Of a DNA stretch of 64,000 nucleotides, positions 1 through 64,000 are shown piece after piece. Source of the DNA: Hydractinia symbiolongicarpus (lineage: Eukaryota > Cnidaria > Hydrozoa > Anthoathecata > Hydractiniidae). Location of the stretch: the NCBI RefSeq assembly GCF_029227915.1, contig NC_079887.1, positions 20,087,650 to 20,151,649 of the forward strand, read 5' to 3'. A program made the position numbers and the translations under genes. Each line of letters opens with the position of its first letter. The stretch's first letter is position 1. The notes below the pieces were generated by a model that saw only the letters and a list, made by a program, of their open reading frames with translations, searched no databases and had not been told where the DNA came from.

Positions 1-1899
1 CAAGTTGACAAACTACTTTATTAAAAGGATCGACGTCTCCGTAGGCAAATATAAAATTCCTTTTCTCATATGAACAGAATTTCTTCGATAACTTTCAAAA
101 CTAAACTAAACATTCTTATGGTAACACCGACGTATCCAGAGAGGTTTTGCTACCGGTCTACCGGTATGGGATCCCAAATTCTTATCCCAAAAAAATAAAA
201 AATGCAAAGAAAAAAACTAATACGGTCTTTCCTTGTTTTACAATAGAAGTTATCTACCGTGGACACCACGGTGTAATGCTTAATTTTTAACAGGTTTAAC
301 AGGTATATATATATTTATCAGCAACAAAGACTAAAAACGAAAAATATATAAAATTATGTAATAAAATGCAAGTAATATTTGTACAAAATTTTGCTGCTTT
401 GAGTGCTGCAAAGCCATTTTCTGGCGATCTAGGGACACAAAACCCAAAATTTTCCCGTCAGCAACAACCATGGTGGTGCCTCACGGAGATACTAGCCTAA
501 GCAAAAGTTGGGTATAAGGAAATATTTTTTGGTATCTAAGGAAATATTTTCCATATAAACAGCCCTTTAGTCTAGTCAAGCCACATATATATCCCCTAAT
601 TGAGCTAACTTCTACTAAAAGTGACTGCCCTATTAGGCATTAGCTCCAGACTGACATGGCTAAAATGTTACAAATATAAAAAAAATTTTGTAGCTTTAGT
701 ATGCTTAAAAAATTTTGCGTTATGTAGCACATAAATAAAACATGGTTTTGAAGCATGTAGTTACTGTACATAAAAAAGTTTACATTCCAGTATTGCTGGA
801 CTTTTCTTATCTCTCCCTATCGCGTTATTCTAGTTATAGGCAGCTAGGCAGCTAAATATTCTTCTTTTTTCCCTCAAAAAGTACTTTAAAGCTTTACAAT
901 ACAGGTAGCTATGTGCTTTAAATAAAAGCCTAGCTAACAATCACCAAACAATAATTATATATAGCCAGCACAGCAAAGTAATATGTAAAAAATCTAGCTA
1001 GCTAGTTAATCTCGACTCACCTAAACTCGTTGGTAATATAGCCACATAACTTTGCAAGAGAGTCATCGACCGAAAATATTTTCTGTTGCTTAATCGATGG
1101 TTCTGGCCTTTTGTTGTAACGAGTAGACATAAACATTATGACATTAACGTTGTAAAGTTTTTTTCAGCGAGAAATACTTTTCCGCCATGTTTTGCACCGA
1201 CCTTTCAAAAATGATATTCACGTGACTCGCAACTATTCTATCCCCGAGTGAATTGATTGGCTAGTGATGTGAAGTTCGCATTACTCGATTGGCTATGAGT
1301 AGGAAAACGCCATGTTTTGAAAGCATGTGGCTTCGCACGGGAATCGTGAAAAATACAAAAATACTTTCGTTTTGTCCCCTGGGCCGGAATGGAAAATAGT
1401 AAAGCAACCTGATACACCCCGGGTTAAGAAAACACGGGTAATTTTTACTCTGCCAAAGAAAGACACGCTCCATTCAAAAGTGGCACTAGTCATTGCAAAC
1501 TTTTTGTTGCCAATATCTCCCGGAGTACCTCTAAGGCCCATATGACCTGTTTTTTAAACAATTTTTTTTTGCTAAATGCAGTTTTAAAACGCTATGAGGC
1601 ATGCTTTAGCACAGTTCGGCTCAGCAGTTGGTTTATCATAGTCTTCATAAGAAAAAAATATAGTGTAGAGGCAACGACCACCAGCATTATTTACGCAATT
1701 ATTCCCCACCAAAGTGGACAAAAGTCTACATTTGTATATATATGTTAGCTTTCATTTATATAAGTTAACATTTATATTTATATGGTCAAGCTTCGTGTAT
1801 ACAAAGTCAACTTTCTTGTAAATAGGTCAACTTTTGTGTTTATATGATCAAGCAATATGTATAAAGCTCAACTTTTATTTTTTAAATCAATTTTCATTT
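1..1899. other. AT-rich region without a recognised gene
   Basis: I see no coding region that I can support. Short open frames around 1261-1545 overlap on both strands and show no domain. Between about 1700 and 1890 there is a degenerate tandem pattern in which GTCAACTTT or GGTCAAG alternates with TATATATG-like words every 25-35 bases. It looks like decayed subterminal repeat sequence next to the element that begins at 1900. Confidence 0.5.
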
Positions 1900-1919
1900 C
1901 AGGGGCGGATCCAGACTTT

Positions 1920-1976
1920 TTCAAGACTTAGTCAAAATATTGCTGCGCAGCAGCAATATTTGGACTAAGTCTTGAA
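1920..1976. repeat. Near-perfect 27-bp-arm hairpin
   Basis: The 27-base arm at 1920-1946 (starting TTCAAGACTTAGTC) pairs with 1950-1976 (ending GACTAAGTCTTGAA) with one mismatch and a 3-base spacer. It lies 20 bases inside the left end of the 1900-3071 element and could form a cruciform or a stable RNA hairpin. Confidence 0.85.
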
Positions 1977-2283
1977 TTTAGCAGCAGGGGGTCCTTGGGG
2001 GCGCTGTAAGCCCCCCAGGTGGGGTATGGGGCGAAGCCCCAGAAACTTTCGCTAATTTAAGCTTTGCGGGTACAAAAATCGCCAAAAATTGTCTTCCGAT
2101 TTATTTAGTTATTAATAAAATTGACGAAAAGAAACGCTAAGCTATAAGAAAATCTCCTAAGAACATTTTTTATAAGAATAGACTCTCCGTCTTACACGTC
2201 TTATTTTAGATAAATAAAAGCACTAAAATTAACAGGGATTAACTACAATAAAGTGAGACAATTGTGAATATATTTCAATATTT

Positions 2284-2553
2284 TTAAACTCTTGCTGTTT
2301 CTGCCAATATCAGGCTTCCTTTATCTTCATACCTCGCCTCAGATGGAATGTATATATCTGCACCTGAATTCCGATGCAGACTTTTACCAACCAAGGAATA
2401 AATATCCCCAGACAACAAAAATGTCCGAGAATAAACACTTTCAAAAAGTTCTTTTTGGATTTTACGAACAGATTCAACATTATCACACTTTAAATCAGTA
2501 AGCACCCGCGCCAAAATTTCCGCAGTAGCTATGATAGTACGGAAAGAATCCAA
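2284..2553 (-). CDS. Unrecognised 89-aa ORF inside the 1900-3071 element
   Basis: An open frame starts at ATG 2553 and ends at 2284. The product is mostly polar with a helical look and contains no motif or family that I recognise. It may be a fragment of the element's own protein, or chance. No splice sites or promoter could be assigned. Confidence 0.2.
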   Translation of the reverse strand: MDSFRTIIATAEILARVLTDLKCDNVESVRKIQKELFESVYSRTFLLSGDIYSLVGKSLHRNSGADIYIPSEARYEDKGSLILAETARV

Positions 2554-3071
2554 GCCAAAAGGCGTGAGTCTTTGACTAATCCTGACGGATGGGAGTTAAA
2601 ACTATAGCCTAACAGGTTATAAGTAACCACGCAGTACGGAACCTAAATTTCCTACGCCGGCTGCGGGCCACATATTGTTGGACTACGCATAGAGTGTGAA
2701 AATTACGTCACGATTTTGACGTCACATGCCCTTTAGGTGAGATGGGGAGGGTTGCGGGCTATAGCTATTTGATTTTTGACTAACTGAGTGACTGATTAGT
2801 CAAAATGAATCAGTCAAAATCTGTAAGCTATAATTTGCAACCCTCTCAGTCTATATGGTAGCGACGTCACAACTTTGACGTCAACATCGCCATAGGCGAA
2901 ATGAAGAGGGCTGTGAACCATGGCTTTGCGCCGTAAATAAATTACATGTGATTTTTTAACGCGCTCCGTCTGTAACACCTGGATTGTCGACATTATTCGC
3001 TTGGCTAACATTTTTCGTCAAATTTATACTTAGTCACGCGACTTATCTGACAAACCCTGGATCCGCGCCTG

Positions 3072-4714
3072 GTTTAGGACGGTATTGAAGTTTGTACAAA
3101 TTTTTTTTGCATGCAACCCAGAACTAGTTCAGAGATTTTACAGGGTCCTACTCGCATCTTTTAACTGGAATCCGGTCTTTTTTGAGAGGTCCCTTGCTGG
3201 TTGTGATAGTTTATTAATACTTTCTTGTATTTATTCAGTTTAATTTTTGTAAACTTTCATTCCCAGAAAAGATTGTCTGTATCTGTATCGTCAGCCATTT
3301 TTGTTTACCATGTGATCGATACGCGAAAGAAGCCAAGCTTTGAATGCATGTTTTATTTGTGTAAATGTTAACATAAGAATTTGTGCCAGTAGATAATAAT
3401 ACAGCACGCTTAAAACTTATTGTGAATAAATGTTGAAACCTAAATTTCCCCCATGTTTCAATTGTGGATTTTTTTTTGTTTTGAACGTTTTTCGTCGTGT
3501 CCGCTTGGTTTGTTTATATTTTTCAATATTAATTGCAGTTAACTGCAGTTGAAAATGTATTGCTGTTTTCCTTTATTTTATTATTAACTGTACCTGAAAC
3601 GAGAATTGGGATCTTGGTTTTTGTTCTCAGCCCATATGGTTCACAAGCAGGCTTGTAGTGTGATTTTTAGCAATTTTAAAGATGGGTATTTTATTAAGAC
3701 AAAAAAAATAAAGGTGTTTGGCAGAATTTTTAAATTTCTGGCTTGACGACTGGATTTTTTTAAGACTTTTCAAGTTTTCGATGGTCGATCACAGGAGACA
3801 AGTCAAGAATATTTCCAGGAACCGCAGCATCAAGATTTCTTAGCTTATGTTCTAACATCAGGGTGCTGCTTAAAGCCAAAATACACAATACAATTTCCTG
3901 CATACGACATATCATACCATGTACATACATTCTAAATCATACCCAAACATGCTGCACCACTGTGTCGTATACGTCAAAAATTGCCAATCCAGCATATAGA
4001 AAAAAGAGAAAATATAAGTGAAAACTTAAGTTTTGTATAAATTGAATATTTTAAATTAAAAATGGTTTATGAAACGACTAATAAGCAAATAAATACCATG
4101 GAATAACTTTTATATATGTATATGTATATAGCTAGCTAGCTAGGTGGCCATTTCGTGAACACTTCCGGATTCCTCACACAGGTTGAAGAACTTTCGGGTT
4201 TGGGGTTAATCTAAAATTAAAAAAAGAGCTTCGAGAAGCTAGCTATAACTATTAGCTACAAGTTTTCCGGTATCTAGCTAGTTTAATAGCTGTTATTATA
4301 GTTAGTAGTTTTTGCTACTAACTATAAGTTAAAAAAATATAAAATTTACTAATGTGGTTAGTCAGCAAAATGTGGCCTAGATTAGCTATCTAGCATTGCT
4401 TTCTTCAATTTTATATGACTAAACTAGCTATCAAAAATAAAACAATTCTTACCAGATATGTCTTGGTTCTAACTACACGATTTCCAAAACATGACGTCAA
4501 GTTTTGTTGATTAGACTTCATTACATGCGACCGTGAAGCGTTTTGAATAGAAGGTTTTGACCGAAGACGTTCTAGTCCAGCCAGCTCAGGGACGTTCTTG
4601 CTATACCTGAAGAATTAACTGACACGTTAACTGACAAAAAAGCTTCATTTAAAACATTAGTCTATTGTATAGTGATCTATCACTATACCTATAGGCGCTG
4701 TAAATCCTGTAATT
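3072..4714. other. Non-coding AT-rich stretch with small hairpins and a TAGC microsatellite
   Basis: No gene is visible. A short GCTAGCTAGCTAG run lies near 4130-4142. A hairpin TATAGTTAGTAG / CTACTAACTATA lies near 4300-4328, and a short palindrome GTATAGTGATC / GATCACTATAC-like word near 4665-4690. Nothing else could be assigned. Confidence 0.5.
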
Positions 4715-5851
4715 TTTGATGACCTGGAGAAGGACACGATTTTAAAGACAGCTCTTCATACCGATGGGGGAGCTGGTGTGTCGTCTTTAGATGCAGACTA
4801 TCAGCGTTACAATCTATGGTAACGCTGATAGTCAGCTGGTTTTCGTAAATCGAATTCTAATTTCGCTAAGCTGCTGAGTACGAGATTATTTAATGACTTT
4901 AGCACTATTGCACAGCTTATGGGATGCTGATTGATATCCTTAGCGAAAAATCCAGGCGTCTGTCCTATTAGAATGGGGAAAATTCTTAGACGAATTGTAG
5001 GTAAAACTGTCATGTTTATATTGCGAGAAGACATTTTGATCTGGTAATCTACAATTTTGTTCTGGCTATAAAGCAGTTTGCGAATTTGTCGTATACGTAA
5101 CCACTGACCTATTCAGCAGAGATGAAACTCATGGCATCTTACAGATCGATGCAAACAACGCATTCGACTTTATCAACAGAAAGGTTGTTGTTCAGAATGT
5201 GCAAAAACTATATCCACAAATTGCGACATATATTCGTAACTGTTACGCAAAGCCACCCCGTCTTTTTGCAGCCGGGAAAAAGAAATTGCTTCAACTGAGG
5301 GTACTATACAGGGGGGAGATAGCATACATAGCCATATTGCAATGACCATGTATGCTATTGCCATATTACCACTTTTGAATCCTAACATCGATGAAAATCG
5401 TGCAAAGCGGATTGCATTTACAGATGATTTCTCAGGTAGTGGGACTTTGAATGATCTAACAAATTGGTGGCAAGAAATCAACACACGTGGTCCTTTTATT
5501 GGCTACTATCCTAATCCCTCGAAACGTTTTTTGATCGTCAAACCTACCTATTGTGAACAGGCAAAGCTGTTATTTGCGGATAGTGAAATTACGGTAACAG
5601 TCGAAGGAAATAAACACTCGGGTGCATTTCTTGGTGCAGACCTTGATAGAATGAATTATGTTGAGAAGGAATTAAAAGATAAAATGGAGCATATACGTGT
5701 TTTGTCCACGATTTCGAAAATGTACTCTCAATCTGCATATGCAGCTCACATCCATGGTTTACAACAAATGTGCTATAGGTTCACCAACCAAATATTACGT
5801 GCTTATTCAACTTCTGTGTTTCACTCTGTAATTTTCTACCAGAATGAGTAG
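4715..5851 (+). pseudogene. Reverse-transcriptase pseudogene (retrotransposon fragment)
   Basis: Pieces of one reverse transcriptase appear in order but in different frames. First comes a segment with KTALHTDGGAGVSSLDAD (from about 4735). A second piece contains PGVCPIRMGKILRRIVGK (about 4950-5010). The palm motif A region LQIDANNAFDFINR follows (about 5140-5180). The longest open piece (5342-5851, 169 aa) contains the catalytic box AFTDDFSGSG, where the two aspartates are retained, followed by the thumb-like GYYPNPSKRFLIVK region. The order matches a reverse transcriptase family common in cnidarian genomes. Frameshifts and stops, and an inverted duplication at about 4796-4832 (arms GACTATCAGCGTTAC / GTAACGCTGATAGTC), mean it cannot be functional. 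The exact clade is not certain. Confidence 0.8.
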
Positions 5852-7029
5852 TATTTCGAAGTCTGCGTATAAAGCAAACGACAACCTAAACTGCATCTGA
5901 CAATCGTGGTATGTTAGTAAATTTTTGCTCTCCTAGAGAGCCTAGTGACTCTGACTTGGTCGTGATCTATGCAGTACATATAGTGCTTGTTAATCGACTT
6001 TGCTGTGTTGAATACGTGCATACAGTTTAGACAGAAATTGTCTCGCCTTTGTGTTCTTAGAGTTCTCGCAGCCTAAAAACCTTGAGTCTGTGATGAGGAG
6101 TAGGCTTACCTGTTTACTGCGTGTGATTTTGTGGTCGGTTCGTCGCAGGGTACTGATGCTCCTTCTTGTGACGTACAGTACGTTCACCGCAATTTCTGGG
6201 TTATTTAGTTTCGCGAAAATCAATGGAGAGTGTATATAGAAAGTGATGTTGTTATGTTGAAGAAGAGATATAAATATATATGGCTAAAGAACACACGTGT
6301 TATAATGAAGTTAAAGATACAAAAGGTTGTTCTTCTCAAACTTGGAAATCTTTTCGATGACTAGGGGGGGACTCTAGCCCTTTCCAGTTGTAACGATTTT
6401 CAAACTTTAGTAGCTTTGTTGTTCTTTGCAGGTTTTTACCGATCTCCTCATGGCAATAACGCTCTACTTGAACCACTCTTTATCCTCGTTCATAGGGTTA
6501 ATGATAACCTTTTTCTAGAAATACAGGCAGGTAGCTCTTCGGAAGACCCTCTTGAGAGCCCACCCTATGGAAGTATACATCCATGTGCAGGATCCGTTCT
6601 AAGGGAAACCCGCTTTGTAGGAGAGCTGGATTTTCTACATGTTTCTTGATCTCCGCGAGCATCGTATCAAAACATCATCTACCTTACTACCCTGGAAAAT
6701 GGAGGTTAAGTTGCTGTCAGGCCAGCACTATTTTCTTTCTCGCCATTATCCACATAGACAAAAAAGGCTTACAAGAGCGACAAAATGGATTAAAATTTAC
6801 GATAGGAATACAAAGTGTTACCCCCCCTTTTTTAGAGAAATATGCTCTGTCAGAATATATATGAAATTAGACAAAAAGTTAAGAATATATTTTCATTTTT
6901 AAATTTTACGTGCTTTCTACAAGGTACATAAGCAAAAAAAACAAGTTTCATTTGAAACGTACCATCTAGTTGTCTGTCTGTTAGTTGAATTACGACGCTT
7001 ACACAACAACATCATATGGGCGATTTTTA
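5852..7029. other. No recognised gene
   Basis: Several short overlapping frames lie at 6416-6902, none with a recognisable domain or a convincing splice structure. The stretch may be the decayed remainder of the retroelement that starts near 4715. Nothing else is assigned. Confidence 0.4.
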
Positions 7030-7390
7030 CACCAATTTTGCGACGATTTAGTATAGGGCGAGTGAATTTAACCAAACCCCTGGGTTAACCAAAGCCATGT
7101 GAGGAAAATTCGGAAGATGGCACACTGTGTGAGCTGTTGGATGTTGCAGGTGGGAGGAGTATCGCGGATTTTTAAAGTCACGTGATCTTTTACATATACT
7201 TCATATTTTATTTTTTGAGTTCAGTCTAATACAGTCCTCTAGCGATTTAAGCGATTTTTCACGGACCCCAATTGAGTCTTTATAGCTTCAAATAAGCATT
7301 AAATAATCTAAGAGTGCCCATCTAAGTCATGAACCCTCCTGGAAATAATAGACAGGATCCCTGGATATTTCTGAAGCTAGCCGTATTATA
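7030..7390 (+). repeat. tRNA-derived SINE, body and tail, with internal insertion
   Basis: The body shows the family words GGCGAGTGAAT, GGGTTAACC, GCCATGTGAGG, GGCACACTGTGTG and GCTGTTGGATGTTGCAG. After about 120 unrelated bases it resumes with AATTGAGTCT, the AAATAAGCATTAAAT block and the tail GGAAATAATAGACAGG followed by GCTAGCC. The tRNA-like head is degenerate here. It is the same family as the copies at 11828, 24032, 36735, 41952 and 42189. Confidence 0.75.
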
Positions 7391-8224
7391 AAATATGCAC
7401 ATTTGTCTACAGTCATTCGTCTAATTTAATGCGTCCTTTGATTAGTGCTTATGACCTTTTTTTCGAAATGTTCTTTATTTGTTTTCTCTAATTTTTAGTG
7501 CGATACTCTTGTCACTAATTTTTGTTTTACCTCTAGTTTAATGCGACCAAGGCGAGTGTGAACCAGATCATTTGAGGGACATAGTTTTGTTATTTTCGTT
7601 ATATTTTTTATTTTTTGTTAGTGATCTATGATAAAAGATAAAATGTTTGTGTACAAACTAATTCTAAAAAAGGATCTTCATCATCTTTATCGTTCATGTG
7701 TTTGTTCGCGTTTTCCATACATTTATCATAAAATGCTGTAAAGAAGTAAATAACTACAACAAAAAAACAAAAAGAAATACATAAAAATAAATAAATAAAA
7801 CTGTTGTTAATTTTTTCACTCTATTTTAGTGCAGTAGTAGTAAAATTAAATCGGTCCGGGCAACCCGCCCGAGTAGTAAAATTAAATTTTCCTCTTGTTT
7901 TTAGTGCGAAATTAAATTTTTTAAACAATAATTATTTTTTCGGTCGAACTAAATTAGAGGAACGACGGTATCTATCTCTTGCATCCTTAGATCTTTTAAT
8001 TTTCAATGGGCTAAAAATATGCTTAGAATATAACAGGATGATTTTTGCACAAAGTTAAGAATCCCAATATTGTAAATAAAAAACATTCTCGGGCTATAAA
8101 CAAAGTGTGTTCACTACATTGCAGATGTTCGAATTTTGTTCGAATGTCACTAATAGATCAAGTCGAATCCGCACTCGAATCTCTTTTTAAATTGAAAGTA
8201 AACAAAACAAAGCCAGATTAAAAA
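7391..8224. other. Intergenic stretch upstream of the SMARCB1-like exon
   Basis: This is AT-rich sequence with oligo-A/T runs and no supported gene. The 60 bases before the ATG at 8225 would be the 5' untranslated region or promoter of the SMARCB1-like exon. I see no clear TATA box. Confidence 0.4.
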
Positions 8225-8814
8225 ATGGCTAAAATCATATCGCACGGTAACAAAAAGCATCCAACAGTTTATCAATTCGAGGAAAACGGTGAACAATACA
8301 TGCTTGGTAGCGAAGTAGGCAGTTACTTGGGTTATTATAAAGGACGTCTTTACAAAAAATTTCCATCGTTATGGAGAAAAGTTTTGGATTATAATGAGAG
8401 AAGAACGTTGAGCAATCTGAATGTTAAAAATCGTATTTTATCAAATATGGGAACAATGGTAGTGCGTGCATCAGAAGCATTGGAGATTCTAAATGGATGT
8501 GGAGATTTATATCGTGACAAGAACACCGAAGTAGCAGAACAAAATAACAAAAATAAGGCTGCTATTAATGCAGCGTTTTGTCGAGCAGCACCGAGTTCGT
8601 TAGGGGAAAAATTGCGTCAAAATCTGACACAGTTACCGAAGCAAAGAAAATCAGCAAAATTTCATATTCCAAAAATCAGAACAAAAATTGTACCGGTCCA
8701 TGTTGACTTTGAATCACCTGAGTCAACTGTTATGAACAGTCCTGTACGCTCATTCTCACCGCGGATAGGGACAACATGGACAGAATCAAGCAACGATGAG
8801 AGAACTTCCCACAG
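8225..8814 (+). CDS. SMARCB1-like N-terminal winged-helix exon (alternative first exon or partial paralogue)
   Basis: The ATG at 8225 (context aaaaATGG) opens 196 codons ending at a splice donor CAG|GTAAAT at 8814/8815; without splicing the frame stops at 8818. Residues about 15-60 align with the SMARCB1 winged-helix domain. They contain GEQYMLGSEVGSYLGYYKG and LYKKFPSLWRKVLDYNERR, against [18 protein letters not shown] and [19 protein letters not shown] in the regular exon at 19477, and a VVRASEALEILNG stretch parallels [12 protein letters not shown]. The winged helix is the DNA- or nucleosome-proximal N-terminal domain of SNF5 proteins. The exon ends in phase 2, exactly like the regular SMARCB1 exon 1, so splicing to the exon at 20378 would keep the frame. 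No SNF5 repeat-domain exons lie between 8815 and 19476, so it is either an alternative first exon of SMARCB1 or a truncated duplicate. The family assignment is secure; the mode of use is inferred. Confidence 0.8.
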
Positions 8815-9521
8815 GTAAATAGAACTATTAAACTTTGGTAAAACATTAAGTCACACTGGGAAATTTTTGACAGAAAGAATTTTGGAGGGTGGGAATGTGG
8901 GAAGGGGGCTTATTGAAAGAGGTGGTGTGATACATTGAATACTTCCAAGTCTACCGTTCAAAAATATTTTTATTGCTACAAAACAATAACGTGTTGGCAT
9001 TGTTTAATATATTAAAAGGAAAATTTGACAGAAAAATTAACCAAATCAGAAACTTTCCTTTCAAACAACGTATGAACGTTTTCAAATGCGACATTTGGCT
9101 GGACAAAATGGTCTTTAACATCAAGGATTAAAGTGTTGTTGCTTACATAAGAACAGTATGTAACTTCTGAAGTTGGACAAAAATTAAGAGAGTAATCAAA
9201 GGAAAAGAAACAAAAAATCAAAAGGTTACAAGGTTTTTCAAAGTAATAAAAAGATATGGTAAAGTAAAATTGTTTTTTTGAATTGGCCTAAAAATACGAC
9301 AAAATTTTGGATATATTTCTCGCTTCAGCGCAGTTACTTTTATGATGGGATGAAAACAAAAAACCAATATCTATCAGATATCAACTTTGTGTGACTTATA
9401 CATTAATTGCTTTTTGGTCCACAAAACTTAATATTTTGAACAGCATGCATTCCCAGTTTAACTAAAATCCAGTGTAACACTTTTTGTAGGTGTAAGTCAT
9501 TCACGTCAAATTATGAAAGTA
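8815..9521. other. Non-coding stretch after the SMARCB1-like exon
   Basis: No SNF5-domain exon or other coding region could be found here. If the donor at 8815 is used, this is intron. Sequence is AT-rich and unremarkable. Confidence 0.4.
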
Positions 9522-10150
9522 CGGGCGACGCTCGTTATCTCGACCTTCCACGGGACTGGTGAAAAAGGTCGAGATAACGAAAGTTCGAGATACTGGATAG
9601 TTGAGATAAGGAACGTCGATCGTGAAAAAGATCGAGATAAGGAAAGTTTGTCAATATCATGCTCACATTAGAAAAATTATTTAAATTTTTAAACCTGGTC
9701 AGGGATGGACTATTATTTAGAAGAATCAATTATTATTATTCTCATGCTATATGTATTAATTCATTTAAAAAAAATTCAAATTGCTACTTTGCTTTTTAGC
9801 AGATATTCTGTCGTTATTTACAAAGGATTCTACACGCTGTAATAAAGAGCGCATGTCGTTGCCGTTAAAAAGGGATAAAGTTCTTATTGTTTCTATGGCA
9901 GCATCAGCCTCGATTTTCAATTACTTTTCAATTAAAAAAAAAATACAGAAAAGGTCGAGATAACGTGATGAAATGTATTCAAGGGACCGTAAAAATAGGT
10001 CGAGATAAGGAATGTTCGTGATAACGAGTAGTCGAGATATTGGAAGTGTTTTAGCCTACGGGAGGTTGAAATGCCGAAGGGACCGAAAAAAATTGGTCGA
10101 GATACGGAAAAATCGAGATAACGGATAGTCGAGATAACGAGCGACGACTG
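9522..10150. mobile_element. pogo/Tigger-like MITE flanked by TA
   Basis: The left end CGGGCGACGCTCGTTATCTC and the right end (reverse complement CAGTCGTCGCTCGTTATCTC) are inverted repeats, and each is bounded by a TA dinucleotide (9520-9521 and 10151-10152). This fits the TA duplication of Tc1/mariner/pogo elements, whose pogo branch often begins CAGT. The interior holds many copies of GGTCGAGATAA(C/G)G near both ends, in both orientations. No transposase is present, so the element is non-autonomous. Confidence 0.8.
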
Positions 10151-10853
10151 TATTATCAAAGCAGACAGTCAAAAAATGGGCACTTAACAAGACGGACAAC
10201 TTTTTGCATTAAAAAAAATTTCTCACTATAAACGCTCCCTATTAAGCGAACATAACGGTACACGACGAAAAAATATTCAATCATACTTTTTATTTTTTTT
10301 TATTTCAGACAATTTCACAACCTTTTTTTACGTTTTCAAAATTTTTTTTTAGCTTTTATAGCACCAATAAAACAGTCGTCGATAAAAGAATACTTTGTAA
10401 ATCTTTCGTAGTCTATTTTTTTGTTAGAAATAATGCTTTACGCCCATGTACATAATCTTTTAATTACAATCCTCGCAAAGTAAAGCTTGAAAAACTTTTT
10501 TTGGTCAATATTCTACCTAAAGCTATATCTTTATAAACTAAAACTATAAACCAAATTTCTATAAAGCAGACATCTCTAAAAGCGTCTACACTAATGGTAT
10601 TCGCTTTAGAAAGATTCCACTGTAGTGCTTTTTTTTACTACCTGTCCGCAATTTTTGTTACGTTTTCTAAATTTACACGAAAAACCGACGCCAAATTTTC
10701 GCGAGTTAAAGCAAAATGTGTTCTGATATTGAGAAAGTTAACTCATTTTCTATCATTTTTAAATTTCCATTGCTCCAATTGTTCTCGATTTTAGCTTACC
10801 CTAAGCTATTTATCGCGTCATCGCACATCTCCAGTCATAAGTCCCTAACATTT
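10151..10853. other. No recognised gene
   Basis: AT-rich sequence with long T and A runs. Frames at 10594-10940 have no recognisable domain. Confidence 0.4.
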
Positions 10854-10983
10854 CAACCTCGATCCCAGGACAAGTTGTCTCTTTTTGAATATCGGACGGC
10901 GAGACGAACATGGAACCTTTTTCGTCAGACCTATCAATAAGCGCAGCGCCGATGAGAGACAAAAAGCCCTGGGAACGAGGTTG
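10854..10983. mobile_element. Small MITE, CAACCTCG family, with 10-bp target duplication
   Basis: The ends CAACCTCGATCCCAGGAC and (reverse complement) CAACCTCGTTCCCAGGGC are inverted repeats 130 bases apart. They are flanked by a perfect 10-bp direct repeat CCTAACATTT (10844-10853 and 10984-10993). A 9-10 bp duplication fits a Mutator-like mode of insertion. Related copies lie at 33585, 40056 and 40773. Confidence 0.85.
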
Positions 10984-11180
10984 CCTAACATTTATCATTT
11001 CGATATCTATTATATCTAAGAAATAAATTAATTTTTTTAAAATGTTGATTACAAATGACAGAATAAAAACATGTATATGTTTGGAAAAATGATAGTTTGG
11101 CCTGTTGAACTACCGCAATCTTGCCCAATCTTGCTACCGTGAGGTAAATGAAGATGTAGGTGCTATGCGAGTCAAAGATC

Positions 11181-11426
11181 TCAGGGACGGTAATAAATCG
11201 GCGCGCCATTAAGTTCTTGGTTTCGGAAATACTCAGCAGGGTAATTCGGATTTGAAAATCGGTTTCTATAACAAAGACCAAATGGACTAGGCTTTGTTCC
11301 GTCTCTTTCATTCCTCCAAATTTTAACTAATCTTTCCAAGTTACGTCTATTCCAATTATCCATTTTTTTCGATTCCATTGGAATTAAACTCTTTTGATAA
11401 ATCTCAAAAGCTCTTTCCAAACACAT
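11181..11426 (-). CDS. Unrecognised 81-aa ORF, possibly an exon
   Basis: The frame runs from 11426 to 11181 on the minus strand. Its composition is protein-like, with clustered W, N, R, P and Y residues, for example KMDNWNRRNLERLVKIWRNE and RFSNPNYPAEYFRNQEL. I do not recognise the family. It could be an exon of an unidentified gene or a transposon fragment. No clear partner exon was found. Confidence 0.3.
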   Translation of the reverse strand: MCLERAFEIYQKSLIPMESKKMDNWNRRNLERLVKIWRNERDGTKPSPFGLCYRNRFSNPNYPAEYFRNQELNGAPIYYRP

Positions 11427-11639
11427 GAAGAGATACAGTGGCTAGCTTAAAATTGTATGCTTTTTAAGATTTGGAGGATTTCCTTGTGTTTGTCAGTTTA
11501 AAGAACAGATTAATAGATGAATTTTTTGTTTACATTTTCAGTTATAAGCTCTTTCAGCTCCTATATTTATGCGACAGGAAAAAAGAATTTACGACACCAC
11601 ACTAGGTAAAGCAAAGTTATTTTCAGTCTATTTCATCAT

Positions 11640-11827
11640 AAAGGCATTCTTGAAGCTTTAACTGAATTCAAATAAATCAAAGCCATCAACCTACACTGTA
11701 ATAATAGTTTAAAAAACCTCAAACAATGTTTCGTGACAAGACATTTACAGGTTTTTCCTACCACACAAATGCCAGAGCCAAAGGGCTTACTGCTGAAAAG
11801 CAAACAAATAACGTCATGCTGGAATTC
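11640..11827. repeat. Dispersed repeat shared with 42600-42830
   Basis: The core AATAATAGTTTAAA followed by ACCTCAAA and ATGTTTC, then GCCAGAGCCAAAGGG, GCTTACTGC and GAAAA, recurs near 42660-42800 in diverged form with GTTTACTGCGGAAAA. In both places it sits beside a SINE of the same family, which suggests a larger composite repeat. Confidence 0.5.
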
Positions 11828-12100
11828 ATCTATAGATGTGCATATTTTACCTGTTTTATTTCCAGGAGAGGTCATGGCTTAGGTGAGGAGTGCTATAGTA
11901 TTAAATGCTCATTTTGAGCTACACAGACCCAATTAGGATCTGCCTACGCTCTACAAGACAACTCCCTGCAACATGCAACAGCCCACACAGTGTGTCATCT
12001 CTCCAATTTCCCTCACATAGCTTGGGTTAATCCAGGGCTATGGTAACAATCACTTGCCATATTGAATCACTGCCTTCCATACAAAGTGTGAGAGTTATAA
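11828..12100 (-). repeat. tRNA-derived SINE, minus orientation
   Basis: The tail (ATCTATAGATG, ATATTTTAC, TATTTCCAGGAGAGG) comes first on the plus strand. The body follows with TAAATGCTCATTTTGAGCTA, GACAACTCCCTGCAACATG, CACACAGTGTG and TTTCCCTCACATAGCTTGGG. The tRNA head at 12060-12100 is degenerate. Confidence 0.8.
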
Positions 12101-12799
12101 AAGTTTGGAAACTGAATAAACAGAGTGACAACGAGGGGAAACGATAAACAAACTAAGGAATCAAGTAAAAATGATAGGGAAACTTAGAAACGACTGGGAA
12201 CCAGCAAAAACTCAGACACTGACTCTGAAAGTAGGGGTAAAACATCTCACAATTTGTGTTACAATTGCATCAAATTCATAACATTCACAGCTTTTTCCCA
12301 CCTCTTTATCTCTGGTTCTTGACCTTTATGGTCAGTTTGTTCGACAGATATAGAAAAATTTTAGACCTGATACCTCATGGGGGAGTGATTTTCCCACAAC
12401 TTCATTCAGATTTTGATCAAAAATACTTTTCATTCATTTGTTTACATATTGGTTGCAGTACAGCTACCATTTTTCTGATCTAAAGTACAGCTGTATCAAA
12501 TACCACAATACGTAATAACATGTTTTCACTATTAGTATTAAGTTATCAAACTAGATAAAAAAGACAGGTAATAAAATTTATCTGTATATATTTACATTAT
12601 AAGCTTTAATGCAGTGTTAATAAATAAACTTTTTAATTTTTCTCATTTGAACCATGGTTCTTAATTTTTAAAAGATGTCTCAGAATTTCACATAGGCCAG
12701 AACGAGGGACTAGGAATGATCTGTGCATCACACTGTCTGGTTGTTCCTATTTAGTGCATGTTTTTGTCAACAAATCTTTATCTGCTGGTTATGTACATA
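12101..12799. other. No recognised gene
   Basis: Non-coding AT-rich sequence. The frame at 12256-12483 shows no family. Confidence 0.4.
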
Positions 12800-13065
12800 A
12801 ATGCTGAAAGACTAAAAGGGTCTCACCTATTTTTAAAACTGACAATAAAACAGATCCTTTATCGGCCTATCTCCATTCTGACAATGGCTATAACAGTCTG
12901 GATTTCGGAAATTCTTTTCCACAGAAACTCCAGTAGTTGATGTCTCTGATTTTTTTCTCACTGAACTCGACCAACAAAACTTTGTTTGTGCTGTACTCAA
13001 TGACCTTAAAAAAGCTTTTGACACTGTTGATCATAAATTTTGTTAAAACAACTATATGGTGATTT
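12800..13065 (+). pseudogene. LINE reverse-transcriptase remnant
   Basis: About 12840-12900 encodes a YRPISIL-like motif, typical of LINE reverse transcriptases. About 12970-13040 encodes CAVLNDLKKAFDTVDHK, the palm motif A (FDTVDH) of jockey/RTE/CR1-type LINEs, in another frame. The remaining enzyme is absent, so this is an old, truncated and frameshifted copy. Confidence 0.7.
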
Positions 13066-13233
13066 GGCATCAGAGATGAACTGATGCTGCCCAAGGTTCA
13101 ACACAAAAAAATGATCTCCAGAATTATGTTTTAGAGAGAGCTTGTAATAGGAACACTGCTAAGCAATAAAAATATAAAAAAAAATCACTGTGTAAAAAAA
13201 AAAATTAAATTGCGTAGGTAAATTAAGGTATGT

Positions 13234-13521
13234 ATGCTTGTGATCGCATATGCAGTTATATTAATGTACACGTTTTATCCTGTAGGTACTATTTTCTTTA
13301 TTAAGAAGCCTGCTTACAGCAGCATTCAAAATTCACATGTAAGAGTGCCGGCAAAAAATAATAATGTTCTTAAATCCATGGATAAAATGTCTGTTCTGCC
13401 TTTAAGTGTAGTCCTGCAGACTTGTTTTATCTATGCTCTGTTGGCGTTCACCTCTGCATTAGTTGAGGATGACTGGTTGGATTTCGTTTGTAAGACGTGG
13501 TTACCAATAACGAAGGGGTGA
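13234..13521 (+). CDS. Unrecognised 95-aa ORF with two hydrophobic segments
   Basis: The frame has a hydrophobic stretch at residues 1-25 (AYAVILMYTFYPVGTIFF) and another at about 52-75 (VLPLSVVLQTCFIYALLAF) followed by EDDW. The spacing of a K/M-rich loop, the second membrane segment and a following W resembles the TM5-TM6 region of Frizzled-type receptors, but the resemblance is weak and no key signature is present. It may be a membrane-protein exon or chance. The TGA at 13519 ends it. Confidence 0.25.
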   Translation: MLVIAYAVILMYTFYPVGTIFFIKKPAYSSIQNSHVRVPAKNNNVLKSMDKMSVLPLSVVLQTCFIYALLAFTSALVEDDWLDFVCKTWLPITKG

Positions 13522-14372
13522 TGCAATTGAGATTCATGTCTACGTAGTTCTTAAACTAAGTCAGGAGTCAGTAAATTAGCTAGGATGGTCAGGTTGGCTG
13601 TGAACAGACTGACTCGTGGATCAAGGCTATTTAATTCTGTCATGTAAGAAAATGGAGCTACAGACATGTCCGATTTAACTGGAAATGTGGTGAACGCTTA
13701 TATTTATGTGTGATTTACAAATATAAAGTTTATTTTTTCTTAAATTACACTTATAAGTTAATAATGCCTATTCAAAGATTTAAAAATTAACCTCCGACAC
13801 AAGTTAAACCATCCGCCATATTGTTTCATAAATTTCTTCAGTCTTGAGTGCCCTGACGTCACCTATTAAAAGATCTTAAATCATCTTCCGTATTGGAATT
13901 TTTTACTCAAACTTTACTAGTGAAATTCATTGGTAATAAGTATGTTTACCCCCATGAAAATATCAGGAACCTTTGAAAATGATTATTAACTTCGGTTGAG
14001 AAATCATCATTCAATTGCAAGACCAAGAAGTTGTGACGCATAAAAAAAATTGAGCAATTTGAGCCTATCAAGCGATATACCAGACCAATTACTGACTCCA
14101 GTTGGGAGAGCTGTGATAAAGATACTAATCAAGAAGAAGTCGCTTGACGTGTTGATGTTGCTGTGAGCATGTGGTGCAAGTGTGGAAAATGTAAGGAAAT
14201 GCCAAGCGAAGCAGAGTGTCTGCTGTTGCAAGTTAGAATCCGCAAATATTTTTAATTTGATCGGTGAGTTTTGATATGCAATTCATATGCACATGTCAGT
14301 ATTGCGATTCCGCTAGTATTAATAATAAGTCTAAAATTATATCAATAAAAAAATGTTTGTGGTGGATCATAA
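13522..14372. other. No recognised gene
   Basis: AT-rich non-coding sequence leading up to the P-type transposon. A minus frame at 14007-14231 has no recognisable domain. Confidence 0.4.
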
Positions 14373-14379
14373 TTTACGC

Positions 14380-14420
14380 CATAGTCACAGGAAAAAGAAT
14401 AGTCTGGATACAAGAGCCGT
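14380..14420 (+). repeat. Left terminal inverted repeat of P-type element
   Basis: A 41-base repeat starting CATAGTCACAGGAAAAAGAA and ending GGATACAAGAGCCGT. It matches the right end at 40 of 41 positions. The flanking direct repeat is TTTACGC at 14373-14379. Confidence 0.95.
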
Positions 14421-14520
14421 TCCGATTTGAAGGTTGTGTTCCATGATAATTTAAGGGGCCTGTGTAATTTCAGTGCAAAACAAACCACAGAGCTGGCGAG
14501 AACTGTATTGGATTATTGCG

Positions 14521-14752
14521 ATGCCTGGAGCAAACTGTTCTATTTATGGATGTACAACATCCAGATACACCCCTAACACTGCTATATTTGGACTCCCAAG
14601 AGGTGATGATAGTTACAATTTCCAATGGAAGTCAAATCTTGTACATATTATAACAAAAGATCGAGTTATTGATGCTTCCTTGAGACAGCAAATTGAGAAG
14701 AAGAGCCTCCATGTTTGTGAGCTACATTTTGAACAGAACAAAGTCAGAAAGC
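14521..14752 (+). CDS. THAP-domain first exon of the P-type transposase
   Basis: The start ATG at 14521 gives the canonical MPGANCSIYGC opening of THAP proteins. The zinc ligands C6, C11, C and H of VCELH and the conserved FGLP motif are all present. This domain recognises the subterminal DNA of the transposon. The exon itself is undamaged. Confidence 0.88.
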
Positions 14753-16233
14753 GTGAGTTACTTGCAGCCAACCCTTTCTTCATCTACAGTATATAATGTA
14801 ATAGGCAGGCATATGGAAAAGGCACATTTGTAGTATATACTTTTTAACTACTTTATTTTAGACATGAAGATAACTACATTAGTACCTGGATCACTACCAA
14901 CATTAAATCTACCTAAAAAAAGCATTCAATCTTCAATTTAAATAGCTGTTAAAAAGTATTTATTAAAGTATTTATGATAACACAGCTCCTTCAAGTGTAT
15001 GGAAAAATTCATGATTTTTTTTAAAGCTGACCTCCAATCAAATGTAGCCAGCTAACTTTATAGCTATAGGTTTCAATTTTTTAGCACAACTACTAAACAC
15101 AGACCATCTGCACAAGTCATTGAAAAAAAGAAGAATGTTGATCCTCCTCCAAAAAAAGCACTTGTATCATATTACAAATCCTATGAGAATTTTGTTCATC
15201 GTGTGGAAAATCTGAAGCTTCCTGAAGAATGGAACATTGAAAAAAATAGTTACTATATGGTGGCTAAATTTAAAGACAAAGTTCACATCATTCCAAAGTA
15301 TGAAATTTATGTTGACAAAACATTGGTTTTTAATGTACGAGTTTATGCATAGAGTTTACCTTTGGAACACACATTATATAACAAATTCTCTCAATCAGTT
15401 AAAAATGTAACATTATCACAACTTATAACACACCTCTCACAATATAAAATATGTTCAGGAACACAAGGACACTCATGCAATGATATTCAGGAAAATCTCG
15501 TATGGGATAAACATACGAGAGAGTTATGTGGACCTTGGTGATGTCGACATCAATTATGCAACCTTAAAAAATGTTGAGGAAATTGCAACTCACATTTTGG
15601 TTTTTATGATTCGCAGTTTAGTAAACCCATTCAAGTTCACATTGGCCAACTTTTCTCCTCATCACAAATATTCCCCCTGTTCTGGAAAGCAGTTGGAATT
15701 TGTGAGCTTCAGTGTCGATTAAAAGTTTTAGCAACAACTTGTGATGGTGCCGCACCAAACCGTAAGTTTTTCGGCATGCATTCAGTATTTTCTGATGAAG
15801 TCAACGACACAGATGTGGTGTACAAAACCAAGAATTTATTTTGCAGTGATAGATACATCTCTTTCTTCTCAGATGCTCCTCATTTAGTAAAAACAGCTCA
15901 TAATTGTTTGAGCAATTCTGGATCAGAAAATCAAACAAGATATATGTGGAACAATGGTCTTTACATTCTCTGGAGACACATTTGTGAATGTGGTTTGCAT
16001 CTCCTTTCTAAACTTACATACGATCATGTGAAATTATCTTCTTACTCTGTTATGAATGTCAAGCTTGCAGCACAAGTTTTAAGTTCAACTGTTAGCAAAG
16101 TTCTTCAAAACTTTGGTCCTGCAGAATCAGCTGGCACAGCTACATTTTGTTTAATGATGGATAATTTTTTTGACATTATGAACATACGTAACACAACTGA
16201 AGGAGCACATAAAGCAAAGCCATTTTTAGGCAG

Positions 16234-17429
16234 CGTTTACATGGAGCCCGTAGTGAGTTCAAACCGGTTTGAGATTTCACTACGGCTGCGATTTTCAATA
16301 CAGTTGACGGTCAAGTTTCTAACCCGTACTCAAAGTCAAACTGGTTTGAAATTAACTACGGAGTGAGAAATAGGTTTGAGATTTAAAACCGGTTTGAAAA
16401 GCTCATGTAAACAGGACCGCGGACCGGTTTGGCTGTATCGATGTATCTACGCATGCGTCAATTATATTATACGCATGCACGAAGTTAATAAATCTTGTTG
16501 CCGCATGCTGGCTGTCTTTCTTTTCGAAATGGACAACAACAACGCAAGTGCTTCGTGTTTTTCGTCATTTTTAAATTCAAACAACTTCAAGAAAAGAAGA
16601 TTAGGCCTCAGGTGAGCCTTACTGATTAGTTATCATATTTTTGATTTGTTGTACAAGTGGAGCAAGTTACCTGTTCGTATTTTTCATCTTGTTTTTAGCA
16701 AAAAAATCAGTTTCCTCAGCAACGATGTCAGAGGATCAAGAGAGTGATGTTTCAAATTTTTACAGCCATTCAGAAAATCAGTTAGAAACAATCAATATCA
16801 GAGATATTCATGACGATTTTCCGGATGAGCCACCACCACCACAACCACAGCACAGAAAAAATATTGCTGGACAAAAAAGGAAACAAACAGACGTTTCCAC
16901 CAGAAGATGGACATGGAGTAAAGAAATGGTCGAATCTCTTTTATTCAACCTAAATGAGTATAAGAGTTCAAAAACATTTGAGGGGCTTGACTTTGAGGAT
17001 GATTTCATTAAAATGTATGGAGATTTAAGGTCCATGATGAGTAGAATGTACCCGGTCTCTGATTTTGGCCCCGAATCAATTCCAGCAAAAGAAGAGACCG
17101 AAACAAATATGGAATACAAAGAATGATAAAAAGATAAATCAAAAAAAAGAAGGGTACGCCCACATAAAAAACAAAATTAGAGAACTGAGATGTTGGTACA
17201 AACATGCTGTAGATAAAGGTACTCGCTCTGTTTCGGGAAGACTTGTTGCTGAACATTACAACATTTTGAAGGAGATTTGGGGTGGTTGTCCTTCAGTGAA
17301 AGCTATACCACAAGGTAAAGTTTCACTGAATATTGAAAAAGACAACATCGTTTCGGATGATGAGGAGTCGGAAGCACCTGTGATACCAGAGAAAGGACGT
17401 GAAGCACCAGAGAAAGGTCCCGTTTACAT
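16234..17429. mobile_element. Transposon nested in the P-type transposase, carrying a SANT-like gene fragment
   Basis: A 9-bp direct repeat CGTTTACAT lies at 16234-16242 and 17421-17429 and brackets sequence that splits the transposase reading frame. The left 190 bases hold repeated AAACCGGTTTGA and TTTCACTACGG words in both orientations and an inverted copy of the outer word (CATGTAAAC near 16407). Next come a promoter-like GC-rich stretch and a Myb/SANT-like coding region. The right end shows no matching terminal inverted repeat, so the insert may be an incomplete copy. The superfamily is unclear; 9-bp duplications occur in Mutator- and Merlin-type elements. Confidence 0.65.
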
Positions 17430-17437
17430 CTGCCAAT
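16529..17437 (+). pseudogene. Myb/SANT-like DNA-binding protein of the nested element, frameshifted
   Basis: A short first exon (16529-16611, donor CAG|GTGAGC) encodes MDNNNASASCFSSFLNS. The next frame (about 16699-17126) encodes an acidic, proline-rich leader, then RRWTWSKEMVESLLFNLNEY and the rest of a trihelix/SANT-like domain. After a one-base frameshift near 17120 the domain continues with KKEGYAHIKNKIRELRCWY and VAEHYNILKEIWGG, then an acidic tail. Proteins of this layout are commonly the DNA-binding partner encoded by Harbinger-like and related transposons. The frameshift and the frame mismatch between exons suggest inactivity. Confidence 0.7.
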
Positions 17438-17980
17438 GATTATCGATTAACATGGCTAATGACTGAATTTCTACCATATTTCCAACATTGGTTGCAATGC
17501 ATTGAAAGTAGAGAAGGAAATTTTACACAAACTGCAAAAAAGAACATGTTTATCTCCTGGCAGACCCATGAAGGTATAAAGATCACTGTCAACTCTGTAG
17601 TCGAATTGATAAAGTACCTTCTATCACATGGTGTACCATATGTTTTAACAGAAAAATTGTGTCAGGATCCATTAGAAAATTATTTCCACCATCAAAGATC
17701 AGCAAAGATAATCCATCTGTTCGGGATTTTGCCTATAATGATAATAGTATCAGAAATCAAAAATTATTCAGGCCAATTCAGTCTGGAAACTCTGTGGAAA
17801 ATGTGGCTTTGATGAAGATCAGTGAAGAAGCAGTTCCATGCCGAAAGAAAAAGTATATTATTTAAAATTTATACTTACGTATACTTACCATATTTTTTAC
17901 AACAAGACACGTTGTAGCTCAAAATATGTTTTTTGTTTAATGTGTAGCTATAAAAATAGCTGTTTGATTTATAATATGAC

Positions 17981-19202
17981 TCAGTGACCTTGATCTTTAT
18001 TCGATGATTTTTTTTTTAGTTCTGTTCTTAGCGATTTGACCTTCAACTGAGCAACACGTATTTTGTGACTCTGCAGCTTATCTGTTCCATGTGAAAATGA
18101 CCTTGTTCGTATAATTTCAATAATAATGTATAATTTCAACAGATCTTCCAACAAATTCAGAGCTATCTCTTTTTTCACATCAATAGTGCACAAGCTTCTG
18201 ATTTTTGAAAGCTTCAACTGAACGGTGTTATCATGGAGAAGTTTTTCAACTATTTCTTTACCATCAATTTTGTTTGGAGAGGATTTCACATGTAACCGAA
18301 AAGTTGCTTGAGCGGTATTAAAAAGCTGAAAAACATCTGTTGTAACCTTCCATAGTCCACAACGATTTCGTGTAGCTACTAGTTTATGTTCTGGTAAATC
18401 AGAGCCACAATATTTACCAGCTAGAAGTAGGGATAAACACTGTTGATGATAAATGCTTTAATTTTCAGTTGCAATCCTTACACGTCGATGCATTGTTCCA
18501 AATACATAGCCACTCAAATAACAAATGATTGCTTTTTCTTTCTCTGTAAATGTATTGTGTGTAGAACAGGATGGTACTATGTCATTTTTAAAGGTGGATC
18601 GATTTAAGTGGGCTAGTACATAATTTGCTGTTTCAAAACTAACCAGTTGACATGAGTTTTTACTAAGTCCCTGAAAAAAATTATCTGCATCAATAACACA
18701 CTTATAGAATGAAGGGTAAAACTTTCAGCATCACCATTATATGAGACTATTGGTCCTTTTATGAAACTGTAAGTGTAAAGAACTTTGTCAAGGTTACCAA
18801 TTTCATAATTTTGAAGATCCTTAATTACTTCTTCTGGGTAGCATTTGTCTTCCAAAAGTTTGTTGACACTTTTTTCTATCATCTGTTTGAAATACAATGG
18901 ATGTAAAATATCTTCAGCAACCTTACCAACTTTAGATCGTATGTTAACGTCACCAGCAGCATCTTTTGGCTTAGCATGTTTTGTATTAGTGTGGCGGGTG
19001 AGACCTCTTTTCGACAAGCAAACTTTCTGGCATATTTCACAAGTAAAAGTAGCAGCAGAGTCAACAAAAGATGCATGCGATTTTTCAAAAGTATCCCTAG
19101 AGTCAAACTTCTGTTGTCCTTCTAAAGTATATCATTATCGATTACTGCGAAAATTGCATCCAAGTCTTCCCCACTGAAAAAGTCTTCCTGTCGCTCAGCC
19201 AT
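17981..19202 (-). pseudogene. C2H2 zinc-finger gene of the P-type element, convergent with the transposase
   Basis: The ATG is at 19202. The N-terminal piece is acidic (MAERQEDFFSGEDLDAIFAV). After a one-base frameshift near 19125 it continues with a classical C2H2 finger, CEICQKVCLSKRGLTRH with the second H four residues on. An alpha-helical region follows (MIEKSVNKLLEDKCYPEEV), then a piece in another frame with SGYVFGTMHRRVR, then GLWKVTTDVFQLFNTAQATF. The C-terminus is basic (SLRTELKKKSSNKDQGH). Similar proteins occur as multi-copy families in cnidarian and sponge genomes. Its role is unknown. Its place inside the same inverted repeats suggests it is a second gene of the transposon, perhaps an end-binding or regulatory factor. 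At least two frameshifts and one stop break it. Confidence 0.75.
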
Positions 19203-19232
19203 CTTCACCGCAAATGTTTGCATTTAAATTAT

Positions 19233-19273
19233 ACGGCCCTTGTATCCAGACTATTCTTTTTCCTGTGACTATG
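19233..19273 (-). repeat. Right terminal inverted repeat of P-type element
   Basis: A 41-base inverted copy of 14380-14420 with one mismatch, followed by the direct repeat TTTACGC at 19274-19280. It ends 203 bases before the SMARCB1 start codon. Confidence 0.95.
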
Positions 19274-19476
19274 TTTACGCGCAATAATTAAATGTCAAAA
19301 ACTTTAACATGAATATATTATGAATGAAAAAAATTGTTAAGCAAATGCAACATAAGTAATTTAATATGTGTCACTTGGATTACCTTCAAGACAAAGTGTT
19401 GACTGTTTGCCACATGATTTTATTTACTGTATATTTGAAACTTCACATTATAGTACATATAAATACCTGTGTTAAG

Positions 19477-19937
19477 ATGCCCTTGCAAACGTACGGAGAG
19501 AAGCCAAAGTCTTTTCTGTTAAGTGATAACAGTGACGAATTGTACATGATTGGCAGCGAAGCAGGTAGTTATCTACGAATGATGCGTGGTTCCATTTACA
19601 AACGGTACCCATATTTATGGAAACGCATGGCTACGTCAGAGGAACGAAAGAAAATGACAAAATATGCAATCCATCAACTACCCGCTCATGTTATGATTGT
19701 GAAGGCACAAGAAATTGAGGATTTAATTGATGGTAAAGATGCAAAATTTAAAAGTGAAAATGCTCTAAGTAAAGAATCCCCACAGTCTTCAGGAAGTAAA
19801 ACTCGTCAAAGAGGAAAGCAAGATGTGTGGCAGCCAAGTATACCAAATAGTTCTCATCACTTGGATGCTGTACCAGCTGGCACTCCTATAAGTCGTCATC
19901 GTGTTGGGTCAAAACGTGTTAAAACATTTCCAACATG
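19477..19937 (+). CDS. SMARCB1: SMARCB1 exon 1 (winged helix and linker)
   Basis: The start at 19477 gives [20 protein letters not shown], matching the vertebrate N-terminus. The frame is open upstream to 19366, but those residues are not conserved. The exon ends in phase 2 at ATG|GTATAT. Confidence 0.93.
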
Positions 19938-22900
19938 GTATATAAACCATATATTTATTTGCATGGTATTTAGAAGAAGAAAAAATAAAGCTGCCTCTAA
20001 TGGAAGAACTTTCAGACACTAAAAGATTTTCCTCCATATTTATAGTTGTGTGTTTCTTTTGTAAAAAATTTCTCAAACTGTTTTTGAAGATCCTTGATAC
20101 TCCTTATTGATTATCCTAACTATATTATTCTTAAGCAACACCAACGATTAGACTTTTAAAGAATTGTAAAATAATCGAAAAGTTTCCTCCTTCTTCAACT
20201 AAACTCAGCTAAATCAACAAACCTAAGTAGTTGCATGTAAAAGTGACGCTTGATTTAAAATAGTAGCATAGGGATGTGGAAACACAACATTTTTAGAAAG
20301 TTACTTTTCTTGAATTGCAGCAGTTTTTAGACTCAATATTATACTTTTTTACATAAAATCATTAACTTTGTTTGTAGTTACGATGATCATGACATGGCCG
20401 CAATACATGAAGCTGCAAAAGAACCAGAAGAATTAATCCCAATAAGGCTTGATATCGAGATAGATGGTCAAAAACTTCGTGATACTTTTACTTGGAACAA
20501 GAACGGTATCTATCCTAAAGATATTATTACATGTATTTTTATTTTAGAAGTAAAAATTATGAGAGTATTTTGTGGTAGAATGTTCATTTCTTTAACTATT
20601 CTCGTGTTTATTTGTCATCAAAATTAGAACGCAACACTCCCTGTAATTTTTATCCAGTCCCAAGGGTTTATTTGATTTGATTTATTTTAGAGAAACTTAT
20701 AAGCCCCGAATCATTTGCAGAAGTTCTTTGCGACGACCTAGATCTCCCAACACTGACTTTCGTACCAGCTATTGTACAAGCCATGCTGCAGCAAATCAAA
20801 CAAAACAGTATAGAGTCGGAAATATCTTTATCAGAGATGACCGATCAGAGAATAATTATCAAGGTAAGTCGGTATAAAATTCTGTATAATACTTCAGTGT
20901 ATCTGTCGATGGGAAAACACAAGGAACAGAAAAGTAAGATGTTGTTAGCTGTAACCGACAAAAATTTCAGGAAGAAAAATATGAAAAGTTAAAAAGAAAC
21001 ACTTCACGATATAGGGCCTGGGAGAAGTGACATTTGGTGGAGTAATAGAACTGACACAACAATAACTAAATATTCAAAAATATTCGATTTGTGAGATCTC
21101 TACTCCATGGCAAATTATTTTTTTATGTTTTAATATTTTTTCTTATTTATTTCATTTGCCGATTAAAGAGTATCTAAGATGGAGTCCTGTAAACTGAGTT
21201 ATTCTATAAAGTTTTTGCACAAATGTGTAACGAAACGAGTGAAAAGTGTTTCCATTAGAATATTGCAGCGTTTTAATTTTCACAACTTTAAATCGTCATG
21301 ATGGAAACGTAGTCTATATCCATTTTTTTTATAATGCGATCGAGTGTTCGTATTGAAATGAAATTTGATACACTATACAAGGAAATGATGATGGACTCAA
21401 TGCTGGCATAATATGAACAAGAACGTTGAAGTATAATTTATTTATCAACAATTTTTTTTATTTTATTTTTTTTCAACACATTATAGCTGCAGTAAAAAAC
21501 TAAAATTAATGTCAACAAATTCCTTCCCAGTGCTCTTTACTCCACTTAAAATATTTTTCACACGCACACAATTGTTGTCCAATGCCAATCGTGCACGTAA
21601 TTTTTTGTGACCTGCTTTGTTGTGTTTTTGGTAAAGGAATATGAATGAATTTGCACTTAGATTTTTTGCAATGTTTCTTTTCAACAAATAACAATTGTTC
21701 ATATGTAGTCTGACAACCAGTCTCTCTTCGAGCTTGGGGCGTGTTCTGGCAGGGTATTAATTATTTTCCCATATGATTGTTGCAAAAATAAATAGGCTTA
21801 AGAACCTTGGCTATAGCTCGTATATGCTATTATGGTAAAGTAATTATAATTTATTGATGCATGAATGAAATTTTACAAGATGAAAAGATTAATTAAGGGT
21901 TCTTAGAGGCTGTTTATATAGAGGCGAGCTGGCTCGGCAAATAGGCTGGCTCACTTGCGGGCTGGCTTTTAACTTGTGTTTATATGAAGAAAAAAACTAC
22001 TTCGGGTAGAGCGGGCTGGCTCTGAACAATGAAAACATTAAATAATGTAGAACAAAAGAAATTCCTTTCATAACAAAAGATTTTATTAGTTGAGCATAAT
22101 AAACCATATCACCTAGTTAATCCCGCCTACACGGATTCCGCCTCTGAGAAACGAGAGCCAGCCCATTTGACCATAAAACAGATGAGCAAAAATATGAGGA
22201 GAATGAGGAACAAGCGAGTTCTCGGTAAACTGGCCAGCCCGTCAACCGGGCTCATATAAACTGAACCTTAGTATGTTTAGAAAAACTACCAATATACAGC
22301 AATTTGAAAATGTTGTATTTCTTATCAGCCTTAAGAGAGTCAGTGTCAACTTTATGTCTATTGTTGACGTAAGGTAAGATCTCTTTGTCAACAATGTGTG
22401 ATGGATAGGAGTTTCTACCTAAAAGTTTTTTAACATCAAGAAAATTTGTGTAAAATGTCAACCAATCACTACTGATTTCAAACGTCCTGTGAATCAATGT
22501 TTTAACTAACCAGAGCTTGTAGCTACGATGTGAAGTGAAATTGGTGTAAAGTCCAGTAAAAGTCCCGGTATAGAGATCTTACTAGAACAGTAAAGTATAA
22601 AGTGTAGCGCGAAGGGAGATTTTAACCAAACAGAAAAAACCTCTGCTGAATTTAACATTTTCGACCTGACGTTGCTAAATATCCAGCCTTAAAGAGTAGC
22701 CAGATAGGAGGTATGGAAATTGAAAAAAAAGAAAGAATAAAAGTCGTTCTAATAAAAGTACTAAGCTAAAGTTTTTACCTCAAAATTTATGTTTTTATTA
22801 TTTTTATTTGTTCAAAAGTTGCCACCATTATTAGTCTTTTTAACAAAAACAAGAAACCGCGGTCGGTTTGAAATCACACATAACGAAAAAACATTTCAGT

Positions 22901-25900
22901 CTACGCGTTCCTGCAAGGATGTCGATATGATACGATATTTTGTGTTTGAGGGGGGCGGGATAAAATTCAAGCCAATGTGTTCAGACTATGATAAAACTAA
23001 ATAGTGTGTCAAAAGAGAAAGAAAAACAAGTAAAAATGAATCCAACCTCTGACGTGTTGATTAAGATTTTTAAGAATGCCCTGTGTACGAGTTCGTAAAA
23101 CTTTCTGCATTTTTAAAATTTTTTTTATTAAACATCATTCCAAACGAAAGCTTTATTTCAAAAACACATGGTTTTTGTATGCTAGCTTTGTCCTCTGGGC
23201 ATGAGAGCTTATTTCAAAAGAATATACAGAAAGAAAGCTAAACCGAATATGAGTTTTGCTTTTTGTCCAGATAAAACACAACAAGAAGCCTAGGGGCTTA
23301 AATATTTCCGTCATTAGCCTGAAAGATTTTAAAATTTTAAGTAGACCTTGAAAACGGAGAATTATGGGGTTAAAGAAATTATTGAGTATTCTCAATTATT
23401 GTTGTAACTAACCTGCAATTTTAAAATACAACTCAATAAATAAAAATAAAATTTCAAAATACAAATCTTGTTAGTATAAACTAATAACTTCTGAACGAGC
23501 TCAATTTGATTGATGAAATATACGTTGTTAATTAATTCAGTAATAAATACATGTTAGCATTTGAATATTTCAGTATTTAGGCGTCAAAACTTACTCTCTT
23601 TTGAAAACGCTGATGGTGCATGGTTTAATAACAGCTTATCTGAAAAAAAAGTACGTTTTAAAAATGAGAAACAAGAATACAATTTTACGATAAACTGCAT
23701 TAAAACCAGGTTGTTTAATTATTGTCTCTTTAACTCTCTTTGCTTCTTTGATTTGAAAAGGGAATTTATTAAATGATACAAATCAATGCCATGTGATGCA
23801 CAAGGTATATTATATATATATAAATATATGTATAAACACACAATTCATAAATTTGCGGCTTTGATAAATCGATGGTCGTTTTCGTGAGATTTCTAAAAAT
23901 CAAGTCTTTTCTAAAAAAATCTTAGAAAAATATTTTGTGTTATTTTGGATGAGTTCAAGAAAGATTTTCAAGCAAATTAGGCAAGAAGAACTGATAATTA
24001 GCCAGTAACAGAATTATTAGCCTTTTTTAATGACACGGTGGCATATTTTTGCGGGAGAACGGGATTCGATTCCCTCTTGGCGCAATTCTTCTCACATGGC
24101 TTGGGTTAACCCAAGCCATGTGAGGGAAATTGGGGAGAAGGTACACTGTGTGGGCTGTTGGTTGTTGCAGGGAGTTGTCTGGTAGAGCGCGGACCCTAAT
24201 TGGGTCTGGGTAGCTCAAAATGAGCATTAAATGCTCTAGGACTCCTATTTAATCCATGGCCCATCCTGGAAATAATAGACAGGGTATATCCCTCGATATT
24301 TGAGAGGCTAACCATATAAAATATACAGATCATTTATCTATGCAGATTAATTATATATACAGTGCGTACAGTATAATTAGCTGCTCATATACTTATAAGA
24401 TAGATATTTTTTTACTTAAATTTCCACACTTTTTTTCGTTATCGATAGCCCCATAGCTATCTATATTTATATAGATCCACATAAAGTTGTGCTTCAATTA
24501 AAATCAAGAAAACGGAACAAGAAACGATTGTGCAAAAAAGTTATTAATTTTACTGTAGCCAGCAGTATGTCGTATAAACAACAACACTATTCTGATTTCA
24601 AGAAAAAACATGGAAAAGACACGGTTAGCTGTAAAGAACACAAAGAAGATTTTAACAGCTAATATACTAAGCGTAGGGTCTTAATAATCCTGCATCGCTA
24701 ACTATATATTCTGTAACAGGCTAATCGTCAGTTAATCCTGACTGTTCGGTGCAAGCAACAATAAACTTTTGCCACGTTTCGACAACTTTTATGCAAAAAA
24801 TATAAAAAAACTGTGCAAATATATATCTTTTCATCTGATAGAAGTTAGCCCCCTTTCCCATAAAAACAGGAGTTGGGTGTGGAGCCATGGAAATATTACG
24901 CAAAGAAAGGACAAAGGTTTTTTGTTGCTGGCTTTTTAAGAAAAAAAGGCACTCAAATCAAAGCACTATTTTATGTAGCTAGCTTGATAACTAAGTAACT
25001 TTACGACTATGAAAAAGGGGTATGTCAGCACGAATCAAAAGAAGACCCAAGTCAGCACCAAAAATTGAGATAGCTAGCTAGTCAGCACACCTTTCTCACT
25101 TATATATTAAATAATTCTTACCTGATAAAATACACGAATTTAAAGAATATATACTGTTTAGCTCCTCAGCTACATCAATAAAGCTACAACGACCAACCAG
25201 ACCAGCAAGGGGCGAACAACAAAATGTTACCACTTTTAGTCATGGCCGTACACAAAATGTTATGGCCACACGAAGAGTACACAAACTCTGTTCAGATTGG
25301 CCATTAAATTGGCAAAGATTGAAATGAAGCATCTTCATTGGCTTTCGAGAAAATAGAAATTATCCGAGATTTTAGCCTGGAAAAAAACTTAGCAGCGTCC
25401 AGCCTAGCTGCGCTGTCTCTATCTATCTATCTATCTCATCAGGCGATTTTAAAGATTCCGCCTTCGCTGGCGGAAATCAATAAATTATACAAAACAAATT
25501 TTTAGCTACCTTAGGAGTACTAATTTTCGCGGGTACATTTTTTCGCGAATTTCGCATTTTTTGACCATTTTTGCGAAATTAAATGCCCGCGAAATATTTC
25601 GCGATGTTAAATTCGCGAAAATTAATACCCGCGAATTTCTTTTTCAATTGAAATTTGCGAAAATTAATACCCGCGAAAAAAGCTAAATTATAAGGTAGAG
25701 ATGATGAACAAGACAACCTTAAAAATACCACGCATATATTCCCAAAACCTAATCGACTACAACTTTATCACATCGTTTGTTTTTCTTCCCAAACATGTCT
25801 CAAATGTCTCTTGACCGAACTTCTGGCTTCTTTTTGTTTTTTGTGTTTGACGAAGCCACACACGGCGTACATTTGCTGATTCCCACGAAATCGTTCTCAT

Positions 25901-28900
25901 CATTGTGTTTTAATTGTTCAATTTTCTATTTCGGAAGGTTTCTCGTGGAATGCAAAGTTAATAAATTACATTTTTTTTATTTAAAGTCTACTTCCGCGAA
26001 AATTAATTCCCGCCAAAATGCGAAATACGAACAGTTCGTGAAAATTAATACTCGCGAAAAATCAAAATTTCTTAAATTCGCGAAAATTAATACCCGCGAA
26101 GTACACCTTTTTTGACTCGCGAAAGTAAATACCAGTGAAAATTAGTACTCCTAAGGTACGGTTCCTAAATACATAGCGAAATACACATTATAATAAAAAT
26201 TGATGCGATAAAAAGAAAAACTAAAATTTCCCTGCATAAATTCTCTAAATTTTGGCTAGCTATAAGAAACTCTAAAATCAGAAAGAAATATTGCGTATTG
26301 TAACATAAAAACACTTTAAAACATGCGTCCTTTCAAATCATCCTAACATTGTTGAGTTTAAAAAATATATTTTCACTTCACTTCATTTTTGCTTGAATAA
26401 TTTCAGCAACAGCTTCCTTCTTCATCTTAACTAAGGGCCAAGCTTCAATAAAAACAGCTAAAGATAAAAGTCTTCTTCCTTAACTTAATATCAGGAAAGG
26501 AAAACAGCATCAGGTTTCCGTTTACGTGAGAACCAGCAATAACAATGACTCGAATCCAGTGTGATAAAACTTTCCTGAAAACCGCCGCCGCCGCAACGAA
26601 AGGGTGAACTAACATATCACACTAGCTACTCTGTATGTGTGATTTATAAAATATTTTTTCACTTATTAAATAATGTCAAAGGATTGGTTAAAGAAAATGA
26701 GTCAGCTCTTCTTGCGCTATAGCGATAAAAGCATTGAATGAAAACCAGAAGAAGAAGAAATTGTTTGCGGACTTTAAGTTTGCGGAATTATAAGTTGCAT
26801 AAGCATACATATAAGCATACATTTGGATTAAAATTATGGAATTAATAATTGTGATAAACAAAAAAATAACCTATTTAAGGTTACTCTATAACCATAAATG
26901 ATAATTTTTTGCTTATATTCTCTTTTTAAAGTGAGTTTTCTGCTGAATGCACGGAAAAATTGCAAACGAGTCGGGTCGAAAGTAGGGTCAAATGCGAAAT
27001 AAAAGGTTCAAAATGTACGTTGTCGTTTAAAGGAGAACTGTGATAAAAAAATTCTTACATATTACGAAAATAACATGGCATAAAAGTTTTTAAATTGGTT
27101 TGTACATATTTTGTTAATTTGTGACGTCACACGACGTACATAGCTCAGCAGGACTTGTGAGAATGCGCTCAGTTCTTAAGGCGATTTTCCACTAGGTGGT
27201 CTAAAACGCGCTAAGCGTAGGCGGCTATTGTTTAAAACAATATAATAACAATATATAAATCGGCTTCGAATGTCATTTTTTGATTTTCACTTGTCAAAAA
27301 CATGTAAACATAAACGTTCGACGTAGAAAATTAAGAAAAAAATCTTCTCAAACTATTGTTGTTGCTGAATAAAGAAAAAGAAAACAAAACAAACAAGTAT
27401 GCCAAAAGGTTTTGGTTAAGACAACTGTATCAAGAACGAAAACTAGCAGGAGAATTCATTCTTCTCGTTCAAGATATGAAATTGTATGACAGTCAACTTT
27501 TTTTTAAGTATTTTTGTATGTCACCTACTAAACTTGAAACTCTTTTATCTTGGGTTGCTCCTTTAATTACAAAAAGTGAAACAAAGATGAGAGAGCCGAT
27601 AAGTGCAAATTGGAAATGATAGTTTTGATGGCTCTCGCAAAATGTTGTTTATATCACGTGGCCCTGCAGCATTTTAATTGGATAGCGCTTTGAAAAGCAC
27701 GTAAAAGTGAAAGTGGAGTCGACTTTTGAAACCGCGCTGAGGGAACCACTGTTATCGGGTTTGGGACTGAAAGAACAATAGCCGTCACGCTCAGCGTGTT
27801 CTGGAACGCGTAGTGGAAATTCGGCTTTAGTCCTCCAAGGGAGATTATAATTTATCGCGAGGTTTGAGCGAAGAAGCAGACAAGTTAAACTCCAGTAAAA
27901 CGACGTCGTGGTAGAAAAAATAATTTTCAACAATTTAACAACATGCAAAAGTAGGTAAACAAAGAAAAACTTTGAGACTGTTTTTGTTTTGTTTTTTCAA
28001 TGAAGAGATGTTTTGATACAAAAATAACACAAGACAAATTTCATAATAAAGTTGAATACACGTAATACTTATTAGTGATAACTCATGTTTAAAACAATAT
28101 TTTTAACGGAGAAACAATATGTAATTCTAATAAAGATATTTATTTCAAAATATGATAAATAAAATTACTTTTGACAATCACAGGAGGCACAGTGTAGCAT
28201 TCCCTCGCTTCGTTCATTCAGAATAAGTTTGTTTTACATCCCGACTTACGTCACACAAGTTAGTATTTTACCGAACAGAAAGTCCTTATTGACACTGTCA
28301 TGGTGGCGACCGTAGGACTACTCTGACCTTAAATATCTCGAGAACCAAAGCTCACAAATGTAAAACAATTAACACAGTTCATATTCACATTATAATGAAC
28401 ATTTAAAGCACAACTTGTTATCAATCGTGTACTCTTTAACGGTGTAATGATGAATACGATAACTTATTTCTTCAGCTTAATTTGCACGTTGGAAATGTAT
28501 CACTGCAAGATCAATTTGAATGGGACATGTCAGAACCTTTAAACGATCCGGAGCAGTTTGCTTTATCTCTTTGTACCGAACTCGGCTTGGGAGGTGAATT
28601 CGTTACTGCCATCGCATATAGTATACGTGGCCAACTAAACTGGAATAGAAAAACGTATGCTTTTAGCGAAAAACAGTTACCCACTCTGGACATGGCCTTA
28701 CGTACTGGAATGGATATCGACAAGTGGTGTCCATACCTCGAAACTTTAACAGATGCTGAAATGGAGAAAAAACTTAGAGATCAAGATCGTAATACGAGGT
28801 AGGGTAATTTTCTACTCTATTTGCAAGACTACATGGAAAAAGGGAGAAGTATTAGCTTGAATCGCTGGTAAACTTAAAAATTTACATGCTCTTGGGTTTA

Positions 28901-29774
28901 GTAGTTATAGTATTATCTGATACTGATTTTTTTATAAAAAATAAATACTTAACGCATTAATTTTGTGTCTATTCATTTTTGCGAAGCTGAGAATATTTAA
29001 TATTAATTTTTTCTTCACTTAAATTATTCTCCGTTAAATAAAGAAAAACCAAATGTAACACAAACAAGACGTATGATATACGCAAACAACCTCGCGGATA
29101 AAGTTCACAAAAAGCTGTCTATCTAAACGTGATTTTTGTTACGAAGTTAGACACGACATATTTTGCTATTCAGATAGGAAAATTTCTCGAAAATTCGATT
29201 TTCGATGGGTCCGTCTTGGGTAAACTGACTAACAGGAAAAAGAAAGACTCCAAACCCCACCTAAAAGTTGCTAAATTCAGTAATCCAGCATCTTATCTTT
29301 TAAAAAAAAAAAAAAAATAGTTACCAAGATGAGATTCGAACACATGACGACTCCCGTGTCGGTGCTCAGAGAGGCAAAAATTTCCATTCTTGCAGGACAC
29401 ATTTGCGTTTTAATACAAGCTCACGAGCTTGTAATAACATAGAGTTACATAAAGAAAAAAATTTGCCAAATTCTAGCAGTTGAGTACCAGTGGAAATTAG
29501 TACTTTTCAGTAGGTATCGACTTTTGCACAACTCCAAATCAGACCCTATTCATTCTGCTCATATTTGTATTTTCAAAGTTTTATAGGCTTTTTGAGGAAA
29601 CTTTCCTACAAATGTAAAATAAAGATTTGTGTAAGTCGGCCATTGTGTTTTTGAAATCATTTTTCTCCGATAAAGACTATTTTAATTTTTCAACAGACGC
29701 ACGATCATTAAAATAATACTTCATACTTTTTTATTTTTAGGAGGATGCGTCGACTTGCAAATACGTATATCTAG
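19477..29774 (+). CDS. SMARCB1: SMARCB1 (SNF5/INI1/BAF47), core SWI/SNF subunit, five exons
   Basis: The exons are 19477-19937, 20378-20505, 20691-20863, 28476-28798 and 29741-29774. They join in frame into 372 codons, against 376-385 aa in vertebrates. The protein is a core subunit of BAF/PBAF chromatin remodellers in the nucleus; its repeat domains bind SMARCC subunits and its C-terminal helix contacts the nucleosome acidic patch. In order I see the N-terminal winged helix ([20 protein letters not shown]), the conserved [20 protein letters not shown] linker and SNF5 repeat 1 ([36 protein letters not shown]). Repeat 2 follows ([41 protein letters not shown]). Last is the arginine-rich C-terminal helix ([19 protein letters not shown], then RRLANTYI). 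All splice junctions are GT-AG. Intron 3 is 7.6 kb and full of transposons. A P-type transposon ends 203 bases before the start codon, leaving little room for a promoter. Confidence 0.97.
20378..20505 (+). CDS. SMARCB1: SMARCB1 exon 2 (start of SNF5 repeat 1)
   Basis: The acceptor TTTGTAG precedes TTACGATGATC. The split codon completes C, giving [20 protein letters not shown]. The donor is AACG|GTATCT in phase 1. Confidence 0.95.
20691..20863 (+). CDS. SMARCB1: SMARCB1 exon 3 (rest of SNF5 repeat 1)
   Basis: The acceptor TTATTTTAG leads into [20 protein letters not shown]. The donor AAG|GTAAGT is perfect. The exon ends in phase 0 after IIIK. Confidence 0.95.
21906..22267. mobile_element. MITE with TTA flanks, GGCTGG-rich ends
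   Basis: The ends GAGGCTGTTTATATAGAGGC and (reverse complement) GGTTCAGTTTATATGAGCCC are imperfect inverted repeats flanked by TTA on both sides (21903-21905, 22268-22270), as for Harbinger-type insertions. Several GGCTGGCTC and GAGCCAGCC words lie near both ends. There is no coding capacity. Confidence 0.65.
24032..24330 (+). repeat. tRNA-derived SINE, plus orientation
   Basis: A partial tRNA-like head keeps a B box (GGGATTCGATTCCC). The body (GGCTTGGGTTAACCCAAGCC, ATGTGAGGGAAATTGG, GTACACTGTGTGGGC, GGAGTTGTCTGGTAGAGCGC, CTCAAAATGAGCATTAAA) follows, then the tail GAAATAATAGACAGGGTATA with GAGGCTAACC. The head-body junction contains the local palindrome CACATGGCTTGGGTTAACCC. Confidence 0.85.
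25374..25479 (+). repeat. Dispersed repeat with internal CTAT microsatellite, copy 1
   Basis: The stretch TTAGCCTGG ... GCGTCCAGCCTAGCTGCGCT then GTCTCTATCTATCTATCTATC, GGCGATTTTAAAGATTCCGC and the small hairpin CCGCCTTCGCTGGCGG recurs nearly identically at 46290-46395. Confidence 0.8.
25509..26156. mobile_element. TA-flanked MITE with many TTCGCG/ATTAATACCCGCG repeats
   Basis: The left end CCTTAGGAGTACTAATTTTC and the right end (GAAAATTAGTACTCCTAAGG) are perfect inverted repeats, flanked by TA (25507-25508, 26157-26158), as for Tc1/mariner-type elements. About 15 degenerate copies of GCGAAAATTAATACCCGCGA line both sides in inverted arrangement around an unrelated centre (about 25700-25970). 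There is no transposase. A fragment resembling one end (AGTACCAGTGGAAATTAGTA) lies at about 29482. Confidence 0.85.
27179..27826. mobile_element. Harbinger (PIF) derivative with TTA duplication
   Basis: The left end AGGCGATTTTCCACTA and the right end (reverse complement AGCCGAATTTCCACTA) are inverted repeats. TTA flanks both (27176-27178, 27827-27829), the signature 3-bp duplication of Harbinger. A second inverted block, GCTAAGCGT ... GGCTATTGTT, lies about 25 bases inside each end. The interior keeps an N-terminal transposase fragment at 27356-27619, and the rest of the enzyme is deleted. Confidence 0.85.
27356..27619 (+). pseudogene. Truncated Harbinger transposase N-terminus
   Basis: The frame encodes [20 protein letters not shown], then [20 protein letters not shown], matching the N-terminal helical region of Harbinger transposases (HARBI1-like, normally about 350-400 aa). 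The catalytic DDE nuclease part is missing. The opening codon of the open stretch is TTG-like rather than a clear ATG, so it is a remnant. Confidence 0.75.
28476..28798 (+). CDS. SMARCB1: SMARCB1 exon 4 (SNF5 repeat 2)
   Basis: The acceptor TTCTTCAG precedes CTTAATTTGCACG. The exon encodes [20 protein letters not shown] to RDQDRNTR and ends in phase 2 at ACGAG|GTAGGG. Confidence 0.96.
28799..29740 (+). other. SMARCB1 intron 4
   Basis: The intron is bounded by GTAGGG and TTTTTAG. It contains an A15 run at 29304-29318, a tRNA-like half (29321-29393) and a fragment of the 25509-type element end near 29482. No other feature is visible. Confidence 0.85.
29321..29393 (-). repeat. tRNA-like remnant with Pol III-type T run
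   Basis: On the minus strand a B-box-like GTTCGAATCTC follows a plausible anticodon arm (GACACGGGAGTC), and a run of about 15 T residues follows the 3' end as in Pol III terminators. The 5' half does not form a clear D arm, so this is a tRNA-derived SINE head or a tRNA pseudogene, not a functional tRNA. Confidence 0.4.
29741..29774 (+). CDS. SMARCB1: SMARCB1 exon 5 (C-terminus)
   Basis: The acceptor TTATTTTTAG leads into [11 protein letters not shown] and the stop TAG at 29772-29774. Vertebrates end in RRLANTAPAW; this terminus is shorter and diverged after NT. Confidence 0.92.
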
Positions 29775-30500
29775 GCGTTGCAGTATCGCGTGTTATTTGG
29801 AAGATGTTAACTTATTTGACGTGTTTGAAGCCTTCTTTTTCGCAAAGACTTTGTGGTGACGTCATTCATCCTGCTTCTATTACAACAGTTTTACTAAACA
29901 TATAAATTTTGGATGTACATTATTATTGAACACTTAAAAACAAAGTGTGATTTATCGGCTCAATTATTATCACCTGTGAATTATTTAAAGATAACGAAAC
30001 TAAATTTTCTTTTAGTAGAAAGCGGAAATGCAATGCGCTTTCAAATACCAAGCATGTATTATTTGCAATTTTGTTTGTCCTCCTCGAGTATTATAAATTG
30101 TTGACAACTTAAAAAATCGTTTATTGGAAAAGTTCATCTTTATACTATTTTGCATATAGTTCATTACGTCTAAGAGTTGTTACAGTTGGAGCGCGTATAT
30201 TTACTGAATTTGATAACAAAAAAACATTTCACGAACATTGTGTATTTTCGTGTACATTTAATGAATTACATTTTAAAAACTTTCCATTAAGGTTATTTAT
30301 TCAGTTGAGCCTTTTTGTTTTTCTATTTCCTAAGAAAAACAAAGGATAGCACTTTACTTCAATAGTTGTGAGCATTTTTGCATCTGAAAGATGTTATACT
30401 TGTCCCGGGCAGATAGGATTTTTTAATGTCAGTTAAGTAAACAATTTTTAGCCAGAAGTTTTATAAATTATTCTCTTGAGCCCTGGGGACAGAGTTAATT
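29775..30500. other. Downstream of SMARCB1, no recognised gene
   Basis: This is the 3' untranslated or intergenic region. Sequence is AT-rich and the frame at 29913-30104 has no domain. Confidence 0.4.
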
Positions 30501-31140
30501 GAAAACATGGGGTATCCCAGTTGGGGTAGTGGTTTGGCTAATGTGAATATCAATTCAAAGCATTTTTTTGTAAATATGCATTATATATTTCAATACGACG
30601 GCTCTTAGCTCATTTAGCATGTTGTGTACGAAGCGGTTCCAAAATGATGGTAACCACGTGTGTAAAGGTTTGACTGTACATTGGGTGTGACGTAATGAAA
30701 CTCCTAAACAGCTATAGCTTAGTTTCCATGTTATTTGATTATTGTAAAAATAACCTCACAAGAATAAAATTTGACATAAGAGCCTTGACGGGGAAAAGCC
30801 TTCTCTCCAAGTTATTTACTAAAGTAATTAAAAGCTAGTCTCGTTTCCATGCTATTCTGGTAATTATAACTAGAATATTTGTTGTGAAAATCTTTCATTG
30901 GGGAAGCCTTTTTCTCAAGTTGTTTACATGTGAAATTATCACTACTAGAAACCATCCAGTCCAAATCTAATGGAACGGTTTCAATCTGCAAAACTGGTCG
31001 GCGGCAAAAAGAGTACATAATTATCTAGTCTAGAAGTGTAGAATAAAGTGTATGAATCTAGTGTAGAATAAAGTGTGTGAATCTAGTGTAGAATAAAACT
31101 ACCACCCCAAACACTTTCCTGATTGGGGTACACCATGTTT
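30501..31140. repeat. Possible MITE with inverted ends and internal tandem repeats
   Basis: ATTGAAAACATGGGGTATCC at about 30500 is inverted at about 31115-31140 (reverse complement ATTGAAAACATGGTGTACCC). Inside lie two diverged copies of a roughly 120-base unit (starting TTTCCATG at about 30724 and 30846, each ending AAGCCTT...CTC.AAGTT.TTTAC). Three copies of a 25-base unit (GTGTAGAATAAAGTGT plus ATGAATCTA) lie at 31036-31095. No target duplication is evident. Confidence 0.45.
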
Positions 31141-31242
31141 TCAATGAACCCAGTCGCAAGAGGTAGACAACAAGATAGTAAGGTCTTGAAAAAACAATAA
31201 TCTGTTCAGTATGCCGTTACCTAGATGCTTCGTCTGGATGTT

Positions 31243-31441
31243 CGGTATAAGTTTTGTAGGTTGTCTATTCCTACAAAACCACAGACTAAAATACTACTCC
31301 ATACTGCCCAATTAATTCCCTGGTAGAGAAATCGATTAGTAAGTCGCCGTCATGAATTACGCGATATGATTTCTGCCTCAACTATTCACTCAGATTGTTC
31401 ATGTTTTGTTTTTGTAGGAATATACAACCTACAAAAGCCCT
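31243..31441. repeat. Inverted repeat whose arms are themselves palindromic
   Basis: The arm at about 31248-31277 (TTTTGTAGGTTGTCTATTCC then TACAAAA) is inverted at about 31412-31438 with a one-base difference in the core. Each arm alone can fold, because TTTTGTAGG pairs with CCTACAAAA. Confidence 0.7.
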
Positions 31442-31455
31442 ACTACAACTCGATG

Positions 31456-32550
31456 AAACTCTATTCATCTTCGTCAGAGCCGCTAAGGTAGTGCTTACAC
31501 TTTTTGACCCTGTCTATAGACGCTTCCTACCTTGATGATTGCTTTGAATTGATGAGAGACCTTTTTTCTTGAGGAAGTTGGTCCTGATTTCCCCTTCAAA
31601 CACTTTCAGATTATTTTTGATTTACTATGCCCTTCCAGCGTCTCTATCTTAGTCCAGATCTGGGAGTACTTAGCCAAAAATTCGGGGTGGTCACCAAGAT
31701 CCTATGGCATGGTTAACGCAGAGCCCTCTCTATTTAGATACACCATGTGAGTAGATATGTTTAGGAGTCTTTATCAAAACGGAGATATGTTGTCCTCCCA
31801 TGTACCCAATCAGATATAGTCGCTTAGGACCAAGTTTTCAGCTAGCAACGGGTAAGGGAGATACCTACATCATGGCATACGTTATACGTGATGTATTCTT
31901 GATAGCAGTCCCAGCAAATCAAATTACCCATCCACTACAGTCTCCGACCACACTTGCATCTATCATACTCATTAAGTATGCGTTCACAATCATTACACTG
32001 CTCTTTATCGCTTTATTCTAGCTTCTATTCTGAGTCAATAACCCAAGAAATGTTCACGAAGCTCTACAAATTTTCAAGATTTCTCTAGATCATGAACTGG
32101 TCTGGGGCATGCTTGAGCAAATACGGATCCTCTGTAACAGCCTTGCTGCACATGACTTGGATAATAAGATGATCTGGGACAAACTCTAGCATACTGGAAT
32201 TCTCTGCAACAGCTTTGCTGCACATGTCTTCGCTCTTGAACTTATGTATTCCAGATATATTTTAGTACTCAGGGATCCTCTGCAACAGCCTTGGTGCACA
32301 TGCCTCTGCTCTTAAAATGATCTGAAACAAACTCTAACATACGAGGTTTCTCTGCAACAGCCTTGTTGCACATGACTTGGGTCTTGAGATAATCTGGAAC
32401 ATATAAGAACATAACAGGCTTTACTGAAACAGCTTTGTTGCACATTTCTTGCGTCTTGAACTGATTCATAAGATACCTGAACATATACAAGCATTTTTCA
32501 ACAGCCTTGATACACCTGTCTATAGTCTTGAACTGATCCGGGACACTCAT
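31456..32550 (-). pseudogene. Broken gene for a tandem MCNKAV-repeat protein
   Basis: The open part (32550-32269) encodes about three and a half copies of a roughly 25-residue repeat: FKTQEMCNKAVSVKPVMFLY, LKTQVMCNKAVAEKPRMLEF and FKSRGMCTKAVAEDP. After a stop and frameshift, two more copies follow (MCSKAVAENSSMLEFVPDHL and MCSKAVTEDPYLLKHAPDQF, about 32230-32110). Further on, CNDCERILNEYDRCKCGRRL (about 32005-31945) looks like a zinc-binding C-x2-C...C-x-C motif, and an acidic tail HYLSGSDEDE ends near 31456. Proteins with such repeats occur as large families in some animals, and the function is unknown to me. Multiple stops show decay. Start and end are estimates. Confidence 0.6.
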
Positions 32551-33584
32551 TTTTTATATTACTCAAATTCCAACTAGAAATCGGTCAGGATTTGAGTAGT
32601 GACTTTCTTCTCTCTATTCAATTTTTGCATGATGTCGTTGGATCTCGTTAAATTCTAGGAAAGACTTTTCGGCGCATACGTCATTTTTGGCCGATGTCAG
32701 TAGATTTGATAATTTTTGTTAATTTATGTTAAGACGTCACAGCTTTTGAAGTAGGAGCTGCGGAGCAGGTCCAAAGTGAGATTTGACTGTGAGAAATCCT
32801 ACTACTATTATAGTTGGTAGACAAAAACTTACAGAAAACTTACAGAAGTTTGTAAGAGATATTTATGGTAAATATACATCCCTAGCAGGGGGGATCTAGG
32901 TTTTTTTTCTGGTTAGGCAAAATTTGATAAATTTTTTGGCAAAGTAATATCATGGATGTACGAAAATGTTCGTACATCCATGGTAATATCAAGAGTTGTG
33001 GTGTTGTACGCGGTAAAGCGGGCGTTTTGTTTTTTTACTGTTAAAGGAGCTAAAATCTTCCCAAAAATAAGGTTTTAGTTATTAAGAATCCTTCCTAGAT
33101 TAGAAACAAAATTTTCTTTATAGGCCAATAAATAAAAGTAACCTCCATAGTTTTAACACTTGTATCCTCGTTGAAACATGCAAATGCGTCCGTTTAGTAA
33201 ATTAGACTCGAAACAGGGTTAGTGTTGCCATAGTTCCTTCGAATGACATACAACACTTGTATTAAGTATCATCATCTAAGCACCTTTTTTACGTTTTACG
33301 CATTTAATACAAGTACAAGTAATCGCCGAGTTACAAATTCGGTAAGTTGGGGAGTTACTTAGCTATTTCAAAGTATGCAATAAGCCCAATAGCTAACAAT
33401 AGAACAAAAAAACAAAAAACCGTTCGGCATTCAAACTGTGAGATCAGCTATTACATAAAAGAATATGAAACATTTTCTAAAATGTAAAGAGAAACGGTTT
33501 TTAGAAACAAAAATTTTTCTACGGACAGAAACCTAATACTTCAAGGTTTGTGTATGCTTCTGAATTTTATTTACAATGTATAGC
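32551..33584. other. No gene; contains a perfect small hairpin
   Basis: No coding region is supported. CATGGATGTACGAA (32951-32964) pairs perfectly with TTCGTACATCCATG (32969-32982) across a 4-base loop. The rest is AT-rich. Confidence 0.55.
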
Positions 33585-33658
33585 AAACTCGTCCCCAGGG
33601 CATCTTGTATCTTTTCTGACCCCGGGACGGCGATATGAACATGGCCCTGGAGGAGGCC
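33585..33658. mobile_element. Short MITE-like remnant, CAACCTCG family
   Basis: The left end CAAACTCGTCCCCAGGGC resembles the CAACCTCGTTCCCAGGGC end at 10854 and 40056, and ATGGCCCTGGAGGAGG is an approximate inverted partner 74 bases away. No target duplication is seen. The stretch is strikingly GC-rich for this window. Confidence 0.45.
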
Positions 33659-34444
33659 TCGACGTGACCCTCCAATACACAGTTTTTCTGTGTGTAATAT
33701 TTGATGAGATTTGTCTCAATCAACCAAAGTTTTATATATAACCCTGCAGAGCTAAGCGAGCTCGGCGTTTTACGTCACAGATACGTGGGGCGAGTTTGTT
33801 TTAATTCCTCTGATACGCAACACACAAACTGCTCGCATATTGCCCTTGATTATTTTATAAATATATAAATATTTTACTGAATTAGTTGGCTAGCAAGCAC
33901 TGGGTTGCAAAATTGTAGCTAGGGGGAAACTTGAAATTGGTAAATGATTTGCCTACCTGACCATAGCACTTCGTTGGTTCTCTAAGGTGCAAGTATGGCT
34001 ACATAATTTTTAAATGGTCGTGTCATTCTAGGTGCCTGACTGAAAGTAGCTAGGCAAAAATTTAACTTCATAATAACATTTACATTTTTTATTCAATTTG
34101 GCTGAACTTTAGAATTCTCATTTACTCCGAAATTATTGCACTTTGAATTTTCTTGAATTAGGCCGGGTAAATGTGCATTCAATGATAAAATGGCTCTGAC
34201 GGTTAACCTACTGGCTTTTTATATTTTTTATGGTAGCCAAAGCATATAAAGTAATAAAACATGCCCACTAATAACAACCTGATATAATTTAAAACGCAAT
34301 AATACATATATTTTGTAAAAAAACATTTTCGATGTTTTGTTCAAAATTATTTTTCTCTATATAAAGGGCATGGACGACACTAGGTCTCTTTCTTTTGTTC
34401 TTATTTTGATAGTTTGCTAGGTATAGTGTGCTAGCTAGCGACTT
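33659..34444. other. No recognised gene
   Basis: AT-rich non-coding sequence. Nothing supported. Confidence 0.4.
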
Positions 34445-34640
34445 TTCTAGTTTCATTCCAGCCGGCACACCAACGTCGCAAAGACGTCGTAGCGACGTTG
34501 AGTTTTACGTCGGTGCGACGTCCGCTCAACGTCAGAATGGAAAGTCGCGCAGACGTCGGACTTCGTCGTCTGTACGACGCCAAAGCACAACGTCCTATCG
34601 ACGTCGTGGCCACGTTGTATAGACGTCTGCCGACCTTTTA
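34445..34640. repeat. ACGTCG-rich palindromic repeat cluster
   Basis: About a dozen ACGTCG, CGACGT or GACGTC words occur within 190 bases (for example CAACGTCGCAAAGACGTCGT and AGCGACGTTGAG), in both orientations. Their CpG density is far above the surroundings. They resemble subterminal repeats of a non-autonomous DNA element. Open frames here on both strands are low-complexity artefacts. Confidence 0.65.
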
Positions 34641-35506
34641 CAGCAACTTAGCTGCGATGTTAACAGACGTAACAAAGAGGCTCTTTAAAACAAAAAGCGA
34701 TTTTTAAAATTATTTTCTTTTATAATCAACTAGTATTCACATTCGTTAAATTACACTATAGTATCAGAAGACATTTGATAACTCATATTTATTTACAATA
34801 ACTTTATGTACCCAAGCATAAACATTTTTATCACCTCTGCATTTTCACGTGCGTCTTCAGTATCGAAACGATTTTTCATCCACTTTTTCTTCTATTTGCT
34901 ATAGAAAGAAAATAAAGGTATTAAAATATGATTTAACTAGTGATATAAATTGCAAAGAGAATTTGTTACAGAGCGAAGATAAACGTTTTTTATATAAGAA
35001 CATATCTTGGAAATGAGAAGATGTGTAATTGTAAAGCTAGGTGTTCAAAGTAATATATATTAACAGATTCTGCAGTTTTCAATTGATTTGCCTAGATACA
35101 ATATTAGTTATATATTATAAAGTAACTTAGAATTACTTACTGTTTCTTCTTCTCAAAAAAAGGGAATCTTCTCATTTCCTTTTTGTCGCTTTTTTCATCA
35201 ACCTAAAATAAAGAAATTTTTCTATAGCATATGCGAAATAATGACACCAAATAAACTTGAAATATGTATACATGGTATTTCATATAAATATTCAAGGTAA
35301 CACAGGGAATTAAAAAAACTTACTACTTGTAAGATCCTTCTCAATATATTTTGAAATATTTCTACTTTCTTTCATTTCTTCTATATGTTTAACAACAAAT
35401 GGTTGAAATTAACACACAACGATTTTAGCGCGAAAAAAACTGACACATATATAACGTCGTTTCAACAAATAAATTTCAAAACGTTTGCAACTTCAACTTT
35501 CTTTAA
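34641..35506. other. No recognised gene
   Basis: AT-rich non-coding sequence. Nothing supported. Confidence 0.4.
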
Positions 35507-36348
35507 AGGCCGTTTCACATTACAGCAATATATAGAAAAATATTGACAGCAATATATTTATGAATAATGATATCAATTGAAAATTATTGAATTCATTATA
35601 TTGGAAAATATTTCGAATTATTGCAAATTGTCTCTTTAAATGTCTCTTTAAATGTCCATTTAAATTTTGTTGTAATTCAAAATGTCTGAGGAACAGAGAA
35701 AAGCGGTTGCTGCGATTATTATTGCTACAACTTTACTTCCGACAAACAAGCCTTTTCTTCCTCGCTTCTGAGGTTTCGCAGAAGTTTCATCTTCTGGATT
35801 TTGAAATACGGGGCTGAGTGAAGGTTGAAGTTGCTGTGGCACGCTCTGACCGAATATTTGTGTGTTTTGGCTCAAGATTGACGAGGTTGGTTTTGGTGAG
35901 CTCTGAGTGAAGACATGTGCGGCATGTTGCTGTTGCGTCGTAGCTTGAGGAAATAGTATTTGATCATTCGTAGCAAAATCGTGTGGCAGACTTTCAAAAT
36001 AATAAATGTTATTTTGCTCCATCTTTTATCTTCGATCGTATGTTTCATTTACTGTTTATTTCAGACAGACAAATTTCGAATACTTTGCTGATTCGATTTT
36101 TCTATTGTTCGGAGAACAATTGAGTCTTCTCACAACAAAAGAATTTCCCTTGCAATATTTTTTAATTCAAACCGTGTTTGAATTAAAAAGTCTTGACAAG
36201 TATTGAAAGCGATTGCGTAATGTTTTTTCGAACGTGTCTCAAAAGTTGGTTTCACATTATGTCAATTAATTGAGGCAATATTTTTCAATAGTTATCAATA
36301 ATTTCCAATATATTGGATTCAATATATTTCTGTAATGTGAAACGGCCT
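35507..36348. mobile_element. Harbinger-like element with TAA duplication
   Basis: The ends AGGCCGTTTCACATTACAG and (reverse complement) AGGCCGTTTCACATTACAG are identical over 19 bases and flanked by TAA (35504-35506, 36349-36351). Both ends are followed by CAATATATT-rich subterminal words. A truncated minus-strand ORF lies inside (35660-36022). Confidence 0.88.
35660..36022 (-). CDS. Hypothetical protein of the 35507-36348 element
   Basis: The frame starts at ATG 36022 and encodes 120 aa. The first 85 residues are Q/S/P-rich (for example PQATTQQQHAAHVFTQSSPK). A short basic patch (KPQKRGRKG) follows, resembling the N-terminal region before the SANT-like domain of Harbinger DNA-binding partners. 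The domain itself is missing, so this is probably the start of such a protein left after internal deletion. The family assignment is tentative. Confidence 0.45.
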   Translation of the reverse strand: MEQNNIYYFESLPHDFATNDQILFPQATTQQQHAAHVFTQSSPKPTSSILSQNTQIFGQSVPQQLQPSLSPVFQNPEDETSAKPQKRGRKGLFVGSKVVAIIIAATAFLCSSDILNYNKI

Positions 36349-36516
36349 TAAGAGAAAAACGTTGTGTTTATTTTTAAATTCGAAGCGACTTCTTTTTCCG
36401 TTCGAATAATTCCTCGTTCGAAAGTGCGATGTTTTAACAAATCAAGTTACATAATTTTTATCACATGGTTTGGTCACATCTATTACAAATTTGAACTGGA
36501 AACTTTCGCGCTTTTT

Positions 36517-36570
36517 AATATTTCAATAGCTGGGAAAGTTTAATTAAACTTTCCCAGCTATTGAAATATT
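36517..36570. repeat. Perfect 54-bp palindrome
   Basis: The arm AATATTTCAATAGCTGGGAA continues AGTTTAA and is followed immediately by its exact reverse complement, with no spacer. It has AT-rich flanks and no coding function. Confidence 0.95.
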
Positions 36571-36734
36571 TCCATGTAAGCAGTATTACTTTATGATGAT
36601 GATACTCTCATTGCTTAGTAATGCTTTTTATTAAATTTTTCACTTTGAAAAAAACATGATACTGATACAGCTCTATGGTGGCCGAGAACTGCCATGCACA
36701 ATTACAAAAAAAATTGATTTAAATCACAATGAAA

Positions 36735-37086
36735 CTAGATAGATAGATAGATGTGCATATTTTACATGGCTAGCCTCACAAATATCGAGGGATATACCCT
36801 GTCTATTATTTCCAGGAGGGGCCATGGCGTAGATGAAGAGTCCTAGAGTATTTAATGCTCATTTTGAGCTACGCAGACCCAATTAGAGCTCGCGCTCTAC
36901 TAGACAACTCCCGGCAACATCCAACGGCCCACACAGTGTGCCATCTTCCCAATTTCCCTCACATGGCTTGGGTTAACCCGGGGCTATGGTAACATTCACT
37001 CGCCCATGTTGAATCGCCGTCAAGAGGAATCGAACCCCGGTCTCCCGCACAGAGTACGAGAGCTATAACCACTAATCTACGATGCC
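36735..37086 (-). repeat. Full-length tRNA-derived SINE with (TAGA)n tail, minus orientation
   Basis: Read on the minus strand, the head is tRNA-like (TGGCATCGTAGATTAGTGG with an A box; B box GGGGTTCGATTCC). Next comes the conserved body (GGGCGAGTGAATGTTACC, GGGTTAACCCAAGCCATGTG, GGCACACTGTGTGGGCCG, GGGAGTTGTCTAGTAGAGCG, CTCAAAATGAGCATTAAA) and then the tail (GGAAATAATAGACAGGG, GGCTAGCC). It ends in a short ATCT microsatellite (36735-36752). The A and B boxes imply a Pol III promoter; a LINE would supply retrotransposition. Confidence 0.9.
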
Positions 37087-37360
37087 AACTAAATAAATTG
37101 CGTTAAATCAAAATCAAATCAAATCAACTTAAAAACAAATCTAATGAAAATCAAGTTGAATTGAAATTAATATCAAAAGAAATTGAGATTTATTTTGTAG
37201 CGTTAGGTTTTTATTTTAAAACAAATCAATTAGTGTTTTTAGTCATTGCTCTAATCCACCATAATCTGAGGCTAACTTTTCAACAGACAAAATGGCAGGC
37301 TGTTAAAGTGACTGGGAAGCTGATATTGCACCGAAAAATGACCTTAATTCTTATTTCACA
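37087..37360. other. No recognised gene
   Basis: AT-rich spacer between the SINE and the integrase-like fragment. Confidence 0.4.
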
Positions 37361-37686
37361 GGGGTTTTCAACGCAAAGAAATTCTAGATTATATTATTAT
37401 ATGATTTCCCTATTACAAGTGGAGCATTAGGACTCTGGATAGAAGGCTTAGATATTTTGATATATTTTACAATGACAAAAACATTCCATTAGAAGAGGCC
37501 AGAGAAGTTGTGTGCAAGGAACTGAATGGTCCAGGCCGTCTACTTGGATATCGTGCTATGTATCTCAAATTGAGACAAAAACATGGCATTAAAGAACCCC
37601 GTGACAGAGTTTATGACCTAATGTACGATGAGGCTTCTGAATTATTACAAGGAAGACAGCCTGGAGTAAAAAAGAAAAGAAACTAG
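37361..37686 (+). pseudogene. Integrase-type (rve) protein N-terminal fragment
   Basis: The frame GFQRKEILDYIII-stop-FPYYKWSIRTLDRRLRYFDI is followed by an open stretch, 37432-37686. This contains LEEAREVVCKELNGPGRLLG, YRAMYLKLRQKHGI and a basic end (GVKKKRN). The layout matches the helix-turn-helix segment (IRTLDRRLRYF) and the GxxxGYRxMxxKL..HGI region that precede the retrovirus-type integrase core in a family of multi-copy proteins of fish and cnidarians. The catalytic core is absent and there is one stop, so it is a remnant. Confidence 0.65.
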
Positions 37687-37699
37687 TATAGAAAGTGTT

Positions 37700-38085
37700 G
37701 CGGAGAGGTTGCCAAGGCAAAGGCATTAAGTACGGCAAGGAAAGGGCACGGCAAAGGCAGACAAGGAAACAGGAAGAGGAATCAGCAAGGCAGGGGTAGG
37801 CAAGGCATGGGAGGCACAGGCAAGGACATAGTTAGGCATGCACCAGAAAAGGCGTAGGAAGGGTAGGCAGGCTCCAGAAAAGGCATAGATAGGAAGGTTA
37901 GCAAGGGCACGTAAGAGGAATCAGCAAGGCAGGGGTAGGCAAGGCATGGGAAGCACAGGCAAGGCAAAGGCATTAAGCACGGCAAGGAAAGGGCACGGCA
38001 AAGGCATGCAAGGAAACAGGAAAAGGAATCAGCAAGGCAGGGGTAGGCAAGGCATGGGAGGCACAGGCAAGGGCATATAACTAAG
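37700..38085. repeat. GGCAAGG minisatellite with higher-order structure
   Basis: Purine-rich G/A/C sequence is built from GGCAAGG, GGCACGG and GGCATGG words. A larger unit (AATCAGCAAGGCAGGGGTAG then GCAAGGCATGGG and GCACAGGCAAGG) occurs at about 37781, 37918 and 38028. The two longer repeats starting GGCATTAAG are about 250 bases apart. The minus-strand frame at 37782-38096 is a low-complexity translation (CLPCLAYPCLAD), not a gene. Confidence 0.9.
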
Positions 38086-38253
38086 TTCTGTGTCATATTA
38101 GTCCATGGGTATAGAAAATATCGAGGTTCAAATTCAATGAAAAGGGTATTAAATTTATATAAGGTCTATATACAGTAAATCATCTTAGCAGAATAATGTG
38201 CCAATACAATACAATCTGGTTGTTGTAGGTGCAAGATAATTATGTTTTTCCTA

Positions 38254-38321
38254 GCCCTGTCCAGGATTTGAACCTGGATCTCTCATTTGCATGAGTGTCA
38301 TAGCCATTAGACCAACAGGGC
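38254..38321 (-). repeat. tRNA-like sequence (degenerate or pseudo-tRNA)
   Basis: On the minus strand GCCCTGT pairs perfectly with ACAGGGC as an acceptor stem. CCAGG-TTCAAAT-CCTGG forms a perfect T arm, and an A box (TGGTCTAATGG) and B box (GGTTCAAATCC) are present. At 68 nt it is short. The anticodon arm can only form a 5-bp stem with a 4-base loop (CTCAT-GCAA-ATGAG), so it is not a canonical tRNA. It could be a pseudogene or a SINE promoter. Confidence 0.5.
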
Positions 38322-38662
38322 ATGAATATATATATATGAAAACCTTTACATATGCATCTTATATATCCTAACTTCGGTTCAAACAAACAGACAGTTAACA
38401 AGCTGTTGTTATCCTACGCACCTAAAACAATTTTACTTTGTGGAAAATTTTGTAACATTTAAAAATAAAAATACAGTTTATAACCTGTTTTTACCCTCTT
38501 AAAGCAAAAAAAAAACTGCAATATTTTATGGGAAAAGTTTCTGTGAAAGATCAAAAATTAATCGTGACATCTGATAGGCGTAATACATTTTCCCAAAAAA
38601 CTTTCTTGCAACTTCGGTTTAAAAAAAACACAGCGGAAACAGCCTGTTGTTATCCTGTCCAG

Positions 38663-39956
38663 CTAAAAATCAAACAGCAGTATATGTTTATTTTGCAAAC
38701 AAGTTTTCATGATGGTAGGATAAAAAGCTCTTATTCCAAACTGAAAAAAACATATACATATCGTGAAAAAGAAATAATGAATACATTTGCAGATTTTCAA
38801 TACATGTCGACGATTGAACGAGAACCGCTTAGATATTTCGTCGGTTAAATCTTTATGAAAAGCTAGTATAGCCAATGCATTAAAGAGCTTTTGTGACATC
38901 GTTAATCGAAGCTATATTTTCAGCCTACGTGCCAGCGGAAAAGATCTCTCAGGGGTGGCACTTATAGCTGCACCAACAAGAACTAATTTCATTACCTTCA
39001 TAATGTTCTTAATAAGGCGTTGTTTAGATTTGCTCAAAACGATAATTTTGTTCTTAATCTCTTCAAAGTGATTAATACTTTTATTGACGAACACTGTGCG
39101 GAGGATCAAAAGCTCTGCATGTAATGCTGATATGTCAATATCATCTCCGTATTTGTCAAGTACAAGCATTGTGTTACTTCTAATATCATTTAGTTCGTAG
39201 AAACGCAGAAAATCTTCTCTAATCTGTAAATCGTCAGAGACGTTTCTTAAGCATATAGATAATTGCTCGTTGTTGCTGATGTTAGTGTATTCATCAGCCA
39301 TTATCGCGAAAAAGTTATTCTCTTCGATGGCTTTCAGCTTTCCACGAACAACATTTTATGCCATCAAATCCGAAAGTTAATTTTGAATTTCGTTGTGGGT
39401 GTACTTTAACCTTGATTATGATAAATTAGCCAACAAATAAATAAGAAAAGTTTTAAAAACACATGTTAAATTTTTTTTTTTTTTCTTGAAAATGTAACTC
39501 AGTTACGAAAAGTTTCGTGCTACTTTATAAATTAAAAATAAAACTTTAACATGTGTTTTTAAAACTTTTCTTATTTAACCTTGACTTTTGCAATGTTGAA
39601 AGAATGGAAGAATTTTTAGTTCCAAGTAACATTAAAAGCTGTGTGAAGTTATCATTTCCTGTGTTTCCTTGCATGGCGATTCCTTGTCTTGCCAAATATC
39701 TAAGGCATCGTATTACATCGAATAAATGTTTCCTTTCATTACGCTGCAATTCAACAATGTTTTGATTGGTTAATTCCGCAATATTAGGGCATTGGGCGAC
39801 AACGGTTTCTAACGCAGCAGATGCTTTGTGGCAATTTGTTTGCTGATGAATTTCGAAACACTTAGGTACTTTTTTCCATGAATTAAAACCAAGACTTATA
39901 TAAGCTTGTTCCTTGTTTCTTTCACTTCGCAAGCTCTGATTTTGGTCATGTTTCAT
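38663..39956 (-). pseudogene. hAT transposase pseudogene (ZMYM/TTF-type family)
   Basis: The N-terminal piece (39956-39546, 136 aa) has the TTF-type zinc-finger remnant region (GFNSWKKVPKCFEIHQQTNC then HK) followed by RNERKHLFDVIRCLRYLARQ and GNTGNDNFTQLLMLLG. A middle piece (39301 down) has the RNase-H-like start (ADEYTNISNNEQLSICLRNV) and FLRFYEL. After a large internal deletion it runs into the C-terminal dimerisation motif SATPERSFPLARRLK, a stop, then MSQKLFNALAILAFHKDLTD (about 38900-38840). Intact relatives are about 600-800 aa and cut and paste hAT elements. The gap between the first two pieces holds a 31-bp inverted repeat (39440-39575). No terminal repeats were identified. Confidence 0.85.
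39440..39575. repeat. Perfect 31-bp inverted repeat inside the hAT pseudogene
   Basis: AATAAGAAAAGTTTTAAAAA plus CACATGTTAAA at 39440-39470 is exactly inverted at 39545-39575, with a 74-base spacer that includes a T16-like run. The right arm is also the coding end of the hAT N-terminal piece, so the left arm looks like a snap-back duplication. Confidence 0.92.
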
Positions 39957-40055
39957 GCAGTAAGCACATAAAACACAATCTGACCTAAAAACAAATATTG
40001 TAAATAATTAAGGTTAAAAACACACAATCAGGTTTAAGAACACAATATCCTATTT

Positions 40056-40137
40056 CACCTCGTTCCTAGACCTTGTTTAGGCTTTTGAAATATCTTGAGG
40101 ACCTCTGAGAATCAGAAACGGCATGGGAACGAGGTTG
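40056..40137. mobile_element. Small MITE, CAACCTCG family
   Basis: The ends CACCTCGTTCCTAGACC and (reverse complement) CAACCTCGTTCCCATGCC are inverted repeats 82 bases apart. No clear target duplication is seen, and the left end is damaged. Confidence 0.6.
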
Positions 40138-40772
40138 AGTTTAGACCTGTTTAGACTTTAGACATGTTTAAACCAAAAGATACTTTTTGAGCGCATCCTT
40201 AAACAAGAAAGATGAAAAATCAATACAAATAGGATTTATAAATGATTGCTTACTTTGTATCTTAATGTAACCAAGGGAATCGTTCAAACCATCTGTGTTG
40301 ACAATAGCGACTAAAATAAAACTTGAAAAAATAAAACCTGTCAAGTTTCATTTTTTTTAAGGCTTAACATAATTTCGACAAATCGAATTCGATTAATTGG
40401 ACCGTGTATCATCCCTCTTGTCACCTGTTAAGTTTCGATTTTATTTTAATGCTCAATATAATTTCAACAAATCGAATTCAATTAATCGGCAAAACAAAAA
40501 TAATATCACGCACGTGCAATAAATATTCTAAGTATTGGACTTGTTTGGGTTTAAAATAAAACGAAGGAAAGTCGATATTCAGTAAAGCTGTATTTAGGCG
40601 TTGAAATACTTGAACCACAGAATCCATCGCCAGTGTAAGTAAAGGGCTTGACTTGATAAGATTGCTTTTACTAACTGCAGAAATTGTAACAGCAGCAAGA
40701 CAACAAAGTCATTAATAGTAGCCAATATATCAGCTTTGAAAAAGCAGTCTGTACTGGGATCTTGTTTAGCCG

Positions 40773-40877
40773 CAACCTTGTTGATAAAGTTGATAGCCGG
40801 CGAAAAGTTAAAAAGAAAATTGTTGGGCCACTCCGTAATAACGGCTCAGTGGCCACAAGTCCCTAGGGACGAGGTTG
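40773..40877. mobile_element. Small MITE, CAACCTCG family, with 9-bp target duplication
   Basis: The ends CAACCTTG and (reverse complement) CAACCTCGTCCCTAGGGAC are flanked by a perfect 9-bp direct repeat GTTTAGCCG (40764-40772 and 40878-40886). The element is 105 bases long and without coding capacity. Confidence 0.85.
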
Positions 40878-41529
40878 GTTTAGCCGTCAATCGTTTTCAA
40901 GCAATCAAAAATGTACAATTTTATCTTAACACCCGAAACGTCGCAAATAACGTAGTTTTTCTTATCAATTTAGATAAATTAAGAAAAGAGAAAATAGAAT
41001 AAAATTACAAAGTATAAAAGGAAACGAAAGGTCGATTTGGGAAAAAAACGAACTATCTCAAGAGGACACTTGAAAATTGAACCACTAATTTTTTTTTCCA
41101 AAAGCAAAACATTAGTGCCCAATTCTCTCAGCCCATGAATTTGGCTATACAGTATATATTATTAGCAATTTTATTTTAAAAAATCTTTCCCGGTGGAATA
41201 ACTAGATGCTAAAAAAAAATTCTAGTTTCTGTGTGGATTTGCGCACCTGTTTAAGAACGCGCGAAACACGCGGTTAGTTGTGATCAACACTGCGAAAGTT
41301 TATTTCTGCAAAATAAATGGAATTCTGGAATCTGCAAAACTTTGTTCCTGTGAACATTTCCCGCAAATTTACTTCCAAAATTTTCGCGGTCATTTTTTGA
41401 GCGCGAAAGTATTTTTCCTATACGCTACACACACACTTCGTGCCCAGCCGCTGTTGTCTGCGCCTAGCGTTCGTTATTATTTTTTGTGTGTTGTTTACAT
41501 AAGTGACCTCAGCTAGCGAAAATCCAACC

Positions 41530-41748
41530 ATGGCGGGATCTCAAATAACATTTTCTCAAAAAGTTTCACAGGATTTAGCACAACATGAACTTTATACCAG
41601 CAACCTCCAGAGTTCCAGATTAATGCAACATAAAGATGGGATACTTTACATTTGGTCAGAACTTAAAAAATGTCTTTACACCAAACTATTTTATGGAATC
41701 ACTAATGAGAGAACCCAGTCAGTGGAAAACGAAAGTACAAGATTTCAG
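41530..41748 (+). CDS. NUP88: NUP88 exon 1
   Basis: Start CAACCATGG, 73 codons, donor TTTCAG|GTAATA in phase 0. It encodes the first propeller strands, including HKDGILYIWSELKKCLY. An upstream in-frame start at 41503 has a weaker context. Confidence 0.85.
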
Positions 41749-44700
41749 GTAATACGTGTTATCTATGTTATTTCAGGTAGTATTAAGGTAGTTTTAATCT
41801 GTGTGATTTTTTAATGTAAAGTAATGAAATAGTCAATCTAATCAGGCAAAATCTAAAAATTATATATAAAAAAACTTTATATATAGCTATAGCTATAGCT
41901 AGCCTAGCTATAGCTATATATATAGCTAGCTGCTAGACCTTTTTGAATAGATGGCGCCGTAGATTAGTGGTTATAGCTCTCGTACTCTGTGCGGGAGACC
42001 AGGGTTCGGTTCCTCTTGACGGCGATTAAACATGGGCGAGTGAATGTTACCATAGCCCCGGGTTAACCCAAGTCATGTGAGGGAAATTGGGAAGATGGCA
42101 CACTGTGTGGGCCATTGGATGTTGCCAGGAGTTGTCTAGTAGAGCGCGGGCTCTAATTGGGTCTGCATAGCTCAAAATGAGCATTAATGGCTAGCCTCAC
42201 CAATATCGAGGGATATACCCTGTCTATTATTTCCAGCAGGGGCCATGGCTTTCCTGTAGTATTTAATGCTCTCTTTGAGCTACGCAAACTCAATTAGGGT
42301 CAGCGCTCTGCTCTGCCAGACAACTCCCTGCAACATCCAACAGCCCACACAGTGCACCATCTCTCCAATTTTCTTCACATGGCTTAGATTAACCTGGGGC
42401 TATAGTAATATTCAATTGCCCATATTGAATCGCCGCCAAGGAGAATTGAACCCCAGTCTCCTGCACAAAGTACAAGAGTGATAACCACTAAACTATGGCG
42501 CCACATGTTTACATTTTGCTTGGTAAGCCCTTTTCGATTTTACAATTACTTGGCGGGCAAAAAGATGTGGGCGCTATGTTAAGTGAGGTTGTGTCTTTAC
42601 ACAAAGGTATCATAACGACTTTACATGAATATATGTCAATCAGAAGTTATCCATCTACACTCAATAATAGTTTAAAACCTCAAAAATGTTTCCATAGAAA
42701 GAAATTGGCTAAAAAAAACCTTCTGCAAGCTTCCGCATCTTTCTGCCTGCCACGTAGTTGTTAGAGCCAGAAAGGGTTTACTGCGGAAAATGTAAACATT
42801 CAAAAAGGTCTATATAGACCACTTTCTGCACGGACTTAGTTGTTTTGATTTCACTTTGAGAACAATGGGCCTGTGGGCACTTTTGTGTAGGTAAGGGTAA
42901 AACACTACCAAACACACTTTTATTAAATAGCGTCACCGTCAACAAAATAAATTGATCGTCAACTATAAAAATTGACTGTCAACAAAATAAATTGATTGTC
43001 AACTAATTAAATTGACTGTCAACTAAATAAATTGACCGTATTAAAGTATTACTAACCGGTTAATTTATAATTTGCAAATCTTCTACTAATATTAACCGTT
43101 AACAAATTTAATTAACAGAGTGTAAACATTGACGGTTAATAAATCTTCTTAACTGCAGCCCTTAAAATTAGATTTTTTTACGTCGGCAATAAAACTGCCG
43201 ACGTGAGATGCATTTCAACTGATCTGCGTCGGCATTTTTTTTGTAGTAAAATTTTCCAGCTGGCAAAAACTTTCGTCATTCACCTTGTATTGGGGCTAGA
43301 CCTTGCATAAATTCAATGTATTGATCTCCGAAGACGATGACAAATGGAAACGGAGTACAAGTCCCGTACTCCGAAGTACACCTTCCCGATGGTGTACTTC
43401 GTTAAGTTAATAGTTCACTGCCAACTGACTTTCTATATGTTTCGAGACGAACTCATTAGAAAGTACGTTGTGCACGTGCTATTTACAAACTAAATGTCAG
43501 GGCATTCAATAAGTTGTATATCGCAGAAGTCGCCGGTGGCATGCTTCCAAAATGCTTGTCACCGGCACAGTTCACCATGAAGCAAAACTGTACAGTGGGC
43601 TCAATTTATAGAGTCTTCGCAGAACATCTCTCCTCACAAAACCGAGGGCAGGGCGAACTTCTTTTTAATACGATATACAATTTTTCGATTATTATTATTA
43701 CGAATCGAATGGCGCCACAGTATTTCTGTAACGTGAATAATTTTAATGATAATGACCTAACTTACTGAAAATCGAGTGTAATTATTCTTCAGTCGCAATG
43801 AGTGGAAGAAGCGCAAGCAATACCACAATTAACATTATATATTTGATTTTGCTTGCCACAGTTCCTTTCAAATTTTCATTATTTTTGTTGTTTTGATAAT
43901 GACATGGCAAAACACTTTAGCAATTTCATTTTCTGATTCGGCTTTCTTTTTCACCATGTTTACTTTTTTATTTTATTTTCGTGAATTCAGGAAATTATAC
44001 CATCCGTCAGTTTCGAGTAAAAAAACCACACGCGAATACTGTGTGCATTCCCGTGTGCATTCCCATGTGGAGACCTGGTTTCTTTTAGGATAAGGAACTC
44101 GAGAAAAATGTATGCCAGTTTTCATATTACGCCCGAGAAAATGTGATATAAAAATTCACCACAAAGGCTTTAATATTACAAAGAATAACATGCGATCAGT
44201 TGAAAAGTTTGTTTTTCAAAAAAATGGTAGTAGAAACCAGACTATAATACGTGAACAGGTACGATAGAAATATACATGAGCACATGTTCTTAAAAGTCTG
44301 CCAAAATAAAAATTAATTCTTTGTTAATTTTTTTCTTCGTTGATGTTGAAAATGAGTTGTTGTTTTTAAAAATTTCACAACAAAATTACGTCGGCAATTT
44401 TTTTGCCGACGCAACTACAGTATTTTCTTATTTTACGTTGGCAATCGCCGACGCTAATTTTAAGGGCTGAACTGCCAATATCAATACCGTCTCAAAATAT
44501 GCATATGTTTTTTTTTCGTATCATTATACGAACGCTACAAAATACTTCGTTATATGAATGTCATACAAAGTGCTTTAAAATAAAAAATATAAACTTTTTT
44601 AAAAGTATGATACAAATTTTTTTGTATTATAAGAAGAAAATGATATGAACTTTAAACAAAGTAAATTGCTATACGATCTTAAAACGAACTTCAGAAGTAC

Positions 44701-47700
44701 CAGCTTAATTGCGAATAACTAAACAAAAGTTTAAATTTTTATGTCATTTTAACAAAAAATAGCTACTTTCGGAGATTTTGGGACAGCGATTTCATCGCTA
44801 GTGTGATTTTCATTTAGTTCAAATGTCAATTTGTTTTTAAATGCTGGTTGATGCAATCATTTTATTTTTAGGTGATCTTAATGGCTATCGCTCAAAAGCT
44901 CCCTTACAAAGTTAAATTCACTCAACTTTCAAGGGATCTTTTTTCTATCGCCGGATCCAAATATCTCTGAATCAGCGAGTTTCTATATTTGAATATAAAT
45001 ACCTTAGATAATAAGTCCAAATAAAATGACCGAATTTCATATAAGGAAACGAACTTTATAATAGTTAAAAAATTTCAATATAAAGACTTTAGAAAATAGT
45101 CCAATTATAATAAACGAATTTCGTATGAGCAACGTTTGATACAAACTTCTTTGAAACGATACGAGCTATATATACAAATTTCTTTGAAATAATACAAACT
45201 TTATAATTTATAATACGAAAAAGTTGTATCAAAATTAAAATGATACAAAAGAATTAACCGATACAAAGTTTCAGTGCATTTGACTTAAATTTAGAATTTA
45301 AATTGACTGGCAACGTTTAAAAATAACAGACAACATATTTAATTAATTGTTAATTTTTCTGATTGACCTTCAATAATTTTTATTTACGGTTAATTTGTCT
45401 TTGATATTTATAAAATATCTGCAACGAACGACAATTAAAATTATTAACGGTCAACTAACTTTATTAACGGCCAATCTTTTAAACTGACGGTCAATTAAAT
45501 TTGTTATCAGTTAACAAGAAAAGTTAACAGGCAACAAAAAACATTAACCGTTAATAAAAATGATTAACCGTTAACGTGAGAACGTTGACAGTGGCGCTTT
45601 TTAATAAAAGTGGGTTTGGTAGTGAAATGGCTGTTAACAAATTAATGATTTTTTAAATAGCATAAGTTTTAAGAGGAACTGAAATTACATTTTAACTATA
45701 TCCTTCTAATTCTTCATAAAAAAATTCCCTAATTTTAAGGGGTCATTTACAAAATTCGTAGCAATTCCTATTAAAAAAATTTTTACATGCTATACAAATT
45801 TTCAAAACAACTATGAAAATATCTTTTAAGGTGGCAGCTTTTTTTTTTACATAATCAGTTACGAAAGTTTATTTTCAGACTATATATTCAGATTTTTTCT
45901 TTTCTAACACACTTGTCACGATTTTATAGCTATAATACATTATCTTTAACCAAAAAAATTCAGCCTCAACAATTTCTCTTTAAATTAAAATTCATTAATA
46001 ATTAATTATTCTACTGGATATAGCTTTAGTCTACGTGCTTGCGTACAGAAGGAAATGACGTAATTATTAAAGGAAGACAATAATAACATCAACGATGGCG
46101 CATTATAAGACGATCTTCATTATGCTACACTGCATGAGCTTTAACTTTCGATAGCATATAAACTTTAAAATTAAGTATTGTTCATTGGATTATAAAATAA
46201 TTTGTTGCACTGTTACGATTCTTATTGGCTTAAAACTCATTTTAGCCTTGTTCTAAGAAAAAAATCTATCAAAATGAGGATTTAGACTTTAGCCTGGATA
46301 AGTTTCGGGCGTCCAGCCTAGCTGCGCTGTCTCTACCTATCTATCTATATATCTCAGGCGATTTTAAAGATTCCGCCTTCGTTGGCGGATATCAAAGATT
46401 GTTTTACGTTTATCTTTAATAAATTGATTTGATATATTCTTCACGTCACAATTACCCTGACAAACAAAAGGCAAACGAGAACAAGAAGAAGATGCTATCA
46501 ATGGAGGATATTCATTGTAAATTGGCTGAAGCATGCAGAGACATTAAGGTTACTGTACAGGAAACAATTTTTTTTTTTAGGTTTTTTGCAAAAAATTCAT
46601 GACATATAGAAAAAATTTTCTTTCGAATGACATATTTTATATTCCATGAAAATATTTGGAACATCCCTTTTTTCTGGAAAAAGCCTTTTCAGAGGTGTTA
46701 TATCCTTCACACCTTCGAGAAAATATGTGCAAAATGAGCTGAGTATATTTTTTGTAAACATTATGCATGATATGAAACTACTGTATAAATATATGCATAA
46801 TAATATTTTTTAGATAGTTTACTTTCACCATCGATAGATATATATATAGATGTTGTGGTATAAAAAATCATTAAAAAAAATCAAAATTAAGTAGTATGCA
46901 TATAAGCTTTCTCTTTTAACCCTGACACTTCCATCATCTTTCTGCATACACAGTTCACACATTTTCATAACACCTACGAAAATCTTTAAAAACAAATATC
47001 TTGTTAGTAAATTTTCGCAACATGTCTTTACGTTTGTGTTCTCTTTTACCGAAAGCTTTCTATTGGCTTATTGAAATTTTCGGTAATGGAAAGCTGAATA
47101 AATTTTTTATATAAATTACTGATTAGCGAATTATGACGACAAAAAGAAAAAAATATGCATTTTTTTTTAATGATTATATATAATTACAAATAATTTCATA
47201 ATGACGTTGTTACAAAAAAAAACCTGGGAACCTTTTTCGGTGAAAAAAAATGGTGTGTGTTTAATTCATTATATTTTCTTTTTGGAAAATTAACATCTCA
47301 CGAAAATAACACCATCAAAAAAGTCTTTCATTAAACATTCAGAAACAAAAAAAAATAAGAAAAAATATAAAAGTATTGATAAATTATAAGGGTTTTTCTG
47401 AGACTACCCATCAAGTGAGTTTTTTCCTTTACAGTAACCTTAATCTGTCTGATATTTCCTATGACGAGTGGTCCGATTCATCCGATGAAAATCCCTGTTG
47501 ATTTCATTGATTGTATTTAGTTTTTAGTGTTTTTAATAAAAAACATGTATTAGTTTAATAACACAGAAAAACAACTTGTTCGTTTATATAAGTTTTATAA
47601 TTTGCTTTCTTCATTTTTCAAAATACACACATGGTAGACATTATGAATTATTCCTGTACAGAGTTCATTTTAGAGTTAGTCATTAACACCCAGACTTGTA

Positions 47701-50700
47701 TTGTTTTATTTATGGCTAAAAAGACAAAAATATATTTAAAGGGCAAGTAAGACTAAACATAGCTTGAAAAAAAGGGATTGCCGCTGCAAACGACTATGTC
47801 TTTGGGTTTTTGGGCTAGTTTCAAGGGCTGGGCATGTATGCAAATATGTAATGGTAATCTGTTTTGATTTTTTTATATTCATTTGATAAGCAACCTGTTC
47901 CGAAACATTGCATTACAGTATGTGCAATAAATTTAGTTTGACTAATGGGAATAAATAGTATATATAGTTGCTAATTTCTTTTTAGACTTTAGTTTGCTCT
48001 ATACCTCCATATTTCGAAGTGACCGACATCAAGATAAATCCTTCTGGACAGCATCTTCTCCTTTTTGGTACCCGTGGTGTTGGATTTGTAGAATTACCAA
48101 GACGATGGGGAGAGGCTGGTTTGTTTGAGGGTGGAAAAGATATTTTACATTGTCGGTGCGTTTATTTATCTATTTTTGTCATTTTGTTTATATATATTCC
48201 TTAATAGGGTATTTTGTGGGAGCCTTAACTTTGAAGTGGATTTACAGTGCTTGTATCGCAATTATGATGTTGATTATTGTTGGTTATGTACTTTTATTTT
48301 TTAATTTGTTCAGGCTGGCATTACTTGACGATTCTTTTTTTTGTCATCATGTATCAATCAAAATACTTGAAGCAGCATGGTACCCTGGAAGTCTTAATAA
48401 TAAGATTATTGTTCTTACAAATGAGAACTGCTTAAGGTAAAAATGGAGACTTGTGTTTTGCAATTGGTTGTACAGTACTATTTTCCACATCACTTTGCCA
48501 TAAAAAAGAAAGTTGATCATAATATTCCATGTTAGCTATAATATCAAGCAAAGCAATATTTTTTAAGTTTGTGAACACTGAAACCTTTTGGAATCCATTT
48601 ACTGGTACTTTTAATCATCTGAAACTGTCTTATTTAATATGAGTTTACAAGATGTTAAAATAATTATAATTATTAAATAATCATTATAATGCTGGTTTTG
48701 ATATTTTGATATTGTTTTAATTAGTCAAAATCACAGCTGATGTGCTGGTTAAAAGTATTTAACTGTACAGTCAGTTAATTTTGTGTTTTATTTCAGGTTC
48801 TATGACATTTCATCACCAAATAAGCTAATACTACGATTTCCTCTATTTGGTGTTTTGCACCACAATGTTGGAACTGCGACATCTAACATATCAAGTGCAT
48901 TGGGAGATGATGCTGTGGATTTTGATGTTGGCGAATCTGTGTGTGATAAACGGGGAGTTGTAACAAATAGTATCTTTGTTCTGCAAGAAACTGGAGATGT
49001 TTGGACTGTTTATGGCAAATTCACTCATAACAGGTATGTTAATTGTATTTATTAATTGTTATGCTTGGAAAAAGTTTGAATTTAAGAACTTATGTTTCAC
49101 GACAAATGTTTTGTTAAGCTTTAGAAGATGCAACAATAATTAAAAATAAGAGATAACATTTCAACACATTTGCCCCCTTTTATATTTCTGTGATATATAA
49201 CAAAATCTGTTGAATGTATCAAATTAACAAAAAGTAGTATACACATCAATGAAGTGCATAAAGAAGATAGGATGAACTCGTTATAGAAGTGCTTTTTAAC
49301 TTCGATTGATTTTAAAAGTATTGTTTCCTGTTTACTTACATTAATTGTTATTATTTGACCATTTTTGTGTGAGTGTAAATTTGCTCAGTAAAACTCCTAT
49401 CCATTCTAGTCTTTCTTTTTTGGTGATCATTAGCTCTGTCTGTGGAGTACTCAATTATTATCAAAGAGGTGGTTGTCCACCTTTGTTGTTCCACCTGGCA
49501 ACAATTAACAGGGTATATCCCGCAAAGTTATAAGGCTAACCACATAGAATATAAATCACTACTTGTTTGTATATTAGACTGCAAGTTTATGAAGAAGGAC
49601 CACTGATAATCAATCCACCTTCTCTTGACAACTATGGTTGTAATTATTGTTCCTTGATCTGTCTTCCATCGGTTCCGACAACAGTAGTTATTGGAACTCA
49701 GAGTGGATCTATCTATCATTGTTTGCTGCTGCAAGAAGACAGGAATGGATTTGAGGTAATCTAATTGTTTAAATTTTGTTTATTTTTGTTGCCAAAATAT
49801 TTTTCCATTTTACCCTTAATTATGATAAAAAATTGTTTTGTTTGCTTTTTGGACCTACCTGGTACAGGTAAGGTCCTATAAAATGACCTGTGTTAGTCTG
49901 TCTGTTACAACCTGCTCTCAGAATTGGATTTTTATTTTTTTGCACAAAGATAGAAAACAAAAGACCCTCAAATGTGACAAGGTCAGTTTTTTTTTTAGAA
50001 AAAATCTTATTGGCTTAAAAATGGCAGAATTATGTGCAAAATGAACCAAAAATACGTTTTTTACGACATTTCTTTGGATTATTAGTTTTGCTGATTTTTT
50101 GCAAAATGCACTTTTAAAAAAAATTATATCGGCTCCACAAAGGCCGATTTATGTGCAAAATCAGCCAAAACGGTAAAAAGTAACTTAATTTAGCGGTATT
50201 TCTCAGGATTGGATCATTACAGGCCTATCAATAAGAAAAAAGCTCCCGCGCGACAAAACGCGCGCGCTGAGAGGGGGAAATTCTGTTCGCGCGAGCGATC
50301 TTACAGTTCCAAAATTAAGACAAAAAGAGAAAAGAAACATTAATTTCTGAAGTCGGGGGACGATTTAACCAGTAAACCCCTGAACACATGTCGCGTACTG
50401 CCATTTTATTGTAGTGAGTCGCTGCGTGTATTTTGAACTTTTTCCATTCGACCAATGATCGGTTCAAGTCGAATCCTGCATACACAAGGGGCTTGGCGAA
50501 ATGATTATGTAGAAGAATTATTTCCCGATTACCGTAATCTCTATCAGATTCCCAATATTCCATGTCGATGAATCTCATTGATGTATACAATTCCTTGTCC
50601 CTCTTATAATCACAAAAGCGCTCCTTGAGAACTTTAATCAGTGACTTGCACAACTTTTTTTTCAGAGCTCGAACAACATCAATGGCATGCTTTTGATTGA

Positions 50701-53700
50701 TTTTATTAGTTTGGAATTTTACAGTGACGAAGGTTTTATCTTTTTTCCGCTTTTCGCCAGCTTTAATGAATTGACCCTCTAATGCTCCACTCAACCAATT
50801 CTGATCACCCGCTTTGGTACTAACACTGTAACGTCCAACATAACTGCCAAAAAACTCCAAATCACCCCCAATTTCGTCAATGTTTTCATTCAGTTCAGAA
50901 GTTGTTTGTTCGATAATCGAATTGACTGAGTAAGGTAAAAGATCATTCGATTCAAATATTTTTGAGACAGGAACAACCATTTCAAGCATATCGAGGTAAG
51001 TTGCTATAGTCAACAAAAATTCATAGGATTTGAACTTTTTAAGAAGGCCTGAAACTTTCGCTTTTGTAGTAGCATTACTCCCTTTATCGTCCGCGATGTA
51101 ATTTTCGTATGCTGTTATGTACGCTGGCCATGATTCAAGGATATTCTGAAATCCCCGCCTACGATGCCCAACAAACCTTGTTCCTGTGATCTTCGATATG
51201 TTATAGTATGTGATACCTAACGCCTTTGCGCATTCTGCAACTTCAGATTTTAGTTTGCCACTATTTCGCAAGAGATAAAAATTTGTTGTGTAGAACTGAT
51301 CAACCTCGTTCAGCTTGTTTATATTGAATGCTTCCTTAACTGCGAGTTCTATGCGGTGGTTTGCACAGTGAATCATCAACATCCATGGCCGCCCCTGATC
51401 CTTTATCTGCGTCAAAACACCCTTGTATTTACCAAAGTTAACACTGGCTCCGTCCGCTGTACAACTGACAACCTTTTTAGTGAAGCTCTCTTGGTCCATC
51501 AAAAGCGCACTATTGTCGTCACGGAAAATACTTTCAATACCGGCAACAATCGAACAAGCATCACCCCCACCGAACCTAGCCACTTCCAGCAAACTCGCAA
51601 CCACGTAAACTGGAACACCACTCCTCTCAGTTCTCACTAAAACAAGTTCTTTTTCCCTTCCAGTTTTTCTGGCTTGGCTACCATCTGATAGAATCGACAT
51701 AAAATAACCACTTGCAAGTACAACTGCACATTTTTCCCTGACAGCCTCAGCTATGCAATGAACAAACTCACGTCCAGAACGACCGTCTTTTTTCCTCTCT
51801 ATGAGTCGCACACCATTCTCCTTGCAGCATTTAACCTGAAAAGTCAGATAGATAAAACAATAATGGTCGTACTCAAACAATACTCGAACATGGTTTCTAC
51901 CTATTTTGAAAACTTTAAACATATTTATAAGGGCAACTTACCAAAACACCAAAGTGTTTGTGTGGCATTGTCGGTTCCATCGCCATGTGATACGCACATT
52001 TGATAAGCTTCGTATATGCCTCAGCCGCGGATTTTGCGTTTGCTGATTCAATAGTCGTTTGGATCTATGAAATATGAAGTGAACGTAATTGTGTTAGAGT
52101 GAAAGTAAATAAAACTTGAAAAACCCTATTTTGTAGAAACAAACCTTGTCAACGCTAGCTCCCGTCTTAACACATGTGATTGATGGTAATCGATCTTCCT
52201 TTGGTTTACTTTTCTCACACGATAGTGCGAGAGAATGACCTTCGCCGGAAATATGTCGCGTAACAGAGTGTTTTGTTACGAAACTTGTCCCATCAATATA
52301 TGTCAGGACAGCTTCCTTCACTGGTCCCTTGCAATTCGGATGCTGAAGAATAGCAGGCTTGTTTTTCGCACAAAGTTTGCACCAAACGAAGTTAACAAAT
52401 CTATTTCCGTTTTCTTCTAAAGTTTTATGTCCGATAATATCATCAATACCCCATTTCATGAAAGTAGATAATTGGATTTTGTTCCCTTTGATACTTTTTT
52501 TGACGAAGACATGTCGCGATAATGATTTCAGATAAATATAGCAATCGAGTTTTCAAAACATACGATCCTGCTGTATTCTATTCTATTTTAGAATAACGTT
52601 TCGAACGCTCTCACCCAGAGATGTTCCCATAATAAAACTATTTTTGAATGAATGGAGAAACAGGGAGATGGAGTGTTATGTAAAACAAAAGAAATACATT
52701 ACTCATTTTCTTGTTTATTACAAGAACAGGTTCCACATAAATACGCGTGGTGTGATCAACAAAACAAATTACAAGTCTTGTTACACAACTATAGAAAAAA
52801 ACGACATTTGATAACTGAAAGTACGAAAACAAAAGAAATATATTGCATTCACAAACAAAGAGAATCATTTAGCAAACATTTCTTGGGTTTAAGGCAATAA
52901 ATAACAAATTAAGTTTGATAAATTTTCTCCCTGATCTTTGTCAGAGCATCTTTAGATCATAACTAAAAACGTCTTTCAACATGCATGTAAATCATAAATG
53001 TTACGTTACAAAAACATCGTTTGACCATGTGACTATAAACATCATCCACTTCTAACTTTTTCATGTCGATGTATCTTCGTACGATTCCGATTTTAGCATG
53101 TCGGGGTCTGGTAACAAAGTAGATTCACAAAACGGAATATCTAAAGGTCATTACTGGAACGATATGTTTTCGCTTCGCACCTAACGTGAATGGTTGGTCA
53201 GTTTATGATTAGTAAAATGAACTACTCTATCTAAAATAGAAAATACAATCTCAGGAATTTAGGATATTATCGCTCAGCTACATAACATGGAATCAATCTA
53301 GGCGAGTGAAAAATCACTCCACTGAGGCCTCATATTTCAGAATTAGGCGCGTGTTTGCGTGCGCGGGAGCGATCGCGCGCCTCTTATTGATAGGCCTGCA
53401 TTAGTTTTCTGATGTTTTGCGCAATGACAGGAAACAATAGACCCTTGGATTTGATGAAGTCATTCTTCTGAAAAAAATCTTATCAGCTCAAAAATGACGG
53501 AATTATCTACAAAATGAGCAAAAAGAATCCTAGAATATGTTTTTAGGACATTTCTCATGATTGGATCATTAGTTTATAATATGATTTTTTGCACAAAAAT
53601 AGAGAACAATTGACCCTCAAATGTGATAAGTCAGTTTTTTAAGAATTGTATTTTTTGGCCCAATGGTTGAGATTTGTGTGCAAAATGAGTCAAATTGGTT

Positions 53701-56700
53701 CAAAAATACGGATTTTGGAACTTTTCTGAGGATTAGGTTATTAGTTTTTTCTGATGTTTTAAATCCAGGTAGGTCCATTGAAGTTTCGCTTATTTACACT
53801 TGTGAGTGCTGTATTTAAGTTGTGCAAGTATGATGACTGCGCCTATTCACATTTTGCTAATGTTTTTCTGCATGTATAGAAAATTAAAATTCACACCATT
53901 TGCTCTTGTTTTTTATTAATGCTTGACACAAACCTGGGATAAATTATTTTCATATTTTGCAAGTAGTAGTTTAAAAAATAGTTATAAATATCTCTGTACT
54001 GATTTTGAGTGCAGGTTTTTTAACTGATTTTGAGTGCAGGTTATATGAGTTTGTTATTCTTTGGTAAATAATAGTAAGATTCAAAGTACACCTAATACAA
54101 AAATCTGGCGGCTTTTTGTGATTATTGTTATTTTTCATTTATGTTTAGTCCTAACAAAGCAACTTCCTGAAGATCCAAAACATTTTCCCACACGTGCGTC
54201 ACATCCACTGTATTGATTTCTTTGACTAATATCTAGGATTGTGTAAATTAAAGACCACGAACCTAATTCCAGTTTACGTCTTGTTTTAAAAAAAAACCTT
54301 AAATTTAGTATCTGAAGAATAAATCAAAAAATAAAACAATTAATTTACTTTTAGTTTTAATTATACTTTATTTAAATCTAGTCATGCTAATAAGAATAGG
54401 GTTAAAAATGTATTGTTTTTAAATGGAAAAATTTTTTTAAAATTACCCACCTGGGTAGTAAAATAAAATCTAAAAATCAGAAAGTTTATACAGAAGTAAC
54501 TTTTGTTTTTAAATTTGTTTCGTGAAAAGATTAGAACTGTTCTTGCTGGTAGTGAGCAAAACTGCTTATTATTTACATATTTTGAAACGTAAATCAGTTA
54601 ACTTAACTTAACGTGTTTAGAAAGATTATTTAAATAAGATCAATATAAAATTATTTTTCATTTGAACATTATTATATTTTATCTGAGACAAGGAAGTTAA
54701 GACTAATAGAGTTGCTAGCTGAAGTGCTGTCTTGTGTTTGTCCCCAACTTGTCTCCAGAATGCAAAAAATAATGACACAAAAGTAGAAAATAATGCCACT
54801 GCATACCATAAAAGTTCTTGACGTGCAGGGTTTGAATTAGCAGGTTGCTATTTGCAATTTGCGAATCAAAATTAAAATTGCAAATCCCATTTTTTCATCA
54901 ATTGTTTCTCTGACCATTTTTATATTAGTTGTTTCAACAAAATAACCATTACCAAGGAATCGATGGCATGTGACCTACAGTCTTTCCTGACCACAGCTGC
55001 AAGGAGGTTTTCTTTCAATCAAGACATTTTTCCAAACCAACTTTATATTTCTAATTCGAACCCTGGCCTGCGAACATTGCACCCTAAAATGTTCTGAAAT
55101 TAGTATGGCATGCGAAAGACCACACAATCATTTTTCTTCCTGATGAGGCCTGCTAACTGAATTTTTTTCTAAATTAAATGCAGGTTATACAACAGTGCAG
55201 GTTATCTAACAAATTTAGCTCAAAGCCCTTGGGTGCGGGTTGATAGACGGGTTATATAACTACCTAGAAAATAAATGTGTTAATTTCTACAACTTTTAGA
55301 TAATATAGGTGTACCTCCGAAATTATATTTTAGCTTTTTTGTTTAATAGATCAACTTTTTTGCATAGGACGAAGACAGCGCATTGTTTGACAATCAAACT
55401 GTTGAGCAGTTGTTTGTGTATGAGTCGGTTGAATTAGAACAGAATTTTCTTTATCCAGTTGAAGATGATAATGTGCAACCACAAAGTAAAGCAAAAAGCC
55501 AGAAACTCCAACTCACCAGCAGTAAGTTTGTTTCTATGATAGCAGGTTACCGTAATAGGCTAGATTGAAATTTATTGCATTTATTTTATGTGTCAGATCA
55601 AATATAGGAAGCATTAAACACATTAATGTAAGAGGAGTATTATACCAAGCTTGTTACTCTCATATTATTCAAGACAAATAAATAGGTTTTTTTTCACTAA
55701 AGCTAAAGTAAAAAAGCAATAAGCCCTGCACTTAATGACGTTTCAGCCGTTTGAAGGCCATTTTCAAGTAGACAAGTCCTAATACAATATGTTTAAATAT
55801 GCAATAATATCAGGCTGTCAAATCCGATATGAATCCGCGAATCTGATTCGTGTGTCCGCTCTCGTGACCTCTGATACAGCGGATCCAATCACATTCGCAC
55901 AATTAATAACATTAGTCACCATATTTCTACCCTTCCAATTTTGGTGAATCTACGAACACTTCGTTCGCTGCCAAGGTCCACCGTTCCATGCTGATGGTTA
56001 CCATTTTATTTTTCCCTTTATTAAAGTTAATACTTTACAGAACGGTTATTGATCATCAAGCATCAAGCACTTGCGCGCAGATCATCGGGAACCTACTTAT
56101 CAGGACGGGAGTAGCAACGTGATTTCCTTCCCATGAGTGTTTTTTTTTGTATGTGATTTTTTTTATTATCTTTTTAAAAGTTTATTAAATGAACGACGTC
56201 TCGTCTCGATGATATGTTTTACTATATCTCTCCAAGGACCCGTATTTAGAGGGTATTTCCGTAAGGTATAGTTCCCCTACGTGGATTCGGTACTTTCCCT
56301 TTAATCTCAAAGCACAAAATATCCAAATGGCGCATTTCTTGAGGGCGAGTTTCGGCCTGTGTTTCATATCATAATAATACTACAGAAAGAAACTATAAAA
56401 ATTGGATTCGCATATCATAAACTTATCCCAAGGGGGAATTCAGTTATCTGAAAATAGAAATAATGGCATAGACAAAATATTTCTATTCAGAATTAGCGTG
56501 TCCATACAGATCAACAGACTCTCCTTTAACTCCAAATCAAAATTATCAGTAGCGGTGGAGAGTATAAAAAGTTCTTTAAATTAGCTCTATTTTTACAGAA
56601 AACTACATGCCCCAGTACAGCACCATGATTTTCAGCTATGACAGTTTTTCCGGTCAAGGCAGAAAACCCATATGTTCGCAGGCTCTTACTTTCAAATGTT

Positions 56701-59700
56701 CCATAGTCTTATACGCACTTATATGTATATACGACTTTTAAACATAGAGCCCTTGAAGGACAGTCCTTAAAACCCTAAGCTTACAATATTTAACATTTAG
56801 CAGTGTTTATACTAATTATATAGTAGTTTTTCGCCAGATGAATATAAAACTGGTTGTTTTTACATTGATTTTCTAAATCTTCAAAATTGTTTCAAAATTT
56901 TCAAGGTTTTATTTGGAAATACAGAATCTTAGAAACATACTGCCATACAAATGGCTATCCCACAAGCCTCATGGATCGATGTATCAAGTCATTCCTCGAT
57001 AAAATGTTTCAAGATAAAAAACGATTTTATCACCGTGCCTAAGCTAGAAGTTTTCATTATTTTAACATATTAGGTAAATTATTCTTGAAACTGCGATCTC
57101 TTTAAAACTGACACATTTGATGAGTATTTTTTTATTTTTTTCTTAAAGGGCTCATCTTATGTTAAATAAAACTTTTCAATCTAACGAGACTCTTAAATCA
57201 AAAAACACAAATTAATAATCCGAAAATATTATTGCAAATGTTTTTTAAATCAATCCTGTAATTTGTTAGTATTAAAGACAATTAATAACAACCAAATCTC
57301 GATATAGATTACGGGAAATAGCAAAGCATGGTTTTCATTTGTTAAGTGTGTCATTCGTAAGGAGTGAGCCATTGACATAAATTTTTAGGACTTACGTACA
57401 GGGCACTTTGGTTACACTCATAAACGCAAGAAATGAACACATAAAATTTGGTACTTATTACAAAAATACCAATGGGTTTGTTTACAAAAGAGAACAACCT
57501 CGATGTTGTTTGATGTTGTTCTTACAGGTAGCTTAGCTACTATAGTTACATTTAGGATTAAACTAGCATTTATTACTTAATACTCAGTAAAATAGGTCAA
57601 GTTTGAATATTAAACTTTTTCGCTATAGCTAGCTAGACTAAACATGAAAGTACAAGGCTTAGCTTTTTAGCTGGGTTAGAAGTCAAAACTTAAAGAGGAA
57701 AATTACATCACATTTTTTAAGATTATACTACACATATTTTAGAACACCTGCAGGAAAATGCATTTTTCATCAAGTTACCCCATATGGCTAATATGGAAGA
57801 TTTCTTCATAAAAAGCATCAGAAACTTTTTTCATGTGGATTACTTTTACATTACCAAAAATTAAAAATTTGAAGATAAACTTTTAGTTTTCAAATTTTTC
57901 GGTTTAAGGTTTGCTAAAGGTTTAAAACCCATGTCTCACAGTAACTTCGTTCTTATCCTAATGTTAATACATAAGCTATGCAAGAACTTTTGCAGGAAAA
58001 TAAAAACACATCAAGAGAAAAAGTTTGTTATTAAAATATTATAATATTATAATAATAATTATAATAATTTCAAACTGGTTAGTCCCTGCAGTCATTTTGG
58101 TGTCAGTGGTATGAAAAACTATGCTAAAACTATACTAAGTAAAAGTCCTATTACTTCAGTAAAAATTGAAATAATGACTTGAAACTTAGTATTACATGTT
58201 TTTAGACCAGTTTGATGAAATGAACCCCAAATTTTTTTTACTACTATCATAGTTTCCGAGTTCTTAATTTTGGCCATTTTTGGAGACGTCGATAAACTTT
58301 TTTGACAGCATATCAATTTTGACAAGCCATGTGTACAGAAAACATTCAAAGTGATTCTCAGGATTAAAAATAATTCAAACAAATAAAATGTGTCCCAGGT
58401 TTAGGACCAAATACCTTATCCAGCTCAGAGAAAGTGGGAATGTGCTTCTAAAGCACAGTGCTAAATACATAATTTAAATTTTATGCCGTATAAATACAAA
58501 GTGGTTAGAAAGTTATTTTTTTGTCCACCTGGATCTGCAACACGTTTATTTTGCACTAATCGCCCAGTCTGCCGGCACTCACAATTAATTTTTGAATATC
58601 CACAGGAACTTTTTATGCAAAATGAAAAATGCTACACAACTGTATTTGCTTTGCAGAAGTAACAATAGGCTTATCTTTATCATAAGTCCTGTGAATGTTG
58701 GTTTGTGAAAAAGATATTCGTAATGCTATAAGCGCTCCACTGGATTTGTAACACATTACACTAAGTGTCCTCCATGTAAAACAGTTTACGCTTTACTAAG
58801 TCTTAACCTGGAGACTTTAGGTCTTCCCACTTCAAGCGAATATTACTTCTGGATATACTTCCCCAAATTTTGTTATTTCATAAAAGAAAACTGAAAATCT
58901 ACATAATTTAGGTTTCAGTTTGTCGTGGAAACATGCTTACCAACATGCAATGTCTTGCATACCTAACTAGCTATATACTCAAGTCTTGAATAATCACTGC
59001 TATGGGAGGTCAAAATAACTATATACCTAGCTATTTTTATTTAAAATAACAGAATGCCTTGAAAAATCTTTTGTGCAGCTAGCTACACTAAAGTAATATA
59101 TTTAGCTCTTGTACTTTATCACTTAATTATTTAATAACAAATGTGCCCTGGAGTGCTGGCATGGTACTGGCTAGGTAGCTTAAAATCACAAAATAAATAT
59201 TATCCAGATGTGACCATCCCTCGTCATCAGACATCGAAAAGGCGTTTCTGTTCTTTACTTCTCATTGTGGGGTACCTCAAATTCTTGTAAATCCAATGAA
59301 AAAAAATTACTTAAGAATTCCTCTTCTTTCCCTTGCACTACTCATGGCATTTCTTTGCATGTCTTTAGTTTCAAGCCACGATCCCTGAGCTTCCAACCCC
59401 GTCTCAGTCACAAGTTTCAGCGCTAGCCAAAATGACGGACAACGTTGAGGAACTCTGGGTAATTTTAAAAAAATGTGGTTCTACCTTATGATTTTCAGAT
59501 ATTTGCTGCTGATATCAGCATATTTTGGCCCTCGGGTGCCACACTTCCGTACATATAGGAGTTAATTATCTTTAAAGTTTAAAAATAAAGTTCAATTCAC
59601 ACTGCAAACACAGTTCTCTGCGTCAAAGCACCTTGACAAGTTTTTTGTTTAAACATCTTTCAAAATACTTTATATATTTTCGTATTCCAGAATAACAATG

Positions 59701-60163
59701 AAAAATTAACATACCAACATGCAAAAAAACAAAACATAACAAACATTTTGAATCAAATCATGCAGCACACCAAAAGTGAGCATACGTCATTTTGAAGCTA
59801 CTATTTATGGCCTACAACTAGCTGTGATGCAGATTTTTTATTCAATGTTAATTTAACTAAGATATTCTAGACAGTTGTCTTTTTGGTAGGTGGCTACAAT
59901 GACAGATATTTAGCTGTAACAAAAGGTGGCGTCCATAGTATATTTTTGCCTTGGTTGCACGACATAGACAGACTGCTGTTAAAAGGTATTTTTTCCTGTA
60001 CACTTGTTTTATTTTGATTGCACAGAATAAATTTCTGAAATATGTTTTAACAAAATTTATTTGCTATTGTTTTTATTTAAGACCAATATGGCAGTGAACA
60101 ATGCATTCCAGATTCCCCTGCAGACGTGTCTTATGTTTTGTGTACTCAACCGTTTGATAAAAG
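41530..60163 (+). CDS. NUP88: NUP88 nucleoporin, exons 1-8 (3' part beyond the window)
   Basis: The exons are 41530-41748, 47986-48155, 48314-48436, 48797-49033, 49578-49755, 55368-55521, 59890-59985 and 60082-60163, all with GT-AG introns and compatible phases. NUP88 sits on the cytoplasmic face of the nuclear pore in the NUP214-NUP88-NUP62 complex and supports nuclear export. The visible part is the N-terminal beta-propeller. Signatures are DGILYIWSELKKCLYTKLFY, PPYFEVTDIKINPSGQHLLL, FVELPRRWGEAGLFEGGKDI, KILEAAWYPGSLNNKIIVLT, DNYGCNYCSLICLPSVPTTV, VIGTQSGSIYHCLLLQE, FVYESVELEQ, GGVHSIFLPWL and VSYVLCTQPFDKR. They parallel the vertebrate protein in order. The C-terminal coiled-coil part was not found before 64000, so the gene continues. 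The start ATG has an ideal context (CAACCATGG). Introns 1, 5 and 6 are 6.2, 5.6 and 4.4 kb, the first two swollen by transposons. Confidence 0.95.
41952..42187 (+). repeat. tRNA-derived SINE, plus orientation, truncated at tail
   Basis: The best-preserved tRNA-like head is here: TGGCGCCGTAGATTAGTGG (A box) and GACCAGGGTTCGGTTCCTC (B box), with a plausible anticodon arm around ACTCTGT. The standard body follows and ends at ATGAGCATTAATGG, where it abuts the inverted copy. Confidence 0.9.
42189..42503 (-). repeat. tRNA-derived SINE, minus orientation, full length
   Basis: Tail first on the plus strand (GGCTAGCCTCACC, AATATCGAGGGATATACCCT), then the body and a tRNA-like head ending AAACTATGGCGCCA. 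It is tail-to-tail with the preceding copy, forming a large imperfect palindrome. Confidence 0.9.
42600..42830. repeat. Dispersed repeat shared with 11640-11827
   Basis: It shares ACTCAATAATAGTTTAAAAC, CTCAAAAATGTTTCC and GTTTACTGCGGAAAA with the earlier copy. The relationship is diverged, and the limits are approximate. Confidence 0.5.
42903..45624. mobile_element. CACTA (EnSpm)-like non-autonomous element
   Basis: The left end CACTACCAAACACACTTTTA and the right end (reverse complement CACTACCAAACCCACTTTTA) are inverted repeats that begin with the diagnostic CACTA. They are flanked by AAA on both sides, consistent with the 3-bp duplication of this superfamily. Both subterminal regions are packed with TTGACCGTTAA, TTGACTGTCAAC and similar words, as in classical CACTA elements. 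No transposase is visible. A second element is nested at 43156-44469, leaving about 1.4 kb of the outer element. Confidence 0.82.
43156..44469. mobile_element. Nested hAT-like element with 5-bp duplication AACTG
   Basis: The ends CAGCCCTTAAAATTAG and (reverse complement) CAGCCCTTAAAATTAG are identical and flanked by AACTG (43151-43155, 44470-44474). Short hairpins based on GTCGGCA / TGCCGAC stand just inside each end (43181-43205, 44389-44455). The interior has two unremarkable frames (43514-43768 and 43893-44093) with no recognised domain. Confidence 0.85.
46290..46395 (+). repeat. Dispersed repeat with internal CTAT microsatellite, copy 2
   Basis: It is about 85-90 percent identical by eye to 25374-25479, including GCGTCCAGCCTAGCTGCGCT, the CTAT run, GGCGATTTTAAAGATTCCGC and the hairpin around CCGCCTTCGTTGGCGG. 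Confidence 0.8.
47986..48155 (+). CDS. NUP88: NUP88 exon 2
   Basis: The acceptor CTTTTTAG leads into TLVCSIPPYFEVTDIKINPS to GGKDILHC. The donor is TGTCG|GTGCGT in phase 2. FVELPRRWGEAGLFEGGK is the most strongly conserved NUP88 segment. Confidence 0.95.
48314..48436 (+). CDS. NUP88: NUP88 exon 3
   Basis: The acceptor TTGTTCAG leads into RLALLDDSFFCHHVSIKILE and AAWYPGSLNNKIIVLTNENC. The donor is TTAAG|GTAAAA in phase 2. Confidence 0.95.
48437..48796 (+). other. NUP88 intron 3
   Basis: A 360-base AT-rich intron, bounded by GTAAAA and TTTCAG. Nothing else is seen in it. Confidence 0.9.
48797..49033 (+). CDS. NUP88: NUP88 exon 4
   Basis: The exon encodes RFYDISSPNKLILRFPLFGV to ETGDVWTVYGKFTHN. 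The donor is AACAG|GTATGT in phase 2. An acidic DDAVDFDVGE stretch matches the AVAFDFG region of vertebrate NUP88. Confidence 0.95.
49034..49577 (+). other. NUP88 intron 4 with a SINE tail remnant
   Basis: AT-rich intron. Near 49508-49552 ACAGGGTATATCCC and AAGGCTAACCACAT resemble the tail of the tRNA-derived SINE. Confidence 0.7.
49578..49755 (+). CDS. NUP88: NUP88 exon 5
   Basis: The exon encodes LQVYEEGPLIINPPSLDNYG, CNYCSLICLPSVPTTVVIGT and SGSIYHCLLLQEDRNGFE. The donor is GAG|GTAATC in phase 0. Confidence 0.96.
50220..53398 (-). mobile_element. hAT transposon (ZNF862-like), near-complete, 5-bp duplication CATTA
   Basis: The perfect 17-bp terminal inverted repeats CAGGCCTATCAATAAGA are flanked by CATTA (50215-50219, 53399-53403). 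The flanking satellite units show that the empty site read GGATTGGATCATTAGTTT, which confirms both the ends and the duplication. Subterminal regions are rich in GCGCGCG and GCGAGCG words. One three-exon transposase gene lies on the minus strand. Confidence 0.95.
50315..52459 (-). CDS. hAT transposase, ZNF862/C17orf113-like, lacking the C-terminal dimerisation motif
   Basis: The exons 52459-52145, 52064-51942 and 51835-50315 join in phase 0 (donors AAG|GTTTGT and TTG|GTAAGT; acceptors ATAG and TTTTCAG) into 652 codons without a stop. An N-terminal zinc finger (WCKLCAKN ... RHISGEGH) would bind DNA. The RNase-H-like fold shows LSDGSQARKTGREKELVLVR, CTADGASVNFGKYKGVLTQI, HCANHRIELAVK and TRFVGHRRRGFQNILESWPA, with the catalytic aspartates in place. 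The protein ends at about the HFAKPLVYAGFDLNRSLVEW segment. The usual ERGFS-type dimerisation region (about 80-100 residues) is missing, and only 95 bases separate the stop from the element end. It is therefore either internally deleted or a shortened form. The start at 52459 is the first ATG in frame; an alternative upstream ATG is in another frame. Confidence 0.9.
53778..55367 (+). other. Rest of NUP88 intron 5
   Basis: AT-rich sequence with no gene. ACTGATTTTGAGTGCAGGTT occurs twice, at about 53999 and 54021. Nothing else is recognised. Confidence 0.6.
55368..55521 (+). CDS. NUP88: NUP88 exon 6
   Basis: The exon encodes DEDSALFDNQTVEQLFVYES, VELEQNFLYPVEDDNVQPQS and a linker KAKSQKLQLTS. 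The donor is AGCA|GTAAGT in phase 1. Confidence 0.93.
55522..59889 (+). other. NUP88 intron 6 (4.4 kb)
   Basis: No gene is visible. GACGTTTCAGCCGTTTGAAG then GCCATTTTCAAG near 55738 resembles the palindromic 3' motif of some LINE or Penelope-type elements, but no enzyme is near. Otherwise AT-rich, with TAGCTAG words near 57625 and 58965. Confidence 0.7.
59890..59985 (+). CDS. NUP88: NUP88 exon 7
   Basis: The acceptor TTGGTAG leads, with the split codon completing S, into GYNDRYLAVTKGGVHSIFLP and WLHDIDRLLLK. The donor is AAAAG|GTATTT in phase 1. It matches the vertebrate EAGVHSVGLTWIHKL segment. Confidence 0.93.
60082..60163 (+). CDS. NUP88: NUP88 exon 8 (last visible)
   Basis: The acceptor TTATTTAAG leads into DQYGSEQCIPDSPADVSYVL and CTQPFDKR. 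The donor is AAAAG|GTTTGT in phase 2. The next conserved segment, the end of the propeller, was not found before 64000. Confidence 0.9.
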
Positions 60164-62260
60164 GTTTGTTCCTTTTGACTTGTTACAAAATGTTTGATTT
60201 TTGGCAAAAAGTTGGCAGAGGTGGTACAAAAGTGTTTGATTTTTTACATTGGACTAAACGTCACACCCATTTTTTCATTCTAGAACTTTATATAAAAGTG
60301 TATTTTGTAATGTAAGTCTGCATAACTCCTGACTTTTGTTTTTATTTTTTACTAAGTTGGAAATGAGCTACTATTTGTTGTTATTAGTCACTAGTCGATA
60401 AAAAATCCACTGAGGCAGGATAAAATTGAAAAATAAGCGTGATATGAATTTTGATGACGTCGGCAACCCATCTGCAAAAAAAAATTAGAACCTTGTTTTT
60501 ACGTTACCTCTATTGTGTAGAGTTTAAAGCACTAATCAAAAAAATGTATGTAATCACGTGCTTTTGATGAATGGTTAATGAGATATAAGGGTTTAAAAAT
60601 TTTGCTGACGCTAGCAAAGTCCCTAATAAAAGTACAAAAAATTTTTCTTTCCAAATTTGTATACCCGTTGCCTTCATCTTAGGAAATATCAAAGGAAAAT
60701 AAACACATCCACTTTGCCTGTCACAGACAGACGGACACACTTAGCGTATTATTATAGAGACTAGTCGATAAAGCCCGTGGAAAAATTCACTGAGGCAGAA
60801 AAACAATGGAAAAATAGGTTGCTTTAGATGTCTTGCTGACGTCAGAAGTGCATATATAAAATAAAATCGACGAAATTTAGTTTATCTGAAGCCTGTAAAT
60901 GTGTAGAGGTGGAAACACTGACGAAAATAATATATGGTAACATGCGCTTTTAACGAACGGTGTTAAAGAGATACAAAGGTTTGAAAATTTTGCTGACGTC
61001 AGCAAAGTCAATCCGAAGTACAAAAATATTTTATTTGGAAATTCATATACCCGTTACCTTCATCGCATAGATCTTGAAACGCTGATGAAAAGAATGTATA
61101 ACATTATGTACTTTTGACAAACGGTTGCAGAGATAATAAGGTTTAAAGGTTTTTTGATGACGTCATCAACCCGTCCATTCCGAAACGGATTTGGGAACCC
61201 AGGCTTGGGAAAATTACCCAAATTGGTCCTAGGTGGTCCCTAGTTACCCACGCGGTGAAAAATCATTGACGTCACCACCTCGTTTCCAAGTTATTTGGCC
61301 TCAAAGTTTTAAGTGCACTGTAATGGCTTCCTTAATTTAATATATGATATTGACATTAAAGTAGTGTTATTGACGTCGCGCCGTAACGTCAGAAAATTTT
61401 ACATTTAATAACTTTTTCGACAACATCAAAGGAAAATGAACACATCCACTTTGCCTGTTACAGACACACAGACACACTCTCCGTATTATTATAAGAGACT
61501 AGTCGATAAAGACCCGTGGAAAAATCCACTTAGGCAGAAAAACAATTGAAAAGTTCTGTCATTTGAATTTTGATGACATCAGCAAATATTTCAGTATATT
61601 GAATATGCCTTTTACTAAAAAAAATAATCTGAAAATGCATAAAAAGAAAGTATATAAGTCATAATTTGACAAAAAAGTTCTTAAAATCTAACACAAAATA
61701 TCAAATGTCAAATCGCATGAAATCCTCCCAACAAAACTTCAGACAAAATATGAAAAACAACGGCGTGCAAGGTGTAAAATCTAGTTAGTAGAAAGTTACA
61801 ACATTGACAGTCACAACCCAGACAGTTACGACAACAATAAAAATAATGTCAGAAATAACACATATCTCAAATATGTATACATCTTATTATGTGATTATGT
61901 TGAAAACCTTCAATATTTTAATCTGAAGTGTCGAAAAGAAAGGCTTGCAACAGTAAGCACAGATCTATGAAATAAGTTCTTTAAGCATTTTAAACATTGT
62001 CTTTTCCCTAAATGCTTATACAACAATACAACCTTCAGGTTGTATTGTTATATATCAAAAAGCCAAACTTAAACAAACACAAAACACCTAAAAACAAAAA
62101 GTTAAACTTTGAAAAATCATTTATTCGGTTGCATACCATCCTCTCCCGCAAAAATATGCACAAAATGTAAAAATTAACCGGTTAACAAAACAATTTTTTG
62201 TCTAATGATCCGTACTGACTTTACCAAACATTTTAACCTGAAATGTCGAAAAAGCAATAA
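60164..62260 (+). other. NUP88 intron 8 with tandem repeat units
   Basis: Three unit starts with ACTAGTCGATAAA followed by CCACTGAGGCAG or similar lie at about 60386, 60760 and 61498. Each is followed by GACGTCAGCAA-type words, and two are preceded by ACATCCACTTTGCCTGT, CACAGAC and ATTATTATA. Unit lengths are about 374 and 738 bases. The rest is AT-rich. Confidence 0.75.
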
Positions 62261-63380
62261 CAGGGTTCCCACGCCTCCTCAAATATCCTCAAATCTCCTC
62301 AATTTTGGTTTTGCTCCTCAAATATCCTTAAATCTCCTTATTTTTCTTCAATTTGTCCAATTTTCCCCTCAAATCTCCTCAAATGGATTTATTTTAGTTG
62401 ATAAAATTTTTTTTTGAATTATGTCAAGAATCTCATGTAGCAGAATTTTATATCGCCAATATTAATTGTATATTTATTTTTCTCATACATTTGTTTCGTG
62501 AAACTTGTTCTATGGACAGCAAATTAAAGGCTGTTTTTTAGAAGATAGAATGATTGCAGTTCTGATAATTAGATGAAATTTTATACCGGTTTTTCTTGTT
62601 TTCATATGTTTTTACTGAATTAAAATTTTAAATAAAGGTCTTAAAGTCAGGTTCAATCCAAGAAGAAATAGATGTTATCCGATCCAAGAAAAAAATGCTT
62701 GAGAAAACTGTAGTTTTGTTATCAAAAGATGCCGACAAATGCTCTAAAGATGCTGAGGAGAAAACGGCTGTCTTGGAAATGAAAACTTTGATAACAAAGT
62801 CCAACTCACTGAGAAAAACAGTAAGCGAGAAGGAAAAGGAAATTATGGAGTATTCAGAACTTCTCCAAAAGCTAATGAAGGAGAAAGAAAACGTTATTTA
62901 GGATTTTTAGTATTTATCCCTTTGTTTTGTTGTTGTCCAGGGAAAAAGTTCCGCCATCTACATATTTATTTACATGTAAATAATGCTCATATGCCTATGT
63001 TTTAAAAATACTAATATTTCTAAAAAGGATCTTTTGTATAGATTACTATCTTCAGTTATTTACTTAGTCATGTTTTATCATGCACTGTTTCTAAATTTTG
63101 TTTATGTTTTATATTTTTATATTTTATCTAGATATGAAAAAAGACATTTTATTTTGTTCGTACCCGTCCATGTTGGAAATTATATTTATATTAGAGACTT
63201 TACCCAATAGATTTTTTACGTTAGTCATAACTTTATCTAAAAAAATCTCCTCAAATTTCCTGAAAATTTGTGAAAAACTCCTCAATTTTGATTCCTCAAT
63301 CTCCTCAAAAAGTGAAAATTTCCCCTCAATTCTACTCAAATCTCCTCAATTTTGAGAATTTAAATCTTGTGGGAACCCTG
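62261..63380 (+). mobile_element. hAT-like element with 5-bp duplication AATAA and CTCCTCAAAT subterminal repeats
   Basis: The ends CAGGGTTCCCAC and (reverse complement) CAGGGTTCCCAC are flanked by AATAA (62256-62260, 63381-63385). Just inside each end CCTCAAATCTCCTCAATTTT-type words repeat about 6-8 times. CAGGGTTCCCAC ends are typical of a widespread group of hAT elements. A coiled-coil exon lies inside. Confidence 0.88.
62638..62901 (+). CDS. Coiled-coil C-terminal exon inside the hAT-like element
   Basis: After an acceptor AATAAAG the frame encodes about 87 residues to the stop TAG at 62899-62901. It is highly charged, with heptad-like spacing (SIQEEIDVIRSKKKMLEKTV, TLITKSNSLRKTVSEKEKEI, MEYSELLQKLMKEKENVI), and so a coiled coil. 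It does not match the NUP88 C-terminus. It is most simply the last exon of a protein of this transposon after internal deletion; a captured host exon is the alternative. An internal ATG lies at 62695. Confidence 0.55.
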   Translation, partial: VLKSGSIQEEIDVIRSKKKMLEKTVVLLSKDADKCSKDAEEKTAVLEMKTLITKSNSLRKTVSEKEKEIMEYSELLQKLMKEKENVI

Positions 63381-63385
63381 AATAA

Positions 63386-64000
63386 GCAAGGAGTAAATTT
63401 CAAATCAACAAAAATAATTATTTTGAAAACATTGTATATATATATGGTCCTTCCTCACAAAAGTTTACAATAAATGTAGAACACAAAGGTTTATGAGGAG
63501 CAAATCAAAATATGAACAAAAATCAGTTCAATTGGCATGTTCTATATTGTCTTCAGCCATAAAATCTTCAACAAAATTGATATGAAACCCATCAAATTCA
63601 ACTCAGAAAAAGCAGTCATTTAAGTGCATACAAAAATACAACTTGTAGAATATCAAATTATTATTTTTAGTATATATAATTGCATATGGTCCTCCCTCAC
63701 AACAGTTAAATTTTTGCACTAAATTTTCAACACAAAATACAAATTCTAAATAATTCCTATGGTTTTCCTCAAAAGTTTAATCAAAATATAAAAGATGAGA
63801 GGTGAACGACAAAATCAAAGTTTGCAGAATTTAATTATTTTGGTATATATATGTCTATTGATATATGCCCTTTATAACAATATTTCAATCCAAAATGTGA
63901 AAAAGAAAAACAGTTTGCAACAAAATCAGTTATTCTGATGATAAGGCATACACTTTTTCTCCACAAAAGTGTAAAAAAAGAATGGTTGTAGGAAATACTT
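63386..64000. other. Degenerate repeated AT-rich sequence at window end
   Basis: TATATGGTCCTTCCTCACAA near 63440 recurs as ATATGGTCCTCCCTCACAA near 63685, with AACACAAA and AAATCAAAATAT words following each, suggesting diverged tandem units of about 240 bases. No gene is visible. Confidence 0.5.

What the first reader, a model, noticed from the sequence alone, without database searches (positions are those of the whole stretch)
8225..8814. A second SMARCB1 winged-helix exon with the same splice phase as the true first exon
The sequence shows an intact 196-codon exon for a diverged SNF5 N-terminal domain 11 kb upstream of SMARCB1, on the same strand, ending at CAG|GTAAAT in phase 2, the phase of SMARCB1 exon 1. 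No SNF5 repeat exons lie between. Splicing to 20378 would give a BAF subunit with a different winged helix (…SHS-YDDHD…). Alternative N-terminal winged helices of SMARCB1 are not something I know to be described. The intact frame, despite heavy transposon activity around it, argues for use.
Basis: partly seen in the sequence, partly recalled or inferred. Interest (0 to 1): 0.9.

Follow-up and report, generated by a model that had tools for sequence, protein, structure and literature searches.

The report
Second winged-helix start for SMARCB1
This DNA, likely from a hydrozoan, holds an intact extra reading frame for a different winged-helix domain 11 kb upstream of the chromatin-remodelling gene SMARCB1, and protein records of related cnidarians show such a domain joined to the rest of SMARCB1, so the animal likely makes two versions of this subunit that would be predicted to touch DNA differently.

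Summary
8225-8814 is an intact 196-codon frame encoding an INI1-type winged helix (Pfam PF21459, E 1.9e-21). It ends at CAG|GTAAAT in phase 2, the phase of SMARCB1 exon 1. The SMARCB1 coding exons at 19477-29774 encode a protein identical to NCBI record P0111.

The interpretation gains strong comparative support. Twelve database proteins join this kind of winged helix (WHD2) to SNF5. In two the SNF5 part is identical to that of a canonical SMARCB1: P0110/P0113 (Clytia) 205/205; P0028/P0123 202/202. WHD2 and canonical rows separate in the N-terminal tree (98/94) but are mixed in the SNF5 tree (8 changes, shuffled mean 10). That is the pattern of alternative first exons of one gene. Six of the twelve are probably separate genes.

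The human DNA-site position Arg37 is not Arg in 39 of 39 WHD2 rows and is Arg in 143 of 146 canonical rows; Arg40 is Lys in 38 of 39 and Arg in 146 of 146.

Not shown: no record from this species joining 8814 to 20378; expression and function are untested. Nine paper searches listed no earlier description.

The parts
8225..8814 (+). WHD2: likely alternative first coding exon of SMARCB1 (196 codons + 2; INI1-type winged helix, extension, VMN motif)
8815..8820 (+). predicted splice donor GTAAAT (CAG|GTAAAT), overlapping the TAA that otherwise ends the ORF
   Evidence: best-scoring of 37 GTs in 8225-8900 and 28th of 3372 on the + strand of the window, with a rough donor matrix typed from recall
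19477..19937 (+). canonical SMARCB1 exon 1 (winged helix WHD1 and linker, ends in phase 2; donor ATG|GTATAT)
   Evidence: protein identical to P0111
20378..20505 (+). SMARCB1 exon 2, the predicted shared acceptor exon (..YDDHD..; start of SNF5 domain)
20691..20863 (+). SMARCB1 exon 3 (SNF5 domain, continued)
28476..28798 (+). SMARCB1 exon 4 (SNF5 domain, second half)
29741..29774 (+). SMARCB1 exon 5 (end of protein, ..[10 protein letters not shown], stop)
14455..16363 (+). transposase-like ORFs (THAP-like just under its cutoff; TNP-like_GBD) lying in the predicted 11,563-base intron; not part of the gene
   Evidence: intron length

Best explanation
The stretch 8225-8814 is an intact winged-helix reading frame that most likely serves as an alternative first coding exon of SMARCB1, likely spliced from 8814 to 20378 so that a 415-residue subunit would carry a second winged helix in place of the usual one. 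Inferred steps: a separate promoter upstream of 8225 starts the transcript; the usual exon 1, which as a first exon has no acceptor in use, is skipped; exons 2-5 are shared. Because the SNF5 domain and C-terminal end would be the same, the WHD2 form would enter the same BAF-type complex. Only the winged helix and linker would change. Of the residues that face DNA in the human domain it keeps Ser30, Glu31, Lys45 and Arg52 but has Gly for Arg37 and Lys for Arg40 (human numbering), so it is predicted to engage DNA or chromatin differently. Shown in relatives, at the level of protein records: the same kind of domain joined to an SNF5 part identical to that of a canonical protein.
For: Joined proteins: 12 with a WHD2-type N terminus and SNF5 among 209 in hand. 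SNF5 part identical to a canonical protein in two: P0110 vs P0113 (named Clytia hemisphaerica) 205/205; P0028 vs P0123 (both listed on a contig of 19,319,694 bases) 202/202; P0117 vs P0125 201/202. Trees: N-terminal parts split into 30 WHD2 and 25 canonical rows, 98/94 (labels were set from motifs in the same region, so the split is partly built in); SNF5 parts mix the labels, 8 changes against a shuffled mean of 10, with starred branches forcing at least 7. Junction: S or C before YDDHD in relatives (SLS, HLC), against R* or W* at the end of unjoined ORFs (P0031 SLR*, P0008 and P0010 HLW*), as a phase-2 donor predicts; the window reads SHR* / SHS-YDDHD. Donor: best of 37 GTs. Constraint: the window and P0001 differ at 8 of 197 residues, 0 of 53 columns that are invariant in eight other relatives and 8 of 122 variable ones (with 8 changes this is only weak evidence). 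Fold: AlphaFold2 block means of pLDDT 84-94 over residues 1-110, best PDB match the INI1 domain 5aj1.
Against: No record of this species joining WHD2 to SNF5 was listed: the joined query's best match with a WHD2 N terminus over its full length is 61% identical (P0110), and its own canonical form 64% (P0111); 120 of 709 matches are shown, best first. The NCBI record identical to the window's SMARCB1 is the canonical form, and no NCBI record of the window's WHD2 was listed. The closest relative, P0001, is a 197-residue ORF ending at the same point, so it comes from genomic or unspliced sequence, or from a stand-alone protein. P0032 is a gene model of the WHD2 part alone, and P0019 (nr) likewise ends after it. 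Tails of P0002, P0003, P0009, P0012-P0019 and P0041 do not show a phase-2 junction. Six of the 12 joined proteins have diverged SNF5 parts (at most 79% to any canonical one) and may be separate genes. The window's genome could not be searched. Whole-model confidence is moderate (mean pLDDT 68.2, pTM 0.56; residues 135-197 under 50).
Confidence: 0.79

Rival explanations
1. It is a stand-alone, intronless gene for a 197-residue winged-helix-only protein that stops at the TAA at 8816. It might act as a competitor of SMARCB1 on DNA rather than as part of it.
For: The ORF is closed by TAA and P0001 has the same length and end. P0032 and P0019 are recorded as WHD2-only proteins. ATTAAA or AATAAA motifs follow at 8827, 9011, 9127 and 9245, although these are common in AT-rich DNA.
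Against: In relatives the same kind of domain is joined to an SNF5 part identical to that of SMARCB1. The stop lies inside a strong donor, and several ORF tails in relatives end as a phase-2 donor predicts.
Confidence: 0.12
2. It was an alternative exon in the ancestor but is no longer used in this species (a relic that has not yet decayed).
For: No joined protein of this species was listed although the canonical one is in the database. WHD2 is less conserved than WHD1 between the window and Clytia: 48/83 against 67/84 identical.
Against: Intact frame and donor. 8 differences from P0001, 0 of 53 at columns invariant in eight other relatives, which is weak evidence of constraint. A stop would arise from 104 of 1764 one-base changes in the frame and none is there.
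Confidence: 0.08
3. It is a piece of SMARCB1 captured and carried by a transposon.
For: Transposase-like ORFs lie nearby.
Against: A single copy in the window. WHD2 occurs in hydrozoan and anthozoan relatives, and two records with consecutive numbers, presumably of one genome, are WHD2 and SMARCB1 (P0032 gene14296, P0116 gene14295).
Confidence: 0.01

Closest known systems
SMARCB1/INI1 N-terminal winged helix (5aj1; Allen et al. 2015, PMC4509781: abstract and parts 1 and 2 of 3 of the main section read)
   Same: Same Pfam family and predicted fold; Ser30, Glu31, Lys45 and Arg52 positions kept.
   Different: Arg37 and Arg40 positions, both named in that paper among exposed conserved residues of the likely DNA site, are Gly and Lys here. 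Hydrozoan-type WHD2 rows have a further conserved segment after the domain (KEAIN-AFCR), absent from the anthozoan rows.
Mammalian SMARCB1 isoforms 1 and 2 (exon 2 long or short by 27 nucleotides; PMC12343709, passages seen)
   Same: Alternative splicing that alters the N-terminal part of SMARCB1.
   Different: There a short stretch is lost; here the whole winged helix and linker would be replaced by a diverged copy from another first exon.
PHF10/BAF45a SAY-type winged helix (7y8r_R)
   Same: Distant sequence match (25.7 bits).
   Different: No PHD fingers; far weaker match than to SMARCB1 (58.8 bits).
Alternative first exons that give protein isoforms with exchangeable N-terminal domains (general phenomenon, recalled)
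   Same: Working principle: promoter choice sets the N-terminal domain.
   Different: Nine paper searches listed no report of it for cnidarian SMARCB1 (titles and abstract starts).

Membership tests
INI1-type winged helix (PF21459) | Sequence match above the curated cutoff | tested here: met
   76.4 bits against cutoff 27
INI1-type winged helix (PF21459) | Fold of 5aj1 | tested here: met
   AlphaFold2 model; Foldseek rank 1 is 5aj1, E 3.0e-6, TM 0.64 by target and 0.38 by query length, rmsd 8.8
INI1-type winged helix (PF21459) | Exposed DNA-site residues Ser30, Glu31, Arg37, Arg40, Lys45, Arg52 | tested here: not met
   Ser30, Glu31, Lys45, Arg52 kept; Arg37 is Gly and Arg40 is Lys in the window; the same trend in 39 WHD2 rows. 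These residues do not define the Pfam family; the failure speaks to DNA contact, not to the fold
Alternative first exon of SMARCB1 | Donor in the phase of exon 1 | tested here: met
   Both end in phase 2
Alternative first exon of SMARCB1 | Joined to the same downstream sequence in relatives | tested here: met
   205/205 and 202/202 identical SNF5 parts; protein records, DNA not seen
Alternative first exon of SMARCB1 | Joined transcript in this species | tested here: inconclusive
   None listed from the protein database; no RNA data available
Alternative first exon of SMARCB1 | Own promoter | not testable with these tools
   Needs 5' end mapping
PHF10/BAF45a | Tandem PHD fingers after the domain | tested here: not met
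   No PHD match in the exon; closer to SMARCB1

The most novel reading that the evidence does not exclude
Since before hydrozoans and anthozoans split, cnidarians have built two kinds of BAF-type complex by promoter choice at one SMARCB1 gene. The two forms carry different winged helices whose DNA-contact arginines (human Arg37 and Arg40) have been exchanged, and in some hydrozoans the second form has become a gene of its own with a fast-evolving SNF5 part (P0011, P0020-P0024).
Probability: 0.5. Interest if true: 0.85.

Novelty: new variant of a known kind. Interest (0 to 1): 0.73.

Why it matters
SMARCB1 is a core BAF subunit and a tumour suppressor; Allen et al. (PMC4509781) left open what its winged helix does in the complex. 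A natural swap of the whole domain, with the rest of the protein unchanged, would be a ready-made experiment. [quoted passage not shown] It would also show promoter choice as a way of diversifying BAF in an early animal lineage.

Tried and rejected
Retrocopy or full second gene in the window: no SNF5 exon near 8.8 kb and only one WHD2 copy. Stand-alone gene: kept as the main rival. Transposon capture: disfavoured. Six proteins (P0011, P0020-P0024) looked at first like clean support for the splice, but their SNF5 parts are at most 78.9% identical to any canonical protein in hand, and four of them are flagged as long branches, so they are not counted as isoform evidence. A first count of 'no difference at 40 invariant columns' between the window and P0001 was circular, since both rows were in the alignment that defined the columns; redid it without them, and confidence was lowered by 0.01 for that. 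dN/dS could not be computed because P0001 is held as protein only. Whole-genome copy number could not be checked. The root of the WHD2/WHD1 split (before or after cnidarians parted from bilaterians) is not resolved: the tree is unrooted. That Clytia is a hydrozoan and Actinostola, Desmophyllum and Porites are anthozoans is recalled.

Row handling: of 209 database proteins plus two window rows (211), 39 were WHD2 rows, set by hand from motifs (seven of them, P0012-P0018, near-copies), and 150 canonical by a DAVP motif; 4 of the 150 (P0114, P0129, P0130, P0181) lacked the anchor motif and were dropped; 22 were in neither group, among them the fragments P0026 and P0027. One search used 55 of these rows and one search used 34 (a 35th, P0128, lacked the start motif); I chose the rows by hand. 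The 209 are what searches listed; 589 further matches were not listed.

Full report
Observation. The frame 8225-8818 encodes 197 residues and then TAA; an in-frame stop lies one codon before the ATG, so the frame must start here. Pfam gives INI1_DNA-bd at 76.4 bits; the best matches among solved structures are human SMARCB1. SMARCB1 itself lies at 19477-29774 in five coding exons, and its 372-residue product equals NCBI protein P0111 letter for letter. Both first exons end in phase 2. CAG|GTAAAT at 8814 is the best donor among 37 GTs in 8225-8900; exon 1's own donor, ATG|GTATAT, scores lower (8.7 against 2.9, rough recalled matrix).

Relatives of the exon. A first search found 9 proteins, led by P0001 (96% identical, same length), the others 48-55% identical over 72-87% of the query. 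They share the winged helix and a block after it (NMGTMVV-A-EA ... A-N-AFCR); 6 of the 9 also have a V[MI]N motif near the end, which the window keeps as STVMNS. The KEAIN-AFCR block is missing in anthozoan-type rows (P0028, P0117). A profile search listed 108 proteins among 6660 candidates; a search with the predicted joined protein found 709, of which 120 are listed. Of the 209 proteins in hand, 12 have both a WHD2-type N terminus and the SNF5 start motif.

Same gene or second gene. For those 12, I compared the part from the SNF5 start with every other protein in hand that has that motif (124 rows, the window's canonical one included). P0110 equals the canonical P0113 (named Clytia hemisphaerica) over 205 of 205 residues; P0028 equals canonical P0123 over 202 of 202, both on a contig of the same listed length; P0117 matches P0125 at 201 of 202; P0126 matches P0129 at 197 of 202. 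P0109 and P0033 have no near-identical partner in hand (best canonical 93.7% and 84.5%). P0011 and P0020-P0024 have none above 78.9%. So at least two cases, probably three, are isoforms of one gene, and six are probably diverged separate genes. Two further records carry consecutive gene numbers, presumably in one genome (P0032 WHD2, gene14296; P0116 canonical, gene14295).

Two trees. The N-terminal tree of 55 rows puts 30 WHD2 rows on one side and 25 canonical rows, cnidarian and bilaterian, on the other (98/94; in 99% of 200 bootstrap trees). The labels came from motifs in the same region, so this shows that there are two kinds rather than proving it independently. The SNF5 tree of 34 rows mixes the labels (8 changes, at least 7 forced by starred branches, shuffled mean about 10; 46-53 of 500 shuffles are as low), and P0110, P0028 and P0117 sit beside P0113, P0123 and P0125. 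Different first exons on a shared body explain both. Named sources on the WHD2 side are Actinostola and Desmophyllum (P0033, P0126); Clytia enters through the identical SNF5 part of P0110 and P0113. The pattern thus reaches Anthozoa and Hydrozoa. WHD2 and WHD1 of one pair share 57% (P0028/P0123) and 46% (P0117/P0125) in the two anthozoan-type pairs, 38% for P0032/P0116, and 30% (window) and 33% (P0110/P0113) in the hydrozoan ones, which fits an old duplication of exon 1 followed by more change in hydrozoans.

The junction. A phase-2 donor beginning GTAA is read by an ORF finder as NNG TAA, that is often R* or W*. Of 28 WHD2-only tails printed, 10 end in R or W (P0001, P0004, P0005, P0008, P0010, P0025, P0029, P0031, P0032, P0037; P0004 and P0005 end much earlier in the frame and are doubtful), and P0006, P0007 and P0036 read W-Y or R-Y there. 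Codons were not seen, only residues. Joined proteins have C or S before YDDHD in P0028, P0033, P0109, P0110, P0117 and P0126, as NN+T gives; the six diverged ones have other residues there. The tails of P0002, P0003, P0009, P0012-P0019 and P0041 do not show the pattern; P0026 and P0027 are fragments and P0030 is unclear.

What the swap would change. Allen et al. (PMC4509781, abstract and parts 1 and 2 of the main section read) name Ser30, Glu31, Arg37, Arg40, Lys45 and Arg52 among exposed residues of the likely DNA site and show weak DNA binding of the human domain by NMR. At position 37 the 39 WHD2 rows have G 27, N 6, Q 2 and E, K, D, S one each; the 146 canonical rows have R 143, K 2, H 1. 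At position 40 WHD2 has K 38, R 1; canonical has R 146. Position 56 (Thr in human) is Asp in the window. Arg37His is a recurrent human disease variant (PMC12343709, passages). The AlphaFold2 model has block means of pLDDT 84-94 for residues 1-110, helices at 102-118 and 125-134, and low confidence from 135 (mean 68.2). A different mode of DNA or chromatin contact is a prediction from these residues; nothing here tests it.

Against. No joined protein of this species was listed in the database searched, and NCBI's protein identical to the window's SMARCB1 is the canonical one. Use could be restricted to a stage or cell type, missed by annotation, or lost. Constraint between the window and P0001 is only weakly shown (0 of 53 invariant against 8 of 122 variable columns). 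The window's genome could not be searched. Of ten paper searches, nine asked about this question and none listed a report of a second SMARCB1 winged helix in cnidarians (judged from titles and abstract starts); a review on Hydra says its SNF5 had not been characterised (PMC8141815, passages). The library lacks most subscription journals.

Verdict. Most likely a real, conserved alternative first exon, with its use in this species still to be shown.

Noticed in passing
window 14455-16363 +: Transposase-like ORFs inside the predicted intron: THAP-like (23.7 bits, cutoff 23.9) and TNP-like_GBD (PF21788, E 1.2e-14), between the two SMARCB1 first exons.
   Followed up: partly
proteins P0011, P0020-P0024 (no DNA held): WHD2-SNF5 proteins with diverged SNF5 parts, perhaps a former isoform turned into a separate gene; P0022 and canonical P0130 share an odd stretch NKKTRAHLEKRLATV, as if from one genome with gene conversion.
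   Followed up: partly
proteins P0003, P0019, P0012-P0018: WHD2-only tails that do not fit a phase-2 junction (FKVK, WKLSELL); their way of joining SNF5, if any, is unknown.
   Followed up: no
window 50318-51937 -: 540-residue open frame with no Pfam match at 0.001.
   Followed up: partly
window 19938 and 20506: The canonical exon 1 and exon 2 donors (GTATAT, GTATCT; 2.9 and 3.9) score weakly beside the WHD2 donor (8.7) and the exon 3 donor (11.8).
   Followed up: no
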